Program-made: the position numbers and the translations under genes
Assembly (NCBI RefSeq): GCF_000380185.1
Contig: NZ_KB904768.1
Location: 1-40,259, forward strand
Source: Thiofilum flexile DSM 14609
GTDB taxonomy: Bacteria > Pseudomonadota > Gammaproteobacteria > Thiotrichales > Thiotrichaceae
Reading direction: 5' to 3'
Length of the DNA: 40,259 nucleotides
Notes under the pieces: model-generated
The model's input: only the letters and a program-made list of their open reading frames with translations
Databases searched by the model: none
What the model was told of the DNA's origin: nothing
In this document: positions 1 through 40,259 of the stretch, in pieces
How the letters are laid out: every line of letters begins with the position of its first letter
How positions within the stretch are numbered: the stretch's first letter is position 1

Positions 1-186
1 ATGCACATGATCCTTACTCACCACCCCTTTCACAATCTCTATCTCAAAGGCTTGGCAGGTTTGACGGATCAGCTCCCGTACCCGCAAGCCCACATCGCCC
101 TTTAGAATCGGATAACGATATTTCGTCACAAATACAAAGTGGTACTCGATTCGGTATACTGTATGACTGCCATACCGATACTCCAT
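1..186 (-). CDS. tnpA: IS200/IS605-family transposase TnpA, 5' part only
   Basis: Reading the minus strand from the ATG at 186 gives 62 residues that run off the window edge. They match the N-terminus of IS200-type Y1 (HUH) transposases: a Y-R-I-E-Y-H-F-V-F-V-T-K-Y-R-Y-P-I-L strand, then R-V-R-E-L-I-R and S-K-D-H-V-H at the edge. The catalytic HUH and tyrosine lie at or beyond the edge, so activity cannot be judged. A minus-strand open frame at 44-322 overlaps this gene in another frame and is not a gene. The family excises and inserts single-stranded DNA by recognising hairpins at the element ends; such a hairpin lies just upstream at 239-254. Confidence 0.88.
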   Translation of the reverse strand, partial: MEYRYGSHTVYRIEYHFVFVTKYRYPILKGDVGLRVRELIRQTCQAFEIEIVKGVVSKDHVH

Positions 187-238
187 TTCTCCAGTCCTCT
201 GCTTGACTTCTATTGGGTGAGTATCGCAGATAAATCTG

Positions 239-254
239 ACCGTCTAAAGACGGT
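239..254 (-). repeat. End hairpin of the IS200/IS605 element
   Basis: ACCGTC-TAAA-GACGGT is a perfect 6-bp stem with a 4-nt loop, about 50 bp upstream of the tnpA start. This is the place and shape of the TnpA-recognised left-end hairpin in this family. Confidence 0.75.
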
Positions 255-275
255 GGTTTTAACCTTAGAAGACGG

Positions 276-1053
276 ACTAATAAAGCCAAAACCAGCATTA
301 TTGTAATTACCTTAGTTTTCATGTTACTTCTGCCCTCATACTAGTATTATTCAAATCACTCATACCATCGTTATGGCTATATTAATAAGTGTTTTTCCTA
401 TTTATAATATTTAATTATAAGTAATAAACTATAAAATAATGATCAAGAAATGAAGTAACTCTAAGGAAGTTACCGTCACATTATTTATAACAGGTTCATA
501 AGAAAGTTCACTTTTTTTTAAAAACCTTATAATCAATTACTTAGCCGAAGCTTAACAAGCAGCAGTATATTTCTAATATATACATAATTAACTAATAATT
601 AAATACATTTATTTTTAATTACAATTACTCTTACCTTAATAAAGCCAGCTCATGCCTAATTAATCTAATATTCAGCTATATCGAGCCATCGCGTAGTTCT
701 CAGTCACTTAACGTCACATGTAAAACTACTCATAGAAATTTAAAACCCGCGCGAACTCTTATAATTTACGACCAAGTGTTATGTAATTTTGATGAACGCA
801 ATGGCATCCTCACGATGCTCCATTAATCTAACCAGCCGCCCAAGGCCACTAGTAAAGTGTAGCCACACCTAGCGTATTTGATGCGAAGACACCTTTTCCA
901 TTATTCATAGACTCAACACTCCAGCTTGAGTTCTAGGATAGTGATTACAACGTCCGTCACCGATATTAGGCTACCGTTACAGGGCGTCACATTATTATAG
1001 TAGTATAGTCACTGATGGCCGTTATTATGATCGGCAGCGATACAATAAACTGG
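276..1053. other. Gene-free stretch
   Basis: About 780 bp without a convincing coding frame. The first part (about 320-650) is strikingly AT-rich, with many stops in all frames; the rest is closer to the surrounding composition. I found no tRNA cloverleaf, no array of repeats and no recognisable decayed gene by eye. It may be debris left by repeated insertion-sequence activity, as it lies directly beside an IS200/IS605 element. Confidence 0.6.
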
Positions 1054-1096
1054 CCTATTGAGCGGGGCTACTCCCGTAGACCCACTCTCAAATAGG
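1054..1096 (-). terminator. Two-tier hairpin downstream of rlhA
   Basis: Outer arms CCTATTGAG (1054-1062) and CTCAAATAGG (1087-1096) pair with one bulge. Inner arms GGGCTAC (1065-1071) and GTAGACCC (1076-1083) pair with one bulge. On the minus strand the apical loop is GGGA, a GNRA tetraloop. It starts 13 nt after the rlhA stop and would form in that transcript. There is no T-tract, so it may be a 3'-end stabiliser rather than an intrinsic terminator. Confidence 0.5.
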
Positions 1097-1109
1097 ATGG
1101 AATAGACAG

Positions 1110-3083
1110 CTAAACAGGTCGTTGCTTAAAAAACTGTATTGGAGCGCTATAGGGTATTTCACTCGGTGGTGATGATTTTAAAATGTGTTTTTTCATCTTA
1201 CCCATGACATGCATTTCACAGGGACGGCATTCAAATTTTAAAGTATAGGTCTCATGACCGGATTTTAATACCATAGGATCAGCGCGTACCTGCCCCATCA
1301 CACCCTGCACCCCTTTCGCTTGCTTGGGGCATAGATTAAACGAGAAGCGTAGGCAGTGTTTGGTGATCATGAGACTCACCTCGCCGGCTTCCTCATGCGC
1401 CTCATACGCAGCCTCAATCACCTCTACCCCATGCTTATGGTAAAACTGCCAAGCTAATGAATTATAGACATTAGCCAGATAGTTTAAGGCTTTATCAGGA
1501 TAAGGGGCGGGAGGCTCAAGCGCTGCCTTTCTAGTCGGGCGTATCCATGCTGCTAGCCGTGCCAGTTCTAATTTCTCTACCGCCTCACGGCGCAAAGCAT
1601 TCAAACTAGAGGCCGCGATAAACCACGCTTGGGATACATCGAGACTAATCTCTTGCGGGGTGAACAGCGTATTACCGAATTTAGCTAACTGCTCGCGTAG
1701 CGCCCCCCACGCTTTATTGGCATCACGAGCTGGCTCTAGGGTTTGCTCTAGGAGAGCCGTTGCACTAATCCCCTCGGCATCCGTAAGGGTCAATGCTAGT
1801 CCGCTGGCAACTTCATGCAATCGCACCCAAATATCGATTTTACGCTCAGCAGAGGGCTTTAATAGTGCGAGTTCCCACGCATGATCGCGATTACGACTCA
1901 CCTCTGTCCCTACTTTTAAGCCCTGTAAAACACTCAGCTCATTCGGCACCACCCGATAAACCGTTGCATCGGCTTGTTGTTTGAGCATCTGTACCGTATT
2001 AGCCTGTAGCCCCACCACTTCACGTTTACGCATAAAATTAAGGCCATCGCCATTGCTCATAGTCTCGGTGGTGGCAATATCTAAACTGTCTTTATTGACC
2101 GCAACTACGACCCCTAACGGTACACCGACAAACTTAGGCGAATCAAAGGCACCAATATCCTCTTGCCGTCCAGTTGCAAAATAATCGGTGCTGCCCCTAT
2201 GAAAGGTCTTATCTGGATTAGGAGTAAAAAAGATCTCGCTTTTGCCTGCACTCGCGGGGGCTAAATCGGAGCGTTTAGCAAAGATTTCATCTAATAATTG
2301 ACGATAATGAGCAGTGATATTTTTGACATAGGAGACTTCTTTATAACGCCCCTCGATCTTTAAGGAGCGCACGCCTGCATCCAACAATGCCGCCAAATTA
2401 GCACTTTGATTATTATCCTTCATGGACAATAAATGCTTTTCAAACGCTACCACCGCTCCGGTTTGATCGGTCAGGGTATAGGGTAAACGACAGGCTTGTG
2501 AACAATCGCCACGATTCGCACTGCGTCCCGTTTCAGCGTGGCTAATATAACATTGCCCCGAAAACGCTACACATAAAGCACCATGAATAAAATACTCAAT
2601 GGTGGCACGATCACCTACTAATTCACTGATCTGCTGTATTTGCGGAATGGTTAATTCCCGTGCCAATACCACTTGAGAAAAACCACTATCCGCCAAAAAA
2701 CGCGCTTTTTCCGGGGTACGAATATCGCACTGCGTCGAGGCATGTAATTCAATGGGGGGCAAATCTAGCTCTAAAATCCCCATATCCTGCACAATCAGCG
2801 CATCCACCCCCGCCTCATAGAGTTCATAGATGAGCTTACGCGCTGGCTCTAACTCGGATTCATGTAAAATGGTATTGAGTGTGGCAAAAATACGCGCATG
2901 GTAACGGTGGGCGAACTGAGTCAGTCCAGCAATATCGGCCACACTATTGCAGGCATTATGCCGCGCCCCAAAGCTAGGCCCACCAATATAGACCGCGTCG
3001 GCTCCATGCAAAATAGCTTCTCGCCCAATAGCAGCCGTTTTAGCAGGGGCTAGGAGTTCAACTTGATGGGGTAATAAGCTCAT
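1110..3083 (-). CDS. rlhA: 23S rRNA C2501 hydroxylase RlhA (U32 peptidase-like family)
   Basis: The 657-residue product matches the long YdcP/RlhA branch of the U32 'peptidase' family. RlhA hydroxylates C2501 of 23S rRNA in the cytoplasm, using prephenate-dependent chemistry and probably an Fe-S cluster. Visible marks are the N-terminal ELLAPAK, GADAVYIGG, IELHASTQ, the HGALCVAFSGQCYISH segment and the cysteine-bearing CSQACRLPY segment, then KSLKIEGRYK. The collagenase-like C-terminal domain ends with C-(x2)-C around residue 630. Length agrees with the E. coli enzyme (about 650 residues). It lies 32 bp downstream of the heptad-repeat gene on the same strand, so they may be cotranscribed, though no functional link is evident. 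No strong Shine-Dalgarno is visible before the ATG. Confidence 0.88.
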   Translation of the reverse strand: MSLLPHQVELLAPAKTAAIGREAILHGADAVYIGGPSFGARHNACNSVADIAGLTQFAHRYHARIFATLNTILHESELEPARKLIYELYEAGVDALIVQDMGILELDLPPIELHASTQCDIRTPEKARFLADSGFSQVVLARELTIPQIQQISELVGDRATIEYFIHGALCVAFSGQCYISHAETGRSANRGDCSQACRLPYTLTDQTGAVVAFEKHLLSMKDNNQSANLAALLDAGVRSLKIEGRYKEVSYVKNITAHYRQLLDEIFAKRSDLAPASAGKSEIFFTPNPDKTFHRGSTDYFATGRQEDIGAFDSPKFVGVPLGVVVAVNKDSLDIATTETMSNGDGLNFMRKREVVGLQANTVQMLKQQADATVYRVVPNELSVLQGLKVGTEVSRNRDHAWELALLKPSAERKIDIWVRLHEVASGLALTLTDAEGISATALLEQTLEPARDANKAWGALREQLAKFGNTLFTPQEISLDVSQAWFIAASSLNALRREAVEKLELARLAAWIRPTRKAALEPPAPYPDKALNYLANVYNSLAWQFYHKHGVEVIEAAYEAHEEAGEVSLMITKHCLRFSFNLCPKQAKGVQGVMGQVRADPMVLKSGHETYTLKFECRPCEMHVMGKMKKHILKSSPPSEIPYSAPIQFFKQRPV

Positions 3084-3115
3084 AACGATTTAATCACTAA
3101 TAAAAAGGGTAATAT

Positions 3116-5401
3116 TTAAATAATCTGCATCAGCTTAAGCCCTAAGGTAAAAATCGCTGTGGCAGCGCCTCCGGTAATGAGGCCAATGATTAAGCTATTT
3201 TTTTCACCAGAGGCTTGGCGGGTGGCTATCTTATTGACTTTATCTAATTGCCGATCGCGTTGGGTAATCACTAGATCGCGGGCGCGTAAGTGATCATCGC
3301 GTTGATTGATCTGACTAAAATAGTCCTGCATACGCCCTTCTTGCTGCTGTATCTGCACAGTAAGGCGCTGTATTTCACTATCTAAATGCCTAATATGGGC
3401 TTCTTTGCCCATAATGGTTTCATCGCGCTGCGTCAGCATTTGATCACGGGCTTGTAATTGTAAGGTTTGCTCTTTCAACTTTTGATCGCGCTCATTCAGC
3501 GACTCGTCCCGTTTTTGCAATTGACGCTCACGCTCGGCAACTACTAGATCACGCTCGGCAATGGTTTCCTCACGCCGTGCTAGGGTTTGATCGCGCTCTT
3601 GAATCACGCTGGTTAATTGGGCGATTTGCTGATTTAACGCTTTTACCGTGTTATCCCGCTCCGTGATCTGAACATCACGCGCCTGCAAAGCTATATCACG
3701 CTCTTGCAAGGTTTGCTCACGCTGGCTAAGTGTTGTATCACGCTCGCTTAAGGACTGATCACGTTGCTGGAGTTCAGTTTGTAAACGTTCTAGCTGCCGA
3801 TCACGTTCTTGAATACTATTATCGCGCTCGGTAATACTGGTATCGCGCGTTATTACTTGGGCATTGACTTGTTGAATGGTGTGCTCGCGCTCAGAAAGCG
3901 TGTAGTCACGCATTTGAATGACTTTATCCCGCGCTAGAATATGCCGATCACGCTCGCCTAGTCCCTGCTCTAGACTATGGAGTGCTTGCTCCCGCAGCGT
4001 TAAAACCTGATCACGCTCACTTAAGGTCTGCTCGCGTTGTTGAAGCTGCTGATGGAGCTGCTCAATCTGTACATCACGTAGCTGTAACTGACTATCACGC
4101 TCAGTTAAGGATTGATCACGTTGCTGGAGCTGGTTATCGCGCTGCTGTACTTGGGTATCGCGCTCTGTCAGTTGTAATAGATGAGCACTAATACTTTGAT
4201 CACGCGCTGTTAAAACCTCATCACGTTCCTTAAGCTGCTGATCACGCTCGCTAAGTTGTTGATCGCGCTTAGTCAGGGTTTGATCGCGTAGTTTTAAGAC
4301 CTCATCACGCTCACGCACTTGCTCATCGGCATGCGCTATACGCTGATCACGCCATTGTAAATGCTCATCACGTTCGGAGAGCTGTTTATTACGTACTCCT
4401 AACTGCTCTTCTAAGGCCTTAATCGCTTGTAACTGATTAAAGCTTTGGCTATCGCGCTCGGCAATAGCACGCTCACGCTCGGTGAGGGTTTGATCGCGCT
4501 CTTTTAAGGTCTGATCCCGTTTCGCAATCTGTTGATCACGTTGTCCGACATTATCATCGCGCTCGGCGAGTTGTTTTTGTTGTGCGGAGAGTCTGGCGTC
4601 ACGTTCGTTTAATAATTGTTCTTTGCGGGCGAGTATGTCTTCACGGGCTTGAATCTGCTTATCGCGCTCACTCAGGGTTTGATCCCGCACTTGTACCTGT
4701 GCTTGTGCTTCGGCTAAACGTCGATTGCGCTCGGCTAATTGCTCATCACGCTCAGCCACCGCTTGATCACGGGTAGATAATTGTAAATCACGCTCTTTTA
4801 AGAGCTTTTCTTGCTCTAACGTTTGGCGGGTACGCTCTTGTAGCTGTTGCTCGCGCTCAATGAGTTGCTGGTCTTTTTTCTTGAGTGACTCGTCACGCCC
4901 TTGGGTGATTTTATCTTTACTTTGTAGGGCTTGCTCCGAGCGTAATAGTGAGCGGTCTTTTTCATCTAAGGAGCGATCGCGTTGTTGAATGACTAACTCT
5001 TTTTCTTGTAAGAGCTTTTCAAAGTGCATTAAAGATTTCTCTAGCTCACGCAGGCGTACTTCGCGCTCATTAATAATGGCATCTTTACTCCCCGTATACT
5101 CCTCGCGGCTTTGTAAAGAGGCCAGATATTTATCCATACGAGTAGCAAGCGCTTGGAGGAGTTGCTCCTTCTCTGCTAAGCGCCCGGTGAGTTCTTTTAA
5201 CGCTTGATCACGCTCATCAATGCGTAGATCACGGGTGCGAATATGCCCATCTTTTTCAGACAACATGCCCGATAGGGTTTGTAGACGCTGCTCTAGGGTA
5301 CGTAGATTATCCTTCAGTGCAAGCCTGTCCTGTGCCGTTAAAGAGGTGTTGGAGTCTAATTTCTGAATCAAATCCAAGCCTTGCTCATCCAGCTTCAACA
5401 T
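3116..5401 (-). CDS. RD-heptad coiled-coil protein with C-terminal membrane anchor
   Basis: I do not recognise this as a named family. Of its 761 residues, roughly 50-700 are uninterrupted 7-residue units of the type R-D-x-x-L-x-E (RDQTLSE, RDQQLKE, RDEVLTA and so on), giving one leucine-type core residue per heptad flanked by Arg-Asp and Glu. That predicts a very long charged helix, as a coiled coil or single-alpha-helix rod. A hydrophobic stretch of about 20 residues (around 735-757) near the C-terminus looks like a tail anchor, and no signal peptide is seen. It could be an inner-membrane-attached cytoplasmic rod or spacer. The start has a good AGGACG ribosome site 5-10 nt upstream. The repeat is also visible in DNA as 21-bp periodicity, with the Arg-Asp-Gln codons CGTGATCAA creating many GATC sites. 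Generic 'chromosome segregation ATPase-like' hits would be coiled-coil artefacts, as no ATPase motifs are present. Confidence 0.85.
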   Translation of the reverse strand: MLKLDEQGLDLIQKLDSNTSLTAQDRLALKDNLRTLEQRLQTLSGMLSEKDGHIRTRDLRIDERDQALKELTGRLAEKEQLLQALATRMDKYLASLQSREEYTGSKDAIINEREVRLRELEKSLMHFEKLLQEKELVIQQRDRSLDEKDRSLLRSEQALQSKDKITQGRDESLKKKDQQLIEREQQLQERTRQTLEQEKLLKERDLQLSTRDQAVAERDEQLAERNRRLAEAQAQVQVRDQTLSERDKQIQAREDILARKEQLLNERDARLSAQQKQLAERDDNVGQRDQQIAKRDQTLKERDQTLTERERAIAERDSQSFNQLQAIKALEEQLGVRNKQLSERDEHLQWRDQRIAHADEQVRERDEVLKLRDQTLTKRDQQLSERDQQLKERDEVLTARDQSISAHLLQLTERDTQVQQRDNQLQQRDQSLTERDSQLQLRDVQIEQLHQQLQQREQTLSERDQVLTLREQALHSLEQGLGERDRHILARDKVIQMRDYTLSEREHTIQQVNAQVITRDTSITERDNSIQERDRQLERLQTELQQRDQSLSERDTTLSQREQTLQERDIALQARDVQITERDNTVKALNQQIAQLTSVIQERDQTLARREETIAERDLVVAERERQLQKRDESLNERDQKLKEQTLQLQARDQMLTQRDETIMGKEAHIRHLDSEIQRLTVQIQQQEGRMQDYFSQINQRDDHLRARDLVITQRDRQLDKVNKIATRQASGEKNSLIIGLITGGAATAIFTLGLKLMQII

Positions 5402-5480
5402 AAGTACGTCCTAGTGGGGATCAATCAAAGAGATAGAGGGATTTTGGCATATTTAGTGGAGCGACGCTATGGAGTAGAAC

Positions 5481-6026
5481 TCACTCCTCTACCTGCCATA
5501 ATTCGACTCGACTCAAGGCTGCACAACACTGTACTTGCCCTTTAATTGTGCCTAATACATTCGGTTGTAATGCCAGCACCTGCCAAGCCTCCGCATAAGG
5601 CGCGGGAATGGGATAAGGCGCAGTTAATTCCCAACGCGGTGCGGCTTGAAACCCAAAACGCTGATAATAAGCAGGATCACCAAACACAAACACTAAAGCC
5701 ACCCCTTGCGCGGTTAATTGCTCCAAACCTGCCTTGATTAATTGGCTGCCAACCCCTTGCTTTTGATAACGTGGTAATACTCCTAAAGGCGCTAATGTCA
5801 TGGCGGTCACGGCTTCATGCCCCGTCATTCTAGCCCTAGAAAAGACCACATTCCCCACCACTTGATTACCCTCTAGTGCGACTAAACTCATTAAGGGCTG
5901 AGCACTATTATCTTGTTGAAAATCAGCTAATAATTGCTGGATTGTTGCCGCCTCACTATTAAAGGCTTGCTGATGTAACAAGGTAATATCCGGCTGATGC
6001 TGGGCTAATGCGCTGGTAATTAACAT
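5481..6026 (-). CDS. GNAT N-acetyltransferase, YhbS-like
   Basis: A single GNAT domain of about 181 residues. The acetyl-CoA-binding signature is visible as L-G-V-L-P-R-Y-Q-K-Q-G-V-G-S-Q-L, followed by a V-F-V-F-G-D-P-A-Y-Y-Q-R-F-G-F strand typical of YhbS-type enzymes. Substrate unknown; the family acetylates small molecules or protein N-termini in the cytoplasm. An in-frame ATG lies 7 codons upstream at 6047, but the ATG at 6026 has a GAGGA motif 8 nt before it and gives the usual family N-terminus (MLI...), so I chose it. It is divergent from the GntR-type regulator at 6135, leaving about 108 bp between them for both promoters. Confidence 0.85.
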   Translation of the reverse strand: MLITSALAQHQPDITLLHQQAFNSEAATIQQLLADFQQDNSAQPLMSLVALEGNQVVGNVVFSRARMTGHEAVTAMTLAPLGVLPRYQKQGVGSQLIKAGLEQLTAQGVALVFVFGDPAYYQRFGFQAAPRWELTAPYPIPAPYAEAWQVLALQPNVLGTIKGQVQCCAALSRVELWQVEE

Positions 6027-6134
6027 AGGTTTATCCTCACTAGTCATTAGGTCAATACCTCAATTCCTATTATACTAACACCCTTTTTGACTATACTTGC
6101 GAGCACTCATGGCATTCGTACTAAAAGGGTATTC

Positions 6135-6908
6135 ATGATCAAGGATCTAGCCGCCTTAGAATCACAGCGTCGGGTAAAACGCGCAGATCAAATTGTTGAC
6201 GCAGTAAAGCGCTGGATTGTAGTGAAAGATATTCAGCCCGGCGAGCGCCTGCCTAATGAAAAAGCCTTAATGGAGTTATTTGAATGCTCCAAAGGTACTG
6301 TGCGTGAAGCCTTAAAATCCCTCGAAGTACAAGGACTCATTACCGTTAAAACCGGCCCTAATGGTGGTGCGGTATTAGCCCAAGTCCCCTATCCCCTTGC
6401 CTCTCAGATGCTGCGTAATTACTTACATTTTCAAGCCTTTGAAGGGACTGATATTTACCAATTACGCCGTTTAGTCGAGCCTGAAATTGCGCGTTTAGTC
6501 GTTCCCTTATTAACCGAGGCCGATTATGCAGAATTAGAGCGTTTAACAGAACTCTGTGCTATTCCGGCTGAAACCATAGAACAACGTTTAGCACAACGCA
6601 TCGCTGAACTAGAGTTTCACAATCTCCTAGCAGAACGTTGTCAAAATCCGATCTTGGCTTTTATGGGGCGGTTTTTAAACGATTTACTTAAAGATCTGGT
6701 GATCTTTAAAAAAGTACAGTTACCTGAGCAACGAGAATTTTCTAACTCTAATTTGCATTATCATCGTGAATTGATTCAAGCGTTTAAAAGGCGAGATACT
6801 AAGGCTGTAGCAGCCTTAATGCATGAGCATATGCAATCGGCACACGATTTTAATTCCGAACTACAATCTCAGCTCTCACGTCAATTGTTGTCACCCGCAT
6901 CTAATTAA
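6135..6908 (+). CDS. FadR/GntR-family transcriptional regulator (FCD domain)
   Basis: The 257-residue product has an N-terminal GntR winged helix (residues about 15-80: G-E-R-L-P-N-E-K-A-L, then K-G-T-V-R-E-A-L-K-S-L-E-V-Q-G-L-I) and a C-terminal all-helical FCD ligand domain with the metal-binding pattern Asp/His...His (R-R-L-V-E-P-E, E-F-H-N-L, H-Y-H-R-E-L). Such regulators sense small organic acids or amino-acid derivatives. A frame-compatible upstream ATG exists at 6087, but AAAGGG lies 5 nt before the ATG at 6135, which I prefer. The gene precedes the ABC importer and gabT on the same strand, so it most likely controls them. Its stop codon lies inside the end of the palindromic repeat at 6905. 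Confidence 0.88.
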   Translation: MIKDLAALESQRRVKRADQIVDAVKRWIVVKDIQPGERLPNEKALMELFECSKGTVREALKSLEVQGLITVKTGPNGGAVLAQVPYPLASQMLRNYLHFQAFEGTDIYQLRRLVEPEIARLVVPLLTEADYAELERLTELCAIPAETIEQRLAQRIAELEFHNLLAERCQNPILAFMGRFLNDLLKDLVIFKKVQLPEQREFSNSNLHYHRELIQAFKRRDTKAVAALMHEHMQSAHDFNSELQSQLSRQLLSPASN

Positions 6909-7038
6909 GTAGGTATAGCAAAGTAATCGGGTAGTTCTGGAGCAGTCTTGGCAGCAGGGAAGCCGCCTTGTAGCGTACAGGGAGGTATTCACAGCGACTG
7001 CGGAAGAAATACTCGATTACTTTGGCTCAAGTAATTAA
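6905..7038. repeat. Palindromic MITE-like repeat, copy A
   Basis: Begins TTAAGTA and ends in a near-inverse AAGTAATTAA. Arms CAAAGTAATC (6919-6928) and GATTACTTTG (7015-7024) are perfect inverted repeats, and the core carries GCCGCC and GTAGCGTACAGGGA. It matches copies C, D and E. Its first bases contain the TAA stop of the regulator gene. Confidence 0.85.
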
Positions 7039-7196
7039 TGGATTATGGGCAACGATTAATGCTTGCCCTCTCCTATGCTAGATCATTATTATTAATAATA
7101 TTTATTAGTATAAACTTCCTTGCCAGTTATCCTGAGGTGTGCGATAAATAAAGCCCTTGGAGTCAAGTCCTTGGTTAATCACGGAGGAAGTCAGGC

Positions 7197-8300
7197 ATGC
7201 AGTCTCACCCAGCAGACCCCTTGGTACGCTTTACAGGAGTACAAAAAACCTACGATGGTGAACATTTGGTGGTGCGTGACTTAAATCTGTCTATTGGGCG
7301 CGGTGAATTTGTCACCTTATTAGGCCCCTCAGGGTCAGGCAAAACCACTTGTTTAATGATGCTAGCGGGGTTTGAAGTTCCCACACAAGGCGATATCTAT
7401 CTCGGTACACAACGCCTTAATACCTTACCACCCTATCAGCGCAATATTGGGATGGTATTTCAAAACTATGCGCTATTTCCCCATATGACTGTGGAAGAAA
7501 ACCTGCTCTATCCACTCAAAACGCGCAAAATGCCTAAAGATCAGGCTAAGGCTAAAGTCGAGCGTATTCTGGATATGATACAGCTCACTAAATACGCTAA
7601 ACGTCGCCCGCAGCAATTGTCGGGTGGGCAACAACAACGGGTTGCACTAGCACGAGCTTTAGTCTTTGAACCGCAATTAGTATTAATGGACGAACCCCTC
7701 GGTGCGTTGGATAAACAGTTGCGTGAACATATGCAAATGGAAATTAGACATTTGCATGAGCAACTAGGTTTGACGGTGGTTTTTGTGACTCATGACCAAG
7801 ATGAAGCACTCACTATGTCGAATCGTGTCGCCGTATTCAACGATGGTGTCATCCAACAAATCGATAGCCCGCAAAATCTATATGAATACCCCGCTAATGC
7901 CTTTGTGGCACAATTTATAGGTGAAAACAATACCTTACCTGCTAAAGTAATCAGCCGTGATCAAACCATTTACCGTTTGGAGTTTGGGCAAAATCAAGTC
8001 TCTGGTGCATATAACGCGGATACCTTAGCGACCCAAGAGGCGGTCTTATTTTCTATTCGTCCCGAACGGGTACGTATAGGTAAGATGGCACAAACTTTGC
8101 CTAATCAATTTAGTACCGTCGTACAAGAGCTGGTTTATCTTGGCGATCATGTACGCCTGCGTTGTGAATTTGCAGGTAATACTAACTTCAATATTAAAGT
8201 GCCTGTGAGCGAACTCACTACCCCTATTCAACCACAGGATCACATTATGATGGGCTGGCATGATCAAGATGCTCGTGCCTTAAAGCAGTTACCGCAATAG
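7197..8300 (+). CDS. ABC transporter ATP-binding protein, PotA-like
   Basis: The 367-residue product has Walker A G-P-S-G-S-G-K-T (around residue 45), Q-loop V-F-Q-N-Y-A-L-F-P-H, signature L-S-G-G-Q-Q-Q-R, Walker B V-L-M-D-E-P-L-G-A-L-D and switch histidine V-T-H-D-Q. A C-terminal TOBE-type domain (about 285-360) follows. This is the layout of the spermidine/putrescine importer ATPase PotA/PotG. It is the first gene of a four-gene cluster with binding protein and two permeases, and drives uptake across the inner membrane. A strong GGAGG sits before the ATG. Substrate is inferred from family and neighbours (polyamine, GABA or a related amine); opine or iron importers share the fold but fit the context less well. 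Confidence 0.92.
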   Translation: MQSHPADPLVRFTGVQKTYDGEHLVVRDLNLSIGRGEFVTLLGPSGSGKTTCLMMLAGFEVPTQGDIYLGTQRLNTLPPYQRNIGMVFQNYALFPHMTVEENLLYPLKTRKMPKDQAKAKVERILDMIQLTKYAKRRPQQLSGGQQQRVALARALVFEPQLVLMDEPLGALDKQLREHMQMEIRHLHEQLGLTVVFVTHDQDEALTMSNRVAVFNDGVIQQIDSPQNLYEYPANAFVAQFIGENNTLPAKVISRDQTIYRLEFGQNQVSGAYNADTLATQEAVLFSIRPERVRIGKMAQTLPNQFSTVVQELVYLGDHVRLRCEFAGNTNFNIKVPVSELTTPIQPQDHIMMGWHDQDARALKQLPQ

Positions 8301-8332
8301 CTAGCCGCTATCTAACCCTTGAGAGTTTCAAT

Positions 8333-9391
8333 ATGAATGCAGTTTTTCGCTCCAATCGCTCCTTAAAATATTTCGCTACCACCTGCTTAGTAGGTCTAGG
8401 TCTATTGATTAGCACTCAGGCACAAGCCCTGACGGTTATCTCCTTTGGTGGTGCATCGGGTGATGCGATGAAAAAGGCTTATTACGATCCCTTTATTGCC
8501 CAGACTAAAACAGAACTCACGCCGGGGGATTATAATGGTGAATTTGCCAAAATTCGCTCCATGGTGGAAACAGGTAATGTGAGTTGGGACTTGGTCGAAA
8601 TGGAGTCTCCTGATCTGACCCGTGGCTGTTTTGAAGGGGTTTTTGAGCCGCTCGATTGGGATAAATTAGGCATTAAAGATCAGCTCATGGAAAGCGCTGT
8701 TAATAAATGCGGTGCGGGTGTTTTTGTCTGGTCAACGGTTCTGGCCTATGATGGAGAGAAACTCAAAGAAGCGCCTAGTAGTTGGAAAGATTTCTGGGAT
8801 GTCCAAAAATTCCCCGGCAAGCGTGGGTTACGTAAGGGTGCCAAATATACCCTAGAATTTGCGCTACAAGCCGACGGTGTACCCGCAGAAGAAGTCTATA
8901 CCGTACTCGCAACACCTGAAGGTGTGGATCGTGCCTTTAAAAAACTAGATGAACTTAAACCCCATATTCAATGGTGGGAAGCAGGTGCTCAACCCCCTCA
9001 ATGGCTAGTAGCAGGTGATGTGGTCATGTCCTCAGCCTATAGTGGTCGAATTGCCGCTGCTCAAGCCGAGGGGCGTAAATTAGTTATTCTATGGCCGGGT
9101 AGTATTTACGATCTCGATTACTGGGCTATTCCCAAAGGTAGCAAAAACATCGAGGCGGCCTATGAGTTTATAAAATTTGCGAGCCAACCCGATACCCAAG
9201 CCGCCTACTCCAGCCAAATCCCCTATGGCCCCGTTAATCCAACCGCCATAGAAAAGCTCAGTCCAGAAAAAGCCAAAGAGATGCCGACCTATACAGACAA
9301 TCTCAAAGGCGCTTTAGCCATGGGTACTGAGTTTTGGGTCGATAATAGCGAGGAATTAGAGCAACGTTTCAATGCATGGGCAGCGAAATAA
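8333..9391 (+). CDS. Periplasmic substrate-binding protein, polyamine/GABA type
   Basis: The 352-residue product begins with a Sec signal peptide: basic N-terminus, hydrophobic stretch (about 17-28) and A-Q-A cleavage near residue 32. Mature sequence starts with T-V-I-S-F-G-G-A-S-G, the first strand of PotD/PotF-like binding proteins (solute-binding family 1). W-D-L-V-E-M-E-S and Y-D-L-D-Y-W-A-I-P-K-G are characteristic of the polyamine branch. It would deliver substrate to the two permeases encoded immediately downstream. Start is supported by a GAG-type ribosome site. Polyamine versus GABA cannot be decided by eye; adjacent gabT makes either plausible. Confidence 0.9.
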   Translation: MNAVFRSNRSLKYFATTCLVGLGLLISTQAQALTVISFGGASGDAMKKAYYDPFIAQTKTELTPGDYNGEFAKIRSMVETGNVSWDLVEMESPDLTRGCFEGVFEPLDWDKLGIKDQLMESAVNKCGAGVFVWSTVLAYDGEKLKEAPSSWKDFWDVQKFPGKRGLRKGAKYTLEFALQADGVPAEEVYTVLATPEGVDRAFKKLDELKPHIQWWEAGAQPPQWLVAGDVVMSSAYSGRIAAAQAEGRKLVILWPGSIYDLDYWAIPKGSKNIEAAYEFIKFASQPDTQAAYSSQIPYGPVNPTAIEKLSPEKAKEMPTYTDNLKGALAMGTEFWVDNSEELEQRFNAWAAK

Positions 9392-9403
9392 AAGGAGTTA
9401 GCA

Positions 9404-10651
9404 ATGGCGACGCAGACGATGGCACCTCCCCCTACTACGCAGACCTCTCTCAAGACGCAGTTACGCCGTGCAGAGCGGAGGCGTAAGTTGAATGCATTTC
9501 TACTCGTCGCCCCGCTGGCCTTATTTTTACTGGTGATCTTTGTTTTCCCTATTGGCAGTATGCTCTGGCGTAGTGTAGACAATAGTGAACTCTCTCAAGC
9601 GCTGCCACAAACGGCTCAATTATTAAGCGCATGGGATGGTCAACAGCCCCCCTCGGAGGCGTTTTATGCCTCCTTGGCTCAGGAACTAAAAAGCGCTTTA
9701 GCCAATGGTAACATTGGGTCATTAGGGCGGCGGCTCACCTATGAAGACCCCACCCTACGCACCTTAGTCACTCAAACCATACGCAAATTACCCGACACAC
9801 CAGAAACCACTTGGCAACAAACCTTCAGCACACTGAATCCCCGTTGGGCAGAATTAAGCACTTGGCAAGCCTTAAAAAAGGCCGCTCCTACCACTACAGA
9901 TCGTTACTTATTGGCCTCATTAGACTTAGAACGTAATGCCCAAGGCGAAATCACCGCTGTTGCCCCAGAAAAACAGGTTTATATTGATGTATTTTTACGT
10001 ACCCTCGCGATTGCTGGAGCCGTTACCCTCATTTGTTTAATTATGGGTTTTCCGCTCGCCTATTTACTGGCTACTCTGCCCACGGGTACGAGCAATCTAC
10101 TAATGATCTTCGTCTTACTGCCCTTTTGGACTTCGCTCTTGGTACGTACCGCCGCTTGGATTGTGTTATTGCAATCGGGCGGGATGGTCAACACGAGTTT
10201 GATGGGGTTAGGCTTTATTAGCCAACCCTTGGAGTTAGTATTTAATCGTGTCGGGGTATTGATCGCCATGGTGCATATTTTATTACCTTTCATGGTATTA
10301 CCCTTATATAGCGTCATGAAGGGTATTTCACCGCATTATCAACGCGCGGCGATTTCATTAGGCGCACACCCCTTTAAAGCCTTTTGGCAAGTCTATGCCC
10401 CTCAAACGCTAGCGGGCGTGGGAGCAGGCACTATTTTGGTGTTTATTATGGCCTTGGGCTATTACATTACCCCGGCACTTTTGGGTGGCCCTTCGGATCA
10501 AATGGTGAGCTACTATGTCGCTTATTATACCAATACCACTAATAACTGGGGTATGGCAGCGGCCTTGGGTAGTCTACTACTCATTATCACTTTAGTGCTG
10601 TACATGCTCTATCAACGCCTCGTCAATCAACAAACCCCAAACCGGAGATAG
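9404..10651 (+). CDS. ABC transporter permease, PotB-like with enlarged periplasmic loop
   Basis: A 415-residue integral membrane protein. TM1 is at about 28-50; the remaining five or so helices of the permease domain begin at about 197. The coupling-helix motif R-A-A-I-S-L-G-A (around residue 305) contacts the ATPase. PotB proteins are usually about 275-285 residues; the difference is a hydrophilic segment of about 140 residues (50-190) between TM1 and TM2, predicted periplasmic. Longer permeases of this kind occur in polyamine-type importers of other proteobacteria, so it is a variant and not a fusion error. It is 12 bp after the binding-protein gene and 3 bp before the next permease, with AAAGGAG before its start. 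Confidence 0.88.
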   Translation: MATQTMAPPPTTQTSLKTQLRRAERRRKLNAFLLVAPLALFLLVIFVFPIGSMLWRSVDNSELSQALPQTAQLLSAWDGQQPPSEAFYASLAQELKSALANGNIGSLGRRLTYEDPTLRTLVTQTIRKLPDTPETTWQQTFSTLNPRWAELSTWQALKKAAPTTTDRYLLASLDLERNAQGEITAVAPEKQVYIDVFLRTLAIAGAVTLICLIMGFPLAYLLATLPTGTSNLLMIFVLLPFWTSLLVRTAAWIVLLQSGGMVNTSLMGLGFISQPLELVFNRVGVLIAMVHILLPFMVLPLYSVMKGISPHYQRAAISLGAHPFKAFWQVYAPQTLAGVGAGTILVFIMALGYYITPALLGGPSDQMVSYYVAYYTNTTNNWGMAAALGSLLLIITLVLYMLYQRLVNQQTPNRR

Positions 10652-10654
10652 GAT

Positions 10655-11464
10655 ATGATACAACCTTATACCTCGCGGCTAGAGCGCATTTGGTTTTGGG
10701 CATTTAGGCTTTTCTGCGGGCTGGTATTGATTTTTCTGATGCTGCCCGTATTAGTGATTATTCCTTTATCTTTTAATAGTAGTAGCTTTCTCACCTATCC
10801 CTTAAGTGGCTTTTCTTGGCAGTGGTATGAAACTATTTTTAGCCCAGGGCCTTGGCTGGAGTCATTAAAAAATAGCTTGATTGTTGCCCCTTTAGCGACC
10901 TTATTGGCAATGATTTTTGGAACCTTAGCGGCGGTGGGATTTAATCGTGCTGAGTTTCCGGGCAAAAATCTGCTCATGGCTTTAATCATTTCCCCCATGG
11001 TCGCGCCGTTAGTCATTGTCGCGGTGGGCATGTATTTCTTTTTTGCCCAAGTAGGCTTGCTTAACTCTTATCTTGGCCTTGTGCTAGCGCATGCGGTGCT
11101 GGGTGTACCCTTTGTGGTTATTACCGTCAATGCTACTTTACAAGGCTTTGATACCAATCAAATGCGTGCGGGTGCGAGTTTAGGTGCTAATCCGGTACAA
11201 GTATTTTTTGATATTGTCCTGCCGCAAATCTTGCCCGGTGTCATTTCGGGCGGACTCTTTGCCTTTGCCACTTCATTTGATGAGGTGGTAGTAGCCTTAT
11301 TTATTGCCAGCCCCACCGAGCGTACTTTACCGATTCAAATGTTTTCTGGCATTCGGGAAAATATCAGCCCCGCTATTGCTGCTATGGCAACGATTATGAT
11401 TCTTATGTCGGTCTTACTTTTATTAGTTGTTGAATTACTCCGCCGGCGCAGCGTTCGTATTTAG
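10655..11464 (+). CDS. ABC transporter permease, PotC-like
   Basis: A 269-residue protein with about six transmembrane helices and the coupling motif M-R-A-G-A-S-L-G-A-N-P (around 168-178), as in PotC/PotI. It ends with a basic tail (R-R-R-S-V-R-I). It pairs with the PotB-like permease 3 bp upstream to form the channel. The ribosome site GGAGATAGG overlaps the end of the upstream gene, so the two are probably translationally coupled. Confidence 0.9.
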   Translation: MIQPYTSRLERIWFWAFRLFCGLVLIFLMLPVLVIIPLSFNSSSFLTYPLSGFSWQWYETIFSPGPWLESLKNSLIVAPLATLLAMIFGTLAAVGFNRAEFPGKNLLMALIISPMVAPLVIVAVGMYFFFAQVGLLNSYLGLVLAHAVLGVPFVVITVNATLQGFDTNQMRAGASLGANPVQVFFDIVLPQILPGVISGGLFAFATSFDEVVVALFIASPTERTLPIQMFSGIRENISPAIAAMATIMILMSVLLLLVVELLRRRSVRI

Positions 11465-11482
11465 ACATCTAAGCGGCAACCT

Positions 11483-11545
11483 TTAAGTAGGCATAAAAAG
11501 TAAGTGGGTATTTCTTCTGCTCCAGAAATACCCGCTTACTTTCGC
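11483..11545. repeat. Palindromic MITE-like repeat, shortened copy B
   Basis: A deletion form of the repeat: AAAGTAAGTGGGTATTTCT (from 11497) and AGAAATACCCGCTTACTTT (to 11542) form a near-perfect 19-bp stem with an 8-nt loop; the GC-rich core of the other copies is missing. It lies just after the last importer gene and would also fold as an mRNA 3' hairpin. Confidence 0.75.
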
Positions 11546-11669
11546 CCAAGAATACAGCACACTAGACTGTTTTTATTCCCACCCTGACAATCATTCGCTC
11601 ATACGAGTATTTATTTTTAACCGCATAACGATCACCATATGGGGTTTAAAATCCTTGGGAGAGCAGCAA

Positions 11670-12941
11670 ATGACTAAAACTAATGCACAATTAATCGAAC
11701 GTAAGGCTCAAGCCATCGCACGGGGCGTGGGTCTTGCGCATCCCTATTTTATCGAACATGCCGAAAATGCCACCGTACGTGATGTGGAGGGGCGAGAACT
11801 CATTGATTTTGGCGGCGGTATTGCCGTACTGAATACCGGACACCTGCATCCCAAAGTTAAACAAGCGGTCATCGATCAACTCAATCATGTCTCACATACG
11901 TGTTTTATGGTGTTAGGTTATGAGCCTTATGTTGAGTTATGCGAGCGCGTGAATGCCCTAGTACCTGGTAATTTTGCCAAAAAATCAGCGCTATTTACCA
12001 CCGGCGCAGAAGCCGTTGAAAATGCAGTGAAAATCGCACGGGCTTATACCAAACGTACAGGGGTTATTGCTTTTGGTGGGGGCTATCACGGGCGCACTAT
12101 GGCGACATTAGCTTTAACTGGCAAAGTAGCTCCGTATAGTTCGGGGATGGGGATTATGCCCGGCGAAGTATTCCGCGCTTTATATCCTAATGCATTACAT
12201 GGTATTAGCACCGAGGATGCACTGGCCTCGATTGAGCGTATTTTTAAATTTGACGCTGAACCGCAAAATATTGCCGCTATTATTTTAGAGCCGGTACAAG
12301 GCGAAGGGGGCTTTTATGTAGCGCCTAAAGCCTTTATGCAAGCCCTACGTGAACTTTGCGATAAGCACGGTATTGTATTGATTGCGGATGAAGTACAAAC
12401 CGGCGCAGGCCGCACGGGCACCTTCTTTGCGATGGAGCAAATGGGGGTTGCGGCTGATATTACCACTTTTGCCAAATCGATTGCGGGTGGCTTCCCGATG
12501 GCAGGTGTGGTGGGCAAGGCAGAGATTATGGATGCCATTGGGCCGGGCGGTTTAGGGGGTACTTATGGCGGTAATCCCATTGGGTGTGCAGCAGCTCTAG
12601 CGGTACTAGACGTATTTGAAGAGGAAAAGCTCTTAGATCGTGCGAAAGCCGTGGGTGAACAGGTTACTAGTCGCCTTAATGCCTTTGCTCAACAATACCC
12701 CATTGTAGCTGAAGTGCGTGGTTTAGGTGCCATGATTGCGCTGGAATTGATGAAAGACGGCAAACCCTCCCCCGAATTAACCACCGCTCTGGTAGCAAAA
12801 GCACGCGACAAAGGCTTGATTTTATTATCCTGTGGTATCTATGGGAATGTGGTACGGATTTTAGTCCCCCTAACTGTACCAGATGCACAATTACAACGCG
12901 GGCTAGATATTATCGGTGAGGCCTTAGCAGAAATTAGCTAA
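11670..12941 (+). CDS. gabT: 4-aminobutyrate aminotransferase
   Basis: The 423-residue class-III PLP aminotransferase is collinear with E. coli GabT. Recognisable blocks are G-G-I-A-V-L-N-T-G-H-L-H-P-K-V, T-T-G-A-E-A-V-E-N-A-V-K-I-A-R, I-A-D-E-V-Q-T-G-A-G-R-T-G and T-F-A-K-S-I-A-G-G-F-P, whose lysine binds PLP. It converts GABA and 2-oxoglutarate to succinate semialdehyde and glutamate in the cytoplasm. A TTG-initiated extension to 11655 is possible, but the ATG at 11670 has GGGAG 8 nt upstream. No succinate-semialdehyde dehydrogenase gene is in the window. Proximity to the amine importer and the GntR regulator suggests a GABA/putrescine utilisation unit. PuuE or another omega-aminotransferase is the main alternative. 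Confidence 0.93.
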   Translation: MTKTNAQLIERKAQAIARGVGLAHPYFIEHAENATVRDVEGRELIDFGGGIAVLNTGHLHPKVKQAVIDQLNHVSHTCFMVLGYEPYVELCERVNALVPGNFAKKSALFTTGAEAVENAVKIARAYTKRTGVIAFGGGYHGRTMATLALTGKVAPYSSGMGIMPGEVFRALYPNALHGISTEDALASIERIFKFDAEPQNIAAIILEPVQGEGGFYVAPKAFMQALRELCDKHGIVLIADEVQTGAGRTGTFFAMEQMGVAADITTFAKSIAGGFPMAGVVGKAEIMDAIGPGGLGGTYGGNPIGCAAALAVLDVFEEEKLLDRAKAVGEQVTSRLNAFAQQYPIVAEVRGLGAMIALELMKDGKPSPELTTALVAKARDKGLILLSCGIYGNVVRILVPLTVPDAQLQRGLDIIGEALAEIS

Positions 12942-12955
12942 ACACCGCACTATTG

Positions 12956-13088
12956 ATAAGTACTTGAGCCAAAGTAATCGAGTATTTCTTCCGTAGTCGC
13001 TGTGAATACATCCCTGTACGCTACAAGGCGGCATCCTTGCCGCCAAGACTGCTCCAGAAATACCCGCTTACTTTGGTATACCTAATTA
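12956..13088. repeat. Palindromic MITE-like repeat, copy C (inverse orientation)
   Basis: Outer arms CAAAGTAATCGAG (from 12970) and its near-complement ending CTTACTTTG (13075); inner hairpin GGCGGC-ATCCTT-GCCGCC. It is the reverse complement of copy A with a few differences and sits 15 bp after the gabT stop. Confidence 0.85.
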
Positions 13089-13208
13089 GAGTACTCCTTT
13101 CTCACAGGAGTACTACCTAGCTATTAAAAAGCAGGCTATTGCCCTTATAATCCCCCCTTCTTTTACCATTGTTTATTGACCCTTTTAGTATTTGGAGATC
13201 GACACCCC

Positions 13209-14438
13209 ATGGATGCCCTACTGCTTGTGCTCATTGCAATAGGCTTTATTAGTATCATCATTGAAGACTTGATTCATGTTAATAAGGCAAAAACCACGTT
13301 GTTATTTGGTAGTCTGGTTTGGCTACTTTATTTTATAAGCCGTGCCCCCGAAACAGAAGCGATACAAGAAGCACTCAATGAAAACTTACTAGAAATCGCT
13401 ACGTTATGGTTATTTCTAGTAGCTGCTATGACTTTCGTAGCTTACTTAAATAATCGTGGCTTAATTTCTAATCTAGTCATGTATGTTTTACCCGCACAAT
13501 TAAATAAACGTACATTAATGTTTATTACTGCTCATTTTGCTTTTTTATTTTCTGCTATGGCAGATAATGTAACAACTACTCTAGTTTGTATGAGCTTATT
13601 ATTACCGCTTAACTTATCTAGAAATGATTTACTCCGCTTTGTAGCCGTGATTGTTTTTGGGGTAAACTCTGGTGGTGTCGCTTTAATTACTGGTGATGTG
13701 ACCACATTAATGATCTTTTTGGCTGGCAAAGTCACTATTCCGAATTTACTCTTATTAAGTGTCCCTGCCTATATTGGTTTAATAGCATTAACCTTTATTA
13801 TGTCTAGAGGATTAGATGGCGATGTCAATATTGTGCGAGAAATTAAGCCTATTCCTAGAGCCGACATTATTGCCGGCATACAATTCATTCTAACTATTAT
13901 TAGTATTTTAGCCTTAAATGTCTTTTTCAATGTTCCCCCCCTACTCACCTTCTTAGTCTCATTAGCTATTCTATTTTTAATGATGCAGTTTATTAATGGC
14001 GATGAAGATATGATGCGTAATATTCGTATGATTGAGTTTGATACCCTATTATTCTTCTTAGGGGTATTACTCATGGTCGGTATGTTGAAACAATTACATG
14101 TCTTAGATCACTTATCAGAGCTTTACACCATACTGCCTATTCCTATTGCTAATTATACCTTAGGATTATTTTCTGCATTAGTGGATAATGTCCCCTTGAC
14201 GGCTGCGGTATTACATTCTGGCGTAGAAATGGCACGAGGTGATTGGTTTACGATGGTGTATGGTGTAGGTATTGGTGGTTCATTACTCATTATCGGTTCA
14301 GCCTCTGGTATTATTGCTATGAGTAAAGCCGGTCATGGTACAGTAACCTTTGTTAGTTATGCTCGTTTCTTTGGGCATTTAATCCTAGCCTATACGATTG
14401 GTTTCGCTGCAGCTCTTATGATTGGTAAATTATTTTAA
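13209..14438 (+). CDS. nhaD: Na+/H+ antiporter NhaD
   Basis: A 409-residue, about 12-helix inner-membrane protein of the NhaD/ArsB-like ion transporter superfamily. The N-terminal E-D-L-I-H-V-N-K-A-K motif, M-A-D-N-V-T-T-T-L-V in the first half and L-V-D-N-V-P-L-T-A-A in the second are typical of NhaD, the paired Asp-Asn sites being the expected ion-coupling positions. It exports Na+ or Li+ in exchange for protons and protects against salt and alkaline stress. The ATG at 13209 follows GGAG at 11 nt; a TTG extension to 13176 lacks a ribosome site. Transcribed alone, ending at a bidirectional hairpin at 14467. Confidence 0.9.
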   Translation: MDALLLVLIAIGFISIIIEDLIHVNKAKTTLLFGSLVWLLYFISRAPETEAIQEALNENLLEIATLWLFLVAAMTFVAYLNNRGLISNLVMYVLPAQLNKRTLMFITAHFAFLFSAMADNVTTTLVCMSLLLPLNLSRNDLLRFVAVIVFGVNSGGVALITGDVTTLMIFLAGKVTIPNLLLLSVPAYIGLIALTFIMSRGLDGDVNIVREIKPIPRADIIAGIQFILTIISILALNVFFNVPPLLTFLVSLAILFLMMQFINGDEDMMRNIRMIEFDTLLFFLGVLLMVGMLKQLHVLDHLSELYTILPIPIANYTLGLFSALVDNVPLTAAVLHSGVEMARGDWFTMVYGVGIGGSLLIIGSASGIIAMSKAGHGTVTFVSYARFFGHLILAYTIGFAAALMIGKLF

Positions 14439-14466
14439 CCAGACTCAGCATTAGAGTAATACATAA

Positions 14467-14499
14467 AAAAAGCCATCTGCAATAATAGGATGGCTTTTT
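14467..14499. terminator. Bidirectional intrinsic terminator
   Basis: AAAAAGCCATC (14467-14477) pairs with GATGGCTTTTT (14489-14499) around an 11-nt loop. It has a T-tract on both strands and lies between the convergent nhaD and lipid-kinase genes. Confidence 0.88.
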
Positions 14500-14501
14500 A
14501 T

Positions 14502-15404
14502 TTATAAGGGCTTAATTTCTGGTGGTATGACAACCTTTAATCCATTTTTAATATAGTGGTATTTTAAGGGCGTATTTTGCAAAGTTAATTCGCCATCTAA
14601 TGCTACATAAATACTTCGCTTGCGATAGTGATTATCGATCTCTACAGACTCTAGCATGCGACTATCTACCTTACGTGCTTTTTGTAGGGGATCTAGTCCT
14701 CGCACAATAATATTAAACATTAAACGAATCATTTCCCAACGGGTTTCCACTTTAAGAATAATCACATGCAAACCATGTGCGCCCTGCTCTAATTCTTTGC
14801 CTAAAGAAGGAAAACTTAATTCACGCTCTCTTAGTCCAATAAAAGCTAAGGGTGTACGTACTTTCTCAGCATTAAAAAATAATCTAGAACTACGTAATCT
14901 TACTAACCGGCGAATAGCAGCAAGTACACTAGCCGAGCGATATCCCATATAACGCTCTAAATAATCACGGGTACGCACAAAACGCACATAAGTACCTACT
15001 GAACTTGTATTTAAAAACAATCGGTTATTCACGCACCCCACATCTACAGTATCCATAGCTTGACTGTGTAATGCAATGCTTAATGCCTGTTTTACATCCG
15101 TAGGAATCCCTAAATAATGAGCAAAATGATTCAGTGTTCCTCCGGGTAATACGGCTAGCGCTGTATTACTACCGGCTAAATGATTAGCCGCTAGCGCTAA
15201 AGTACCATCACCACCGCAGATAATCACACGATCCTCACCCGCTGCTATTTCTGCCTTAATTAAATCAGGTAGAGTAGCAGGGGTAATCGGCTGAATAGAT
15301 ACCTCTCGAAAACGCTTTAAAATCGGTAGTAAATGCTTTGCACTACCTGAGTTAAGGTTAATAAATACGGGTATTTTTTTAATAGCAAGCAAAATTTCTG
15401 TCAT
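14502..15404 (-). CDS. Diacylglycerol kinase-family protein (YegS-like lipid kinase)
   Basis: The roughly 300-residue product has the DAGK catalytic-domain fold: N-terminal V-F-I-N-L-N-S-G-S, the nucleotide-binding G-G-D-G-T-L (around residue 65) and V-L-P-G-G-T-L-N-H-F-A. It probably phosphorylates a lipid or lipid-like alcohol at the membrane. The C-terminal beta domain contains A-L-D-G-E, as in YegS-like kinases. A GTG start three codons upstream (15413) is equally possible; neither has a clear ribosome site. It lies downstream of the phosphoesterase on the same strand with about 60 bp between them. Confidence 0.85.
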   Translation of the reverse strand: MTEILLAIKKIPVFINLNSGSAKHLLPILKRFREVSIQPITPATLPDLIKAEIAAGEDRVIICGGDGTLALAANHLAGSNTALAVLPGGTLNHFAHYLGIPTDVKQALSIALHSQAMDTVDVGCVNNRLFLNTSSVGTYVRFVRTRDYLERYMGYRSASVLAAIRRLVRLRSSRLFFNAEKVRTPLAFIGLRERELSFPSLGKELEQGAHGLHVIILKVETRWEMIRLMFNIIVRGLDPLQKARKVDSRMLESVEIDNHYRKRSIYVALDGELTLQNTPLKYHYIKNGLKVVIPPEIKPL

Positions 15405-15465
15405 TTTTATCACTAGCTTATTGATTTTAATTTTTTAATTAAGTCCTATTATACTAATACTTACT

Positions 15466-16260
15466 TTAAACCTGTTGCCAATTATTACTTATTCTTACAA
15501 AGTTTTTACTCTGTTTTAATTGAAAAGAATGATTTTGCCATTCCATAAAACTAATCGTCAATTGCTTACGATCACCTGTTATAATATTAAAGCTATTCGG
15601 ATGACTTTCTAATAAACGATTCGAAAAGGTGGTTCCAGCATGGGAGATAATAATACCTTGCAAGATCTGAGTATAGGCCATATGAATATGACCACTGAGA
15701 ATAATATCTACCCCTGCTTGATCAAAGGTTTCTATAGCTTGATCACGATTTTCTACCACATCACGGTATTCGGCATTTTCGGGTAGCCAAAAAGGATGAT
15801 GAGCCACCACTAAGCGTAACTTATTTTCACTGTTAGGCTTGATAGTATCGGCTACAAATTGAATTTGAGCCGGACTGATTTGGCCTCTTGACCAATCAAA
15901 ATACCATCCTGCTGCTCGTGCGGTATTAATACCGACGACTATATATTGGTTGGTTTGCAATACGGGTTCTAAATTAGGAGTGACAAATTGCTGCCATTTT
16001 TCCCAAGGTCTAAAAAATCGCTCCACCATATCGGTAGCGGATATATCATGATTGCCGGGAATAATAAAATAGGGATAAGGGAGCTGCTGTAAAAAAACTT
16101 TAGCGGCTTCAAACTCCTCGACTTTGGCGCGTTGGGTTAAATCACCACTAATAATCACCAAATCAGGTTCCACCTGAGCTAATGCTGCCATTAATCCCTG
16201 TATGACATCAGGGACTTCGCGACCAAAATGTAAATCTGAAATATGAGCAATCGTGAGCAT
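15466..16260 (-). CDS. Calcineurin-like metallophosphoesterase
   Basis: The 264-residue product carries the complete metallophosphoesterase set in order: D-L-H-F-G (residue 9 on), S-G-D-L-T-Q (about 39), G-N-H-D (about 70), A-H-H-P-F (about 155) and G-H-I-H (about 195). This is the class III cyclic-nucleotide phosphodiesterase arrangement (CpdA-like) with a dinuclear metal site, cytoplasmic. The substrate could be cAMP, but related enzymes act on other phosphodiesters. It ends with a less conserved C-terminal beta segment. Confidence 0.85.
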   Translation of the reverse strand: MLTIAHISDLHFGREVPDVIQGLMAALAQVEPDLVIISGDLTQRAKVEEFEAAKVFLQQLPYPYFIIPGNHDISATDMVERFFRPWEKWQQFVTPNLEPVLQTNQYIVVGINTARAAGWYFDWSRGQISPAQIQFVADTIKPNSENKLRLVVAHHPFWLPENAEYRDVVENRDQAIETFDQAGVDIILSGHIHMAYTQILQGIIISHAGTTFSNRLLESHPNSFNIITGDRKQLTISFMEWQNHSFQLKQSKNFVRISNNWQQV

Positions 16261-16343
16261 AATCTTTACTTGCCTAACTAAACCCGCTCAGTAGTATAGC
16301 TAAAACGGGTTAGTTCGGCTGATTGCTCTGTTTTAAAGGGTAT

Positions 16344-17057
16344 TTAAGTGGGCATTGCACGCCATTGAGCTAAGCTTTTGATTTGCTGCCCCTTGGCATC
16401 AAAATTAGTGGGATTAAGCCAGTGCTCAAAGGCGGATTGGCAAAGAGGCCATTCTTTATCGAGCAGTGAATACCAAGCGGTATCACGGTTAAAACCTTTG
16501 ATTACCGCCGCCTGACGAAAAATCCCCTCAAAGCTAAAGCCTAAACGTTCCGCCGCGCGTTTAGACGGCTCATTTAAGTCATTACATTTCCACTCATAAC
16601 GCCGATAGCCTAGCTCAAAACTATAACGCATGAGTAAATACATGGCCTCGGTAGCCATACGGGTATGCTGCAAAAGAGGCGAGTAATAAATATGCCCTAC
16701 CTCAATTACCCCATTATTAGGGTCAATTCGCAATAAACTGGCGACCCCTAGCGCTTGTTCCGTTGCTAGATCAATAATGGCGAAAAAATAGGGGTCTTCT
16801 AGCGAGCACACACTTTCTAGCCAAGTGGTATAACTGGTTAAGCTCTCAAAAGGCCCATAGGGTAAATACGCCCAATCATGTCCATTAGGGGCTAATTGTT
16901 GGGCATGCCAGAGGTCGGTGGCATGCTGAGCGGGATTTAAGCGCTCTAAACGACAATAGCGCCCTGCTAATAAGAGTGTTTGAGGACGCGGACAAGGTTT
17001 CCAATTCGGCACGGCTTCGCCCAATGGGGGTTCGCTAATATTCGTTAAGCGCGTCAT
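16344..17057 (-). CDS. GNAT N-acetyltransferase, RimJ/RimL-like
   Basis: A 237-residue protein of the large RimL-type subgroup: G-V-A-S-L-L-R-I-D strand, G-H-I-Y-Y-S-P-L-L-Q-H-T-R-M-A-T-E-A binding the cofactor, E-W-K-C-N-D-L-N-E-P-S-K-R-A-A-E-R-L-G-F and F-E-G-I-F-R-Q. Family members acetylate protein N-termini or small molecules, and the substrate here is unknown. The start overlaps the SGNH gene by 4 bp, so the two are translationally coupled. Confidence 0.85.
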   Translation of the reverse strand: MTRLTNISEPPLGEAVPNWKPCPRPQTLLLAGRYCRLERLNPAQHATDLWHAQQLAPNGHDWAYLPYGPFESLTSYTTWLESVCSLEDPYFFAIIDLATEQALGVASLLRIDPNNGVIEVGHIYYSPLLQHTRMATEAMYLLMRYSFELGYRRYEWKCNDLNEPSKRAAERLGFSFEGIFRQAAVIKGFNRDTAWYSLLDKEWPLCQSAFEHWLNPTNFDAKGQQIKSLAQWRAMPT

Positions 17058-17752
17058 GATAAAATTTGTCCCTGCTTAAGGGTGCTAGCTATAGCAGCCA
17101 TAAAAGACTCCCGTTCCAAAGGCGTTAGTTTAACAGTGGGATGGGTCAGCACATCTTTCTGCCATAAATAACGGCTAAACATACAGGCAGATAGATAATT
17201 GCCTAATTTAGAGGGGTGATGCCCATCGTCCTGATATAAACGATCACCCAACGTCACCGCATGCCGCCGCACATAAGCCCACGCTTCGCCTACGGGTACT
17301 AAGTGGGTTTCATAATGTTGCGCCATGCTGCGATAAGCATCGCTTAGGTGCTGCTGCATCACCCAATAATCGGGGCTAATACTAGGATTTCTACGATCAC
17401 CATAACAGGCTCCCCAAGTCATAAATAACACTGGAACGGCACCGGATGCTTTAATCAGGGAGCAAAACTGCCCCAGTGCCTGCACAAAGTTCTCATAAGG
17501 GGCCTGCCCTACTAGAGTCGGCGTTTGGCTTTGCTCTTGTAACACTACATAGTCCCAGCGCCCTTGCCTAATCTTCTCTTGTAACTCTTGATTTTCCCAA
17601 TGCCATGCCAGATTGCTTCCACCTCTGGTAAAGAACTCAACAAAAACCGAGTCTTGTAACGTGGCTGGTAAGAGTGGCACTAAAGCCGTACGCAAACCCT
17701 CGGTATACGAATTACCAATAAATAAGACTCGATACGCCAAACGCTTTTCCAT
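17054..17752 (-). CDS. SGNH-hydrolase-like protein (DUF4886-like)
   Basis: The 232-residue product has SGNH-type blocks: F-I-G-N-S-Y-T (Ser in block I, about residue 14), G-G-S-N-L (block II Gly), Q-E-Q-S-Q (block III) and D-D-G-H-H-P-S (block V Asp/His near residue 193). No signal peptide is seen, so it is probably a cytoplasmic esterase or deacetylase of unknown substrate. A GGGGG ribosome site lies 7 nt before the ATG. It overlaps the GNAT gene by ATGA. A hydrolase coupled to an acetyltransferase suggests they act on the same acylated molecule, but that is inference. Confidence 0.75.
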   Translation of the reverse strand: MEKRLAYRVLFIGNSYTEGLRTALVPLLPATLQDSVFVEFFTRGGSNLAWHWENQELQEKIRQGRWDYVVLQEQSQTPTLVGQAPYENFVQALGQFCSLIKASGAVPVLFMTWGACYGDRRNPSISPDYWVMQQHLSDAYRSMAQHYETHLVPVGEAWAYVRRHAVTLGDRLYQDDGHHPSKLGNYLSACMFSRYLWQKDVLTHPTVKLTPLERESFMAAIASTLKQGQILS

Positions 17753-17789
17753 CGTTTACCCCCTGAATGTTATTTTTTTAACTATTTAA

Positions 17790-17959
17790 TTAAGTACTTG
17801 AGCCAAAGTAATCGGGTATTTCTGGAGCAGCCTTGGCGGCAAAGATGTATTATTCGGCGCGTCCTTGCGCCTCTCAAGCTGGCGTGAAAAATCGCTCCTG
17901 ACGATTTTTTCACAGCGGCTGCGGAGGAAATACTCGATTACTTTGCTATACCTGCTTAA
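17790..17959. repeat. Palindromic MITE-like repeat, long copy D with different core
   Basis: The ends match the family: TTAAGTACTTGAGCCAAAG at the left, and CTTTG (17941-17945) then CTGCTTAA at the right. The core differs, carrying its own two hairpins (GGCGCG-TCCTT-GCGCC and GTGAAAAATCG/CGATTTTTTCAC). Its right tip includes the TAA stop (17956-17958, minus strand) of the aminopeptidase gene. Confidence 0.82.
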
Positions 17960-19335
17960 TCAGGAATCATCGTTTGAAAAGTTTGTTCCAGATAATGATA
18001 AACTGCAAATAAACCCATAGCCTCCCCGCCCACTGGACGACCGGGACGTGCGCGTAAATTCCACGCCATCATATCAATATGTAACCACGGAATAGTGTCT
18101 GGCACAAACTCATTCAAAAATAAAGCCGCCGTAATCGCCCCACCATAACTATCCCCACTATTTTTTAAATCCGCAAATTGGGTTTTCAGTTGATGCATAT
18201 ACGGTTTATAGAGGGGTAAATTCCACATTAACTCATCCACATCGGCGGAGGCTTGTTGGACTTGTTGTGTGAGTGGGCGACTATTACTGAAAAACACCGG
18301 CACCTCAGTCCCTAATGCCACACGGGCAGCACCTGTTAAAGTGGCAAAATCAATCACTAAAGCAGGCTCATGCTCACAGGCAGCCGTTAAGGCATCACAT
18401 AAGATCAAGCGCCCTTCCGCATCGGTATTATCCACCTCCACCGTTTTACCTGCACGGGTATTAATCACATCCCCCGGACGGAAGGCATCGCCTCCTATGG
18501 CATTATCCACCGCAGGCACCAGCACTCTTAAGCAAATCGGTAAATTCATTTGCATAATCAGGCGAGCCAAGGCAATCACATGCGCGGCTCCACCCATATC
18601 TTTTTTCATTAAGCGCATAGCTGAGGAGGGCTTCATATCTAACCCGCCTGTATCAAAGCACACGCCCTTGCCGACCAATACGACTTCAGGATTTTTCTTA
18701 TCGCCCCAATGCAGTTCGAGCACACGGGGTTTATGCTTACTAGCACGCCCTACTTCATACACTGCTGGGTAGCCGTGCTCGATTAAATCATCCCCGACTA
18801 ATTGCTGGAAGGAGGCATCAAACTCATCCGCCAACGTGTGCATATGCACCGCTAAATGCTCTGGCATCATACGATTGGCGGGCATATTGACTAAATCCCG
18901 CACGCTATTAATCGCATTAACAAACGCTACAACCCGCTCATAATGAGCCGATAAATAGAGTTTGCGCTGCTCTGGCTCCTGAGGTTTTTTCGTAATGGCA
19001 AACTCATATTGCCCCAAACCCCAGCCGATAGCGGCTAACATTTGGTCGTTTTCACTCCAATTAGCCTCCAGATGATAATGTCCTTCGGGTAATTGAGCGG
19101 GTAAACCGGCAATAGACCACAAGGCCGTAGCTGCTGGGTCATACCCCACCAAAGCCGTCCCTAACTTGCCAGATAGTGCTGGAATAATACAAATCTCGCC
19201 GGGTTTACCCGTAAATTTATTGAGATCTAACCAGTTATGGACAAAGGTGGGTAAATGCGCCCTTACCTCGGCGAGTGTATCGACAGTAACAGGTAAAATC
19301 GGGGTAGAGTTCTCAAGCTTTTCGAGCGTAAACAT
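17956..19335 (-). CDS. Leucyl aminopeptidase-family protein (M17)
   Basis: The 459-residue product has an N-terminal M17 domain and a C-terminal catalytic domain (about 160-459). Metal and catalytic residues are visible: V-G-K-G-V-C-F-D-T-G-G (Lys, Asp), K-K-D-M-G-G (Asp), and the signature N-T-D-A-E-G-R-L (Asp, Glu, Arg). It removes N-terminal residues from peptides in the cytoplasm, normally as a hexamer with two divalent metals. It could be PepA- or PepB-type; the divergent N-domain and shorter length than PepA (about 500) favour a PepB-like role. GAGGACAAC precedes the ATG. Confidence 0.9.
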   Translation of the reverse strand: MFTLEKLENSTPILPVTVDTLAEVRAHLPTFVHNWLDLNKFTGKPGEICIIPALSGKLGTALVGYDPAATALWSIAGLPAQLPEGHYHLEANWSENDQMLAAIGWGLGQYEFAITKKPQEPEQRKLYLSAHYERVVAFVNAINSVRDLVNMPANRMMPEHLAVHMHTLADEFDASFQQLVGDDLIEHGYPAVYEVGRASKHKPRVLELHWGDKKNPEVVLVGKGVCFDTGGLDMKPSSAMRLMKKDMGGAAHVIALARLIMQMNLPICLRVLVPAVDNAIGGDAFRPGDVINTRAGKTVEVDNTDAEGRLILCDALTAACEHEPALVIDFATLTGAARVALGTEVPVFFSNSRPLTQQVQQASADVDELMWNLPLYKPYMHQLKTQFADLKNSGDSYGGAITAALFLNEFVPDTIPWLHIDMMAWNLRARPGRPVGGEAMGLFAVYHYLEQTFQTMIPD

Positions 19336-19489
19336 GTTGTCCTCATTATTGTGGGTTTAAGTGCTAGTAATTTAGTCTGGTTAATCGACACCTTGACCGG
19401 ATTCTTATTGACATCACTGCACTCGAACATCATTCTGTTGCAAAAAATGCCCAATCATACGTCGACCTGCAACAAAGCGCCATTCTTAC

Positions 19490-20200
19490 ATGCAATTAGA
19501 TACTTTATACACGGTGCATACCCCTGAAGGTATTGCCCTAACACTCACCCCCGCAGGGTTTGTACCACGCTTTATGGCTTGGTTGATTGATTTACTGATC
19601 CGGTTTGGCGTGGGTATTACGCTGATCAGCATCTTAGGGCTACTAGGCTATCTCGGTGGGGGCTTAACCTTGATTTTGATCTTCCTATTAGAATGGTGGT
19701 ATCCAGTGTGGTTTGAATGGCGTCATCAAGGCCAAACCCCCGGCAAGCGCTTATTTGAGCTTTATACCGTACAACGCGATGGGAGTCCGGTTACCTTTTC
19801 AGCCTCACTATTGCGTAACTTGATTCGCTTTGTTGATTTTATGCCATTTTTTTATGGTTTTGGGGTGATCAGCTTACTTTTCACACGGCATTTCCAACGC
19901 TTAGGCGATTTAGCCGCCGATACATTAGTAGTATATAAGCCACATCTTCATGCTCATCGCGCCCTACCCGCCGTGGAGCCTTTGCCACTGCCCCAACCCT
20001 TACTGATTCAAGAGCAACAAACGTTACTACAATTTGCCGAACGTTACCGTACTCTCACCACCGCACGGGCGGATGAACTTGCTCAAATTACCGCAAGCAC
20101 ACTCACTCAAGGACAACCCCCTAGTCTGACCTTACAACGCTATGCCGTATGGATTGCGGGGCAACATACCCTGACGCCTAAACAGGTAGCCAACTCATGA
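19490..20200 (+). CDS. RDD-family membrane protein
   Basis: The 236-residue product has an RDD domain (about 20-150): A-W-L-I-D-L-L-I-R with Arg/Asp positions in TM1, T-P-G-K-R-L-F between TM2 and TM3 and R-L-G-D-L-A-A-D-T-L-V at the end. A cytoplasmic C-terminal tail of about 80 residues follows. Function of RDD proteins is mostly unknown; some are linked to ion transport. It is the first gene of the MoxR/DUF58 operon and its stop overlaps the next start by 4 bp. No clear ribosome site is present before the ATG. Confidence 0.85.
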   Translation: MQLDTLYTVHTPEGIALTLTPAGFVPRFMAWLIDLLIRFGVGITLISILGLLGYLGGGLTLILIFLLEWWYPVWFEWRHQGQTPGKRLFELYTVQRDGSPVTFSASLLRNLIRFVDFMPFFYGFGVISLLFTRHFQRLGDLAADTLVVYKPHLHAHRALPAVEPLPLPQPLLIQEQQTLLQFAERYRTLTTARADELAQITASTLTQGQPPSLTLQRYAVWIAGQHTLTPKQVANS

Positions 20201-21195
20201 AGCAATTACAATTTATTGAGCATTACCAAACGGTCTGGACTCAATTACAAGCTTGGCTCGATTATTTAGCTTTATCTAAACATAAGCAGCAAGCACAGAG
20301 CGCACCTAGTGGGCAATTTGCCGAACTCTATCGTCAAACCTGCCATCATTTAGCCCTAGCACAAGCCCGCCATTATAGTCCGCAGTTATTAGAACGGTTA
20401 AATCATTTAGTCGTCGCAGGGCATCAGCAATTCTACCGTGAGCGTGAGCCTATTTGGACTCAGGCTTGGAATTTTTTAGCGCTACAATTTCCCGCTCAAG
20501 TGCGTGCGCAATGGCGTGTAGTCGCACTATCGGTAGCCATCTTTTATGGCAGTATGCTGCTCTTTATTTTCCTGACGCAATGGCAACCGGATTTAGTGTA
20601 TTCCGTGCTGGATCCTATGCAGGTAGCGCAAATGGAGTCCATGTATGATCCCAAATTACATGACCGCTTAGGGCGTGAGCGGGAGGCGGATAGCGATGTG
20701 TATATGTTCGGGCACTATATTCGCAATAATACCAGCATTGGGTTTCAGGCTTTTACCAGTGGCTTACTCTTGGGTGTTGGTACACTATTTATCTTGTTAT
20801 TCAATGGCATAGTTTTAGGCGCAGTCGCCGGGCATCTGACTTATCTGGGTTATAATGATACCTTTTGGGGCTTTGTGGTCGGGCATAGTGCCTTTGAGTT
20901 AACCGCTATAGCCCTATCCGGTGCGGCAGGTTTTAAGCTCACTCAGGCGCTACTATTCCCCGGACGTCAAACTAGGCTCTATGCGCTACGTACTAATGGG
21001 CGGATTGCGATCCAATTGATGTACGGTGCTGCTTTGTTATTTTTAATGGCGGCCTTTGTGGAAGCCTTTTGGTCTTCTCAAGCACAAACACCACTCAGCA
21101 TTAAATATACGGTAGGAGCTGTGCTTTGGGTGCTCACTCTTGCTTGGTTAGGCTGGGGGGGACGTAAACATAGTGTGCAGCAGGTGAATCTATGA
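20197..21195 (+). CDS. SpoIIM-like membrane protein (DUF95 family)
   Basis: The 332-residue product has a soluble N-terminal third and about five transmembrane helices from residue 110 onward, with G-H-Y-I-R-N-N-T-S-I-G-F, F-N-G-I-V-L-G and G-H-S-A-F-E-L-T-A-I, which are SpoIIM hallmarks. In sporulating bacteria SpoIIM is part of the engulfment complex; in Proteobacteria it sits with RDD, MoxR and DUF58 genes and has no known role. Overlaps both neighbours by 4 bp. Confidence 0.85.
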   Translation: MKQLQFIEHYQTVWTQLQAWLDYLALSKHKQQAQSAPSGQFAELYRQTCHHLALAQARHYSPQLLERLNHLVVAGHQQFYREREPIWTQAWNFLALQFPAQVRAQWRVVALSVAIFYGSMLLFIFLTQWQPDLVYSVLDPMQVAQMESMYDPKLHDRLGREREADSDVYMFGHYIRNNTSIGFQAFTSGLLLGVGTLFILLFNGIVLGAVAGHLTYLGYNDTFWGFVVGHSAFELTAIALSGAAGFKLTQALLFPGRQTRLYALRTNGRIAIQLMYGAALLFLMAAFVEAFWSSQAQTPLSIKYTVGAVLWVLTLAWLGWGGRKHSVQQVNL

Positions 21196-22688
21196 CACCT
21201 AAACTCACCATTACCCTACGCGAACGCCTACCTTTTGAGGCGCTTGACTTAGGTTTACGCTTAACGCAGTCATCCCCTCTGATCTGGCAAGGATGGATTT
21301 TATTCATACTCTTGGTGGGACTATTTTTTTGGGCGGTATTACCTTCAGAAAAACTCTGGATTGGTTTAATTGTCATCTGGTGGTTTAAGCCCTTATATGA
21401 CCGTTTTTTATTATACGGTTTGAGTCGAGTGGTGACCGGGCAGCCCCTCACCCTAATACAGTGGTTTAATGCGATACCCTCCCTACTACGTCAGAGCGAT
21501 TTAAGCGCCGCACTCACATGGAAACGCTTTTCCTTAGTACGCTCTTATGTACAACCTGTGTGGCAATTAGAGGGTCTAAAAGGCTCAGCCGCACGTAAAC
21601 GCCGCACCCTGTTAGTGAGTCAATTTAATCGTCATGCGGCTCTCTTAACGATTAGTCTCTTCCTAGCTCAACTGTCCATTTTTCTATCTTGTTATGGTTT
21701 ATTATTGGTATTTGACCCTAGTGATGCGACCTATGAACATATTCGCAATATTTTCACGGGCTATATCGATCGTAAAGAAGAGTATTGGCATCACTTGCTT
21801 GATTATGGCTTTTGGCTACTGGGCATTATAGTCATAGAACCTTTTTATGTGGCGGCAGGCTTAACGCTCTATTTGAATCGCCGCATACAACTAGAAGCTT
21901 GGGATATTGAACAATCATTACGCACACTAGCACAGCGATTAAGTCAAAAAGCTAACACCTTAACAGTAAGCCTAGGGGTAATTATTATTTTGCTCCTTGG
22001 TCATGTACCTACCCCCAACTACGCCGCTGAATCAACCGCAACAGAGCCTATCGCTCAAGAGCGTTTAGCCCCTAGTCAAGCTAAACAGCAAATCGAAGCT
22101 ATTTTAGATGAGAATGAAGTGCAAAAACGCACTGTGCACCGTTGGGTTGCGAAAAAGCAAGAGAAGGACGAAACGGCTAAGAAAGCATCCGTTTCAGATC
22201 AGATGATTACCAGCTTGGCTCAGGTATTTGAAGGCAGTTTATGGGTGTTTATGGTGATTGGTTTAATTCTGGCATTTATTTATCGCGCCACGCTGCTTAA
22301 GCTATTAAGACCTTATCAACACAAAGCACCCGCTTTTTCCCCACCAAAGACTTTATTTGGTTTAGCCGTCAGTGCGGAGAGTTTACCTAGTGATATTCCC
22401 GCCGCCGCTCAACAGGCTTGGCAACAAGGCCACTATCGTGAAGCATTAAGTTTGCTCTATCGCAGCGCTTTGTATCAGCTGACCCATCAGCAACAAGTAC
22501 AGATTCAAGCTCATCATACCGAGGGCGATGTATTAGTTCTAGCCCAACCTAAAAGCTCGGATCCGCAACTCGCTTACCTCACGCTATTGACCCATTATTG
22601 GCAACAAACCGCCTATGGTCATATCCCTCCTGCCAATGAGGTACTGAATCAATTACTCCATGCACGACAACAAGCCGAGGCCGTATGA
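21192..22688 (+). CDS. Membrane protein of the MoxR operon (DUF4129-like C-terminus)
   Basis: The 498-residue product has predicted helices at about 30-60, 155-180, 205-230, 260-285 and 345-365, a charged segment (about 290-340) rich in Gln, Glu and Lys, and a cytoplasmic C-terminal domain (about 400-498) with A-W-Q-Q-G-H-Y-R-E-A-L-S-L-L-Y-R-S-A-L. That helix pair is what DUF4129-type proteins of MoxR/DUF58 loci carry. Probably part of a membrane complex with the neighbouring proteins. Function unknown. Confidence 0.78.
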   Translation: MTPKLTITLRERLPFEALDLGLRLTQSSPLIWQGWILFILLVGLFFWAVLPSEKLWIGLIVIWWFKPLYDRFLLYGLSRVVTGQPLTLIQWFNAIPSLLRQSDLSAALTWKRFSLVRSYVQPVWQLEGLKGSAARKRRTLLVSQFNRHAALLTISLFLAQLSIFLSCYGLLLVFDPSDATYEHIRNIFTGYIDRKEEYWHHLLDYGFWLLGIIVIEPFYVAAGLTLYLNRRIQLEAWDIEQSLRTLAQRLSQKANTLTVSLGVIIILLLGHVPTPNYAAESTATEPIAQERLAPSQAKQQIEAILDENEVQKRTVHRWVAKKQEKDETAKKASVSDQMITSLAQVFEGSLWVFMVIGLILAFIYRATLLKLLRPYQHKAPAFSPPKTLFGLAVSAESLPSDIPAAAQQAWQQGHYREALSLLYRSALYQLTHQQQVQIQAHHTEGDVLVLAQPKSSDPQLAYLTLLTHYWQQTAYGHIPPANEVLNQLLHARQQAEAV

Positions 22689-23923
22689 AAGATCACCTTC
22701 ATACCTTATTAATTAGCCTATTAGTAGCTGCGGTCATAGCAGGGGCGGGTTATTGGTTTTTTACTCATTACGAACTCAAGGGCTATGAGGAGCAAATCGG
22801 GGCGCAAGGCGAGGCTGCTCACAATAACCTTTACTATTCACGGCTATTTTTAAAGCGCATGGGGATTGCCACTGAGTCTAAAACGCAGTTTACTTTGCCC
22901 GATACGCAAACGGTATTAGTGCTAGACAGCGAGCGTTATGTGCTTAGCCAAGATAAAATCCAAGAGCTATGGGCTTGGGTAGAACAAGGGGGACATTTAG
23001 TCACCCGCCTACGTAATCGTAATACCTCAAAAGATAAAGAAGAATTTGAAGAAAACACTGAAAAAGATACTGAGGACAGCACCAATAACTCTCAGGATAA
23101 ACCAGCACCTACTGATAAAAAAAGCAGTCAAAGCCATGACCTATTGCAAGAGCGACTCCAGATTCAAGGCGGACGCTATCAATCAATGAGCACGGATGAT
23201 CTACCCCTCAAAGCCCAGCTACCCTCCTCTAAACAGGAGTTGGTGGTCGATTTTGATTTATTTCGTGCCATTAAAAGCACTGAGCACGAGTGGGCGCTCA
23301 AAAGTCCTAAAGGTGATTATTGGCTAGTGCATAAACGACAGGGTAAGGGCGCAGTAACCGTAGTCAGTGAATTTGATTTTGCTGATAACACTAGCTTAGG
23401 TGATGAGGATAATGCGGAGTTTTTTTGGTCGCTGCTGCACCTCCAGCATACTCCTACACAGGTGTGGATTATCCGCGATCAAGATTTCCCTTCGCTTCTC
23501 ACCTTACTCTGGAATTATGGCACCTTAGTGCTATTTAGTTTCGGTGCTTTATTAGTATTAAGTGCTTGGGCGTGGATGCCGCGTTGGGGAGCACTCATTC
23601 CACTACCGCCCCCTACACGCCGCCGTATTATTGAACATCTAAAAGCTAGCAGTCGTTTTCAATGGTTTCAGCAACCACAAGGACGCAGCACGATGATTGA
23701 AAGCTTACGCCGCGATACCTTGCAAGTAGCCCAAAAACAACTCCACTCTTGGTTTAATTGGGGAGAGGCAGAACGCTGGCAAGCACTCGGTCATCCCTTA
23801 CAGCTAGATCTCACTACTATCCAAACCTTATTCCAAGCACCCGAATTAAAAGAGGCTGAGTTAATACAGCTCGCACAGCTCAATCAATATTGGAGACACG
23901 CGCAACATGCAAGATCAAATTAA
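22685..23923 (+). CDS. DUF4350-like membrane protein of the MoxR operon
   Basis: The 412-residue product has an N-terminal helix (about 8-28), an extracytoplasmic domain (about 30-275) and a second helix (about 280-300), then a cytoplasmic tail. The segment L-F-L-K-R-M-G-I and W-V-E-Q-G-G-H-L-V fits DUF4350, a glutamine-amidotransferase-like fold without obvious catalytic residues. An acidic, Lys/Ser/Thr-rich insert (about 116-155) interrupts the domain. It overlaps the MoxR gene by 17 bp. Confidence 0.78.
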   Translation: MKDHLHTLLISLLVAAVIAGAGYWFFTHYELKGYEEQIGAQGEAAHNNLYYSRLFLKRMGIATESKTQFTLPDTQTVLVLDSERYVLSQDKIQELWAWVEQGGHLVTRLRNRNTSKDKEEFEENTEKDTEDSTNNSQDKPAPTDKKSSQSHDLLQERLQIQGGRYQSMSTDDLPLKAQLPSSKQELVVDFDLFRAIKSTEHEWALKSPKGDYWLVHKRQGKGAVTVVSEFDFADNTSLGDEDNAEFFWSLLHLQHTPTQVWIIRDQDFPSLLTLLWNYGTLVLFSFGALLVLSAWAWMPRWGALIPLPPPTRRRIIEHLKASSRFQWFQQPQGRSTMIESLRRDTLQVAQKQLHSWFNWGEAERWQALGHPLQLDLTTIQTLFQAPELKEAELIQLAQLNQYWRHAQHARSN

Positions 23924-24872
23924 TACCGCCAGCCAAGTACTACAACAGATTCGCACACAAATTCAAACCGCCTTAATCGGTCAAGAAACGGTAGTACATG
24001 AAACACTATTGGCACTGTTAGCCGGTGGGCATGTATTGATTGAGGGGGTGCCGGGCTTGGGTAAAACCTTATTGGTGCGAGCGTTAGCCCAAACCATTAG
24101 CGGGCAGTTTGGGCGCATTCAATTCACCCCAGACCTCATGCCCGCCGATATTACTGGGCATACCCTATTTGATCGGGAAACCCAGCAATTCCAAGTCCGC
24201 AAAGGGCCTATTTTTACTAATCTATTATTAGCTGATGAAATCAATCGTGCTCCGGCTAAAACCCAATCTGCCCTATTAGAAGTTATGCAGGAGCAACAGG
24301 TTACCCTTGATGGAAAATCCTACCCTGTGCCACTCCCCTTTATGACCTTGGCGACTCAAAATCCACTGGAACAAGAAGGCACCTATCCATTACCTGAGGC
24401 ACAGCTTGATCGTTTTTTATTAAAAATTCGTATGAGCTACCCCACCTTAGAGGAAGAAAAGGCTCTCACCGCGCTAGTCACCCAAGCCCACTCCAACTCT
24501 GGCTTTAATTTGGACTCGGTACAAGCCGTGGTCACTCCGCAGCAGATCATTGAATTGCAGCAAATATGTACTCAGATTGCGGTCGATGAGGCGGTATTAG
24601 ACTATGCGGTACGCCTTGTACAAGCAACCCGTCAACATGCCGGTATCCGTGTTGGTGCAGGCCCGCGTGGTAGTATTGCCCTAATCCGTGCAGCGCGAAC
24701 TGAAGCCTTACTACAGGGTCAAGCCTTTGTCACACCGGATCATATTAAAGCCATTACGCTGCCGGTATTACGCCATCGGATTGCCTTACATGCTGAGCTA
24801 GAATTGGATGGGGTCAGTAATGATCAAGTACTTACCACCCTACTTGAACAAACCGCAGCACCACGGCAATGA
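23907..24872 (+). CDS. MoxR-family AAA+ ATPase
   Basis: The 321-residue product has Walker A G-V-P-G-L-G-K-T (about residue 48), Walker B L-L-A-D-E-I-N-R-A-P-A-K-T-Q and the sensor region T-Q-N-P-L-E-Q-E-G-T-Y-P-L-P-E-A-Q-L-D-R-F, ending in the helical lid with G-A-G-P-R-G-S. MoxR ATPases act as chaperones for partner complexes, often through von Willebrand A-like proteins. The DUF58 product encoded directly downstream is the expected partner. ATGA-type overlap couples the two genes. Confidence 0.92.
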   Translation: MQDQINTASQVLQQIRTQIQTALIGQETVVHETLLALLAGGHVLIEGVPGLGKTLLVRALAQTISGQFGRIQFTPDLMPADITGHTLFDRETQQFQVRKGPIFTNLLLADEINRAPAKTQSALLEVMQEQQVTLDGKSYPVPLPFMTLATQNPLEQEGTYPLPEAQLDRFLLKIRMSYPTLEEEKALTALVTQAHSNSGFNLDSVQAVVTPQQIIELQQICTQIAVDEAVLDYAVRLVQATRQHAGIRVGAGPRGSIALIRAARTEALLQGQAFVTPDHIKAITLPVLRHRIALHAELELDGVSNDQVLTTLLEQTAAPRQ

Positions 24873-26185
24873 TTATTCCTAGTAAACGTCTGCTCTGGCT
24901 TAGTGTCGCTTTAGTAGCTCTAGCACTAGCGTTTAGTATTGCCCAAGCAGGCAACACCCTCTTTTTAATCTTAGCTAGCCTAGTTGCGGGTATAGTACTC
25001 TTAGATGCGCTCTGGTGTTGGATTAGACCTCATTCTATCCATTTTAAACGGATTCTGCCCCAGACCTTAGTGGTCGGTATGCCACAAGTGGTGCATATTC
25101 AGGTGGAGGGTAGTCAGCGCACGGAAACCTTACAACTCTACGATCACGTACCCGCCGACTTTCAAGTGACCGCGCAACACTTACCACTGCAGTTACTATT
25201 ACCCGCACAACAAAACGCTGAAGTTGGCTATGAAATGACGCCTGTTAAGCGGGGCTTAGCACACTTTACTACTTTACAAGTGCGCACCTTATCGCGCTTA
25301 GGCTTATGGTGGCGAGATAGGAAAATAGCCTTAGCGCAAGAGGTCAAGGTTTATCCTAATTACACCGCTTTTGCGCGTTATACTCTGCTCGCTGCCGAAC
25401 AACAACTCAATCAAATGGGCATTAATCGTCGCCCAAGGCGGGGTGAAGGGCAGGACTTTCATCAATTACGCGACTATCGAGAAGGCGATAGCATTCGCCA
25501 AATTGACTGGAAAGCCAGCGCCCGCATTCAAGCCTTAGTCACGCGCGAATACCAAGAAGCCCGCGACCAAGAAGTATTAATCATGGTCGATTGCGGGCAT
25601 AGGATGACCGCTCATGATCAAACCATTGCACATTTTGATTATGTCTTAAATGCCGTATTGCTCTTAGCACATGTCGCCCTCAAACAAGGCGATGCGGTGG
25701 GTCTCGGAACCTTTGGTACTGCCGAACCCCGTTGGATATTACCCAAAAAAGGGCAATATGGTTTACAGCAATTATTAACTCAAACCTATGACTTGCAACC
25801 GAGTGAACAAGCCCCTGATTATTATCAAGCCGCTTTAAGCGTGGTAGCACGGCAAAAACGCCGCGCCTTAGTGCTGTGGATTACTAATTTACGTGATGAA
25901 GATCAAGGCGATTTATTACCGGCTTTGCAATTAGTGCGTAAGCGCCATCCGGTCGTCATCGCGAGTTTACATGAAACCGCCATTGATGTTCTGCTAGAAC
26001 AAACTATACACTCACTGCCAGAGGCATTAGACTACGCAGCTGCTGTGCAACATTTACAAACTCGTGCAACACTCATGAAGACGCTGCAAGCCAGTGGTAT
26101 TGCGGCGTTAGATGTTATGCCCACCGAGTTAGCTGCAAAGCTAGTGAATCACTATTTAGATATTAAACGTAATCAACTTTTTTGA
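24869..26185 (+). CDS. DUF58-family protein (vWA-like)
   Basis: The 438-residue product has two membrane helices at about 8-45, then a beta-rich segment, then the DUF58 signature R-R-P-R-R-G-E-G-Q-D-F-H-Q-L-R-D-Y-R-E-G-D and I-D-W-K-A-S-A-R (about 190-215). A vWA-like domain follows (V-D-C-G-H-R-M at about 246; the usual D-x-S-x-S MIDAS is altered to D-C-G-H-R). It probably presents a cytoplasmic vWA domain to the MoxR ATPase. Its stop codon abuts the right end of the TnpB element, so the insertion lies exactly at the end of this operon and may have replaced a natural 3' end. Confidence 0.88.
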   Translation: MIIPSKRLLWLSVALVALALAFSIAQAGNTLFLILASLVAGIVLLDALWCWIRPHSIHFKRILPQTLVVGMPQVVHIQVEGSQRTETLQLYDHVPADFQVTAQHLPLQLLLPAQQNAEVGYEMTPVKRGLAHFTTLQVRTLSRLGLWWRDRKIALAQEVKVYPNYTAFARYTLLAAEQQLNQMGINRRPRRGEGQDFHQLRDYREGDSIRQIDWKASARIQALVTREYQEARDQEVLIMVDCGHRMTAHDQTIAHFDYVLNAVLLLAHVALKQGDAVGLGTFGTAEPRWILPKKGQYGLQQLLTQTYDLQPSEQAPDYYQAALSVVARQKRRALVLWITNLRDEDQGDLLPALQLVRKRHPVVIASLHETAIDVLLEQTIHSLPEALDYAAAVQHLQTRATLMKTLQASGIAALDVMPTELAAKLVNHYLDIKRNQLF

Positions 26186-26320
26186 CATCCTCCCCGACCT
26201 AAAGGACGGGGATTCCTGCTGCCAGACGCTCATGTCCGAGCGCGAGAATGTTCTTAGCTGCATTGACATCTCTATCATGCATTGCTCCACACTCAGGGCA
26301 AGACCATTCTCTTATTCGCA
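26184..26320 (-). ncRNA. Putative omega-RNA overlapping the tnpB 3' end
   Basis: In TnpB systems the guide RNA scaffold is made from the 3' end of tnpB through the right end, and the guide is the flanking host sequence. Here the tnpB stop lies inside the right-end hairpin, whose stem CCCCG/CGGGG with CC-TAAA-GG apex is the typical right-end form. The 5' limit is a guess. The predicted guide would read from about 26185 downwards, i.e. antisense to the end of the DUF58 gene. Confidence 0.45.
26192..26211 (-). repeat. Right-end hairpin of the TnpB element
   Basis: CCCCG-A-CC-TAAA-GG-A-CGGGG: two stacked stems with an A/A mismatch, containing the tnpB stop codon (26199-26201). Confidence 0.75.
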
Positions 26321-27302
26321 AACCTGTCCTACCTTTCGGACTATTGGAGCCTATGCAGCCACAACACGAACAAGCTTGGGTGGTGTACGATTCATTGACT
26401 TCTAGATACACACCTGACCGCGCACTCGCTTTGTATTTCAGTTGTGTTTTGAGCATAAACCAGCCTGCATCTAATACGGATTTAGCCATCTTGGTTTTGG
26501 CTAGGGCTGAACTACTGACATTGCCAATGATGATTAAGCCGTTGTTTTTAACGACTTGGGTTGTGAATTGGTGAATGGAGTTTAGGCGGCGATTCTTGAT
26601 TTTAGCATGAATCGCTTTCACCCGTTTTTTCTGTTTAGCCCTTTGAGCTATACCCAGTTTAGATTCCAGCTCTCGATAGAATTGTTTGGACTCTAGCTTT
26701 AAGCCATTGCTACAGGTAGCCGTGTCTTTGAGTCCTAGATCAATGCCTACTTGTCCTTGTGCTATCGACTCTGTAACAGGGACTGCTACGACCACATTGA
26801 AGTACCAGCGACCTCTAGCATCCTGAGAGAATGAGCCTGAGCGGAACTCGTATTGAGAGAGTCCATAGCTATCCCATACCTTAAAGTAGTGACCCGCATA
26901 GCGAACTTGCCCATTCTTCCATACGGCTGCGCCTTTTTTAAAGGGTATCCATCCTAAAGAACGCTTAGAACCACTAGAAATACGCCAGCGCAATTCACTT
27001 TTCTTGAATTGCTTGCGGGCTTTCTCGTGGGCTTCCGTCACTTCTTGAACTGTTTGAGAGTGAATGAGAAACCCACGTTCTTTACGCAAAGTGGCTTGAG
27101 ATTTAGCAAGATCATAGGCGCTCAGGTATACATGAAGCCAACCAACCTCAGGAATCGGTAAATGTGCATAATAGGCCGCTTCTTCATTGGCCGCATTCCA
27201 CACCTGATTCACCTCAAAGGCCATACGCTCCAGAATAGGCGTGTGCTTATCCTTGACTCGTACTTTTAGCGTTTTGAGAACTGTCACTAGGGGGGATGTC
27301 AT
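26199..27302 (-). CDS. tnpB: RNA-guided endonuclease TnpB (RuvC-II glutamate displaced)
   Basis: The 367-residue product has an N-terminal helical/wedge region with W-N-A-A-N-E-E-A, then RuvC-I G-I-D-L-G-L-K-D (Asp188), a bridge-helix segment, and the C-terminal zinc ribbon C-S-C-C-G ... C-P-E-C-G (311-338), followed by RuvC-III H-D-R-D-V-N-A-A-K-N-I-L (Asp343/345). Where most TnpBs have the RuvC-II glutamate, this one reads I-I-I-G-N-V-S-S-S with Gly260. A glutamate is present instead before the zinc ribbon, at V-N-E-S-Y-T-T-Q (Glu304; Glu301 nearby), the position usually held by Asp-Pro. This matches the GNVSS/GDVSS subgroup, for which a relocated catalytic Glu has been proposed. The frame is intact, so it may be active. 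Confidence 0.93.
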   Translation of the reverse strand: MTSPLVTVLKTLKVRVKDKHTPILERMAFEVNQVWNAANEEAAYYAHLPIPEVGWLHVYLSAYDLAKSQATLRKERGFLIHSQTVQEVTEAHEKARKQFKKSELRWRISSGSKRSLGWIPFKKGAAVWKNGQVRYAGHYFKVWDSYGLSQYEFRSGSFSQDARGRWYFNVVVAVPVTESIAQGQVGIDLGLKDTATCSNGLKLESKQFYRELESKLGIAQRAKQKKRVKAIHAKIKNRRLNSIHQFTTQVVKNNGLIIIGNVSSSALAKTKMAKSVLDAGWFMLKTQLKYKASARSGVYLEVNESYTTQACSCCGCIGSNSPKGRTGLRIREWSCPECGAMHDRDVNAAKNILALGHERLAAGIPVL

Positions 27303-27335
27303 GTTACTATTCTAACTCAAGTGAACGACCGAATC

Positions 27336-27352
27336 ATCGGTTTGTAACCGAT
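27336..27352. repeat. Hairpin between tnpB start and left end
   Basis: ATCGGTT-TGT-AACCGAT, a perfect 7-bp stem with a 3-nt loop, in the leader of tnpB. It may be a second subterminal structure or a translation control; I cannot tell which. Confidence 0.5.
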
Positions 27353-27363
27353 TCGCCTTATAT

Positions 27364-27384
27364 CCCCGCCGTGAACGGACGGGG
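27364..27384 (-). repeat. Left-end hairpin of the TnpB element
   Basis: CCCCG-CCG-TGAA-CGG-A-CGGGG, an 8-bp stem with one bulged A. Its outer CCCCG/CGGGG stem equals that of the right-end hairpin, as expected of the two ends recognised by one TnpA. Confidence 0.75.
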
Positions 27385-27424
27385 TTTTACGGCGAAATTG
27401 ATAATATTGAACAGGAGGCTCAAC

Positions 27425-27643
27425 ATGGCAGAATGGCGTACTATTGCAAAAGCAGCGGTATTAGGGGATGGACACATTAGTCAAAAAGAAGTGCAATTAT
27501 TGCGTGACCTAGTCTTAAAAGATGGTCGTGTGTCTAAAAGCGAATTAGCGTTCCTCAAAGAAATCAAAGCCGAAGCTAAAACAGCGGTAAAAATGCTGGA
27601 CGAGCTGATTGCTGACTGCGAAAAAGTAGCTACAGGCGACTAA
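27425..27643 (+). CDS. Small acidic two-repeat protein, TerB-like appearance
   Basis: A 72-residue protein that I cannot name. An AGGAGG site 7 nt before the ATG at 27425 fixes the start; the longer frame from 27296 runs through the TnpB element and is not used. Two adjacent units align: L-G-D-G-H-I-S-Q-K-E-V-Q-L-L-R and L-K-D-G-R-V-S-K-S-E-L-A-F-L-K, each an Asp-Gly turn followed by a helix. This resembles the helical Asp-Gly repeats of TerB-like proteins and superficially EF-hands, but the full calcium-loop residues are absent. The left end of the TnpB element lies only about 25-60 bp upstream, so its original promoter may have been displaced. Confidence 0.75.
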   Translation: MAEWRTIAKAAVLGDGHISQKEVQLLRDLVLKDGRVSKSELAFLKEIKAEAKTAVKMLDELIADCEKVATGD

Positions 27644-27677
27644 GCTTTGCACTCAAAAAGTAATCGGTTATGGTAAG

Positions 27678-27807
27678 TTAAGTATATAAAAGTAAGCAGG
27701 TATTTCTGGAGCAGTCTTGGCGGCAGGGACGCCGCCTTGTAGCGTACAGGGACGTATTCACAGCGGCTGCGGAGGAAATACTCGGTTACTTTAGCTTAAG
27801 TACTTAA
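27678..27807. repeat. Palindromic MITE-like repeat, copy E
   Basis: TTAAGTA at 27678 and TACTTAA at 27807 are perfect inverse ends. Outer stem AAAGTAAGCAGGTATTTC / GAAATACTCGGTTACTTT, inner hairpin GGCGGC-AGGGAC-GCCGCC, and the shared segment GTAGCGTACAGGGACGTATTCACAGC is split between core and right arm. Same orientation as copy A. The sequence AAAAAGTAATCGG at 27655 just outside looks like a remnant of a second arm. Confidence 0.85.
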
Positions 27808-27840
27808 ATAGCCGATTACTTTTTCCTAAGCTACATCCTA

Positions 27841-28299
27841 ATGAAAATACTGCCTTATGTATTAATTAGTCTCTTAGGTGGCGCTATAGTCCCCCTACAA
27901 CTGGCTATAGTACATGCCTTTCAGAAAAGTACCGCAGCCTCTCAAATACAATCCACTTTCTACCTCTACATTGGCGGAGCCATCGCCTCACTGATTTTAG
28001 CCTATGTCATAAGTGGGGGAATTACTCCTCCCATGGTGGAAAAGGCGACTTGGTGGATGTGGCTTCCTGGTTTTTTAGGTAGCTTTTATATCTTATTTAT
28101 GTTCATCGCTGCGCCTAAAATTGGCTCTGCTAATACTCTATTATGGGTTTTTCTGGGTCAGATGTATTTTGCTTTACTCCTCAGCAGACTAGGCTTATTC
28201 GGATTAGCCATACAACCCATCAATATGTATAAAATCATAGGGTTGCTATTTGTCACCATTGGAGGGGGTATTATGATTTATGGTGAGAGCCAGTCTTGA
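27841..28299 (+). CDS. DMT-superfamily membrane protein, YdcZ-like (DUF606)
   Basis: The 152-residue protein has five predicted helices and begins L-L-G-G-A-I-V-P-L-Q, with W-M-W-L-P-G-F-L-G and a C-terminal L-L-F-V-T-I-G-G-G-I-M-I-Y, as in the small YdcZ family, which may function as homo- or heterodimeric exporters. Substrate unknown. No obvious ribosome site is seen before the ATG; repeat copy E ends 33 bp upstream. Convergent with the fdhD-regulator pair. Confidence 0.82.
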   Translation: MKILPYVLISLLGGAIVPLQLAIVHAFQKSTAASQIQSTFYLYIGGAIASLILAYVISGGITPPMVEKATWWMWLPGFLGSFYILFMFIAAPKIGSANTLLWVFLGQMYFALLLSRLGLFGLAIQPINMYKIIGLLFVTIGGGIMIYGESQS

Positions 28300-28317
28300 C
28301 CTTCTCCCAACCAAACA

Positions 28318-29217
28318 TCAATCCCCTCCCCATAATAACTCACCACTACGCTCTAGATCATAGCCCCGATATCCTAATGCAGCCTTTTGGCTATTATCAT
28401 TACGTAAACACTTGAGCAAATTTTGAAATAAATGCCGGAACCAGATATTACGTGGCAGTGCAATATCAAACGCCTCCCAACCAAAGGGCATAAAGGCCAA
28501 GCCACACTCCATAGCGGCAGCTCGCGCCCCTGGTGCAATATCCGCGTGACGCATAGCAATTAGTGCGGCAGCCTCACGCTCTGAATAGGCGGTTTGACTC
28601 ACGGATAAGGTATCTACATTTAGCCCATGCTGACTCAATATATCTTGCAGAAAACGCTGTGAACCTGCCCCAGCTTGTCGCCCGACCCAACGTAAGGCTG
28701 TGCGGAATAGCTGCTCAGGATCCTGCCCAAACTGGGCATATAGATCGGGGTGCAACATCAAACCTTGTTCACGACGAAACAGGTGTACTAATACCCATTG
28801 ATTAGCCTGTCGATATTGCTGCAACAAGGCAGGATGGCGTAAATGACTCTCCTCACTCGGCCCCCAATGGAGGCAACAGGCATCCGCACGGCGCATTTGC
28901 AATAGCTTCAACCCTGCCCCCGTACCCGTAGGAAAATAACTCACCAAACCATGCGGTGCTATCGAATGGGTATATTGCATTACCACCCGATAAAATAAGG
29001 GATCATCACTGCCCACAATGGCTAGCCGGTCGGATAATAAGCCACTATAGGCCGACTCCATAATCCAGCGGTCAATGAGACTGCGCGGAAACAGCCATTT
29101 ACCCGTGACTTTTGTGGCAGGAATCTGATTATCTTTTACCAGCTCATAGACTTTCTTTTCATTGAGATGTAGGTAATCAGCCACCTGCTTAACACACATA
29201 TAGCTATCATGGCTCAT
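28318..29217 (-). CDS. Regulator: excisionase-type HTH fused to a PBP-like ligand domain
   Basis: The 299-residue product has an N-terminal MerR/excisionase-like helix-turn-helix (residues 5-52: V-K-Q-V-A-D-Y-L-H-L-N-E-K-K-V-Y-E-L-V, then G-K-W-L-F-P-R). The rest resembles a periplasmic-binding-protein (molybdate/LysR-substrate-like) domain with G-T-G-A-G-L-K-L-L and C-C-L-H-W-G-P-S. Such one-component regulators accompany formate dehydrogenase and other molybdoenzyme genes. It overlaps fdhD by ATGA, so both are cotranscribed. Its ligand could be molybdate, tungstate or formate; that is inference. The divergent fdh operon is the obvious target. Confidence 0.78.
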   Translation of the reverse strand: MSHDSYMCVKQVADYLHLNEKKVYELVKDNQIPATKVTGKWLFPRSLIDRWIMESAYSGLLSDRLAIVGSDDPLFYRVVMQYTHSIAPHGLVSYFPTGTGAGLKLLQMRRADACCLHWGPSEESHLRHPALLQQYRQANQWVLVHLFRREQGLMLHPDLYAQFGQDPEQLFRTALRWVGRQAGAGSQRFLQDILSQHGLNVDTLSVSQTAYSEREAAALIAMRHADIAPGARAAAMECGLAFMPFGWEAFDIALPRNIWFRHLFQNLLKCLRNDNSQKAALGYRGYDLERSGELLWGGD

Positions 29218-30062
29218 GATATATCCTTAGCGGGACGCACAGGGGGAATAGCATCTAACACTAAACGCTCGGCTCCATGATAGACCTGAAAATGTTGCCC
29301 CTTAGCACGCGCAATCATTAACACCCCTACTTTACGCGCCATTTCCAAGCCCATTTGAGTCACACCTGAGCGCGAGAGCAGAATGGGAATACCCATTTGT
29401 GCCACTTTAATCACCATTTCTGAGGTCAGGCGTCCGGTGGTATAGAACAACTTATCCGCACCCTCAATACTATTGAGCCACATATACCCCGCAATAGTAT
29501 CCACCGCATTATGCCGCCCCACATCCTCCACAAAACTGAGAATTTCTGCCCCCTCACATAGCGCACAACCATGTACCGCCCCCGCACGGCGATAGATTTC
29601 ATTATGAGTCGTCAAGGTCTGCAAAGTGGCATAGAGCTGTGATTGATATAAGGTTACAGCGGGCAGGCGTAATTGCTCTAGTCTCGCCATGACATCGCCA
29701 AACACCGTACCTTGTCCACAGCCGGTTGTTACGGTTTTATGTTCCAGCTTTTCATCTAAATCCGTCACGCCCTGATAAGTAGTTACTGCCGCAGACTCGG
29801 TTTCCCAATCCACTTGAATAGCTTTAATCTGACTAATATCACGGATTAAATTTTGATTGCGTAACCACCCTAGTACCAATAGTTCTGGCTGGCTCCCCAT
29901 GGTCATGAGGGTAATAATTTCACGTTTATCCAGATAGATGGTCAACGGGTATTCGGCAGAAATATAGCCATCGCGTACCTGTCCATACTCATCGACAGCA
30001 CTAATAGCTAAGGTAGCCTCTCGACTAGCGCGACTGAGGTATAACGCGGGATCATGGGTCAT
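29214..30062 (-). CDS. fdhD: Formate dehydrogenase accessory sulfurtransferase FdhD
   Basis: A 282-residue product. FdhD passes sulfur from IscS to the molybdenum cofactor before its insertion into formate dehydrogenase. Visible are the loop T-T-G-C-G-Q-G (about residue 115) and a second G-C-A-L-C-E-G, D-V-G-R-H-N-A-V-D, T-G-R-L-T-S-E-M-V and S-R-S-G-V-T. The pairing of the cysteines differs from the E. coli C-x2-C loop, but the D-V-G-R-H-N signature is unmistakable. AGGAGG lies 7 nt before the ATG. It is transcribed divergently from the structural genes. Confidence 0.92.
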   Translation of the reverse strand: MTHDPALYLSRASREATLAISAVDEYGQVRDGYISAEYPLTIYLDKREIITLMTMGSQPELLVLGWLRNQNLIRDISQIKAIQVDWETESAAVTTYQGVTDLDEKLEHKTVTTGCGQGTVFGDVMARLEQLRLPAVTLYQSQLYATLQTLTTHNEIYRRAGAVHGCALCEGAEILSFVEDVGRHNAVDTIAGYMWLNSIEGADKLFYTTGRLTSEMVIKVAQMGIPILLSRSGVTQMGLEMARKVGVLMIARAKGQHFQVYHGAERLVLDAIPPVRPAKDIS

Positions 30063-30302
30063 AGTAGCCTCCTGTGGCGATACTATGACTCAGCTAGCAA
30101 AAAGCATACCGACACTCAATACACCCTTTATTAAGAAAATAAGCCTAACAAACAGACAAATTGTCACAATCATAGAGAGGCAGACTGACAAAATGACGCA
30201 CTTACCCTTTAAAGCCAAACTAAGTCTTAATAATGCAAGTTAAGCGCATAGCTATTATAATTCTGTCACCTACTCTCCTACTCCCGCCATTGGAGGAACA
30301 TT

Positions 30303-30779
30303 GTGCATAGCAAAACCCTGCCAGAACGATTACCGATAGTCGCTATTTTAGAAAAACGTCCCTCTGTTAGTCGTTGGGCAGATGCCTATTGGACGGCAAC
30401 CGGAGTGATTGTCGGCGAACGTAGTGAAGCACCCGCTACCTTGCTGCATGCGAGTAATGACATTGAGCAATACATCTATCCGGGTCTACAAGCCAAACTG
30501 CACTTAGATGAGTGTGAGAGTTATTACCATAATCTCAAATCGCCTTATCCTAGTGGTTATATTTTGGCTACACTGGCAACGGATGGAACGCCTATTCCCT
30601 ATTATTTTACGCTCAGCTTTGATGAAGCTAACTCCTATTTACAAGGCAGCGCCCAAGTCTATCCCGTTCCACTACCCGCCGAACTCTATCAGTGGCTAGA
30701 AGCTTATGTACTAGAACATTACGCCCCTGAGCCACGTAAAAAGCGCCGCCTCACGGATATTGACGATAAAGGACATTAA
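30303..30779 (+). CDS. DUF3305 protein of the formate dehydrogenase locus
   Basis: A 158-residue protein starting with GTG, preceded by GGAGG at 6-7 nt. The N-terminal pattern R-P-S-V-S-R-W-A-D-A-Y-W-T-A-T-G-V and a later C-E-S-Y-Y-H-N-L match DUF3305, which occurs almost only next to periplasmic formate dehydrogenase genes. Its job is unknown; an assembly role is assumed from context. The next gene starts 3 bp after its stop. Confidence 0.85.
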   Translation: MHSKTLPERLPIVAILEKRPSVSRWADAYWTATGVIVGERSEAPATLLHASNDIEQYIYPGLQAKLHLDECESYYHNLKSPYPSGYILATLATDGTPIPYYFTLSFDEANSYLQGSAQVYPVPLPAELYQWLEAYVLEHYAPEPRKKRRLTDIDDKGH

Positions 30780-30782
30780 GCG

Positions 30783-32786
30783 ATGAGTGATGAAACCTTC
30801 TTAAGCCGTTGGGCGCGTCTCAAACGTGAGCGGGTCGAGGTTGAGCCAAGCACTCCAATCGCTACGCCCCCTGCTATCACTGAAGCCTCCGAATCCCCCC
30901 TGCCAGCAGCCAAGCCAGAACTGACCGATGCTGATATGCCAACGCTGGAGGAGCTAGATTTTCACTCGGATTACAGCGATTTTTTTTCCCCCAAAGTCAG
31001 CACCGAATTGCGTAAGAATGCGCTGCGCCAATTATTTCGCCAGCCCGAATTCAATGTGATTGACGAACTCAATGATTACCGTGAGGATTTTACCTACTTT
31101 GAGCCACTCGGTAATGTACTAACCGCCGACCTAAAACACCAACTAGAACGCCATGCCCGCCAGCATTTTGATCGCCTATTAGAAGACCAGCACATGACAC
31201 CTGAGACTCTCACCCACGCTCGTACCCAAGCCCTCGCGACTTTACAACACCATCCTACCGCTGTAGTGGGTTCGGTAGGCTATCAGTCACAGGGTCGTCT
31301 GTTGATGATTGGGGATGCCTCAGTTATTAATCTAGCCGCATCCTTACCCGATACCTTAAAACCGCACATTATACTGACCGATACAGCGGCACCCGCTAGC
31401 CAGTTTGCCCAATCAATCACCCTATTAAACGGGCGCGACCTTAGTATTAGCGGATATTTAGGTGCCTTTATGGTGGATATAGGTGATAGAGTCCTAGCGG
31501 CGGATCTGATTCTTGACTTACAAACCCCACCCAGCCTACAACGGGATGTCTTGCCCCCCGGATATTTTGCCCCACAACCCGATGAACTTGCTGCAACATT
31601 ATTAGAGCTACCGGATATGATCGGCGAATTCAGCAAGCCGCGTTATTTCCATTATGACCCTAGTATTTGCGCTCACAGTAGTAGTGGCTTGCCGGGTTGT
31701 ACACGCTGTATTGATGCGTGTGCGGCAGAGGCGATTATTTCTATAGGTAGCAAGATTGAGGTTAATCCCAATCTATGCCAAGGCGAGGGCGCTTGCGCGG
31801 CAACTTGCCCTAGTGGAGCTATTCGTTATCAATACCCTGCCCCTGCGCAAACGGTTGATCAATTACGGGTGATGTTACGAACTTACCGTGAAGCGGGTGG
31901 GATTGCGCCTAAAATTCTATTTCATCGCAGTGCTACCGCCCTAGCATTAGACCAGCTCCCTCCTACTCTTTTGCCCTTTCCCGTAGAGGAACTGGCTAGT
32001 GCGGGAGTAGAGTTGTGGTTTGTGGCCTTAAGCTTTGGTGCTAGTCAAGTATTGCTCTATGATGAGGCCGCTATCACCACGCTCAGCCGTGAGACTATCC
32101 AACAACAACTTAGCATTGCCCACACACAATTACAGGGTTTAGGTTACCCCCGCACCGCCATTCAATTATTACCCATCGGTACACCGCTAGCCGGTATTAG
32201 TCCAGCCCCCGTGATGCCTCTATTTACACCTGCAACACAAGGCGGGCTGAATAATAAGCGCCAACAATGGTCTCTAGCGCTGGATTATTTATACCGCTTT
32301 GCACCTGCGGCTCAAACACCGATTACCCTACCCGCAGGCTCACCTTTTGGTACTTTAGTGATCAATAAAGAAGCCTGTACGCTGTGCATGGCCTGTGCCA
32401 CTATTTGTCCACTACAGGCTATTGAGGGGGGGCTAGACCGACCCCAGCTCCGTTTCCATACCGATCACTGTGTACAGTGCGGTTTATGTGCTAAGGGCTG
32501 CCCAGAACAAGCTATTCATTTGCAGCCACTTTATATCCCCGACCCTGAGCAACGGCGCTTAGTACAGGTATTACACGAAGAAGCTCCATTTTGCTGTGTT
32601 GAGTGTGGTAAACCTTTTGGTAGTAAAAGTACGGTCACGACTATGCTCAGTCGCTTGGCTAAGCACCCTATGTTTCAGAGTCCCCGTGCTTTACGGCGCT
32701 TGGAGATGTGTGAAGACTGCCGTGTGATGGATGTGGTACAAGACCCTAGTGCAATGGGTGACACTATGTCACAACCGCCCCACTAA
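30783..32786 (+). CDS. DUF3306-polyferredoxin fusion protein
   Basis: The 667-residue product starts as DUF3306 (F-L-S-R-W-A-R-L-K-R-E at residue 5, acidic segment to about 135). It continues as the large 4Fe-4S protein normally encoded separately in this locus. Cysteine clusters are at about 296-318 (C-T-R-C-I-D-A-C), 328-345 (C-A-A-T-C-P), 532-545 (C-T-L-C-M-A-C-A-T-I-C-P) and 563-575 (C-V-Q-C-G-L-C-A-K-G-C-P): four cubane clusters. C-x2-C pairs near residues 605 and 645 suggest a metal-bound C-terminal knot. No signal peptide, so cytoplasmic. Likely an electron-transfer or assembly factor for the formate dehydrogenase. Both parts are in one uninterrupted frame. Confidence 0.85.
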   Translation: MSDETFLSRWARLKRERVEVEPSTPIATPPAITEASESPLPAAKPELTDADMPTLEELDFHSDYSDFFSPKVSTELRKNALRQLFRQPEFNVIDELNDYREDFTYFEPLGNVLTADLKHQLERHARQHFDRLLEDQHMTPETLTHARTQALATLQHHPTAVVGSVGYQSQGRLLMIGDASVINLAASLPDTLKPHIILTDTAAPASQFAQSITLLNGRDLSISGYLGAFMVDIGDRVLAADLILDLQTPPSLQRDVLPPGYFAPQPDELAATLLELPDMIGEFSKPRYFHYDPSICAHSSSGLPGCTRCIDACAAEAIISIGSKIEVNPNLCQGEGACAATCPSGAIRYQYPAPAQTVDQLRVMLRTYREAGGIAPKILFHRSATALALDQLPPTLLPFPVEELASAGVELWFVALSFGASQVLLYDEAAITTLSRETIQQQLSIAHTQLQGLGYPRTAIQLLPIGTPLAGISPAPVMPLFTPATQGGLNNKRQQWSLALDYLYRFAPAAQTPITLPAGSPFGTLVINKEACTLCMACATICPLQAIEGGLDRPQLRFHTDHCVQCGLCAKGCPEQAIHLQPLYIPDPEQRRLVQVLHEEAPFCCVECGKPFGSKSTVTTMLSRLAKHPMFQSPRALRRLEMCEDCRVMDVVQDPSAMGDTMSQPPH

Positions 32787-32817
32787 GACAGTTTGCTTAA
32801 GACATAATGTCGCATAT

Positions 32818-32846
32818 TTGAGAGAAATAACTCTAAATACTAGACT
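32818..32846 (+). promoter_or_regulatory. Candidate sigma-70 promoter for the TorD-like and fdh structural genes
   Basis: TTGAGA, 17-bp spacer, TAGACT. Position (78 bp before the chaperone ATG) suits an internal promoter that would allow separate expression of the enzyme subunits. The -10 matches 4 of 6 consensus bases. Confidence 0.4.
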
Positions 32847-32850
32847 GATT

Positions 32851-32886
32851 ACCGTTATTAGGCAGTATTTTCCCCCTAATAATGGT
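32851..32886 (+). promoter_or_regulatory. Leader hairpin before the TorD-like gene
   Basis: ACCGTTATTAGG (32851-32862) pairs over all 12 positions, with one G-T wobble, with CCTAATAATGGT (32875-32886); loop 12 nt. It lies 38 bp before the ATG and lacks a T-tract. It could be an mRNA processing or stability element dividing the operon. Confidence 0.5.
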
Positions 32887-32923
32887 ACAGGAATTGCTAG
32901 TAACCCTGAACGAAGGAGAGGGA

Positions 32924-33523
32924 ATGCAACTAGAAGAACACACAGCCATCGCCCCAGAGCAGCAATACCGCGCTAGTGTTTATCGTTTATTAGCGGCGTT
33001 ATTGCGTGATATTCCCAGCGAGGCGGTGCTGACCTATGCGCGACAACTAGCAGACCTCAGCGAGGGAGGTGATGCCTTGGCAACCGCATTGGTGGGATTA
33101 GGCTTAGCGGCTCGTCATACCGATCCATTGGCCATTGATGATGAGTTTCACGCCTTATTTATTGGTATGGGTCGCGGTGAAATCGTTCCCTATGGCTCCT
33201 GGTATTTAACCGGCTTTCTGATGGAAAAGCCTTTGAGCTTATTACGTCAGGAACTCTTTGCACTGGGGTTTGAACGCGATCCAAGCGTCAAAGAACCCGA
33301 AGATCATGTCGCCGCCCTGTGCGAGGTCATGGCTATACTTATTGAAACCGACGCAGAATTTGCCCAACAACAGCACTTTTTTAGTCGACATATAGCCGAT
33401 TGGCAACAACGCTTCTATCAAGACCTAGAACAAGCACCTTCGGCCGCTTTTTATCAGGCTGTTGCCCAACTTGGCAGCGCTTTTATTCAGTTTGAGCAAC
33501 AGTATTTCAGTATTCAACAGTGA
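32924..33523 (+). CDS. TorD/DmsD-family molybdoenzyme chaperone
   Basis: A roughly 199-residue all-helical protein: Y-R-L-L-A-A-L-L near the start, then D-E-F-H-A-L-F-I-G and P-Y-G-S-W-Y-L-T-G-F, the conserved core of TorD-like chaperones, and E-P-E-D-H-V. Such proteins bind the twin-arginine signal of the catalytic subunit until cofactor is inserted. The ATG at 32924 has GAAGGAG 8-9 nt upstream; an upstream ATG at 32882 has none. It directly precedes the TAT-signal proteins it probably serves. Confidence 0.86.
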   Translation: MQLEEHTAIAPEQQYRASVYRLLAALLRDIPSEAVLTYARQLADLSEGGDALATALVGLGLAARHTDPLAIDDEFHALFIGMGRGEIVPYGSWYLTGFLMEKPLSLLRQELFALGFERDPSVKEPEDHVAALCEVMAILIETDAEFAQQQHFFSRHIADWQQRFYQDLEQAPSAAFYQAVAQLGSAFIQFEQQYFSIQQ

Positions 33524-33533
33524 GAGACAGAGC

Positions 33534-33749
33534 ATGAAACCAACTGAACAGATTAACACGCCTCATAATCGTCGCGGATTCCTGCGCGGTACCCTCGCTG
33601 CTAGTACAGGTGCTGTATTAGCCGCCGCACTTCCGAGTGCTACGGAAGCAGAACCAGTCGTGACTGCGCCAACACCTGAGCCACAGACTAAACAAGGCTA
33701 TCGTGAGACGGCACATATTGCTGCCTACTATAAAACTGCTGCAAACTAA
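33534..33749 (+). CDS. Small TAT-signal protein of the formate dehydrogenase locus
   Basis: A 71-residue protein beginning with a twin-arginine signal (N-R-R-G-F-L-R-G, then A-rich hydrophobic stretch) and a short tail of about 35 residues ending H-I-A-A-Y-Y-K-T-A. The start at 33534 leaves a normal TAT leader; the frame further upstream runs back into the chaperone gene. Small proteins of this form lie before fdhA in many Proteobacteria. Role unknown; it might be a small subunit or an assembly factor. It is 12 bp before fdhA. Confidence 0.8.
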   Translation: MKPTEQINTPHNRRGFLRGTLAASTGAVLAAALPSATEAEPVVTAPTPEPQTKQGYRETAHIAAYYKTAAN

Positions 33750-33761
33750 CAGGAGCCTGCG

Positions 33762-36662
33762 ATGAAACTCACTAAAATTAGCGGGCAAACCGGTACAGTA
33801 ACGACCGCAACCCCTGCCATTAAATCAGTCACACGCCGTGAATTTCTGCAGACCTCCAGCCTCATGGCAGGTGGTAGTCTATTAGCTACGGGCTTAAGTA
33901 CTGGCATGATGCGTAAAGCCCAAGCGGCTGATGCTGCCAAACCTGCTGCTGCGAATACTAAAATAGCACGCACCATTTGCTCGCACTGCTCGGTAGGCTG
34001 CGGCATTATTGCGGAGGTGCAAAATGGAGTTTGGACTAAACAAGAACCTGCTTTTGATCACCCCTTTAACCTAGGCGGACACTGTGCTAAGGGAGCGGCC
34101 ATCCGCGAACACGGCCATGGCGAACGCCGTCTGAAATACCCAATGAAACTGGTGGATGGTAAATGGAAAAAACTATCCTGGGATGAGGCGATTAATGAAG
34201 TAGGCGATAAGCTCTTACAAATCCGTGAGCAATCCGGCCCCGACTCTGTTTACTGGCTAGGTTCTGCCAAGCACAGTAATGAGCAAGCTTACCTCTATCG
34301 TAAAATGGCTTCACTCTGGGGGACGAATAACGTCGACCATCAAGCCCGTATCTGCCACTCCACCACCGTAGCAGGGGTAGCCAATACTTGGGGGTATGGT
34401 GCCATGACCAACTCCTACAATGATATACACAATGCCAAAGCTATCTTTATGATTGGTGCCAACTCTGCCGAAGCACATCCGGTAGCGTTGCAACATATTC
34501 TCAAAGCGAAAGAAGAAAATCATGCTCCTATGATTGTGGTTGATCCGCGCTTTACCCGCACAGCCGCTCACGCTACCCAATATATTCGTATTCGTCCGGG
34601 CACGGATGTGCCGTTTATTTGGGGCATGCTGTATCACATTTTTGCCAATGGTTGGGAAGATAAAGAATTTATCCGTCAGCGCGTCTACGGTATGGAGGAG
34701 ATTAAAGCCGAGGTCGCTAAATGGACACCTGCTGAGGTCGAAAACGTGACCGGAGCCTCCGAGGCGGTAGTCAAAAGAGCCGCTCAAACCATGGCACAAT
34801 ATCGCCCCGGTACGGTGATATGGTGTATGGGGGGTACTCAGCACACCATAGGTAATAACAATACCCGTGCCTACTGCATCCTACAATTGGCGCTCGGTAA
34901 TATGGGCGTCTCTGGAGGTGGCACTAATATTTTCCGGGGGCACGATAATGTGCAAGGTGCTACCGACTTTGGTGTCACCTCTGATAGTCTGCCCGGTTAC
35001 TATGGTATAGAAGAAGGTGCTTGGAAACACTGGGCTAAAGTCTGGGATGTGGATTTTGAGTGGCTTAAAGGACGCTTTGAAGCCGGAAAATATGAAAAGG
35101 GCAAAGACAAAGACGGCAATGAAATTGAAATCGGCGTGATGAATACCAAAGGTATTCCGGTTTCACGCTGGATTGATGGGGTATTAGAAGACAAAGCCAA
35201 TGTAGCGCAAAAAGACAATATTCGCGCCATGATTATGTGGGGTCATGCACCTAATAGCCAAACCCGTGGCACAGAGATGAAAAAGGCTTTCGAGAAACTC
35301 GATATGCTGGTCATTGTTGACCCCTTCCCTACCGTTTCTGCGGTCATGTCTGAGCGCAAAGATGGGGTTTATCTCCTACCCGCCACGACCCAATTTGAGA
35401 CTTATGGCTCAGTTACCGCCTCGAATCGTTCGGTGCAATGGCGTGATCAAGTCATTGAACCGCTATTTGAGTCTAAGCCTGATCACAGCATTATGTATTT
35501 GCTCACCAAAAAACTAGGCTTTGACAAGGAAATGTTTAAAAACATTAGCGTCAAGGGTGAGGAGCCGCTGATTGAAGATGTGACACGCGAGTTCAATCGC
35601 GGTATGTGGACTGTTGGCTATACTGGACAAAGCCCTGAGCGCTTGAAACAACATCAGCAAAACTGGGGAACCTTCGATTACACCAGCCTACGTGCTAATG
35701 GTGGGGCTTGTGATGGTGAGTTTTATGGCTTGCCTTGGCCTTGCTGGGGTACACCTGAGATGAAACATCCGGGAACCGCTAATCTCTATGATACCCGTCT
35801 CACCGTCGCTGAAGGTGGTCTAAACTTCCGTGCCAATTTCGGTGTAGAGCGTAATGGTGTCAATCTTTTAGCCGAAGACTCTTGGTCAAAAGGGGCAGAA
35901 ATTCAAGACGGCTATCCCGAATTTACCGCTGACTTACTGAAAAAGCTGGGCTGGTGGGATGATTTAACCGAGGCAGAAAAAGCAGCGGCTGAAGGCAAAA
36001 ACTGGAAAAACGACCTTTCCGGTGGTATTCAACGGGTGGTCATTAAGCATGGCTGTGCTCCTTTTGGTAATGCTAAAGCGCGTGCCATTGTGTGGACTTT
36101 CCCCGATCCTGTACCCATTCACCGCGAACCGCTTTATACCTCACGCCGTGATTTAATAGAAAAATATCCCACTTATGAAGACCGTAAGTCGTTCTGGCGT
36201 TTGCCTACCCGTTATAAATCGGTGCAAACGCCGGATCATGCTAAAGACTATCCGATGATTCTAACCTCCGGGCGCTTGGTAGAGTACGAGGGTGGTGGTG
36301 ATGAAACCCGCTCGAATCCGTGGCTGGCAGAATTGCAACAACATATGTTTGTCGAGATTAATCCCCGCGATGCGAATAATGCGGGCTTAAAAGAGGGTGA
36401 TGATGTTTGGGTTGAAGGGGCTGAGGGTGGCAAAATTAAGGTTAAAGCCTTAGTCACTGAACGGGTCGCTCCGGGGGTTGCCTTTACCCCCTTCCACTTC
36501 GGTGGAGTATTTCAGGGGAAAGATCTGCGGGATAAATACCCTGAAGGTAGCGATCCCTATGTATTAGGGGAGGCCTGTAATACCGCCTTTACCTATGGTT
36601 ATGACTCCGTGACTGCCATGCAAGAAACCAAATGCAGTCTATGCCGCATCACTAAAGCTTAA
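33762..36662 (+). CDS. fdhA: Formate dehydrogenase catalytic subunit, periplasmic FDH3 type
   Basis: The 966-residue molybdopterin enzyme oxidises formate to CO2. A TAT signal (T-R-R-E-F-L-Q at residue 24) directs folded export. The N-terminal cluster C-S-H-C-S-V-G-C ... H-C (about 73-108) binds 4Fe-4S. The active-site residue is cysteine (R-I-C-H-S, Cys198) where E. coli FdnG has selenocysteine, so no SECIS is needed; the His next to it is kept. A molydopterin dinucleotide-binding domain ends the protein, with A-P-N-S-Q-T-R-G and R-L-V-E-Y-E-G-G-G-D. AGGAG lies before the ATG. Next genes encode the beta and gamma subunits. Confidence 0.94.
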   Translation: MKLTKISGQTGTVTTATPAIKSVTRREFLQTSSLMAGGSLLATGLSTGMMRKAQAADAAKPAAANTKIARTICSHCSVGCGIIAEVQNGVWTKQEPAFDHPFNLGGHCAKGAAIREHGHGERRLKYPMKLVDGKWKKLSWDEAINEVGDKLLQIREQSGPDSVYWLGSAKHSNEQAYLYRKMASLWGTNNVDHQARICHSTTVAGVANTWGYGAMTNSYNDIHNAKAIFMIGANSAEAHPVALQHILKAKEENHAPMIVVDPRFTRTAAHATQYIRIRPGTDVPFIWGMLYHIFANGWEDKEFIRQRVYGMEEIKAEVAKWTPAEVENVTGASEAVVKRAAQTMAQYRPGTVIWCMGGTQHTIGNNNTRAYCILQLALGNMGVSGGGTNIFRGHDNVQGATDFGVTSDSLPGYYGIEEGAWKHWAKVWDVDFEWLKGRFEAGKYEKGKDKDGNEIEIGVMNTKGIPVSRWIDGVLEDKANVAQKDNIRAMIMWGHAPNSQTRGTEMKKAFEKLDMLVIVDPFPTVSAVMSERKDGVYLLPATTQFETYGSVTASNRSVQWRDQVIEPLFESKPDHSIMYLLTKKLGFDKEMFKNISVKGEEPLIEDVTREFNRGMWTVGYTGQSPERLKQHQQNWGTFDYTSLRANGGACDGEFYGLPWPCWGTPEMKHPGTANLYDTRLTVAEGGLNFRANFGVERNGVNLLAEDSWSKGAEIQDGYPEFTADLLKKLGWWDDLTEAEKAAAEGKNWKNDLSGGIQRVVIKHGCAPFGNAKARAIVWTFPDPVPIHREPLYTSRRDLIEKYPTYEDRKSFWRLPTRYKSVQTPDHAKDYPMILTSGRLVEYEGGGDETRSNPWLAELQQHMFVEINPRDANNAGLKEGDDVWVEGAEGGKIKVKALVTERVAPGVAFTPFHFGGVFQGKDLRDKYPEGSDPYVLGEACNTAFTYGYDSVTAMQETKCSLCRITKA

Positions 36663-36672
36663 GGAATCTATC

Positions 36673-37389
36673 ATGGCAAGAATGAAATTTTATTGCGATT
36701 CAGAACGCTGCATCGAGTGCAATGGTTGTGTTACCGCCTGCAAAAATGCCAATGAGGTTCCGTGGGGCATTAATCGGCGGCGGGTGGTCACTATTAAAGA
36801 CGGACAGCCGGGCGAGCGCTCGATTTCGGTAGCCTGTATGCATTGCTCCGATGCGCCCTGTCAGGCAGTCTGTCCGGTCAATTGTTTCGTCACCACCCCT
36901 GATGGGATTGTGCTGCACAATAAGGACACTTGTATTGGTTGTGGTTATTGCTTCTATGCTTGTCCCTTTGGTGCTCCGCAATTCCCTACTGATGGTGCTT
37001 TTTCTTCCCGTGGCAAAATGGATAAATGTACTTTTTGCGCGGGTGGCCCTGAAGAGGCTGATAATAGTCCCGAAGAATTCAGAAAGTATGGCAGCAATCG
37101 GATTGCCGAGGGTAAGCTTCCCTTATGTGCCGAAATGTGCTCCACCAAAGCTCTCCTTGCGGGTGATGCCAGTGTCGTGTCTGATATTTACCGCCAACGT
37201 GTGGTCAATCGTGCCGCCAGCGCCTTATTAGGGGGCAGTGGCTTACAGCAAACCGGATTCCAGCCTAGTGTTGCGGGCACAGGTGTAACCAGCGTACCAC
37301 CAGAATCAGGCAAAGCCACCGCCGAGCCAACGGGTATGCCAGCAGACGATGTGCCACCTAGCACTCAAGTTCCTGCACCTTTGCAGTAA
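36673..37389 (+). CDS. fdhB: Formate dehydrogenase iron-sulfur (beta) subunit, FDH3 type
   Basis: The 238-residue product carries four ferredoxin-like cysteine sets: C-I-E-C-N-G-C, C-M-H-C-S-D-A-P-C-Q-A-V-C, C-I-G-C-G-Y-C-F-Y-A-C-P and C-T-F-C ... C-A-E-M-C. It moves electrons from the molybdenum site towards the cytochrome b subunit. No own signal peptide; presumably exported with FdhA by hitchhiking. Unlike typical members of about 200 residues it ends in a Gly/Pro/Thr/Ser-rich tail of about 50 residues (188-238). It lies 10 bp after fdhA with AAGGA before the ATG. Confidence 0.92.
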   Translation: MARMKFYCDSERCIECNGCVTACKNANEVPWGINRRRVVTIKDGQPGERSISVACMHCSDAPCQAVCPVNCFVTTPDGIVLHNKDTCIGCGYCFYACPFGAPQFPTDGAFSSRGKMDKCTFCAGGPEEADNSPEEFRKYGSNRIAEGKLPLCAEMCSTKALLAGDASVVSDIYRQRVVNRAASALLGGSGLQQTGFQPSVAGTGVTSVPPESGKATAEPTGMPADDVPPSTQVPAPLQ

Positions 37390-37399
37390 GGAGTGAACT

Positions 37400-38341
37400 A
37401 TGAATGACGGGTCAGTCAAAAACCCCGGCATTGAGTTTTGGGATGCGGTGCGCGGACATGAGGGTGCAGAGACTGGGCAAGTACGTTCACAAGTCACCAG
37501 TATTGATAGCACCACGCTGATCAACCCTATGGGTGAGGAGTGGCGCTTATATCGTATGGATATGCTCATTCCGACCGCCGCTATTGTATTAGGACTCACG
37601 CTGTTAGCCATTGTGCTCTTTCGGCTCATACGCGGTGAAATTAAGATTCAAGGCGGCTATTCGGGGCAAAAAATTAAACGCTTTAGCACCTTCCAGCGTT
37701 ATGTGCATTGGACTACGGCTATTTTATTTATTGTATTAGCCCTGACTGGAGTGATATTGCTGTTTGGACGCTATATAGTTATCCCCGTTTTTGGCGCAGA
37801 GATTGGGGGTACACTAACATGGCTATGTAAACGTACCCATGACTTTGCAGGGCCTGCCTTTGGGGTCGCCCTTTTGGTAATGATCATTACCTTTATAAAA
37901 GGCAATATGCCCAGCCGCATTGATCTGCAATGGCTCCTTAAAGGGGGTGGTTTATTCGGTAAACATGCCTCTGCGGGGCGCTATAATGCGGGAGAAAAAG
38001 CGTGGTACTGGACGATAGCATTGGCTGGGACGTTAGTGGTATTGAGTGGTTTAGTGTTGGATTTCCCTAATTTTGATCAGGGGCGGAATACCATGATGTA
38101 TTCCCACTGGGTTCACTCTATCGGTGCCGTGATTTTAATAGCCTTTGCTATGGGGCATATTTATATGGGCACCATCGCTATGCAAGGAGCCTTTGAGGCT
38201 ATGCAAACCGGCTATTGTGATAGCAATTGGGCAAAAGAGCATCATGATCTATGGTATGCCGACATGCAGGAAGCTGGGAAAATTGACGAGCCAACTAATG
38301 AACCTGCGGGTACTTTGCAACTAGCGGATAATAAATCCTAG
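37400..38341 (+). CDS. Formate dehydrogenase cytochrome b (gamma) subunit
   Basis: The 313-residue membrane protein has an N-terminal helix (about 54-75) and four helices of the b-cytochrome domain from about residue 105. Candidate haem ligands are the histidines in R-Y-V-H-W-T-T, K-R-T-H-D-F, S-H-W-V-H-S and M-G-H-I-Y. It anchors the enzyme in the inner membrane and passes electrons to quinone. The N-terminal 45 residues are hydrophilic and unusual. A GGAG site lies before the ATG and a hairpin follows the stop. Confidence 0.9.
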   Translation: MNDGSVKNPGIEFWDAVRGHEGAETGQVRSQVTSIDSTTLINPMGEEWRLYRMDMLIPTAAIVLGLTLLAIVLFRLIRGEIKIQGGYSGQKIKRFSTFQRYVHWTTAILFIVLALTGVILLFGRYIVIPVFGAEIGGTLTWLCKRTHDFAGPAFGVALLVMIITFIKGNMPSRIDLQWLLKGGGLFGKHASAGRYNAGEKAWYWTIALAGTLVVLSGLVLDFPNFDQGRNTMMYSHWVHSIGAVILIAFAMGHIYMGTIAMQGAFEAMQTGYCDSNWAKEHHDLWYADMQEAGKIDEPTNEPAGTLQLADNKS

Positions 38342-38372
38342 CCAGATTAGAATGATCTAGTAAATAGTTACT

Positions 38373-38403
38373 CCCTCAACCTGTTTTCTTAATAGGTTGG
38401 GGG
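38373..38403 (+). terminator. Hairpin after the formate dehydrogenase operon
   Basis: CCCTCAACCT (38373-38382) and AGGTTGGGGG (38394-38403) form a 10-bp stem with one G-T pair and an 11-nt loop, 31 bp after the stop of the gamma-subunit gene. No T-tract follows, so the terminating activity is uncertain. Confidence 0.6.
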
Positions 38404-38445
38404 GATAATTGCCTCCCTAATAATACCGTGCATCCCATTAACGTA

Positions 38446-38474
38446 TTGACACTCAACGTTATCTCCATTAGATT
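38446..38474 (+). promoter_or_regulatory. Sigma-70-like promoter for the small CxxC protein
   Basis: Perfect -35 TTGACA, spacer of 17 bp, and TAGATT as -10. It predicts transcription from about 38481, giving a leader of about 70 nt. Confidence 0.6.
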
Positions 38475-38502
38475 TTCTCAGGCAATTTTGCAAAACCTAA
38501 TG

Positions 38503-38526
38503 CTTCAGGACATCGGCCCCCTGAAG
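38503..38526 (+). promoter_or_regulatory. Leader inverted repeat before the small CxxC gene
   Basis: CTTCAGG (38503-38509) and CCTGAAG (38520-38526), 7 bp with a 10-nt loop, within the predicted leader. It may be a regulator-binding site or RNA structure controlling the gene. Confidence 0.4.
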
Positions 38527-38549
38527 GGTTCAAATATCGGCCGCGATAA

Positions 38550-38783
38550 ATGTTTATATGTCAACAATGTAATATTCAAGTCCCCCCTCATATCCCTTTA
38601 AATCTCATCCCACTACAAACGCGCAATAAAAAATACCCTGCAAGAGCTAATGTCAACCGAGAGGTTCATAGCGCACCCGCGAACCATAAAAATGACCCCG
38701 GCGGCTCTGGTACGGAAATCGTGCAGGAAATTCGAGTGTGTCCAGACTGTTATGCAAAGCTGAAAACTAAACTGAGCAAATAG
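38550..38783 (+). CDS. Small zinc-ribbon-like protein (two CxxC)
   Basis: A 77-residue protein I do not recognise. It has C-Q-Q-C at residues 4-7 and C-P-D-C near 66-69, a pattern for one structural zinc, with a Gly-, Asn- and Pro-rich middle. An in-frame stop directly before the ATG at 38550 rules out a longer form, although the ribosome site is weak (AAGGG 21 nt upstream). A promoter at 38446 supports expression. Could be a regulator or assembly factor; not clearly tied to the fdh genes. Confidence 0.6.
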   Translation: MFICQQCNIQVPPHIPLNLIPLQTRNKKYPARANVNREVHSAPANHKNDPGGSGTEIVQEIRVCPDCYAKLKTKLSK

Positions 38784-38811
38784 CTGATTAGTAACACTAT
38801 TAAATAGAGGT

Positions 38812-38866
38812 AACTACTCAGGTTATTGTTTTTTGTTGTTAGGGCATTGGCAGTACCTGAGTAGTT
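38812..38866. repeat. 12-bp inverted repeat between convergent genes
   Basis: AACTACTCAGGT (38812-38823) and ACCTGAGTAGTT (38855-38866) are perfectly complementary with a 31-nt spacer containing a T-rich run. It lies just after the CxxC gene and before the end of the frameshifted minus-strand gene, and may serve both as terminator. Confidence 0.6.
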
Positions 38867-38879
38867 TGAGCTACCATCA

Positions 38880-39058
38880 CTAGCTCTTTGTACTTTGATA
38901 CGGCTCGACCAGACTATCAATAAACTTGCTATAATGAGCAGAAGAAACCAATTCATCTATCTCTTCTTTAGTCAAATGATCTGCGACATCTCCCTAAATG
39001 CCAGTCGCGCCATTTCCATGACTTCATCCACTGTTCTTCTTTTATATGTATGCCCCAT
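38880..39058 (-). pseudogene. Small gene with a single-base frameshift
   Basis: The minus strand from the ATG at 39058 reads M-G-H-T-Y-K-R-R-T-V-D-E-V-M-E-M-A-R-L-A-F-R, then hits a stop after 28 codons. The -1 frame continues from a G-G-G run near 38993 as G-D-V-A-D-H-L-T-K-E-E-I-D-E-L-V and ends at 38880, about 59 residues in total. One extra G in that run would restore a single protein-like frame. It is either a true disruption, a programmed shift or a sequence error. It lies 38 bp downstream of the gene at 39097 on the same strand, so the two look like an operon. Family unknown. Confidence 0.5.
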
Positions 39059-39096
39059 CTTCTAAGACATCTAACTAACAGTAGATTATACAGATT

Positions 39097-39969
39097 CTAG
39101 GTCTGATTTAACAAATTAAGTAGATAATCATACTCTTCTATTTCTATATCTGTAAGGAGATCTTTCAATTTAACATTCATCGTTATTTGAGTTTCTAGAC
39201 CATTATACTTATCTATATGCTTAACAAGTTTCGGAGTGAAGCATCTAATTATATCAATAAGACCATTGTCATCTGTAATAAACTCTGACCTAAGGTATCT
39301 ACCACTCCAGTCACGTCCAATTTGCTCAATTTCAAGCTTGATACTTGCAAATCTAGTTATTAGCATAATATCCGCTAAAACATTTTCAGCATCAAATTTT
39401 TTAGGATCACCTTTGAATTTCATTAATTTTTTAGCAGCAGGGTTACCATAAAGGCATGCAAGACCAATAAAAACGACTAGATGCTGCCTACTAAAATTGA
39501 AACAATTTGCTTGCTCTATTATTTCTTCAGCGATCTTTAATCGTTGTTTATATGCTACAGGAGAACCAAGTTTGAAATGGTCGTTTAAAGCTTTTAAGAA
39601 ATCTAAGTAGTGAGATCTTTTTTCTTCGATAGGGTTACCTCGAAGCACCCTAAGAGACCGCAAAATAAAATCATCAGGCTCATATATATGAGCCTTTGTG
39701 AAAAAAATTCGCATAGATGCAAGGTCAGACAATATTTTCTTTTCCAACTCTTCATCTGTATCTATTCCACGTGAATCACTGACCTTCTCCATCAATGCAA
39801 ATAGATATGAAAAGCTGTTGTTAGGCCTATCTAACTCTCTAAGACGGTTAAGGAGAGCAACCTTTCGAGGGTTTTTCTCGAGTGAAGTACTTGTGAGCTT
39901 GGTTGCACTTACAACACAAATATCTAGCATATATAAAACCCAAGTTGCGCGAGCTAAAGAAAAATCCAT
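39097..39969 (-). CDS. Unrecognised protein, possibly PIN-like, at an IS982 boundary
   Basis: A 290-residue protein of unknown family. It is locally AT-rich compared with the fdh genes, suggesting transfer. The early segment L-Y-M-L-D-I-C-V-V-S (Asp16) resembles the first strand and Asp of PIN-domain ribonucleases, and acidic residues follow in A-L-M-E-K-V-S-D and T-D-E-E-L-E. I regard that as a weak hint only. The start is uncertain: the ATG at 39969 lies in the palindrome bordering the IS982 element, and M14 (39930) could be the original start. The gene may have lost its promoter or first codons to that insertion. A small frameshifted gene follows on the same strand. Confidence 0.6.
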   Translation of the reverse strand: MDFSLARATWVLYMLDICVVSATKLTSTSLEKNPRKVALLNRLRELDRPNNSFSYLFALMEKVSDSRGIDTDEELEKKILSDLASMRIFFTKAHIYEPDDFILRSLRVLRGNPIEEKRSHYLDFLKALNDHFKLGSPVAYKQRLKIAEEIIEQANCFNFSRQHLVVFIGLACLYGNPAAKKLMKFKGDPKKFDAENVLADIMLITRFASIKLEIEQIGRDWSGRYLRSEFITDDNGLIDIIRCFTPKLVKHIDKYNGLETQITMNVKLKDLLTDIEIEEYDYLLNLLNQT

Positions 39970-40027
39970 GAGGATCGTTTAAAGTCTATCGACGAAAACA
40001 AACCCTTTAAACGAGAACGCCTCATGG
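39967..40027. repeat. Imperfect palindrome at the IS982 border
   Basis: CCATGAGG ... CGTTTAAAG (39967-39984) mirrored by CTTTAAACG ... CCTCATGG (40005-40027); 17 of 17 arm bases pair, with short unequal interior loops and a 20-nt centre. It holds the ATGs of both divergent frames. Confidence 0.65.
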
Positions 40028-40259
40028 AAGAAACGATCATAGCGCTCTATTGTGTCTGTGACGACCTTTTAAAGAGCCTAAAGCGCTGCGAAGAACCCAG
40101 CCGTATGAGTGATGCAGAGGTCATCACGAGTGTAGTCGTCAGTGCCCTGTACTTTTCGGGTCATCAAGACAAGGGGTGCGAGTTTCTTAAGGCGCATGGC
40201 TATATTCCCCAGATGCTGAGCAAAAGCCGCTTTAACCGACGTGTCCATCATTTGTCGGG
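40024..40259 (+). CDS. IS982-family transposase, 5' part only
   Basis: 78 codons to the window end. The start I-I-A-L-Y-C-V-C-D-D-L-L-K, then M-S-D-A-E-V-I-T-S-V-V-V-S-A-L-Y-F-S-G-H and L-S-K-S-R-F-N-R-R-V-H, is the N-terminal helix-turn-helix region of IS982-family transposases. The DDE residues lie beyond the edge. Confidence 0.88.
   Translation, partial: MEETIIALYCVCDDLLKSLKRCEEPSRMSDAEVITSVVVSALYFSGHQDKGCEFLKAHGYIPQMLSKSRFNRRVHHLS

What the first reader, a model, noticed from the sequence alone, without database searches (positions are those of the whole stretch)
3116..5401. 761-residue protein built of Arg-Asp heptads with tail anchor
About 90 consecutive units of R-D-x-x-L-x-E predict a rod of some 100 nm with unusually few hydrophobic core positions, ending in a membrane helix. 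I know of no named bacterial family with this exact layout. It could be a membrane-tethered spacer, scaffold or polarity factor.
Basis: partly seen in the sequence, partly recalled or inferred. Interest (0 to 1): 0.6.

Follow-up and report, generated by a model that had tools for sequence, protein, structure and literature searches.

The report
Fixed-length membrane-tethered arginine-aspartate coiled-coil rod
A bacterial gene encodes a helical rod about 100 nanometres long, probably tied to the membrane by its tail, whose length has stayed nearly constant in most related bacteria while a soluble sister protein changed length freely, which suggests that the cell uses it as a spacer or tether of set length.

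Summary
The 761-residue protein is real and lies on the minus strand (3116-5401). Residues 57-721 are 95 in-register heptads; all 49 RD dipeptides share one phase. Only 19 heptads match RD-x-x-[LIVM]-x-E, so 'about 90 units' overstates the motif, not the register. In 22 orthologues core position a is hydrophobic (97%), d is Arg (73%) and e is Asp (71%). A single charged helix is rejected. The C-terminus is a predicted transmembrane anchor with GxxxG in 22 of 22.

The conserved tail occurs in 24 of 63 genomes of the host family (4 of 8 genera); 398 genomes sampled from the phylum gave only this genome and one weak match. A soluble paralogue beside rpoH has RD heptads and no anchor; 18 of its 25 carriers keep the same N-terminal cap, but not this genome. 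After about residue 102 the rod shows no insertion or deletion in 22 of 22 intact copies. In 13 shared genomes it measures 766-775 residues, the paralogue 373-681.

Best reading: a parallel dimeric, inner-membrane-tethered cytoplasmic spacer or tether presenting its N-terminus about 100 nm from the membrane. A membrane-bound filament is the main rival. Partner, localisation and function are untested.

The parts
3116..5401 (-). CDS of the 761-aa coiled-coil protein with predicted tail anchor (family A)
   Evidence: ORF and translation; seven orthologues at 44-48% identity over the full length; dN/dS of the rod 0.006-0.044 in the 6 of 7 orthologue pairs where dS could be estimated
5234..5401 (-). 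N-terminal cap, residues 1-56, with the motif K-L-D-x-N-x-x-L-T-x-x-D (window: KLDSNTSLTAQD), shared with many copies of soluble paralogue B
   Evidence: Alignment A1 of 20 N-termini (11 A, 9 B): K14, N18, L21 invariant; T22, D25, L29 nearly so. B copies of the own genome, G017 and G027, which lack the cap in the frame read, were left out of it
3239..5233 (-). Rod: 95 in-register heptads, residues 57-721; a = L/I/V, d = mostly R, e = mostly D
   Evidence: no gap after alignment column 117 (about window residue 102) in 22 of 22 intact copies
4814..4834 (-). Heptad 20 (RTRQTLE, residues 190-196): core position a is not L/I/V/M in any of 22 orthologues; mean column identity 0.95
4436..4456 (-). 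Heptad 38 (RDSQSFN, residues 316-322): core position a is not L/I/V/M in any of 22 orthologues; candidate hinge; near a low-confidence dip (320-323) and helix break (328-331) of the AlphaFold2 model
3137..3193 (-). Predicted C-terminal transmembrane anchor, residues 737-755
   Evidence: Kyte-Doolittle 19-mer mean 1.98; 1.65-2.66 in 22 of 22 orthologues; the single-sequence AlphaFold2 model does not resolve this region
3170..3184 (-). GxxxG (residues 740-744) in the anchor
   Evidence: GxxxG in 22 of 22 tails; G740 and G744 invariant in the 8 aligned sequences
5481..6047 (-). Upstream neighbour: GNAT acetyltransferase (79 bases apart, same strand)
   Evidence: no relative found in the other 11 A regions compared, two of them cut short by contig ends
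1110..3083 (-). Downstream neighbour: U32-family peptidase (32 bases apart, same strand)
   Evidence: no relative found in the other 11 A regions compared, two of them cut short by contig ends

Best explanation
The protein is a tail-anchored, parallel coiled-coil dimer. The C-terminal helix sits in the inner membrane (no signal sequence; GxxxG packing in the dimer). The 95-heptad rod stands in the cytoplasm. The conserved N-terminal cap is held at a set distance of about 100 nm from the membrane, where it binds a partner. The soluble paralogue B, which has RD heptads, no anchor and in 18 of 25 carriers the same cap, is the first candidate partner or competitor. In the rod, Leu/Ile/Val at a forms the seam; Arg at d faces Asp at e' of the other chain, a ladder of inter-chain salt bridges that fixes register and parallel orientation. 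Shown from sequence: layout, length constancy, purifying selection, positional identity of heptads, shared cap, distribution. Predicted: helix and membrane anchor. Inferred: parallel dimer, cytoplasmic side, Arg-Asp pairing, tether or spacer role, partner.
For: Register: 49 of 49 RD in one phase. Over window residues 120-721 in 22 orthologues, position a is L/I/V/M/F in 97% of cells, d is R 73%, K 8%, L/I/V/M/F 11%, e is D 71%, E 15%. In 12 of 95 heptads at least half of the orthologues have a hydrophobic residue or Ala at position 1, while position 2 is L/I/V/M/F in 2% of cells, which makes position 1 the second core position, d. Single alpha-helix rejected: opposite-charge i+3/i+4 pairs 36 and 33 against 50.8 (sd 5.9) and 50.4 (sd 5.8) in shuffles; hydropathy peaks at periods 7 and 3.5. 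Length: no gap after column 117 in 22 of 22 intact copies. In the same 13 genomes A is 766-775 aa with 0.17 gap openings per 100 substitutions, B 373-681 aa with 1.83. Heptads keep their order: in-register identity 0.45-0.55 in five pairs, 0.24-0.31 at shifts of 1 to 6 heptads. Purifying selection: rod dN/dS 0.006-0.044 in 6 of 7 pairs, the seventh not estimable; dN lower than B in 10 of 10 pairs and than ComEC in 10 of 10, higher than RpoH in 10 of 10 and dxs in 6 of 6. GxxxG and a hydrophobic tail in 22 of 22. Review PMC5082667 (passages read): coiled coils conserved in length and divergent in sequence act as molecular spacers.
Against: Coiled coils in general vary little in length (same review), so part of the constancy may be generic; B is the internal control but evolves faster overall, and three of its 13 copies share one large deletion. 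One relative (G018, another genus) is longer: 927 aa before its contig ends, about 1,017 if a piece on another contig that shares 41 residues is its other half; G070 lacks 57 alignment columns near the N-terminus. The rod is also conserved in sequence (identity 0.55-0.95 within genus g2), more than a pure spacer would need. No gene neighbour is shared across the A regions of different genera. B lacks the cap in 7 of 25 carriers, the own genome among them. The AlphaFold2 model is low-confidence (one sequence, mean pLDDT 67, pTM 0.22) and leaves the tail unstructured. My Crick-geometry tests of the Arg(d)-Asp(e') contact fitted badly and are not used; that contact rests on textbook knobs-into-holes packing (recalled). 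Oligomeric state was not tested.
Confidence: 0.45

Rival explanations
1. Membrane-bound filament former. The rods assemble side by side, alone or with soluble paralogue B, into a cortical skeleton under the inner membrane, like bacterial intermediate-filament-like proteins; fixed length and ordered heptads reflect a fixed stagger.
For: Sequence, not only length, is conserved along the whole rod. The rod is far above 80 residues, the rod criterion of PMC2680258 (passages read). A soluble paralogue with RD heptads exists.
Against: No axial charge or hydropathy periodicity beyond the heptad: strongest periods not significant by permutation, p 0.70 and 0.74. B varies from 373 to 681 aa in one genus, awkward for a fixed co-assembly. 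Transmembrane segments were an exclusion criterion for candidates in PMC2680258.
Confidence: 0.25
2. Generic coiled coil with no specific length-dependent role; its evenness is a by-product of slow evolution of a useful helix.
For: Coiled coils generally have low length variation. One longer (G018) and one shorter (G070) relative exist.
Against: About eleven-fold fewer gap openings per substitution than the paralogue in the same 13 genomes, and each heptad keeps its identity and place.
Confidence: 0.13
3. [quoted passage not shown] coli ElaB, YqjD and YgaM.
For: Same predicted topology class: C-terminal transmembrane segment, no signal sequence; description of the class from PMC6389858 (passages read).
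Against: No Pfam or NCBIfam match to such a family. The rod's net charge is -18 over 665 residues, not what an RNA binder would be expected to have. The 95-heptad rod has no counterpart there (recalled).
Confidence: 0.1
4. Collar or envelope protein of sulfur inclusions, on the cytoplasmic face of the membrane that surrounds periplasmic sulfur globules.
For: The host family probably contains Thiothrix-like sulfur bacteria (weak inference from L035). A globule protein suggested to be coiled-coil, SgpD, is known in Allochromatium (abstract and passages).
Against: SgpD has a Sec signal peptide and is periplasmic; this protein has no hydrophobic N-terminal segment. The tail was not found in 34 of 34 genomes, some incomplete, of four other genera of the family; which of those store sulfur was not tested.
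Confidence: 0.07

Closest known systems
Golgins with a C-terminal transmembrane anchor such as giantin (PMC5082667 passages) and plant PICC/PICL (PMC3581476, search listing only)
   Same: Long coiled coil ending in a C-terminal transmembrane segment, N-terminus as the reaching end, length kept while sequence diverges (giantin)
   Different: Eukaryotic; no sequence comparison with them was made beyond Pfam and PDB searches; vesicle and small-GTPase binding cannot apply as such; Arg at one core position in most heptads here
Bacterial intermediate-filament-like rod proteins, crescentin and FilP (PMC2680258 passages)
   Same: Rod of more than 80 coiled-coil residues with no enzyme domain
   Different: This rod has a predicted membrane anchor, which that survey excluded; its heptad register is unbroken while the IF-like rods are segmented; no family match
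E. [quoted passage not shown]
   Same: C-terminal transmembrane segment without signal sequence in a gammaproteobacterium
   Different: Those are about 100 residues long (recalled); no family match
Omp-alpha of Thermotoga maritima (PMC5082667 passages)
   Same: Bacterial membrane-attached coiled-coil rod proposed as a spacer of set length (50 nm)
   Different: Spans the periplasm; this protein has no signal sequence, so its rod should stay in the cytoplasm

Membership tests
Ribonuclease Y (Pfam RNase_Y_N PF12072 scores 81.6 bits, above its cut-off of 32) | RNase Y full-length profile score, with KH and HD domains after the N-terminal coil (domain layout recalled) | tested here: not met
   NCBIfam RNase_Y 41.4 bits against a cut-off of 454; no KH or HD family matched; the best Pfam stretch covers 73 residues of repetitive coil
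Ribonuclease Y | N-terminal transmembrane helix (recalled) | tested here: not met
   The only strongly hydrophobic 19-mer is at the C-terminus
GAGA-binding protein family (Pfam PF06217, 62.7 bits, above its cut-off of 26.6) | At least one stretch that passes on its own | tested here: not met
   0 stretches pass individually; taken as a composition match
FlbB periplasmic flagellar collar protein | Equivalog cut-off 110 bits | tested here: not met
   47.3 bits
Single alpha-helix (charged SAH) domain | Excess of i+3/i+4 opposite-charge pairs and no hydrophobic seam (recalled) | tested here: not met
   Pairs below shuffles; strong 7- and 3.5-residue hydropathy periods
Canonical coiled coil with two hydrophobic core positions | Hydrophobic residues at both a and d | tested here: not met
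   a 97%, d 11% L/I/V/M/F over 22 orthologues
Bacterial IF-like rod protein (survey criteria of PMC2680258) | More than 80 residues of coiled coil | tested here: met
   665 residues of in-register heptads; no formal coiled-coil predictor was run
Bacterial IF-like rod protein (survey criteria of PMC2680258) | No transmembrane segment | tested here: not met
   Predicted C-terminal transmembrane segment in 22 of 22
Bacterial IF-like rod protein | Forms filaments in vitro | not testable with these tools
   needs purified protein
[quoted passage not shown]
   By hydropathy only; the AlphaFold2 model neither supports nor excludes it
Golgin-like tether (works like, not a member) | Long rod, C-terminal anchor, length conserved with diverging sequence | tested here: met
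   with the exceptions G018 and G070; sequence diverges less than in a pure spacer
Golgin-like tether (works like, not a member) | Binds a membrane or particle at the far end | not testable with these tools
   needs a binding assay
Sulfur globule protein of the SgpD kind | Sec signal peptide, periplasmic | tested here: not met
   no N-terminal hydrophobic segment; SgpD features from PMC10386293

The most novel reading that the evidence does not exclude
An undescribed two-protein cytoskeletal or tethering system confined to four genera of one bacterial family. Its rods use a charged core code (Arg at d paired with Asp at e' in most heptads) in place of two hydrophobic core positions. One member is anchored by its tail and measures a nearly fixed distance of about 95 heptads, or 100 nm, from the membrane. 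The other is soluble and free in length, and in 18 of 25 carriers has the same N-terminal cap. It would be a bacterial analogue of golgins or spindle-pole spacers with its own coiled-coil chemistry.
Probability: 0.25. Interest if true: 0.65.

Novelty: new variant of a known kind. Interest (0 to 1): 0.42.

Why it matters
I know of few bacterial proteins that set a distance of 100 nm from a membrane. If the length is functional, this gives a natural ruler whose heptads can be added or removed one by one. The Arg(d)/Asp(e) pattern, repeated over most of 95 heptads, would also be a natural test of how far charge alone can set register and orientation in a coiled coil. The paralogue pair (anchored and length-fixed, soluble and length-free) makes the length question testable inside one genome.

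Tried and rejected
Single alpha-helix: rejected by charge-pair and periodicity statistics. RNase Y, GAGA_bind and FlbB matches: composition or coil-only matches. Operon-based function: relatives of the window's GNAT and U32 neighbours were found in none of the 11 other A regions compared, two of them cut short by contig ends; 5 of 6 regions of genus g2 have ComEC just upstream, and g5 regions have EamA or NlpC/P60 genes (only one representative of each cluster was searched in Pfam). Paralogue B sits beside rpoH in 9 of 9 B regions, which looks like inherited gene order, not a pathway. Axial periodicity for staggered assembly: none significant. Crick-geometry models of the Arg(d)-Asp(e') distance: the first gave an unrealistic a-a' spacing, the second needed an unphysical radius and missed its target distances, so neither is used. 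Relatives elsewhere: the N-cap profile gave 22 weak matches (best 1.7e-4) outside the family in 369 class genomes, mostly to the coil part of the profile. The tail profile gave, in 398 phylum genomes, the own genome and one 40-position match at 4.2e-4 in a frame with stops. The whole-protein profile gave 9 of 369 class genomes outside the family at E <= 1e-10, covering 106-307 of 774 positions, with in-phase RD runs of at most 98 residues against 658 here; by eye these are other proteins (a MotB-like one, glycosyltransferase-like ones), not searched further. PDB by sequence and by profile: no match. 16S for naming the host: none found in this assembly. Literature: in the rows listed by searches I saw no paper describing this protein; searches listed only part of their hits, and subscription journals are mostly not held. 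Fold search was not run, because a low-confidence long helix matches anything. The second structure job was not used.

Full report
Observation. The window encodes on its minus strand an ATG-started protein of 761 residues (3116-5401). Residues 57-721 form 95 heptads. All 49 RD dipeptides, at residues 57 to 715, are spaced by multiples of seven, and self-identity at lags 7, 14, 21 and 28 is 25-28% against about 5-8% at the other lags up to 29. The motif is looser than the finding says: R at position 1 in 63 of 95 heptads, D at position 2 in 55, both in 49, L/I/V/M at position 5 in 91, and RDxx[LIVM]xE in 19. Tandem repeats at the DNA level have nearly vanished, so the periodicity is kept at the protein level.

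What kind of helix. Over window residues 120-721 in 22 orthologues, position 5 is L/I/V/M/F in 97% of cells, position 1 is R in 73% and K in 8%, and position 2 is D in 71% and E in 15%. In 12 of 95 heptads at least half of the orthologues have a hydrophobic residue or Ala at position 1, whereas position 2 is L/I/V/M/F in 2% of cells. So position 5 is core position a and position 1 is core position d, three residues after a. The coil therefore has mostly Arg at d and Asp at e. Opposite-charge i+3/i+4 pairs are fewer than in shuffles (36 and 33 against 50.8 and 50.4), and hydropathy peaks at periods 7 and 3.5, which rejects a single alpha-helix. In parallel dimers the d side chain packs against a', d' and e' of the other chain (textbook, recalled), so an inter-chain Arg-Asp ladder is plausible; my own geometric tests were poor and are not used. 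Oligomeric state was not tested. AlphaFold2 on the single sequence gives helices 23-161, 173-327 and 332-726, with mean pLDDT 67 and pTM 0.22. The dip at 320-323 and the break at 328-331 lie at or just after heptad 38 (316-322), whose a position is L/I/V/M in 0 of 22 orthologues. Other dips (97-106, 160-172, 496-498) have no such conserved counterpart. Heptad 20, whose a position is also never L/I/V/M, shows no dip.

Membrane anchor. Residues 737-755 are the only strongly hydrophobic 19-mer. In 22 orthologues the best tail 19-mer scores 1.65-2.66, GxxxG is present in 22 of 22, and the 20 residues before it have a net positive charge in 22 of 22. With no signal sequence this suggests an inner-membrane tail anchor with the rod in the cytoplasm (inference). 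The AlphaFold2 model does not resolve the tail.

Family and distribution. The 80-residue tail profile matches at E <= 1e-19 in 24 of 63 genomes of the host's family: 16 of 16 in genus g2, 6 of 9 in g5, 1 of 3 in g6 and the own genome (g1); 0 of 34 in g3, g4, g7 and g8, some of which are incomplete assemblies. Four more genomes have only weak partial matches (4e-4 to 0.007). The N-terminal cap profile, which finds A and B alike, matches at E <= 1e-6 in 27 of 63 genomes, 4 of 8 genera. Outside the family it gave 22 weak matches in 369 class genomes (best 1.7e-4, mostly on the coil part). The tail gave one weak match besides the own genome in 398 phylum genomes. The whole-protein profile meets partial coil matches in 9 other class genomes at E <= 1e-10, with in-phase RD runs of at most 98 residues against 658 here. 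There is no PDB match by sequence or profile, no PHROGs match and no supported Pfam or NCBIfam membership. Two Pfam scores do exceed their cut-offs (RNase_Y_N, GAGA_bind), but they are coil or composition matches: the RNase Y equivalog scores 41 of the 454 bits needed, and no KH or HD domain was found.

Soluble paralogue. Twenty-five of 63 genomes carry a second protein, B, recognised at E <= 1e-6 by its own C-terminal tail. It has RD heptads and no hydrophobic tail, and lies beside rpoH in 9 of 9 regions examined. The cap was aligned in 11 A and 9 B sequences (K14, N18, L21 invariant). Counting the whole family, 18 of the 25 B carriers show the cap on B; the own genome (B of 507 aa), G017, G027, G070, G080, G081 and G082 do not. 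In G027 the frame lacks its start, in G070 the contig ends, and in G080-G082 a deletion removed most of the cap. G072 has A but no B at that threshold. G018 shows B by its N-terminus only, on a short contig. G069, G071 and G073, all under 82% complete, show B without the A tail.

Length constancy. Twenty-two intact A genes were compared: 15 of g2, 6 of g5, 1 of g1. Dropped were G077 (broken frames), G018 (split over contigs) and G071 (run of N). Lengths are 761-776 in 21 of 22; G070 is 717, lacking 57 columns near the N-terminus. No gap occurs after alignment column 117 (about window residue 102) in 22 of 22, while identity of seven orthologues to the window protein is 44-48%. In 13 genomes of g2 with both genes intact, A is 766-775 residues (CV 0.003; 0.17 gap openings per 100 substitutions) and B 373-681 (CV 0.198; 1.83 per 100); three B copies share one large deletion, and pairs of genomes are not independent. 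The order of heptads is kept: in-register identity 0.45-0.55 in five pairs, 0.24-0.31 when slid by 1-6 heptads. Against the ruler idea, G018 of genus g6 is longer: 927 residues before the contig ends, and about 1,017 if a 131-residue tail piece on another contig, which shares 41 residues, is its other half.

Selection. In 6 of 7 A pairs the rod's dN/dS is 0.006-0.044; in the seventh dS was saturated. Across 15 pairs of six g2 genomes, dN of A is below that of B in 10 of 10 pairs that had both and below ComEC in 10 of 10, and above RpoH in 10 of 10 and dxs in 6 of 6. Most synonymous distances are near saturation, so only dN is compared. The rod is therefore conserved in sequence as well as length. 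By the scheme of the review PMC5082667 (passages read) this lies between a pure spacer and a rod with interactions all along it.

Function. No neighbour is shared across the A regions of different genera (12 regions with the window). The best reading is an inner-membrane-anchored spacer or tether of nearly fixed length that presents its N-terminal cap about 100 nm away; a membrane-bound filament is the main rival. The lack of a significant axial charge or hydropathy period (permutation p 0.70 and 0.74) and the length freedom of B speak against regular staggered co-assembly, but only weakly. The host's name is unknown; a Thiothrix-like member of the Thiotrichaceae is a guess from one named MAG (L035), which shares the U32 protein at 75% and three other proteins at 71-81% with these genomes.

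Verdict. It is a new variant of a known kind (long membrane-tethered coiled coil), unusual for a charged residue at one core position over most of 95 heptads and for its length constancy. Function remains untested.

Noticed in passing
window 1110-3083: The U32-family peptidase is 75-79% identical to Neisseriales/Chromobacteriaceae proteins (best 79%, Chromobacterium haemolyticum, L104) and 75% to one uncultured Thiothrix MAG (L035); no relative lies in the 11 other A regions compared. Possible horizontal transfer.
   Followed up: partly
window 26199-27302 (-), with 27296-27643 (+): OrfB/TnpB-like protein with a Cas12f1-like TNB domain, divergent from an unidentified 115-aa ORF: an IS200/IS605-type element candidate.
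   Followed up: no
window 19490-26185: Gene run RDD, SpoIIM, DUF4129 (just below its cut-off), DUF4350, MoxR-type AAA ATPase, DUF58: a MoxR-DUF58 membrane-associated cluster (cluster type recalled).
   Followed up: no
window 30783-37389: DUF3306/4Fe-4S protein, molybdopterin oxidoreductase and a 4Fe-4S subunit, perhaps a formate-dehydrogenase-like operon (the enzyme name is a guess).
   Followed up: no
L029 (G030), and open frames of 399-492 aa in ten other family genomes listed but not read: L029 looks by eye like a glycosyltransferase that carries short ERD heptads before its C-terminus; the others may be the same family.
   Followed up: no
L209, L210: Proteins that look MotB-like by eye, with an N-terminal membrane segment and long mixed E-R-D heptads, in another gammaproteobacterial family; the best-scoring look-alikes outside the host family.
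   Followed up: partly
L193, L195, L196 (paralogue B in G082, G080, G081): B is 373 aa: the start MNREEQTLI runs almost straight into the rod, apparently by a large internal deletion that removed most of the conserved cap motif.
   Followed up: no
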